Under the pieces are notes generated by a model. It saw only the letters and a program-made list of their open reading frames with translations, had not been told where the DNA came from and searched no databases. Source: Hepatocystis sp. ex Piliocolobus tephrosceles (taxonomy: Eukaryota > Apicomplexa > Aconoidasida > Haemosporida > Plasmodiidae). From it: a stretch of DNA of 30,000 bases. A program made the position numbers and the translations under genes. Below, piece after piece: positions 1 to 30,000 of the stretch. The stretch's first letter is position 1. Each line of letters starts with the position of its first letter. The DNA lies in the NCBI GenBank assembly GCA_902459845.2, contig CABPSV020000007.1, positions 2,501 through 32,500 on the forward strand, written 5' to 3'.

Positions 1-1
1 A

Positions 2-3000
2 CTACACTTCGTCCAATTTTAATTTCAAAAAACAAATAGATTTTTTACAATGGGTTTGCATATATTCATTATACTTTTCATCTGAATATAATTTATTTTT
101 AAAAGAGTAATTTAATAAAAATTGGTAATGGTTAATAGCTTGTGTTATAAAATGTTTATCTTCTACTGTTGATAGTGTTTTACATACATAAAAATATATA
201 TCGAAGTATGATTTTTTTTCTTCCTCGTTTTCGAAAATTATTTGTTCAGTAGTAACTGTGTCAGCTGTAGTGGCTGTATTAGCTGTAATAGCCCTGTCTC
301 GAACTTTTTCAGAAGTATTTAAAAACAAAAAATAATATTTCAATATTTGTAATATAATTTGTTTTAACTCAGTAGATAAATTACCACTAAGATTATCATC
401 AAAATTCATATTTTTTTGTTTATTTTCAACAGTTGAATTGTAATAAATATTATCAATACATGTATTCAATTTTTTACATATATATATATCTTTTAGTAAC
501 ATAGCGCATCTTAAACATAATTCTCTTTTATATGATAGATATTGTTTATGTTCTAAAAATTGTAAAGGATAACTTAAAGAATGTAACATTTCTAAACTAA
601 TTTTTATGTATTCATCAAACGTTTTAGTGAAGAAATTAAAATAAAAATAAACCTCACTTGAATTTAATATAATATCTAAATATATAGTTGTGTGTTTAAA
701 TAAAGAAAAATATTTCAAAGTCTTTTTTTTATATTTTTTTATATTATTAAACAAAAATAAAATTTCGTAGTAATTGTAACACAGCTCATGTATATGGTTT
801 ATGTAATATGGGAAAACAAAGTTTCCGTTATTTCCATTATTATTGTTACAATTACTATCGTACTTTGTCTCTCTCATTGCTCCTCCAATTTGACAAAAAA
901 GAAATTTATCATAATCCCTATCTTCTCTACACTTAGAAAAAGCTGTATATAACTTTTTCATTTTTTTAATAGCCAGCTGTTTATACTTGGTATCGCTGAA
1001 AGTACAAATATTAAAATTCATATTAGTTAACTTAACAACTTGAAATTGAAAAGTTTTTAAAAATTCTTCAACGTTTTTTATATCAATATTAATAAATGGT
1101 ATTTTTTTAATCTCTGTAGAGGTATTCCTCATGTGACTGTCACTGTTAATACTACTATGATCTAAGTCACAACTGTACATTGACATATTTCTGTTTTTTA
1201 TTAAAAAAAATATTCGTTCCATAATCTTGTCAATTTTTTTTACATTGTTATAAAAAATGCTACAAAAGGACATTTGTTCATGCGCATCTTTATCGGTACC
1301 TGTACTTGTACTTGTATCTGCACATGTATTGGGGCCCGGATATGGACCCGAATATACATCTGCGAACTGATTAGTATCACCATTTTCTTCATCTTCCTGT
1401 TCAAAATTCAAAATATTTTTTTTTATAAAATTATGATAAATAAAATTGTATAATGTGTTATTATCTGATATAATATACGAAAGAATATCAACCGAATAAG
1501 CGTTTTTTTTTTTTTCTTCAAATATGTCATTAAAAAAATTATACTGTTTAATATCATGAAATGTATTATAATTTTCTTCTTCTATATGTAATAAATTGTT
1601 TAAATATGTTTCATTAGTTTCTATTTGTTCGTTTATTTTACTATTATTATCATGAGTAAATATCTCCGTTTGGGGAGTATCGTTTTTATTTACTGTGTTT
1701 GTATTTGTGTCACCATTTTTTTGGAAATTAATATTGGCATTAACAATGGCATTAATATTGGCATTAACAATGGCATTAATATTGGCATTAACAATGGCAT
1801 TAATATTGGCATTAACAATGGCATTAATATTGGCATTAACATTGATATTTTCGTTTATATCTACTGTTTCCAAAGAATTCATTTTTTCTAAATCATCCTC
1901 GTTCACTTTTTCTAAATTATTCCCGTTCACTTTTTCTAAATTATTCCCGTTCACTTTTTCTAAATCATCCTCGTTCACTTTTTCTAAATTATTCCCGTTC
2001 ATTTTTTCTAAATTATTCCCGTTCATTTTTTCTAAATTATTCCCGTTCATTTTTTCTAAATTATTCCCGTTCATTTTTTCTAAATTATTCCCGTTCATTT
2101 TTTCTAAATCATTCCCGTTCATTTTTTCTAAATCATTCCCACTCATTTTTCTTTTACATTCCCTATCCAACAATAGCTGTAATTCTTTCATTATTTGCTT
2201 TTCTTGTTTATATATATTTTCCACATTTTTATATATATTTTGTGGTAAATTATTATTTTTTGAATAAATTAAATAATTATATTTTAAATATATTATATAT
2301 GTTTCTAATAAATTTCTATATGTCATATGTTTATATTCAATTAACTTTTTTTTTTCTTTTTTTTGTTTTAATAAATGGAATAACTTGTAAACATCTTTAA
2401 TCATATAAAATGCAACAAAAATCAAATATTCATATATTGACATTAAATGTATATCCAAAAATAAATAGCTACATTCAATTATATTGTTATAAAGAGAAAA
2501 AGACGTTTCGATAATTTTGTTTAATGTATCATTAACCGATACATCTTCTCCTAATACAGTTGTAAACTGACATTTTTCATTAACAATATTATCCCTTTTT
2601 TCATTAATAATATTAACATTATTATTATCACTCAAAACTTTGTTACTATTTATTTTTTTTTCTGTTGATTTATGTTTTGCTCTTATTCTTTCGATGTCGT
2701 TCTCTAATTTTTGTAAATGCAAATCAATACATTTTAATACTAAAAAATTAGATAAGGTATAACGTTTTAATTGTATAAATATATCACTAATGTTTTGAAA
2801 AATTGTTATAAATTCTATATCTACCTGCTTTTTTTGTTCATATAAATTATTATTGTTCTTATTATTATAACTTTTATCGTCACAACTTTCATTTGTGTTA
2901 CCCAATTTTTTAGTACATTTATAAAAAAAGTAACAGTATGTTAAAAAGAATAAAGAAGTATATATATAATTTTTTTTTTTATAAATTATACTTATTTTTT

Positions 3001-4099
3001 TACATATATCTAATAAAAAGTGAGGTACACATATAACATACTCTACCCATTCGTTTTCATTAAAATAAAAGTGGTGTGTTATTTTTTTATTTTTAAAATG
3101 TGTAAAATTGTATAAAAATAAAAGTAAACTTACATATAAAAAATAATTATCATTATCACTTAATAAATATATATTATAATAACATAAAGAAATATATAAT
3201 AAAATTAATTGAAATTCATCATTAATTTTGTTAAAATTATTGTTAAAATTCGTAGGTGTGTTTATTTCTAATCTATTTATTTGTAATTTGTTTATTTTTG
3301 GTTGTGATGAAGTTGTAGTATCTTTTTCTGTACATTCGGTTTTATGTGACTCTTCCTTTTTTTTATTATATTCAACAGAATTAACTGAACGAGGAAAATC
3401 AAAAGAATTATGTACATTATGTACAGTTTGTTCGTGTTCTATATTTTTATTACTCTTTTTTTCTTTTTCCAAATTACGAATTAATAATATTATACAAATT
3501 TGAAAAGCGTAAATAACATCACTACACGTTTTAGCGAAACTGCATTTCTTCGTGTTGTCACTATTAGTAATATATATATTATTCTTACATTTATTAAAAT
3601 AAGTTTCGCTTTTATTATCACCAATATCAGTACCCTTTATACCAGTACCCTTTATACCAGTACCCTGTATACCAACATTAGTCGATACAACATTTGTACC
3701 TGTGTTATCACCCTCGTTTAGGTGATATTTATTTGAATTGTCATTTACAATGTCATGGCACAATTTTTGACTAAACTTATTATCATCAATTTTGTCAAAA
3801 TTATTGAAATTTATATTTTCTGTTTTTATTATTGTTTTATTATGTTTCGTTTCTTTTAAACTGTTTTTTATTTTTTCTATATTTTCTTTTATTAATTCGT
3901 TTTTTGTGTTTTCCTTTTGTTTTTCTACTAATATTTTATATTCCTCATTTTCCTCAATTACCTTTTTAACGAATAAAAAAAAGAAAATTAAATAATTCTC
4001 AACCAAATCGTTCGTTTTTATTGATTTTAAATCTTTTAATGCTTGTAGCTTCCTTTGTAAATCATCTGTCTCTATTTTATAATTTAAGCCTAAATTCAT
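2..4099 (-). CDS. KBP: KIF-binding protein (KBP) homologue, repeat-expanded
   Basis: A single open exon encodes 1365 residues and ends with TAG at 2-4. I start at the ATG at 4097-4099 (MNLGLNYK); the frame continues upstream only through a 97-nt homopolymer that would encode poly-Phe. The C-terminal ~280 residues resemble the KBP C-terminal domain (PF12309). Recognisable segments in order are SYPLQFLEHKQYLSYKREL (near residue 1180), LKYYFLFLNTSEK (near 1255) and INHYQFLLNYSF (near 1325). They correspond to the animal KBP segments around NPQYYL, LKYYQLFLDSL and LEHYKFIVDY. Helical TPR-like stretches lie near 270-400. Animal KBP is about 620 residues, so roughly half of this protein is insertion, including two 8-residue repeat arrays near residues 650-790. 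In animals KBP binds kinesin motor domains and blocks microtubule binding; a similar role here is inference. The match is from memory of the family, with no alignment score. Confidence 0.72.
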   Translation of the reverse strand: MNLGLNYKIETDDLQRKLQALKDLKSIKTNDLVENYLIFFFLFVKKVIEENEEYKILVEKQKENTKNELIKENIEKIKNSLKETKHNKTIIKTENINFNNFDKIDDNKFSQKLCHDIVNDNSNKYHLNEGDNTGTNVVSTNVGIQGTGIKGTGIKGTDIGDNKSETYFNKCKNNIYITNSDNTKKCSFAKTCSDVIYAFQICIILLIRNLEKEKKSNKNIEHEQTVHNVHNSFDFPRSVNSVEYNKKKEESHKTECTEKDTTTSSQPKINKLQINRLEINTPTNFNNNFNKINDEFQLILLYISLCYYNIYLLSDNDNYFLYVSLLLFLYNFTHFKNKKITHHFYFNENEWVEYVICVPHFLLDICKKISIIYKKKNYIYTSLFFLTYCYFFYKCTKKLGNTNESCDDKSYNNKNNNNLYEQKKQVDIEFITIFQNISDIFIQLKRYTLSNFLVLKCIDLHLQKLENDIERIRAKHKSTEKKINSNKVLSDNNNVNIINEKRDNIVNEKCQFTTVLGEDVSVNDTLNKIIETSFSLYNNIIECSYLFLDIHLMSIYEYLIFVAFYMIKDVYKLFHLLKQKKEKKKLIEYKHMTYRNLLETYIIYLKYNYLIYSKNNNLPQNIYKNVENIYKQEKQIMKELQLLLDRECKRKMSGNDLEKMNGNDLEKMNGNNLEKMNGNNLEKMNGNNLEKMNGNNLEKMNGNNLEKVNEDDLEKVNGNNLEKVNGNNLEKVNEDDLEKMNSLETVDINENINVNANINAIVNANINAIVNANINAIVNANINAIVNANINFQKNGDTNTNTVNKNDTPQTEIFTHDNNSKINEQIETNETYLNNLLHIEEENYNTFHDIKQYNFFNDIFEEKKKNAYSVDILSYIISDNNTLYNFIYHNFIKKNILNFEQEDEENGDTNQFADVYSGPYPGPNTCADTSTSTGTDKDAHEQMSFCSIFYNNVKKIDKIMERIFFLIKNRNMSMYSCDLDHSSINSDSHMRNTSTEIKKIPFINIDIKNVEEFLKTFQFQVVKLTNMNFNICTFSDTKYKQLAIKKMKKLYTAFSKCREDRDYDKFLFCQIGGAMRETKYDSNCNNNNGNNGNFVFPYYINHIHELCYNYYEILFLFNNIKKYKKKTLKYFSLFKHTTIYLDIILNSSEVYFYFNFFTKTFDEYIKISLEMLHSLSYPLQFLEHKQYLSYKRELCLRCAMLLKDIYICKKLNTCIDNIYYNSTVENKQKNMNFDDNLSGNLSTELKQIILQILKYYFLFLNTSEKVRDRAITANTATTADTVTTEQIIFENEEEKKSYFDIYFYVCKTLSTVEDKHFITQAINHYQFLLNYSFKNKLYSDEKYNEYMQTHCKKSICFLKLKLDEV
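1730..1850. repeat. 24-bp tandem array inside the KBP-like gene (NINAIVNA units)
   Basis: About five near-identical copies of a 24-bp unit alternate the blocks ggcattaacaat and ggcattaatatt. Read on the minus strand they encode repeats of NINAIVNA. Copies are almost identical at DNA level, which suggests recent slippage or unequal exchange. Confidence 0.9.
1884..2150. repeat. 24-bp tandem array inside the KBP-like gene (LEKMNGNN units)
   Basis: About eleven copies of a 24-bp unit encode LEKMNGNN with variants NGND, NEDD and LEKV on the minus strand. The array sits immediately next to the NINAIVNA array but has an unrelated sequence. The variants are clustered, as expected from local duplication of blocks. 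Confidence 0.9.
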
Positions 4100-4105
4100 A
4101 ATGAA

Positions 4106-4206
<101 letters not shown>

Positions 4207-4264
4207 ATAAATTTAATCAGTTAGCCAGTTAATCAATCAATCTAATCAGCACTATTTTTAATAC

Positions 4265-4299
<35 letters not shown>

Positions 4300-4378
4300 A
4301 TAAACCGTACATATGCGCATTTATATATATATATATATATATATACACGCATAATTTATTATTTTATTTTCGTTTCAG

Positions 4379-5020
4379 GAACAAATTATTTTTCAAATAA
4401 AATATAAAGAACATAAAAATGTTAAACATGTTAATTATTGCTCTTGTCGAAATTACAAAGTATATAATATACCAATAGAGGTAAAACATGCATACATTTA
4501 CAGTATAAAAACTTGATTACATGTAATATAATGACATCATGAACTAATGTTAGAGCATATTAACATTATATTATGCATTGTAATTTGTAGTTTAAAGAAA
4601 AAAACAAAAAAAAAAAAAAAAAAACACAAATTTAGTAACTTTTATTTTTTTTATTTATTTTTTTTTTTTAATTATGTGATTGTATATGAGCATTGAACGT
4701 TTGTGATAATGATAAAGAATTAAAAAAAATAAAAAATGAAATTAAGCAAAACAAAACAAGGGAAAAAATGTGGCAAAAAGCAAAGCAAAACAATTATGGT
4801 AAGTATATGAGGATTAAAAAAAGCTTCATATCTTTGCATAATTAAAGCAAAAAATGTAAAATAGGAAGTACATATACTGAAACAAATAAATAGCACTATT
4901 ATATATATATATATATATATGTACACATATGTACACATATGTACACATTACCAGTTAAAACATAAATTAACAATACTAGACATAACAAAAGTGCTAAACA
5001 ATAATACTAAAATGAGTTAA
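4379..5020 (+). CDS. Small multi-exon gene, 5' end not found, unknown function
   Basis: Two exon-like blocks fit together in phase. Exon A is 4379-4502: it follows a tttcgtttcag acceptor, reads EQIIFQIKYKEHKNVKH then VNYCSCRNYKVYNIPIE then VKHAYIY, and ends in phase 1 at donor gtataa. Exon B is 4691-4798: after acceptor atatgag it reads LNVCDNDKELKKIKNEIK then QNKTREKMWQKAKQNNY, and ends in phase 1 at a good gtaagt donor. A last exon could be 4980-5020 (reading DITKVLNNNTKMS, stop) or 4955-4965 (VKT, stop). Exon A could also stop at gtaaaa at 4481, but then the phase with exon B is lost. No in-frame ATG or upstream exon was found between 4100 and 4378. The 5' end may therefore be missed, misassembled or decayed. 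The product is lysine-rich and I do not recognise it. It would converge on the neurochondrin-like gene. Confidence 0.55.
4921..4948. repeat. Short tandem repeat gtacacatat
   Basis: Three consecutive copies of gtacacatat (the last truncated) follow directly on a (TA)n run. They lie in the putative last intron of the small plus-strand gene. The unit contains the palindrome acatatgt. Confidence 0.85.
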
Positions 5021-5122
5021 TTAAAGATATTAGAAATTAAAAAAATATATATAAAATGTATGTATCTATTTATGTACATATACATATATATATATATAAT
5101 GTTTATATATATACCAGTTGGG

Positions 5123-5156
<34 letters not shown>

Positions 5157-5207
5157 TTAAGAATAATTCTTTATATTTTAAATAGGTTATTAATTTTACC
5201 TCCTAGT

Positions 5208-5799
5208 TTATACGTAATCCTCAATTAGCCTATTTAAAAGGTCACAAATGGAAGAATCCTGTTCTTTCATTTTTATTTGTTTATTATCAAAAAAAATAAT
5301 AGCACTTGCCTAAAGAAAAAAATAATAAGTGTATGTATGTTACAATATTTAACAAAAAAAAAAAAAAAAAATCAGTTATAAAAAAAAAGAATTAATTGTG
5401 CATAATAGGACGTTTGAAAAGATTTAAAGCGAAAAAAAAATTCGTGTACGTGTGTAATCACTGTATTCAATTTATTGGCTTTTTATTTGCTTGTTTTAAT
5501 TTTGTACCTGCTGTAATTGCTTTAGGCGAAAAATAAATAAAGAAACAAAAAAAGGATGGTAGTACATAACAAAATAAACTAACTTTAATGTTTGGAAGTA
5601 ATATTTTTTTATTTTATTTTTATTAATTGTTGTATGATTTGTTTCTTTGGCGATATTCACTTTGTGTTCTTCTACTGCAGTTTTCAAATTTATCAGGGAC
5701 GAAATTAAGCAGTCCTGTTAAAAAAAGCAAAAATAAAACAGCAAAATGAAACAACAACATAGAACAACAAAATAGGACAAGGTATAGACATACATACCT

Positions 5800-5835
<36 letters not shown>

Positions 5836-6396
5836 AGGTATGTATGTATGCATGTGTAAGTATATGACTATATATATTATCCACATAGTTAAAAACTAGT
5901 GTAATATGTAAGCATGTAACACATACCTGCATAAATAAAATTTCTTCCTTTTTGAGAATAGATGTAATAACAAAAGAGTCAAACCTTAAAAACAATAAGG
6001 ATGAAATACATAATAAAATTTTAAGACTTAAAAAAAATGTTTTTTGATTTTTTTGAATTTGTTTATTACACACATTATAATAATTATCTTTAAAAACATC
6101 TACAGAAGAATTTTCAATTTCTTTATTTTTGTCATATAACATTTCAAAATAATAATTAAAAAAGAAATTTATACCAAACAAAATTATATTTTTTATATTT
6201 TTTTGATAATATGGATCTGTTTTTGTTTTATTTATATATTCATCTTCACATATTATATAAACAAAATCTAAAGAATGTACTTTATCTATCGGTATATGTA
6301 CTATTGAAACAAAATCGTATGTATTGTTCATAATTTTTTTGATTAAGTTTATATTGCTAGTATTATATTCTTTATAAGAACTATTACCTGTGTTAC

Positions 6397-6432
<36 letters not shown>

Positions 6433-7243
6433 TACTGCTATTACAAATATCACCCAGTTGTAAATAATTCAATACATTAAATATACACTTATTAAACAAA
6501 TTTAATAAAATGTTTACATGTATAACATTTTTCATACTCCTATCAAAAATATATAAAAATAAATTAGAAATAATAATTTTATTATTATAATAACAATTAA
6601 TTTCAACTCTCTTTATAATTAATATTAAAAATTTGAAATTTTGCTTTTTCACACATACACAAAACAGTTCTAATAATTTTACAAAATCATCAATATAATA
6701 AATATGATCATAAGTTAAATAGCTACAAAATAAACATATTAAAGAATTTATTTCTTCATTAAATAATTTTTTAAATTCGATAAAGTCACTTGACCGTTCA
6801 TAGTTTGAGCTGGTGATGATACAATTTCCACTACTACCACTACTAGTATTACTACCACTATTAGTATTACTACCACTACTAGTATTACTACCACTATTAG
6901 TATTACTACCACTACTAGTATTACTACCACTACTAGTATTACTACCACTATTAGTATTACTACCACTATTAGTATTACTACCACTATTAGTATTACTACC
7001 ACTATTAGCATTACTGGTAAAACATTTTTGTATATCTTTAAAAAATTCGATCAATAACTCAATTGATTTTTTTATTTTTGTTATAATTATATAAATATCG
7101 TTTGTATCAAGCGCTTTATTTTTTTCTAACTCCATTTTTGTGCCATCAAATTTATTATTGCAACAATTGGATTCACTAGGCCTATTAGGCTGCTCCCTCT
7201 CCCTATTACTATTATTATTGTTACCATTGTTGTTGTTACCATT

Positions 7244-7298
<55 letters not shown>

Positions 7299-9382
7299 TT
7301 GTCGTTGTTGTTGTCGTTGTTGTTGTCGTTGTTGTTGTCGTTGTTGTTGTCGTTGTTGTTGCCGTTGTTATTATTATTACTGCTGTTATTATTATTATTA
7401 CTGCTGTTATTATTATTGTTGTTACCACTACAATCAATGTCACCCGTTTTCCCTTTCTCATTAGGTAAGCTACTCTCAGGTGATGATGCAAAACCATTTT
7501 TCTTTTTTTCTTTTTTTTTTTTAGAATTTTTACTTGTACTAACATGTAGTTTTACTTTTCCTAAATTATAATTTACCACGTCATATTTATCATTTAATGT
7601 ATAGTTCTGCATAAATGTTATAATTTGTTCAATATTAGTACATATTAGATGAACCATAGACTTAACATGTTTATCAGTAAAAAAGGAATAATTATTTTTT
7701 TTTTTATTTACATAATTTAGAATAGCTTCAAAAAATAAATATAATTCAATATTCATATATGATAAAGGTACTTTAAGAATATCAGATGATTTTTTATTTA
7801 TGTATATAAAATTAAAACAAGAAAAAATAGTTGAATATAAATTATATAAGATTTTTTTTTTTTTTTCATTTTTTATTTTTGTAAATAAATATATAATATT
7901 TGCATAAAAATGATTTATATTATTTTCATCTAACACACTTAGAAATTTTTTTTTATCTATATATATATTTAAATTAATTAAACAATTCATACAAGTAATA
8001 ACATTTTCTTCTCCATAATTTTCGATAATATTATTTAATAAAATAAAATACTGCTGAACAAATTTATTATACGTAAGTTTCAACATAACATTATTTAAAA
8101 AGATTAAAGAAATGTCGATATTTTTAGAATTTAATAAAATATTTAATAAAGAGTGTCTAGTGTAGTTTGCTACTAATTGTTTCGATGTGTTAGTAATGTT
8201 ACAGCTGTTTATTTTATTTTCCCCTTCCTGCTCAGCTTGTTTGACCTCTTTTACCTCTTTAACCTCTTTAACCTCTTTAACCTCTTTAACCTCTTTAACC
8301 TCTTTTACCTCTTTTACCTCTTTTACCTCTTTTACCTCTTTTACCTCTTTTACCTCTTTTACCTCTTTATCATTTTTCTCCTTTTCCCTCTTTTTCTTTT
8401 CTTTATTTATAGCATTTTTAATTAAAATATTTTCTTTTATGATAATAAAAATCATTTCAATTAAACAAATTTTTTTTTTATCATTAAAGGAAAGATCATC
8501 TAACGGATCAATATGTTCATACTCTGTGTCAGAAAATAAATTTTCTGAATTTTCACTAAGAGCCTTGTTACCAGGTATATTAGTTTTATTATGGCTACAA
8601 GATATATCTATTTTGTCAGTTGTAAAATTTCTTTTTGGATTATTTTCACTATTAGTAACTTCTTCATTGTATTTTTTTTTTAAACTTTTATTAAAAAAAT
8701 ACATTTCTACATCAACATCAATATCACTATTTGCATAACTTACATATCGTGAACTAGTAATAATTTCTTCTATTTTTAAAAAAGTTTCTATTTTTAAAAA
8801 AAAAGTTAAACATTCGTAGTAAATTCCATTAAAGTTGTTTATATCTTCGTTACTATCATCACTATCGTCACTACTGTCACTACTGTCATTACTGTCATTA
8901 CTATCACTACCAAGAGCGTCTTTTCCCTTTTCCATATTTTTTATATCTTCCTTTTTATACCCATTTTCTTTTCCTTTATACTTATTTTCTATTTCTATTC
9001 CATTTTTTTGTTTTTGTTTTTGTTCGTGTTTCCATATTTTTTTATTTACTCTTTTTACATAACTTTTATAAAAAAAAAAAATAGCATTAACAAAAGGTAT
9101 ACATTTTTTTATAATTGAATACGTTGAAACAGATATTAAACTATTTATTAATCGCAGAGTAAATAATTTAAATTCATTTTTCGAACGTAATAATAAACAA
9201 AGGAACTCAACATCGATTGCCTTTACAATATTCAGTTTATCATTTTCTTCTAATTCTTTTATGTTTTTTGTTAATTTTATAATATTCGTAAATTTATCTT
9301 TTGTGTTCTCACTTTCTTTGATATTTTTTAAAATCGTTTTTATTTTATTTTTTTTTATATCATTGTATATTTCTTCCATCAT
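5208..9382 (-). CDS. Neurochondrin-like armadillo/HEAT protein, three exons
   Basis: Exon 1 is 9382-5927 (1152 codons; ends ILFMQ before donor gtatgt). Exon 2 is 5714-5508 (69 codons, starting DCLISSLINLK). Exon 3 is 5309-5208 (starting ASAIIFFDNK, ending LIEDYV, stop TAA). All junctions are phase 0, giving 1254 residues. The first ~110 residues are helical and match the start of neurochondrin (PF05536): a leucine/lysine helix, DKFTNIIKLTKNIK, then AIDVEFLCLLLRS, with the expected YECL element following at ~186 after an acidic/serine insert. The rest is helical-repeat sequence interrupted by (KEV)n near 338-379, Asn/Asp runs near 652-727 and SGSNTN repeats near 791-852. Animal neurochondrins are cytosolic and bind membranes and kinases; the role here is unknown. 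The family call is by pattern; any other ARM/HEAT protein is the alternative. Confidence 0.6.
5788..5847. repeat. Perfect 60-bp palindrome in an intron
   Basis: The left arm at 5788-5805 (acatacatacctacttta) is the exact reverse complement of the right arm at 5830-5847. The 24 bases between them are (TA)12, also self-complementary, so all 60 bases form one uninterrupted inverted repeat. It lies in intron 1 (5715-5926) of the neurochondrin-like gene. The intron RNA could fold into a 30-bp stem (minus the turn), and the DNA could extrude a cruciform. Confidence 0.95.
6826..7011. repeat. 18-bp tandem array encoding SGSNTN/SGSNTS
   Basis: About ten copies of an 18-bp unit (actaccactattagtatt and variants) encode alternating SGSNTN and SGSNTS on the minus strand in the neurochondrin-like gene. 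Copies differ by single third-position or Asn/Ser changes. Confidence 0.9.
7204..7425. repeat. Asn/Asp-coding trinucleotide and 12-bp repeats
   Basis: Reading minus, runs of (NNND)n, (ND)n and (NNNNNSS)n come from gttgtcgtt-type units. This is a typical malaria-type asparagine-rich insertion in the neurochondrin-like gene. The other frames are also open here, which creates false long reading frames on both strands. Confidence 0.9.
8244..8369. repeat. 9-bp array encoding (Lys-Glu-Val)n
   Basis: About thirteen or fourteen copies of acctctttt or acctcttta encode KEV repeats on the minus strand. The change from an a-type to a t-type unit part-way along the array marks two successive expansions. 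The array forms a charged linker in the neurochondrin-like protein. Confidence 0.9.
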
Positions 9383-9563
9383 AAGAACATGCTAGTTTGT
9401 ATTATCTATGTATGTATGTATGTATATATATACGCGTGTTAATATACGTGTTAATGTTTATATGTATGCATATTTATACATGTTTATTTGCTCATAATAA
9501 ATTACTCTTTGAGCTCTGCAGTAGTTGTTTATGAAATAATTTTAAAATAGCGTAAAAAAAAAA

Positions 9564-9614
<51 letters not shown>

Positions 9615-9827
9615 AAATTTTAAAAATTAAAAAAAAAAAAAAAAATACAACATGATTTAGTAAACTTATTAATTTAAATATAGTTGAAAACCCAAATGCA
9701 TTAAAATATATATATTTTGTTTAAAGGATTAATCTTAAAATAAGGTTATGAATGTAAATGCTCATAAATGCGCCTGCATAATAAAATTAAAAAGTTGGCT
9801 TAAAAAATTGCCTTTAATTGTTCCTTG
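9383..9827. other. Spacer between tandem minus-strand genes
   Basis: This is a compact 445-bp spacer upstream of the neurochondrin-like gene and downstream of the lectin-like gene. It contains tatgtatgtatg repeats near 9408-9426 and a poly(A) block around 9553-9646 that must overlap promoter or terminator functions. No coding signal was seen. Confidence 0.8.
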
Positions 9828-9953
9828 TTATCTTAAAGGCCCTTCAAATCCCATCAAAGCTTTTTTTTTTTATGAAAAAAATAAAACAAAATAGAATAAA
9901 TGAAAAAATAAGTGAAAAAGTAAATGTGAATGAACAAGTGAATGTATAAGCAA

Positions 9954-9995
<42 letters not shown>

Positions 9996-11543
9996 GTATG
10001 TACGTAACGTATGTGCGTATATGTAAACATTTTAAAATATAGAACACTAGTTGGTGACTTAAAAAAAAAAAAAATAGACAAAGTATGCTACGACAACACC
10101 ATTATTAAAAATAAAAGTTAGTATTTAATATATGTGCAAACAAAAAAAAAAAAAAAAAAAAAGTATTTATTTCGTGTTTACTCATTCTTTTCTTAGGATC
10201 TTTTGAGCTGTTAAGTTTTTAGAAAAAAAATATATATATATATATTTAAGATAGAAAGTTATATAATGCATTTTATTTAATTTATAATAAAAAGAACATC
10301 ATATTAAAAATAGTTAACTATTACAAAGTTTGTATATGTATATCTATATGTACGTAGCTAGTGATATTTCATTTTTAATATTACTTTTTATTATTTTTTC
10401 CAAAAATAAAGCCTTCATGTGAAGCCTAAATTGAGCAAAATAAAGAAAAACAGCTTATTAATGTATATTAATTCTGTTTTTTTTTTTTTTTTTTTTTTTT
10501 TCATTGTTTATAAAATAGCTTACGTATTTTGAAAAACCTTTACAAAACCAAGCGTGGTTGCGATATTTTTTGGATATGCCTTTGACACTTTAAAAAAATA
10601 AAAAAATAAGTAAATAAATGATTAAACAAAAGAATAATCAAATGCTACATTTTTTTTTTTTTTTTTTAGCATGTCGTAATTTTTATTTTGTTTTTAAGGA
10701 ACAAATGAAAAAAAATATTATCTTCTAACCCATTTGCAGTAGATAACTAAAAATACAAACAACAAAAAAAAAAAAAAAAAAAAGATGATGATGATGATGA
10801 TGATGATAAAAAAAAGACAAAATAAAATATACTAAATAGTACATATACTAAATGGTATATATACTAAATGGTATATATAACAATTCATTGTAATATTCTA
10901 ATTTTTCTTTAATTATTTTCTCGAGTTTATTACTGTAAAATAATCACAGTCTGTCTCTTTACACTTGTCTAAAAAAAAAAAAAAAAGGTTTTTGACTTAA
11001 TATATGACATATATATACATATATATATATATATACATATATAATTCAAATATATACATGTATATTTTACCATATATTTCATCTAAATTTAAAGCCGTGT
11101 CCATTTCGTATATTACTTCATTTTTCTCACAAACACCTACACACATATGAAAAAAAAAAAAAAAAAAATTATATATTTGTTATTATTCTTTTAATAACTG
11201 TACCTATAAATATTTTATATATAACTCTCATCATTTTTTGTTTTTACCTTGCAAGTTAGGGAATATTTCAAAGTTATCAGGTTTATTCCCATCAACTGTT
11301 AAACAAAAGAGAAAAAAAAAAAAAAAAATAGTTCATCCTTTGCTACTTTATTTTAAAGTTAAAAAGTTGTAAAAACAAATTGTATTTTTTTTTTTTTTTT
11401 TTTCCCTTAACTGTAAGACATTTTGATATATATCTGAAAATGATAAAAATATAAAACTTGGATGTAGGTATACATGCTAGTGCAAAAAAGTTTATCATTT
11501 TTATTTAAATACATTAATATTTTTTTCTTTATCATGAGTTCAT

Positions 11544-11594
<51 letters not shown>

Positions 11595-11986
11595 GTATTC
11601 CTTGAAATTACCATAGAGTTTTTCTGTACTCTTGCTTCTTTGTAATAAGAAGAATCACATAATGTGTAACCATCATAATTAAAAATTATGTATACACAAT
11701 TGTTTAAGTTGTTACACCTGACATCGTTGAAATATGTAGAAAATAAAGCAACAACAAAATTATATACATGTATATAATTTTTACTTATTTATTATTTATT
11801 TTTTATTATTTGTTTTTTATTATTTGTTTTTTATTATTTGTTTTTTATTATTTATTTTATTTTTTTTTTCCATTACTCATTTTCTGCTTCGCCTATATCT
11901 ACATATTTTCTTATAAGAAGTGGGCTATCACAGGTTGCAACTCTATTAAATAGCAATATTATCAAATAAGGTATGTTTATAAATAA

Positions 11987-12036
<50 letters not shown>

Positions 12037-13309
12037 AGCAAAGATATATATGTTTATATACGCACGCAACAGTGCCAAGATGTTTAAATCAATTTTTAAT
12101 TTACATATCATTCACGTGAAGATACAACTCTTTTTTTAATGTGTTTCCTATGAAATTCATAAAAAAAAAAAAAAAAAAAATACATATACGTATACATATA
12201 TATATGTATATGTATGTATATATATATATTAAATTTACTGTCGTGATTAAAACTCAAACTGGTTTATTTTTTTAATTGTTTTTTTAAAACCTTCAACTTG
12301 AACATCCCAAATGTTATCGTTTCCTGTTTTGGCCTTAATATTGTCTACGCAAAACATTACATAGAAAATAATAAAGCATATATATATATGTGCGTAAATG
12401 CATAAACGCATGTACGTATAAATATATAAAGGTAACATGTTTTGCACCACTTTTATTTTTTGTAAAAATATTTTTTCTTATTTTATTTTTTTTAAAGTTA
12501 AAAATTGTTTTAATAATAATATACATGGCGGAAAGGAATTTGGCTTAGAAGATACACAAGAATACTTTATTATAAGTTTGTTAAATTTTTTTATCAAAGA
12601 AAGAATTTTAAATGTCTCATTGTTTACACTCATCTTAAAAAAAAAAAAAAAAAAATGGAACGTGATAGAGCAAAATAGAGCATAACAAAAACGGAATAAT
12701 ATAACTAAACAACCAAAAATAAATACGAATAAATAAGTGCGTAAATATATACACATAATATGTATATATTTTTAATTTATACATCACAATCCTCTTTCCC
12801 TTCACACATCATTTGAACAACTGGCAATGTGTGTGGTGCATCCAATGGATCTAAAAAAAAAAAAAAATTAGTTTGTATGAAAAGTTTTCATATTTTTAGT
12901 TATCCTAGAAAGAGAATAATAGATTGCATATATATATATATTTTATATCACATAAACTATAATAAAATGTGACTGTTATACAAATACGTCTGCATAATAT
13001 ATATATATGTGTGTATATATACAACAGATGTGTAATCTCTATACATATTTAACAAATAACAGTATTTATTTAATAACTTTTTTTTATTAAGAAATTCTCA
13101 ACGTATGGTTTTCCATAACTAGCATCTAAAACATGAATGTATTGATTTTTGCTACAAACTAATTTTATATTTTCATTTAAATCTCCACTTAAAATTTTTA
13201 AATTCCCCCCTACAACTTCTTCTATTTTTTTTAAACATTGTGCCACGTAGTTACATAAAGCAAGTATTAAGACAAATAATTTGATTATTGAAAAATAATT
13301 CATTTTCAT
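9828..13309 (-). CDS. Secreted SUEL-lectin-like protein with two 4-Cys modules, about 16 small exons
   Basis: Exons (minus, in order): 13309-13078, 12850-12783, 12633-12525, 12344-12291, 12147-12105, 11942-11877, 11717-11612, 11433-11412, 11295-11248, 11136-11071, 10969-10935, 10746-10730, 10587-10524, 10425-10385, 10207-10182, 9859-9828. All have GT/AG ends and compatible phases, totalling 342 residues. If exon 14 is last, the stop is at 10381 and the protein has 324 residues. The signal peptide is ~1-25 (MKMNYFSIIKLFVLILALC). Residues ~46-128 resemble a SUEL/Gal-lectin domain (PF02140): IKLVCSKNQYIHVLDASYGK, then LPVVQMMCEGKEDCD, then FNKLIIKYSCV. Next come two modules, C-x18-C-x5-C-x12-C and C-x22-C-x4-C-x24-C. 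No membrane segment follows, so it is probably secreted or lodged in an apical organelle (inference). Weak points are the gttttaaa donor after exon 4, the 17-nt exon 12 and the last two exons. Confidence 0.72.
10836..10880. repeat. Intronic tandem repeat atactaaatggtatat
   Basis: Three imperfect copies of a ~20-bp unit based on atactaaat(a/g)gtatat lie in the intron between the 17-nt and 35-nt exons of the lectin-like gene. No coding potential is seen. Confidence 0.75.
11788..11860. repeat. Intronic 16-bp tandem repeat
   Basis: About four copies of ttattatttgtttttt sit just downstream (minus sense) of the 11942-11877 exon in the lectin-like gene. They lie in the intron that begins at donor gtaatg. 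On the plus strand this gives a spurious open frame of Phe/Leu/Tyr. Confidence 0.85.
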
Positions 13310-14582
13310 AAAAAAAATAAAAATAAATAACGTAATAATTATTAAAACGTATAAAAATAACAAAAAGAAATGTGTATATATATATTTTTAAAAAATAGCA
13401 ATTTCTTTTTTTTTAAGTGTTCTCTTGTTAAAATTTTAAACAACTGTTAAATTTGAAGGAGCATATTTAAAACGCTTTTAATGTTTTTTAACACCTACAT
13501 ATTGTTAATACAAACCATATTATACAAATTAAAAAATTTAAGTGTAAATACACAAGCGTGTAGACAATTTATAAAATGAAATATTAATGATGATTTAATA
13601 ATAAAATATAAAAAGAAGGACATTTTGAGTTATTAAAATCTTAATAAGGTGATTTATACTTAAGTTTTACCTTTTTATTTATTTTTTTATTTTTTAAACC
13701 TATGTAGTTTTATAAAATATTTACCACCCCTTACCAACATCATTTAAAATAAAGCCTTTTTATTTAAAAAAAAATATAGAATGCATATTATAACGTGTTA
13801 TAATAAGTTCTCAGTTGTAGTAATAAAATGTATATTTTTACATACACATTAAATATGTGAAACATTTAACATGCGAAATGAAGTAAAAAAATAAATTGAA
13901 TATATATTTTGAACATTCATGATGGATATAAACATTTACTAAGTAAGAATTAAACAAATTACAACATAAATGTAATTTTTTTTTTTTTTTTTTAATTTTA
14001 ATAAATATAAAAACAGATGAATTTCTTCTATCACAAAAAAAAAAAAAAAAAAAAAAAAAAAATGTTTATGACATGTATATATATAATTTCAAAAATTGTA
14101 TAAGGATATAAAATATACTGGCTTATAAACATAAACAAAAACTACTTTTATGTATGAGCAAAAAAAATAAAAGTTACCTTGATATTTTATTATTTACATA
14201 TTAATAAATTTAAACAGTTCTTTCTTTCTTAATATATATGCGCATGTGAGTATTTATCTACATACATGGAAACCCATAATTATAAAGATATTTAATTTTT
14301 GCTTTAATTGATTTATCCGTTTAATATACATGGTATAAATTTAAAAGAGATAAAATATTTTTATTAAACGTAATAATGGTTTCTAGGTATATTAAAAATA
14401 AATAAATAAATAATATAATATAATATAATAATAATAATAATATAATATAATAATAACAATAACAATAATAATAACAATAACAATAATAATAACAATAATA
14501 ATAGTAATAATAATAGTAATGATAATAATAGTAACATAAATGTTTTATATATAATATGAAACATTAAATTTTATAATAAAAT
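13310..14582. promoter_or_regulatory. Divergent promoter spacer (lectin-like gene / RPP21)
   Basis: A 1.27-kb spacer lies between two head-to-head genes and must hold both promoters. It contains poly(T) at 13978-13993, poly(A) at 14034-14061 and a (TAATA)n/(AATAAC)n microsatellite at 14398-14540 just before the RPP21 start. A possible untranslated or tiny first exon on the minus strand (ATG ATG TTG followed by gtaagg, near 13730) could belong to the lectin-like gene's leader, but it is weak. No other gene was seen. Confidence 0.65.
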
Positions 14583-15340
14583 ATGTATAATCCTGAAAGT
14601 AAAACAGAGGGTGCTAATGAAACAAATTCATCAAAAAATAATGAATACTGTGACAAACTAAAAAATAAATTAAATGACTTAAGTTCAGTTAAAAATTGCT
14701 CAAATATACAATTTAATAATAATGTAATTTTGGCTAATGATGACAAGACAATAACAAAAAAACACGAAGAGGATGGTAGTATTGAAATCAGTAGTTTTGA
14801 ATATTTGGTTAATCAAGCAAATATCCCTCAAACGAATAACGTCATTTTAAATAAAAATGGAAAAACGAACGGACCTAACATGAACACAAACGCAAATACG
14901 AACAAAAACGCAAACACAAACACAAACACAAACACAAACACAAACATAAACACAAACACGAACAAAAACACGAACAAAAACACGAACAAAAACACGAACA
15001 AAAACACAAACACAAACGCAAATACGAAGGGACCGAATATAAATAAAGGAAATAAAAAAAAAAGAAAAAAAAAAAACAATGATAACTACAATTTGTCAAC
15101 ACCAACAAAACAAATGGTTAGAATAAACTATTTATTACAGGCATCATTTTTAGTTAACAAGTTTAATCCCACTATATCTAGAAGATATATTAAAACTATG
15201 AGAAAATTTTCTAATAAATGTTTAATAAAATATGATAAACCATTCAAAAAACTATTTTGTAAAAAATGTAATACTGTTCTTATTCCAAGTGAAACTTGCA
15301 ACGTTTCTGTTAATCCATTAAACTTACAAAAAAAAAAAAA

Positions 15341-15392
<52 letters not shown>

Positions 15393-15764
15393 GATAATAA
15401 TATTAACAGTAATAATAATAATAACGATAATAATATTAACAGTAATAATAATAACGATAATAATATTAACAGTAATAATAATAACGATAATAATATTAAC
15501 AGTAATAATAATAATGATAATAATATTAACAATAATAATAATAACAATAACGATAACGATAATAATAATAACGACAATAATATTAACAATAATAATAATA
15601 TTAATAACATACATGACGATTCTTTAATTATAAATGATCATTATGCTTCTAAACCAAGACACGATTTTTTAGTAAATTATAAGTGTAACCACTGTCAACA
15701 TAACACAAAACTTGTTTATGATAACAAATTAAATACTCCCAATGAAAACAAAACTGACACATAA
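14583..15764 (+). CDS. RPP21: RNase P/MRP subunit Rpp21/Rpr2
   Basis: A single exon of 393 residues starts MYNPESKTEG and ends NENKTDT. The conserved part begins near residue 178 with MVRINYLLQASFLVNK, then SRRYIKTMRKFSNKCLIKYD, and the first zinc knuckle LFCKKCNTVLIP (Cys226, Cys229) followed by ETC (Cys239). The second knuckle, YKCNHCQHNTKLVY (Cys368, Cys371), completes the Rpr2/Rpp21/SNM1 zinc ribbon (PF04032). In other eukaryotes this protein binds RNase P RNA in the nucleus and helps 5' processing of pre-tRNA. Other Rpp21 proteins are about 150 residues. The excess here is an N-terminal acidic stretch, a T/N/K repeat (~100-150) and a ~90-residue Asn/Asp/Ile/Ser insert between the knuckles. 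SNM1-type MRP subunits share the domain, so Rpp21 versus Snm1 is not fully settled. Confidence 0.87.
14878..15033. repeat. Six-base repeats encoding NT/NK runs in RPP21
   Basis: The repeat acaaac (NT) alternates with acgaacaaaaac (TNKN) and encodes an Asn/Thr/Lys-rich linker before the lysine stretch. Codon use in it (aac, acg) is richer in C and G than in the surrounding gene. Confidence 0.85.
15341..15608. repeat. Asn-rich tandem repeat within the RPP21 zinc ribbon
   Basis: A run of aat codons is followed by about five copies of a 30-33-bp unit encoding NNNNDNNINS, then degenerate N/D sequence. It lies between the two CxxC pairs of the zinc ribbon. Confidence 0.92.
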
Positions 15765-15890
15765 TATTATAAACGTATATATATTTATACACATATATTT
15801 ATAACATAATATTATAATAAAGAGAAAAAAAAGACATAGTTTTAGCTTATTTATGAAAAAGTTCGGACATTTCAAAAAAAATTAAAATTA

Positions 15891-15938
<48 letters not shown>

Positions 15939-17007
15939 CCACTATGTGTACAACTGCACACATTTTGTTTACCGGCCCACCTTTATGCCTTTCAAATAAT
16001 AACAAATGCAGAATTAATAAGCAACCTACTACTCATAATTAATTAGCTGTGTTTTTATAAAATAAATATAAAGTGAAATTATTAATTTTTTTTTTATAAA
16101 GAACATTTGTAACAAACCATTTTTTAAAAAACTTAAACTGTAGTAAAGGTATAAATATTTAATTATTTAATTAGGTTTTTTTTTTTTTTTTTCTTTTTAT
16201 AAAAATTAAAGTTTTCACAATTTTCTGCATTTTTTAATTTATTCTCAAATAGAAATATAAAAATACTAAATAATGCTTGTTTCGTATTTAATGTTTATTA
16301 CATTTTTTTATCAAATTAACTTTATACAAAAAAGAAAAAAAAGCAAACAAACTTAATACCTCATTATAATTAATATACATTTCTCTCTCTATATATGTAT
16401 ATATACATTTATATAAGCACCGAAATGAATATACGACATTTTTTTGCTATAGAAATTCATAAGAACAATTTTTTTATATCAAAACGTTATTGTAATTTCC
16501 CATAAACATTTTTTATAAATATGCATTTGTTCCTTCTGATATATATGTATTGGTGAACATTAATAAATTTGAGTTACATCATATATATATATATATATAT
16601 ATAGACATATGCGATATCTAATTAAATAAAAAAAAGAATTTTTTTTTTATAAAAACTAAATGGTAAATTTTATAATTTAAAAAAAAAAACATGAATGAGT
16701 AATATATTTTTTTTTTTTTATGCTCAAAATTAAGCCACATTAAAAGCTAGCTATTTTTTTTTTTTTTTTTTTACAACTATGCAACATGTTTATAAAGTGT
16801 ATTGATGTGTTTTTATAATATTTCTACTTTTACTGATATAACAGTTATAAGCCCCAAAATATTACATTATAATTTCTCAAAATATTTTTAATTGCATATA
16901 GTTATTTTATAACGACGCATTTCTACACACATATATTTATATATATAAGGAAGGGAAAAAAAAAAAAAATTTCTTTATATAAATTGTCATGAATAAAAAT
17001 CATTAAC
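15765..17007. promoter_or_regulatory. Intergenic spacer, RPP21 to the Lys-rich gene
   Basis: This spacer carries the RPP21 3' end and the promoter of the Lys-rich gene. It includes (TA)n at 15898-15921 and 16580-16601 and several poly(T) runs. It also holds a distinctly less AT-rich block at about 15938-16050 with a near-palindrome, tgtgtacaactgcacaca, and the string accggcccacc. No coding sequence was seen. Confidence 0.7.
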
Positions 17008-20000
17008 ATGGATTTGACAGATAAAGTGAACCAAGATCAAATGGTTGATCATAAAAGCGAAGGACAAGAAAATACAACAGTAAATGAAATTCAAAATGAA
17101 AGCTTAAAAGCTATAGGTGAAGAAGAAAAGAATGCAAGTACATTAACAGATAAAAATTTAGTAGAAGTTGTTAATGATGTTGTAACTAGTGTTGTAAATG
17201 ATGTTGCAAATAATATTGTAAATGATGTTGCAAATAATATTGTAAATGATGTTGCAAATAATATTGTAAATGATGTTGCAAATAATGGTGTAAGTGGTGT
17301 AAACTTAAACACGAACGAAAAATCAACAGAAAGTGTTGAGATTAAAAATAACGAGATAAACTTGGATAACACAAATGAACCAACATTTGTGAAAACAACT
17401 GCTGAAAATAATAGAGTTTTAAGTAATGAACATTTGAGTAACGAAAAAACCATTTCAAGCTTTAATTCTTTAGAAAATGAAAATAATAACAAACCACGAA
17501 ATGGGTCATTATTTATTGAAGTTAAAGGGCTTTTAGAAATTGTTAACTCTAAAGAATTCATAAAAAATATGAATGCAGACAAGTTATATATAAGTACAAA
17601 AAATGAAAGTATGAATATTAAGAGCAAACGTTCATTCAGTGTTCCAAATAAAGTAATACCAAAAAAAGCAGACACAAAAAAGTTAGTTTCCAACGTAACA
17701 GCTCCAAAAACTGCTTCCAAACAGAATCTTAAACAAATTATAAGAGCACCTAAATTAGAACATGTCCCAAAAAAAGCTCCTTTGTTAACAAAACCACTCG
17801 AAAAAATACCACAAACATTAAACAAAAATCGTATTTACAAAATTGAAAATTTGGATAAAAAAATAGATCCTACTAAAGCAAAAAATGCTATTAGATATTC
17901 ACCTAAAAAACCGAATGTTCTGAAAGATTCAAAAATTAAATTAAAAGAACCAGTTAGAGCAAAGTTTGCACTGTCTTCAAAAACTGATAATGAAGGAATT
18001 CCCCCAAATATGAATCCTTTGGAAGCAATAAATAAAACTGCTATGAGATTATCTAATAAAAGTGTCCCTTTATTAAATAAACATAAAGGTATCAGTATCA
18101 AAGCAGAACCACCTAAAGGCAGTTTAAAAAATACATTACGTTATTTAAAAAATGCTATAGAAATGAAAAATGGTGAAACTGCATCTGCGAAAGTAAAAAC
18201 AGATATAATAAATGACAATAAAAATAAAAAGGATATTCCATCAAATAATAGCAAACCTACAATGAGAAGAAAAACTTTATCAAAAAATTCCACAATTAAA
18301 GGTATATCTACTAAAGCAGTTAAAGGATCATTAGAACCGAAATCAAGAAATTTATCAAAAAAAACAATTTCCAAAACATCAAACGAATTAAAACTTAAAG
18401 ACAAAGAAAAAAAAAAAAATATATTACCTAAAAATGCAAAAGATAATAAAGAACGATCGTCGTTTAAACAATTGGAAAAAAATGATACCAATAAATCAAA
18501 TGAAAAAAAAACGAATACTGATACAATCGTAAGTGAAGGAAATGAAACAAATGATAAAAAAGTTGAAGTAGTTGATGAAGTAGTTGGTGAAGTAGTTGGT
18601 AAAGTAGTTGATGATAAAGAACAAAAGGAAATAAATACAGATAATAAAAATGAAGATGGACTTGAAAATGAAAAAGACAACAAAACATCAACGGATAATG
18701 AAAAATGTACTGAAACAGAAATTAATGTAAATGAAAAAGAAAATGTAGATGTAGAAAAAACGCAAACATTGTGGGATAATAATAAGGATACTGATGTTGT
18801 AAAAGAAGATGACAAACCAGATGATAAAGAGAATTCGAACATAGAAAAGGTTACTGATCTATTGTTCCAGATTGACAACAATGAATCTGAAAAGGTAGAT
18901 CAAATGGATGAGCAAAAAGATGGACAGAAGGAGGAACAACTGGGCGACCACACTGAAGAGCCAAAGGAAGGTCAAGCTGAAGAGCCACAGATGGATCAAA
19001 CTGAAGAACTACAGATAGATCAAACTGAAGAACCACAGATAGATCAAACTGAAGAACCACAGATAGATCAAACTGAAGAACCACAGATAGATCAAACTGA
19101 AGAACCAAAGCCAGAGACAGAGACAGAACCAATGCTAAAGGAAAAACAACAAACAGAAAAAAAAACCGATAAAAAAATAGAAAAAAAAAAAGGGCCCGAA
19201 AAGAAAAAAAACATAACTGAAAATATAAAAGAAATAAAAAAAACCAAAACTATAAGTATAAAGCAGACCCCCAAAGTATCATTGGATTCGAAAATGGCTA
19301 TAAAGAACCCTTTGAACTTAAAACATAGTATGAAAGCTGATTTTGTTTTAAAAAGTAGATCAACAATTAAAACTAGTAGTCTACTTCTTAAACCTAAAAC
19401 AAATATTAACATAAATTTAAAAAATAAAAAGAGTTTAAATAATGAGAAAAGTAATAATGTTTCAGAAAAAAGTATCACTAACAAAAGTGTAATACCAAAA
19501 CCATTAACAAAAAGCACATTAATTGCAAAAAAATCCAGCATGGTAAAAAAAATTCTTTCAACTGGAATTTCTGTAAAACAGAACAATTCAGATAAGAAAA
19601 AAGATATAAAAAAAATCAATACATTAAATAATATTAAAAAATTAGAAACAAAACGTATGCAAGAAGATTCAAAAAATAATAAAACAAATTCTGAAAATGT
19701 TACTGCTATAGATTTAAAAAAAACAAATTCTATTTCGAAAAAGGAACTAATCAATAAATCAAAAACTGATAACATTTATGAAATGCTTTCAAATAAAACC
19801 AATAACATAAAACCTTTTAAATCTGAAAATTATAAAAGTGAATTAGAAAAACAAAAAGGTATTAACAAGTTTGATTTGAAAATCGATGGAGTTAATTTAA
19901 AAAAGAAATCCTCAACTCTAAAAAAATTCATGTCGAGTAAAAAAATGAATACCTTTGCTTCAAATAAAAGCCCTTCTGTAGTTGCAGATAGTGATAATAA

Positions 20001-21513
20001 AAGTAACGATTCACAAAAAAAAAAACGGGAAATGATATCGAAAAAAATTAGTAGTGTTAAAATAGATGGTCCTATAAAAAAATTGAAATCACTTAAAAAA
20101 CAAAAAAGTAGTAATAAATCAGATAAAAATAAAAACCAAGATAATAATAGTATTGTAATAAATAGAAATGACAAAATATATAAAAAATTATCAAAAGTAA
20201 TTAGTTCTAAATTACTAAAATCTACTACTGCCGTTTCTGCTGTTACTATGTCTTCAATGAAATCGGATAAACAAGATAAAAGGTTTAAATCAGCAGCATT
20301 ATTAATTAAAGCAAGTACTACTGGAACTAAAAATAAAGATAAAAAGAATTTAAAAAGAAGTAAAACTACAAATAAAACTACAAATAAAACTACAAATAAA
20401 ACAACAAATAAAACAACAAATAAAACAGAAAATAAAACATTAAATGGAAATAGTGATAATATATCAGAAATAACAAATGAAAATTCTATAAACGAATTAA
20501 CATTAAAAACTGATAGTAAACGTTCTACTGATCAAATAAAAAATAAATATTTAACACCAAAACTTAAGTCAAACAAATCCGTTATTTCTAATAAAACATC
20601 AAGAAGTGAAAGTTCATATAATTCAAATAGAAGTGCTTCACAGTCAGCTTCTCAATCTGCGGCACAGAAAAAAGTATTAAAAAAAAAGAAAAAGAAAATG
20701 AGTACCAATGCAAATGATGATTCTAATAAAGATATCACAAGCAATACAGATGTTGTAAAAGATATTATTACTACTACAATTGATGATTCAAATCAAAATA
20801 CTACACCAAATATATGTAAAAATGAAAGTACCTTAAGTATACCCGTATCACCAATGTCAAATAAAGATAATTCAGATAAAAAAAATAGTACGACCGAATT
20901 TAAAGAAAATGAAATTAATCCATTTATGAACTTAAAAAATATTTCTTCATCATTTGTTTACGATCAACCTAAACCAAAAAGCACAACAAGAAACTCATCT
21001 TGTAATACAAATTTGGAAAATTATAATAGACAAAATAAAAATATAAATAGTTTAAATTATAATAAAGAATTAACAATGAAAAGATCAAATGAAACGAAAA
21101 AACAATCAAATTGGATATTTAATAATTGTTGTTCTTCAAATGTAGATACTGATAATAATAATTATTATTCTGATAGAAAAGAACCTATTATACAAAATTA
21201 TAGTTCACTTTTTAATGTGCATAATAAATATATACCAAAAGACTTAGTTCCTCAATTAGTACAGGAACCAAATAACACTATGAAAGTATCTGAAATTTAT
21301 GTTTCGAATATTTTAAAAAATAAGATGGTGAGTTCGGTAAGTACAAAAAAATTTTCAAAATCTTATACAAATGGGTTAAACGATTTGAATAAAAATCGTC
21401 AAATGAATTTATATTCATCTAATCATTCTAATATAGGATTGGAAAAAAAGAGAATTTTTAATTGTAAAAGTCCATCATGTTTTGCATCAGTAAATTATTG
21501 TAGTTGTATTTAA
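17008..21513 (+). CDS. Large Lys/Asn/Ser-rich protein of unknown function
   Basis: One uninterrupted exon of 1501 residues starts MDLTDKVNQDQ and ends NYCSCI, stop TAA. I recognise no catalytic domain. Composition is very rich in Lys, Asn, Ser and Thr, with two basic halves (~190-500 and ~700-1240) around an acidic middle (~500-710). Repeat arrays are NDVANNIV (~64-95), QIDQTEEP (~660-700) and TTNK (~1120-1140). There are no signal peptide or membrane segments. The C-terminal ~180 residues are less biased (SSFVYDQPKPK, EPIIQNYSSLFNVHNKYIPK, DLVPQLVQEPNNTMKVSEIY) and end in a Cys cluster, CKSPSC...NYCSCI. Such a protein could be a cytoskeletal or microtubule-binding scaffold, but that is guesswork from its charge. 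I chose the first ATG because the upstream region is pure spacer and the N-terminus is of normal composition. Confidence 0.88.
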   Translation: MDLTDKVNQDQMVDHKSEGQENTTVNEIQNESLKAIGEEEKNASTLTDKNLVEVVNDVVTSVVNDVANNIVNDVANNIVNDVANNIVNDVANNGVSGVNLNTNEKSTESVEIKNNEINLDNTNEPTFVKTTAENNRVLSNEHLSNEKTISSFNSLENENNNKPRNGSLFIEVKGLLEIVNSKEFIKNMNADKLYISTKNESMNIKSKRSFSVPNKVIPKKADTKKLVSNVTAPKTASKQNLKQIIRAPKLEHVPKKAPLLTKPLEKIPQTLNKNRIYKIENLDKKIDPTKAKNAIRYSPKKPNVLKDSKIKLKEPVRAKFALSSKTDNEGIPPNMNPLEAINKTAMRLSNKSVPLLNKHKGISIKAEPPKGSLKNTLRYLKNAIEMKNGETASAKVKTDIINDNKNKKDIPSNNSKPTMRRKTLSKNSTIKGISTKAVKGSLEPKSRNLSKKTISKTSNELKLKDKEKKKNILPKNAKDNKERSSFKQLEKNDTNKSNEKKTNTDTIVSEGNETNDKKVEVVDEVVGEVVGKVVDDKEQKEINTDNKNEDGLENEKDNKTSTDNEKCTETEINVNEKENVDVEKTQTLWDNNKDTDVVKEDDKPDDKENSNIEKVTDLLFQIDNNESEKVDQMDEQKDGQKEEQLGDHTEEPKEGQAEEPQMDQTEELQIDQTEEPQIDQTEEPQIDQTEEPQIDQTEEPKPETETEPMLKEKQQTEKKTDKKIEKKKGPEKKKNITENIKEIKKTKTISIKQTPKVSLDSKMAIKNPLNLKHSMKADFVLKSRSTIKTSSLLLKPKTNININLKNKKSLNNEKSNNVSEKSITNKSVIPKPLTKSTLIAKKSSMVKKILSTGISVKQNNSDKKKDIKKINTLNNIKKLETKRMQEDSKNNKTNSENVTAIDLKKTNSISKKELINKSKTDNIYEMLSNKTNNIKPFKSENYKSELEKQKGINKFDLKIDGVNLKKKSSTLKKFMSSKKMNTFASNKSPSVVADSDNKSNDSQKKKREMISKKISSVKIDGPIKKLKSLKKQKSSNKSDKNKNQDNNSIVINRNDKIYKKLSKVISSKLLKSTTAVSAVTMSSMKSDKQDKRFKSAALLIKASTTGTKNKDKKNLKRSKTTNKTTNKTTNKTTNKTTNKTENKTLNGNSDNISEITNENSINELTLKTDSKRSTDQIKNKYLTPKLKSNKSVISNKTSRSESSYNSNRSASQSASQSAAQKKVLKKKKKKMSTNANDDSNKDITSNTDVVKDIITTTIDDSNQNTTPNICKNESTLSIPVSPMSNKDNSDKKNSTTEFKENEINPFMNLKNISSSFVYDQPKPKSTTRNSSCNTNLENYNRQNKNINSLNYNKELTMKRSNETKKQSNWIFNNCCSSNVDTDNNNYYSDRKEPIIQNYSSLFNVHNKYIPKDLVPQLVQEPNNTMKVSEIYVSNILKNKMVSSVSTKKFSKSYTNGLNDLNKNRQMNLYSSNHSNIGLEKKRIFNCKSPSCFASVNYCSCI
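17197..17292. repeat. 24-bp array encoding NDVANNIV
   Basis: Three exact and one diverged copy of the unit aatgatgttgcaaataatattgta lie near the 5' end of the Lys-rich gene. They are preceded by a related degenerate unit encoding NDVVTSVV. Confidence 0.92.
18987..19106. repeat. 24-bp array encoding QIDQTEEP
   Basis: About five copies encode Q(I/M)DQTEE(P/L), with more degenerate relatives just upstream (EGQAEEP, GDHTEEP). The unit is acidic, contrasting with the basic remainder of the Lys-rich protein. Confidence 0.92.
20365..20430. repeat. 12-bp array encoding TTNK
   Basis: Five copies of a 12-bp unit (actacaaataaa / acaacaaataaa) encode TTNK in the Lys-rich protein, ending with a diverged TENK. 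Confidence 0.9.
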
Positions 21514-21588
21514 AAGTAGTATGGTGAGCGATGGTTCAAGTTGTGTATATATGTTAATATTTATATTACAATAAAAAGAAAGGGTGAA

Positions 21589-21626
<38 letters not shown>

Positions 21627-22106
21627 AGAATGTTTCTTTTAAATTATATCAATTGTTATACAATATACATTTGGCTTAAATATTTATAAACAAAAAAAAA
21701 AAAAAAAAAAATAATAATAATAATAACAATAACAATTAAAATAGACAGATGTAATGAACTCTGTGCAAAAAGTATAATTAAATATAAAAATTTGATAATA
21801 TATACATATCTATTATTAATTTGTATAATATTCCATTCGTAACATTTAATGTTTCATGATATATATCAATATGAAACTATTTACTTGTGTACGAAAAAAA
21901 AAATAATACAACACACATATATGTTTTGTTTTATGTATTTTTATATGTTATGTTTTACTTTTGTTTTATTGTTATATATATATATATATATATGTATATA
22001 GCAAATCAAATATGGTAAATTTATCTACTTATATTGATAATTACCTTTTTTTTTTTGTTGTTGTTGTGTTTTTTCAATATCCATAAATATTTATTTTATT
22101 ATACTT

Positions 22107-22146
<40 letters not shown>

Positions 22147-22552
22147 TTTATGCAACAATTTGTAGAATACATTTTTATTATACAAAGCAACAATAATGTT
22201 ACACACATTTGTTCAAACTTAAAATTGCTTTGCATGTACATATATATATATAAATTTACATGTTTACTTGTAACTACATGTGAAGCACCTGTACATATAC
22301 GTGTGCGTTATATGTACCCAAAAAAAAAAAAGAAAAAAAAAAAAAAAAAACAATATCAATTTTTATAGTTATAATTTTATATGTTTACTTTCATTTTTTT
22401 TCTATTTTTATTTTATATTTATTTGTATATGTAATATAATACCATTAAAATAAGAACTCTTCAATTTATATAAACTTAAGAACTGTGTTAATTTATTTTC
22501 ACTATTTGTAAGGTTTTCTTTTTTAAAATAATTTTATATTAAAAAAAAAAAA

Positions 22553-22588
<36 letters not shown>

Positions 22589-23074
22589 CAATAAATGAAA
22601 TGTATCTAAATCTGATTTATAAAATGGTTTATATGTACAAGCGTAGCATAAATATAGCATAACATGTCTATCATATAATTATTAATATTAAATATTAAAA
22701 TTTATAAAGTATGTTTTTATATTAGTTTTTTTTTTATTTATATTTTTTATTTCCTCTTAACTCAAACTATTTCACTATTCAATATATATATATATATACA
22801 AAATAATCAAAAAAAAAAAAAAAAAAGTGAACCCGTTTTACAAAAGCAAACTTTCATCATTTTAAACTTGTGTTTACTCATAAAATTAAAAAAATATATA
22901 CTCATATAAAAGACTATAAATAATACTATTAAGTATTTAATTATTCTATGATAGCTTAAAAATAAAAGTATTGGTAAAAAAAAAAAGTGAAATAAAATAA
23001 AAGGAATATTATAAGATGGTCCAGGTATGGTTGATATTTTACAGAACACAAAAATGGGAGCGGTATAATAAAAA

Positions 23075-23124
<50 letters not shown>

Positions 23125-23165
23125 TTTTCTCTTTCTCTGCATGTATATGTCAGTTAATAGAAGTT
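21514..23165. terminator. Convergent intergenic region (3' ends of two genes)
   Basis: A 1.65-kb spacer separates the tail-to-tail Lys-rich and coiled-coil genes and must carry both polyadenylation regions. Contents are (TA)n at 21597-21622 and 23080-23121, poly(A) near 21691-21710, poly(T) at 22111-22144, (AAT)n at 22554-22588, and no exon-like block. Reading frames crossing (TA)n at 22807-23142 look spurious. Confidence 0.65.
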
Positions 23166-24104
23166 TTATTTTTTTTCTGATTTATATATTTCTAAATATT
23201 TTTTTAAATCATTATTTTCATTATACAAATGGTTAATATGTTTTCTATATAAATCAATTTGTGTTTTGAACAATGAAGAGATGTTTTCGCTATCTATACC
23301 TGGTACTTTCATTTCATTTATATTTGTATTATTATTATTATTATTATTGTTGCCGTTGTTATTATAAAACTTATTATTTAATTCATTTGGAACATAAACC
23401 ACCGAATTATTTTTATTTAAGTTTTCATTTTTTTCTATTAACATTTTATTATTCATTAATAAATTATGCGTGTAAAAGATTAAATCATTTATAACACTTT
23501 GTTGTATTTTAATTAAATTTAATGAGTTGTTATAATTTTTAATTAATATTTTTAAAAATTGATAAAATTTTGAATCAACATATTCATTTTTTTCTTTTAT
23601 TATTGACATATCAATATGCTTTATTAATAAAATATCATTAAAACCTATAAAGTTATTTAATTTATCACAGTTCATAATATTTTTTGTATATAAAGAAAGG
23701 TTTGATTCATTTGTGTTTAATATGTTAATAATATTTTTTATATCTTTTTCACTTAATATATTATCTTTGTTAAATTTATTTTTTCTTTTTTTATCTTTTT
23801 CTTTTTCTTCCAACTTCTCTTTTTTTATTTTAATTGCAGATTGTTCTTCTTTTAATTGCAAAAAATCCATAATGTATTTATTAGCATCAATTATATTGGG
23901 AATACTATAATCTATACTTCTTTTAGTAATAGTTTCATTATTTTCTTTTTTTTTTTCATTTTTTATTACATTTAATAAATTTAATTCTTTCAAAAGACAA
24001 TAATTTTTAACTAAGTTATTCGCAACTTTTATTTTGTTTGCTTTTACAGCATCTTCACAATCATTATCTTCATTTATTAATAAGTTTGCATCACATGTAT
24101 TCAT
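23166..24104 (-). CDS. Coiled-coil protein of unknown function
   Basis: A single exon of 312 residues runs from MNTCDANLLINEDNDCED to YLEIYKSEKK, stop TAA. It begins with a short acidic segment. Helical, charged sequence follows: a Lys/Glu-rich coil near 88-112 (EEQSAIKIKKEKLEEKEK), then leucine/isoleucine-rich helices (~115-225). An Asn-rich insert (~245-260) comes next, then a final coiled coil (IDLYRKHINHLYNENNDLKK). No signal peptide, membrane span or catalytic motif is visible. I do not recognise the family. Helical architecture of this type is common in cytoskeletal, centrosomal or kinetochore components, but nothing here selects among them. The ATG at 24104 is the first in frame, and upstream sequence is spacer. 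It is head-to-head with the BTB gene. Confidence 0.85.
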   Translation of the reverse strand: MNTCDANLLINEDNDCEDAVKANKIKVANNLVKNYCLLKELNLLNVIKNEKKKENNETITKRSIDYSIPNIIDANKYIMDFLQLKEEQSAIKIKKEKLEEKEKDKKRKNKFNKDNILSEKDIKNIINILNTNESNLSLYTKNIMNCDKLNNFIGFNDILLIKHIDMSIIKEKNEYVDSKFYQFLKILIKNYNNSLNLIKIQQSVINDLIFYTHNLLMNNKMLIEKNENLNKNNSVVYVPNELNNKFYNNNGNNNNNNNNTNINEMKVPGIDSENISSLFKTQIDLYRKHINHLYNENNDLKKYLEIYKSEKK

Positions 24105-24221
24105 TTTATTTTAAGTGGATTTTACTACATTCTTTTTTCTTATAACATAATTATGCATTTAATTGCATATTTTTTTCACCTTTTTGGTGGTATTATCCTT
24201 AGCAGTATTTCGTACACACAC

Positions 24222-24267
<46 letters not shown>

Positions 24268-25680
24268 CAACAGTCCTTTTTACTATTTTTCTTTTTAAAC
24301 ATGAAGTATTTTTATTTTATATTCCTTAAATATATTAAGTTCTTCACTTTTTTTTTTTCATATTTGTGTTCTTCATTTTTTACTTTATTTATTTATTTAT
24401 TTATTCATTTATTCATTTATTTATTATTTTTTTTTTTTTTAATTTAAAAAAAAAAAAATATATATGTATGTATATATATATTGTTAGTAAATATTAATTA
24501 ATGAAATTTTAAAAAATGAAAATGAATTCAAATATAAGCTAAACAACATAAAATATAAAAAAATAAAAATAAAAAATTGCTACATGCAATAATATATATA
24601 ATGTATTTACATATAGATGTTATAATAATATAATAATATTGTAAAAATTGATGCTAAAAAATAAATTGCAGTTCATATAAAAACGTAATAATAGAACTTA
24701 AACGTATAATTAATTTTCATTAAGCACTCTTTTTTTCTTTTTTCTCCCAAAGTGTCACTTGTAAATTTTATTAAAATTTTATAATTATATTTTTTTATTT
24801 TTAAAATGCTCATTTTTTTTGTCACATTATTTTTTTTTTTTTGTTCATCCATTTGTGATCAGCTTTTTTGTGTGTTCAAAATTTTGCCTATTCAAATTTT
24901 TACCTGCTCAAAAATTTGCCCCCTCAACAAGCTTCTCTTCCCAACCACTCTATTTATTTATTTTTTTTTTTTTTTATTTTTTTTTTTTATTTTTTATTTT
25001 TTTTTTTTTTTTTAATTTTTTTTTATTTTATTTTATTTTTTTTTGAACAGATAACAACATCTTTTAAACTTTTAAATGTTACGTCATACTTTTTTTAATC
25101 CTTCGATTTTCCTTCTTGGTGTAACAATTTTTTTTTATTTATTTTTTTTTTTTTTAATACAAACAGTAAACATGAATTCTTTAATTATCTTATTTTTTTT
25201 CGACATTTTTTTTTTATAAGTTGTTATAAATATTTTTGTTTTTAAGAAGTATTAACATTATATATATTTTTAAGACAACTACATATGAAAAATTGTTCCT
25301 ATTATGCAATTTCTTTCTTTCTTCTTCTTCTTTTTTTTTTTTTTTTTGTTATATGTTTTTGTTTTTTTTTGTGTGTTTTCTTTTAATGCCATATTTAATA
25401 CATTTTTAATACCCCATTTTCCGTTTTAACACCCTTTTTAATATTATTTTTAATTTCGCTTTTATCTTGATTTTTTAAGAATATTCTTGGAATATGTATA
25501 TATATATATATTTTTTTTTTATTTTTTATTCCTACAAAGTGGTTAAAATAAACATGTTTTATGTAATATAATATATTATTATTTTTATTAACATTTTTAC
25601 TGATCCACTTAATAACACAGATGTGTATATGCATGTATACATCTTTATACCGATTCATGTATATTCATATTAATTTATTC

Positions 25681-25715
<35 letters not shown>

Positions 25716-25824
25716 GAATTATTACAATCATTAATGTCACTAAAATAACATTATTAATTTGTAAATATTTTTTGTATGTATTATTAGAAAATAGTTTTAT
25801 TTAAAAAAAAAAAAAAAAAAAAAC
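24105..25824. promoter_or_regulatory. Divergent promoter spacer (coiled-coil gene / BTB gene)
   Basis: A 1.72-kb spacer lies between head-to-head genes. It contains (TA)n at 24229-24258, an (ATTT)n stretch at 24385-24430, long T-rich tracts (24954-25045, 25327-25347, 25687-25712) and a poly(A) directly before the BTB start (25803-25823). A short C-containing block at about 24840-24950 holds three imperfect copies of a TCAAAATTTTGCC-like motif. No exon with good splice sites was found. Confidence 0.65.
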
Positions 25825-26451
25825 ATGCTGTGTTGTCAAAAAAATATAATTGACACAGTTAGTAATGCAAAAAAAAGTGTAATTATTATACATAAAGACG
25901 AAAATAAGAAAGAAAAAAATGCTGGTAATGATGGTATTGGTAGCAGTGGTGGGATTGGTGACAGTGGTGGTAACGTTGGTACAGGTGATATGGGAGGAAC
26001 TGCATTAATTGCACAGGGTGGGGGTAAATTATCTTTAATTAATCTTTTGAAAAAGTCAAATGAAAATGTTTATAAGACAAAACATGAAAAGTATAAAGCC
26101 AATAAAAATAAAATAGTAAGTAAATCAGATGTATTCAAATATTATGAATATAAATATTTAATAGACAAGTATGGTGTACGTATATATAACAGAAATTTGA
26201 ACAACAATGACCCGAATAGTAGTGAACGATATGAAGATGTTATTAAAGAAATTGATGATATAACTGAGTTTTCTAAATTAGATTCGGAAGATAAATGTAA
26301 AAAATTAAATGAAGTACAGAATAAAATTAATGAATATAAGAAAAGAAAAAAGTTATTAAATATTCATGATGATTTTGTTTTTACAAATATATATAAACTA
26401 ACACATAAACTAAATTATACTATGTTAGATGAAGAAAAAAATAATGTGGTA

Positions 26452-26494
<43 letters not shown>

Positions 26495-27458
26495 GTATAT
26501 ATATACATACATGTGTGTGTCTGTGTTTGTGACATATTACGTATAGGTGCATGTGTACGTATGTAGAAACGTATCTATCTAGTGTGTTTGCTAAAGGTGT
26601 TGTTACACATATATGGTTTACTTTTTTTTTTTTTTTTTTTTTTTTTAGGAACGCTACAACTGCAATAAAGTTTTAGAAATGCTATTTCAGAGAAAACTTA
26701 AAAGAAAAGATTTAATTAAAAATAAGCTGGATATACATTATGTTCATATAGAAGATAAACTAAATGAGTTTTTTATAATAAAAAATTCTGAATTACAATA
26801 TTATATTAATAATAATGATATAATTACAACAGTCCCTATAGAATTTTTGAATAAAGAAGAAAATAAAAAGGAAGAAATTGTTAAAGAAGAGAAAACAAAA
26901 GAGACATCAGAATTAAAAGAGAAAAATGAATCGGATGAAAATATATATAAATCATTTAATGAAGAAATAAAACGTAGTTATAATAATAATATAGAAATTA
27001 TTTTAATGCCAAAATACAAAAAATATTATAAATTTCATGGGTATTATAAAATAGTTTTAAATTTACATAAAATAAAACTTATTTCTAATGATTTTTATCA
27101 CTCTATTGAGAATAAAATTGAAAAATATATTATAAATAAAAAAAAAGGTCACCATATACATGTAAAACTAAAATTAAAAACGAATTATCCTCAAGCATTA
27201 AAAACACTTATTAGATATATACATGATACAAATTTTAAACTAAGTAACTTGCCTTTTAGATTATTAGTAACGATTTATATAATATGTATGGATTTAAAAT
27301 TTTATGATATTATAAATAATATTGTTAAAGAAATTAATGTTCAAACGAATTTTAATAATATAATTCATATATTAGATTTATCATCGATTTGTAAACAAAC
27401 TCCTATTTTTAAAGACTTCATTCGCATTATTGTAGATTCAGCTGATTATATATTTCGA

Positions 27459-27499
<41 letters not shown>

Positions 27500-29067
27500 A
27501 AAAACAAAATGTACATATACATACATACGTATACTTATATATGTCTTTTTTAATTTATCTAATTTGTATCAGTTTAAAATTTCTTTTTTTGTGTGTTTTT
27601 TTTTTAATGTCATTACAAAAATGTACTCATTGTTTTTTTTTTTATTATTTTTATTTTTATTTTTTTTTAGAAGAATACCATTATTTTCTGGATGTAGACA
27701 TGTATTCGTATTTCCTAAGTTTTGACAACTTAATGGTTAATGAAATGAAAATTTTTATTGAGTCCTTAAAATATATAACTAAAAAAAAGTGTACCACCAA
27801 AGAACAAGAATTAATATTTAAAAATATAAGATTTGACTTAATACATATAGATGAAAATACATTAAATATATTGCAACAACATAATAAAATATATGATGAA
27901 AATACAAAGACATTTATTCCTCCACTTTCTCTTACCAATAATAATAATAATAGTAGTAATAATAATAATAATAGTAGCAATAATAATAGTAATAATAATA
28001 ATAATAATTTCTTTATTGAGAATAATGAAAATAATGAGAATAATAATAACAACCGTTTACAAACAGAAGTAGCACATTTAAATGAAAATATTATAAATAA
28101 TTTATCGATAGAATTAGAAAAAAACTTAAAAATAGATAATAGTGAATATTTATTAAATAGAAAGGTAGTAGTAAACAATATGACCGAAAATACAATAACC
28201 AACGATATATGTGATAATAATAATAATTTATTTTTTTCTGAAGAAATAAAAAATAAAAATGAAGCTCTTCAAAAAATAGAAAACAATAAAAATTATTTTA
28301 TTACAATTAATAAAAATAAGAATATTATTGATACAAATAATATGTACAACATATTAATAAATAATATGATAAGAAGTGTAGAAAAAGGAACTAAAGATAT
28401 AATAGATAAAAAGGAAAGGTGCAAAGTATGTAATATAAATAAATATTTCGATATAGTATATGATAAAACAGATAAAAATTATTCTTTTAACTTAGTTAAA
28501 AAAAAATATCGAGTAGATAATTATGCTTATATATGTGGAGATGAAAAATTAATAAACGAATATACATCAACTTTTCAAATAGTAAATACAAAAAATAGTA
28601 ATATTATAATAGGTGTTGTTTTAAAAACAATAGACTTAAGTAATCCTATTCCTCAACTTAATCCTAAAATACCTAACTTTTTATTTGAATATAATAATAA
28701 TTTAGTTATTTATTTTGATTTTCTAGTAAATGATTTTTATGCTTGTAATATAAACGATATCAGTAGTAGTAACAAGAAGGATAATTATTTAACACTACTA
28801 AACAAAACAAAATTAAATATATATTCACACTCAAATAAATTAACAAATAATGATATTATTCAATATAGTATAACAGTTATTAATCAAACTCTCTATATAT
28901 ATATAAAAATTTTACCAAAAAATATTTGCTTCACCTATTCCTTTGTTATTTTAAAACCTAATATTTTATTAGGAGATATTATAAAAAAACCGTTTATTCA
29001 TGTGAAACCTTTTTTTATGCTAAAAGACTCATCCGATGCTATTTCTATTTCATCATTAAATTTTTAA
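25825..29067 (+). CDS. BTB/BACK-like protein with SPRY-like C-terminus, three exons
   Basis: Exon 1 is 25825-26448 (208 codons, donor gtaagt). Exon 2 is 26649-27459 (ends phase 1 before gttaaa). Exon 3 is 27671-29067 (acceptor ttttttttag, stop TAA). Together they give 943 residues. The N-terminus is MLCCQKNIID followed by a Gly-rich stretch (~35-70). A BTB-like fold is suggested at ~323-440: YYKFHGYYKIVLNLHKIKL, then NYPQALKTLIRYIHDTNFKL and a helical end. A BACK-like helical region follows (~440-545, FLDVDMYSYFLSFDNLMVNE). After Asn-rich inserts (~569-592) the last ~210 residues look SPRY/B30.2-like (NIIIGVVLK; NDIIQYSITVINQTLYIYI; KPFIHVKPFFMLK). BTB-BACK proteins usually recruit substrates to Cullin-3 ubiquitin ligases in cytosol or nucleus; that role here is inference. 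The domain calls are by pattern and divergent; gene structure is firm. Confidence 0.75.
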
Positions 29068-29204
29068 AAAAAGAGTACACATATACATACAGTAGTATAT
29101 ATATGTATGTATATATTTGTACGTTTTTTTTTTTTTTTAAAAAAAATTATATATTGAAATGTTGTTGTATGTGTAATTTTACAAACGCTTGTAGGTGAGT
29201 GTAT

Positions 29205-29244
<40 letters not shown>

Positions 29245-29614
29245 GATATGCATGTATTTATTTATACATATACATTCATAAAAATTACTGTTTTATATAT
29301 TTTTTACGAATTCTTTCACAGCTTTATGTATTTACTTGAAAATGCTTTTACCATTTTTTTTTTTTTTTCTTTTAAATAATTTATATTTATATTTATTTTG
29401 TTTTGTTCAGTCATTTTCTGCATATATAATATACACTCTTGTTTAACATATTTAAATTATTTTATTTCTTTTACCTTGCACTAGATGTGTAATTACAATT
29501 TTTAATATCTTTTTAATTCTTCATAAATAATTATTTATTCAATTACTCATTGGTATTCGTTTAAATATATTTGTCAATTTCTAATTTTTCTATATTTATA
29601 AAACTGTACATTTG

Positions 29615-29655
<41 letters not shown>

Positions 29656-29851
29656 CAATTTTTTATATATAGAAATTTGTTTTGGTTTTTTTTTGTATTT
29701 TTTTTTATTTGTAAAAGATAAACAAACCCAAATCCAAATCCAAAACCAACATAAACATTAACACTTCTTCAATTAGAATCAACAACAAAAAAAAAAAAAA
29801 AAAAAAAAAAAAAACTTAGATGTTGGATGTTCACTTTTAAAGTACTATTAA

Positions 29852-29894
<43 letters not shown>

Positions 29895-30000
29895 AAAATA
29901 TACTATTTTTCTTTATTTCCATTTTTTTCAAATAATAATTTTTGTTTAAAAAATATCATAAAATTAAAAAATTAAAATTAAGTTGTTTTATTATATTTTT
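29068..30000. other. Intergenic sequence downstream of the BTB gene
   Basis: This is the 3' flank of the BTB gene, running off the window. It contains (TA)n at 29217-29242, 29617-29650 and 29856-29889, and a poly(A) at 29786-29814 beside a short aaatcc repeat (29728-29746). No coding, RNA or splice signal was seen. Confidence 0.75.

What the first reader, a model, noticed from the sequence alone, without database searches (positions are those of the whole stretch)
9828..13309. A secreted lectin-like protein hidden in ~16 tiny exons, with a duplicated four-cysteine module
No long reading frame marks this region, yet exons of 17-232 nt with GT/AG ends chain in compatible phase. Two results support the chain independently. 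The first three exons together rebuild a SUEL/Gal-lectin-like domain (YGK, LPVV...CEGKEDC, KYSCV). The later exons yield two copies of a pattern, C-x18-C-x5-C-x12-C and C-x22-C-x4-C-x24-C, whose cysteines fall in different exons. I know of no described malaria protein with a SUEL-type domain joined to this module.
Basis: partly seen in the sequence, partly recalled or inferred. Interest (0 to 1): 0.75.

Follow-up and report, generated by a model that had tools for sequence, protein, structure and literature searches.

The report
Malaria secreted lectin-fold protein, sixteen exons
A malaria-parasite gene split into sixteen small pieces encodes a secreted-looking protein with one lectin-shaped domain and two apparent apple-type domains; relatives are already listed in databases without a function, and the likely rodent-malaria counterpart was found among proteins linked to a mosquito-stage organelle.

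Summary
On the minus strand, 13309-9828, sixteen exons (17-232 nt) join in frame to a 342-residue protein. A near-complete draft found 15 relatives, 12 named Plasmodium and 3 unnamed, at 53-67% identity; one is P. gaboni PGSY75_1327100, i.e. the PF3D7_1327100 slot. The three unnamed ones come from 1.3-1.4 kb contigs too short for the introns, so probably spliced transcripts. The family is annotated 'SUEL-type lectin domain', function unknown; PF02140 passes its cut-off. Not found described in my searches: in two low-confidence models the two four-cysteine modules look like PAN/apple domains, one module per model; sequence profiles do not show this. All 16 rows lack the GTY motif of rhamnose-binding lectins, as malaria P113 does, so sugar binding is doubtful. 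By gene order the P. berghei ortholog is PBANKA_1342300, printed in the LAP3 and TPM2 crystalloid interactomes of ookinetes (PMC7487766), lists that also hold surface proteins. Best reading: a secreted female-gametocyte/ookinete adhesive protein of the LAP complex. Known gene, new domain reading, moderate interest.

The parts
9828..13309 (-). Whole gene, start codon to stop, 16 exons, 342 aa
   Evidence: relatives
13078..13309 (-). Exon 1 (232 nt): signal-peptide-like N-terminus and first part of the SUEL domain (LVC...SYGK)
   Evidence: best 19-residue hydropathy 2.11 at residue 8 (no signal-peptide program was run)
12783..12850 (-). Exon 2 (68 nt): LPVVQMMCEGKEDC of the SUEL domain
12525..12633 (-). 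Exon 3 (109 nt): end of the SUEL domain (KYSC)
12291..12344 (-). Exon 4 (54 nt): linker
12105..12147 (-). Exon 5 (43 nt): start of module 2
11877..11942 (-). Exon 6 (66 nt): module 2, C173, strand and helix
11612..11717 (-). Exon 7 (106 nt): module 2, C192, C198, C211
11412..11433 (-). Exon 8 (22 nt): end of module 2
11248..11295 (-). Exon 9 (48 nt): junction of modules 2 and 3
11071..11136 (-). Exon 10 (66 nt): module 3, C252, strand and helix
10934..10968 (-). Exon 11 (35 nt): module 3, C274 and C279
10730..10746 (-). Exon 12 (17 nt micro-exon): LSTANG
10524..10587 (-). Exon 13 (64 nt): module 3, C304
10385..10425 (-). Exon 14 (41 nt)
10182..10207 (-). Exon 15 (26 nt)
9828..9859 (-). Exon 16 (32 nt): C-terminus EGPLR and stop
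   Evidence: 7 of 15 relatives end in EGPL/EGAL plus one residue; the other 8 models end otherwise

Best explanation
This is the ortholog of PF3D7_1327100, single-copy in this genome. It makes a secreted soluble protein with an N-terminal signal peptide, one SUEL (rhamnose-binding-lectin-fold) domain and two PAN/apple-like domains. Most likely it is made in female gametocytes, folded with disulfides in the ER of the zygote/ookinete and carried with the LAP complex towards the crystalloid, where its domains act as protein- (or glycoprotein-) binding surfaces inside that complex; it is probably not a classical rhamnose/galactose lectin. Shown here: gene structure, orthology, SUEL membership, conserved cysteines, absence of the GTY motif. 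Supported by low-confidence models only: PAN/apple folds. Inferred from gene order plus a published pulldown of the likely P. berghei ortholog: female/ookinete expression and LAP association. Inferred only: crystalloid residence, direct partner, mechanism.
Against: The PBANKA_1342300 identity is by gene order, not by a printed cross-reference, and no hit names the neighbouring ORF as SPM3. The paper names PBANKA_1342300 only in its two tables and tagged other proteins. The lists also hold proteins such as P25, P28, P47, G377, CTRP and CelTOS, which I recall as surface, osmiophilic-body or microneme proteins, so LAP co-purification does not prove crystalloid residence. The mutant score for oocyst to salivary gland (0.01) is not reduced, though the authors say this screen is masked by heterozygous rescue. 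AF2 models are weak (mean pLDDT 52 and 54); each module is recognised in only one of the two. Pfam finds no PAN domain in 15 relatives at E <= 10, and hhalign finds no similarity between modules 2 and 3.
Confidence: 0.5

Rival explanations
1. A true sugar-binding lectin: the SUEL domain and one or both apple domains bind glycans, for instance on the mosquito midgut or on parasite surface glycoproteins, after secretion from the ookinete.
For: SUEL domain passes the Pfam cut-off; the apple-type SML-2 of Sarcocystis, solved with a galactose analogue by its title, is among the best structural matches; SYG is invariant and CEG[KR]..C kept in 16 of 16 rows. P25, P28 and P47, which I recall as surface proteins, are in the same interactome lists.
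Against: GTY missing in 16 of 16 rows; the Lys of KYL is kept in 1 of 16 and the Cys of DPC in 0 of 16; P113 with the same GTY loss was judged unlikely to bind rhamnose.
Confidence: 0.22
2. A blood-stage merozoite or vacuole protein working like P113 or RIPR in red-cell invasion or vacuole architecture.
Against: The likely P. berghei ortholog is in a list filtered for sexual over asexual and female over male transcripts. A P. falciparum piggyBac mutant tied to PF3D7_1327100 grew in blood stages (where the insertion lies was not seen).
Confidence: 0.1
3. All three modules are SUEL domains in tandem, as in SUL-I.
For: CNNL..C / CKET.C motifs superficially resemble the SUEL CEGK..C motif; this was my own first guess. 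Foldseek alignments of model 2 to SUL-I and CSL3 span 216 and 215 columns.
Against: Structure matches for modules 2 and 3 are PAN/apple proteins; profile comparison of SUEL with M2 or M3 aligns only 15 and 12 columns at probability 0.2 and 4.7%; the scan of P0003 lists one SUEL stretch.
Confidence: 0.05
4. The exon chain is an artefact, or covers two genes.
For: No RNA data for this species were available; 8 of 15 public models end differently from mine.
Against: Relatives run through all modules as one protein; three come from 1310-1388 nt contigs that cannot hold the introns; the C-terminus conserved in 7 of 15 falls in exon 16.
Confidence: 0.01

Closest known systems
PF3D7_1327100 / PGSY75_1327100 family (conserved Plasmodium protein, SUEL-type lectin domain)
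   Same: Full-length ortholog, same modules and cysteines
   Different: Only 54-68% identical to the 15 relatives found; the window's species is not among them
Plasmodium falciparum P113, N-terminal region (6z2l)
   Same: Rhamnose-binding-lectin fold without the GTY motif, in a malaria protein
   Different: P113 has two such domains side by side; the words 'apple' and 'PAN domain' do not occur in that paper's main text
Latrophilin / LAT-1 lectin domain (8suf, 2jx9, 5afb)
   Different: Part of a large animal cell-surface receptor (recalled)
Apple/PAN proteins of relatives: Sarcocystis SML-2, TgMIC4, Eimeria PAN module
   Same: Folds of modules 2 and 3
   Different: Sequence similarity below detection by Pfam; those proteins are not known to me to carry a SUEL domain (recalled)
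LAP/CCp proteins of the crystalloid
   Same: Likely in the same pulldown complex, with signal peptide and female-upregulated transcripts
   Different: LAPs are LCCL-domain proteins; no LCCL match here

Membership tests
SUEL / rhamnose-binding lectin domain (PF02140) | Profile score above the curated cut-off | tested here: met
   32.3 bits against 31.4 on the draft product; P0003 38.4 bits; PF02140 precomputed for 15 of 15 relatives
SUEL / rhamnose-binding lectin domain (PF02140) | RBL fold | tested here: met
Sugar-binding rhamnose lectin | GTY motif forming the sugar pocket | tested here: not met
   0 of 16 rows have GTY (columns taken from the alignment)
Sugar-binding rhamnose lectin | Measured glycan binding | not testable with these tools
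   needs recombinant protein
PAN/apple domain | Profile match to a PAN/apple family | tested here: inconclusive
   no PAN family at E <= 10 among 15 relatives; HMMER filters drop weak matches
PAN/apple domain | PAN/apple fold | tested here: inconclusive
Crystalloid/LAP complex protein | Co-purifies with LAPs in ookinetes | tested here: inconclusive
   published for PBANKA_1342300; its identity with this family rests on gene order
Crystalloid/LAP complex protein | Localises to the crystalloid | not testable with these tools
   needs tagging in P. berghei; not done for this protein in PMC7487766 main text
LCCL protein (LAP/CCp) | LCCL domain | tested here: not met
   no LCCL match in Pfam scans of the draft product at E <= 1 and of 15 relatives at E <= 10

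The most novel reading that the evidence does not exclude
A SUEL plus double-PAN/apple protein, found only in malaria parasites and three unnamed close relatives, is an unrecognised structural component of the crystalloid protein complex: a lectin fold stripped of its sugar pocket and paired with microneme-type apple domains, used as a protein docking platform in the mosquito-stage parasite.
Probability: 0.3. Interest if true: 0.6.

Novelty: new variant of a known kind. Interest (0 to 1): 0.4.

Why it matters
The gene is kept in all the Plasmodium species that the search returned, yet has no assigned function. The domain reading and the link to a published ookinete interactome turn 'conserved protein, unknown function' into a testable mosquito-stage protein. 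It adds to P113 and RIPR as a malaria protein with this lectin fold and, like P113, lacks the GTY motif of the sugar pocket. It also points to several public gene models that look truncated.

Tried and rejected
The draft of 341 residues, not the final 342, was used. The idea of three tandem SUEL domains was dropped.

PF02140 search of the own genome found nothing, nor in 14 control genomes: introns split the domain, so uninformative. A profile search for more distant relatives returned the same 15 proteins among 5387 candidates; it is limited by length and shared 5-residue words, so absence elsewhere is not shown. hhalign between modules: nothing. Weak Pfam matches DUF7654 in 3 of 15 (best E 0.0094) and CR_prot_dom_plant in 1 of 15 (E 0.28) were not followed. 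PspGI and antitoxin chains at E 0.26-0.43 were set aside as chance. No tRNA or Rfam match in the window. For a signal peptide only hydropathy was computed: best 19-residue score within the first 35 starts is 1.24-2.33 in 15 of 16 rows and 0.08 in P0012, whose predicted start may be wrong.

Paper searches: 'SUEL' with Plasmodium, 9 papers, none on this gene by title; I opened the first, PMC4053738, and 'SUEL' does not occur in its main text as held, the other eight were seen as listings; PF3D7_1327100, 1 paper; locus tags, 1 paper,638 papers and 10 listed, uninformative; neighbouring tags, 6 papers; rhamnose-binding lectin with Plasmodium and ookinete, 2 papers, unrelated by title; P113, 2 papers; crystalloid with lectin terms, 117 papers, 15 listed. 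Only open-licence papers are held; supplements were not available.

On the forced check I lowered the main confidence from 0.55 to 0.5 and the novel case from 0.35 to 0.3, and raised the lectin rival from 0.20 to 0.22, because I had not weighed that the interactome lists also hold recalled surface and microneme proteins.

Full report
Observation. The window lies on contig C7 of a 12.4 Mb genome in 611 contigs, AT-rich and Plasmodium-like. Reading the minus strand in three frames, I joined exons by splice signals and phase. With relatives in hand the final model has 16 exons, 13309 down to 9828, all phases matched, 342 residues.

Not chance. The draft product finds 15 proteins among 1987 candidates from 5.8 billion sequences, E from 1.7e-148 to 3.6e-84. 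Twelve carry names of Plasmodium species or strains (ovale, malariae, relictum, chabaudi, gaboni, gonderi, gallinaceum, vivax twice, vinckei, berghei, cynomolgi). Three (P0010, P0012, P0013) are unnamed and form their own branch in a tree of 14 of the 15 plus the window; P0015, a 230-residue fragment, was left out. Those three come from contigs of 1310-1388 nt. The gene with introns spans about 3.5 kb here, so these contigs are probably spliced transcripts; that is an inference from length. In an alignment of the final product with all 15, P0010 and P0013 have no gap within about five residues of any of the 15 junctions and P0012 has one, at the exon 4/5 junction. That junction is also weakly conserved (0-5 of 10 identical residues in the 15 rows). 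Truncated or odd public models (P0006, P0008, P0009, P0011, P0014, P0015) show gaps at later junctions, and P0014 also at junctions 3 and 4.

What family. P. gaboni PGSY75_1327100 names the slot PF3D7_1327100 (the transfer of the number to P. falciparum follows the shared numbering). Database names say SUEL-type lectin domain, unknown function. A profile search returned the same 15. In its own genome 7 of 7 matches scored with the P. relictum protein lie in this gene. The tree puts the window's protein beside the rodent malaria parasites with weak support (85/89), so the species is left open.

Is it a lectin? The authors of the P113 structure judged its two RBL-like domains unlikely to bind rhamnose because the GTY motif is lacking (passages, PMC7482062). 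On the alignment, the GTY columns here read K or T, then D, E or K, then F in all 16 rows; the DPC cysteine is lost in 16 of 16; the KYL lysine is kept in 1 of 16 (P0012), else H, R or N. SYG is invariant, and CEGK..C is kept, with CEGR in two rows. I therefore expect a protein-binding rather than a rhamnose-binding surface, with the apple domains as possible glycan or protein binders. PfRIPR also has two domains of this fold (passages, PMC10794152).

Where it works. Next to the gene lie Rpr2 (PF04032, 49.4 bits) and a 1506-residue ORF that hits two uncharacterised proteins, of P. ovale curtisi (31% over 71%) and P. berghei (38% over 15%). SPM3 is PF3D7_1327300/PBANKA_1342500, 1,795 residues in P. 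falciparum (passages, PMC9973338), two numbers above PF3D7_1327100; that the ORF is SPM3 fits position and size but no hit says so. The P. berghei relatives of this gene and of the ORF are listed with the same longest contig, 2,521,873 bases. Two numbers below PBANKA_1342500 is PBANKA_1342300, which I had first reached by a guess at the numbering. It is row 12 of 50 in the LAP3 and row 27 of 31 in the TPM2 interactome of ookinetes (PMC7487766; abstract, sections 3.1 and 4 and the first part of 3.2 read), and is named nowhere else in the main text. The filters of those lists, signal peptide, sexual over asexual, female over male, and two-fold gain on crosslinking, agree with a secreted female-gametocyte protein. 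Against a firm crystalloid claim: the lists also hold P25, P28, P47, G377, CTRP and CelTOS, recalled as proteins of other sites, and the mutant score for oocyst to salivary gland is 0.01, not reduced; the authors note that heterozygous rescue masks such phenotypes, LAP mutants included. One further paper names PF3D7_1327100: a blood-stage piggyBac mutant grouped with the K13 cluster of raised artemisinin susceptibility (passages, PMC4635350); I did not see where the insertion lies and draw only viability from it.

Verdict. The reading of raw sequence was excellent. The gene is known but uncharacterised; new here, as far as the searches named show, are the PAN/apple reading of the two modules, the missing sugar-pocket motif, and the tie to the ookinete interactome. 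Secretion rests on hydropathy and on the filter applied to the likely ortholog; LAP association rests on published data for that ortholog; crystalloid residence, direct binding and role are inference.

Noticed in passing
P0009, P0011, P0014, P0015, P0001, P0002, P0006, P0008: Public gene models of P. vinckei lentum, P. berghei, P. cynomolgi and P. vivax Brazil I look truncated or intron-retaining; the P. berghei and P. vinckei ones go wrong around the 17-nt exon 12. P. ovale, P. malariae, P. gonderi and P. vivax India VII models lack the C-terminus coded by the last exon here.
   Followed up: partly
window 14580-15764 (+): RNase P subunit Rpr2/Rpp21 domain (PF04032, 49.4 bits) in an ORF with long asparagine runs.
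   Followed up: no
window 16993-21513 (+): 1506-residue lysine-rich ORF in the syntenic position of the microtubule protein SPM3; hits P. ovale curtisi at 31% and P. berghei at 38%.
   Followed up: partly
window 5798-9391 and 2-4216 (-): Two long single-frame ORFs with in-frame repeats (KEV, NTNSGS, GNNLEKMN types); no Pfam match at E <= 1 for the first, the second was not scanned.
   Followed up: no
window 11877-11942 and 11071-11136 (-): Exons 6 and 10 have the same length (66 nt), are both symmetric in phase and both carry the first cysteine, strand and helix of a module: a possible trace of exon duplication.
   Followed up: partly
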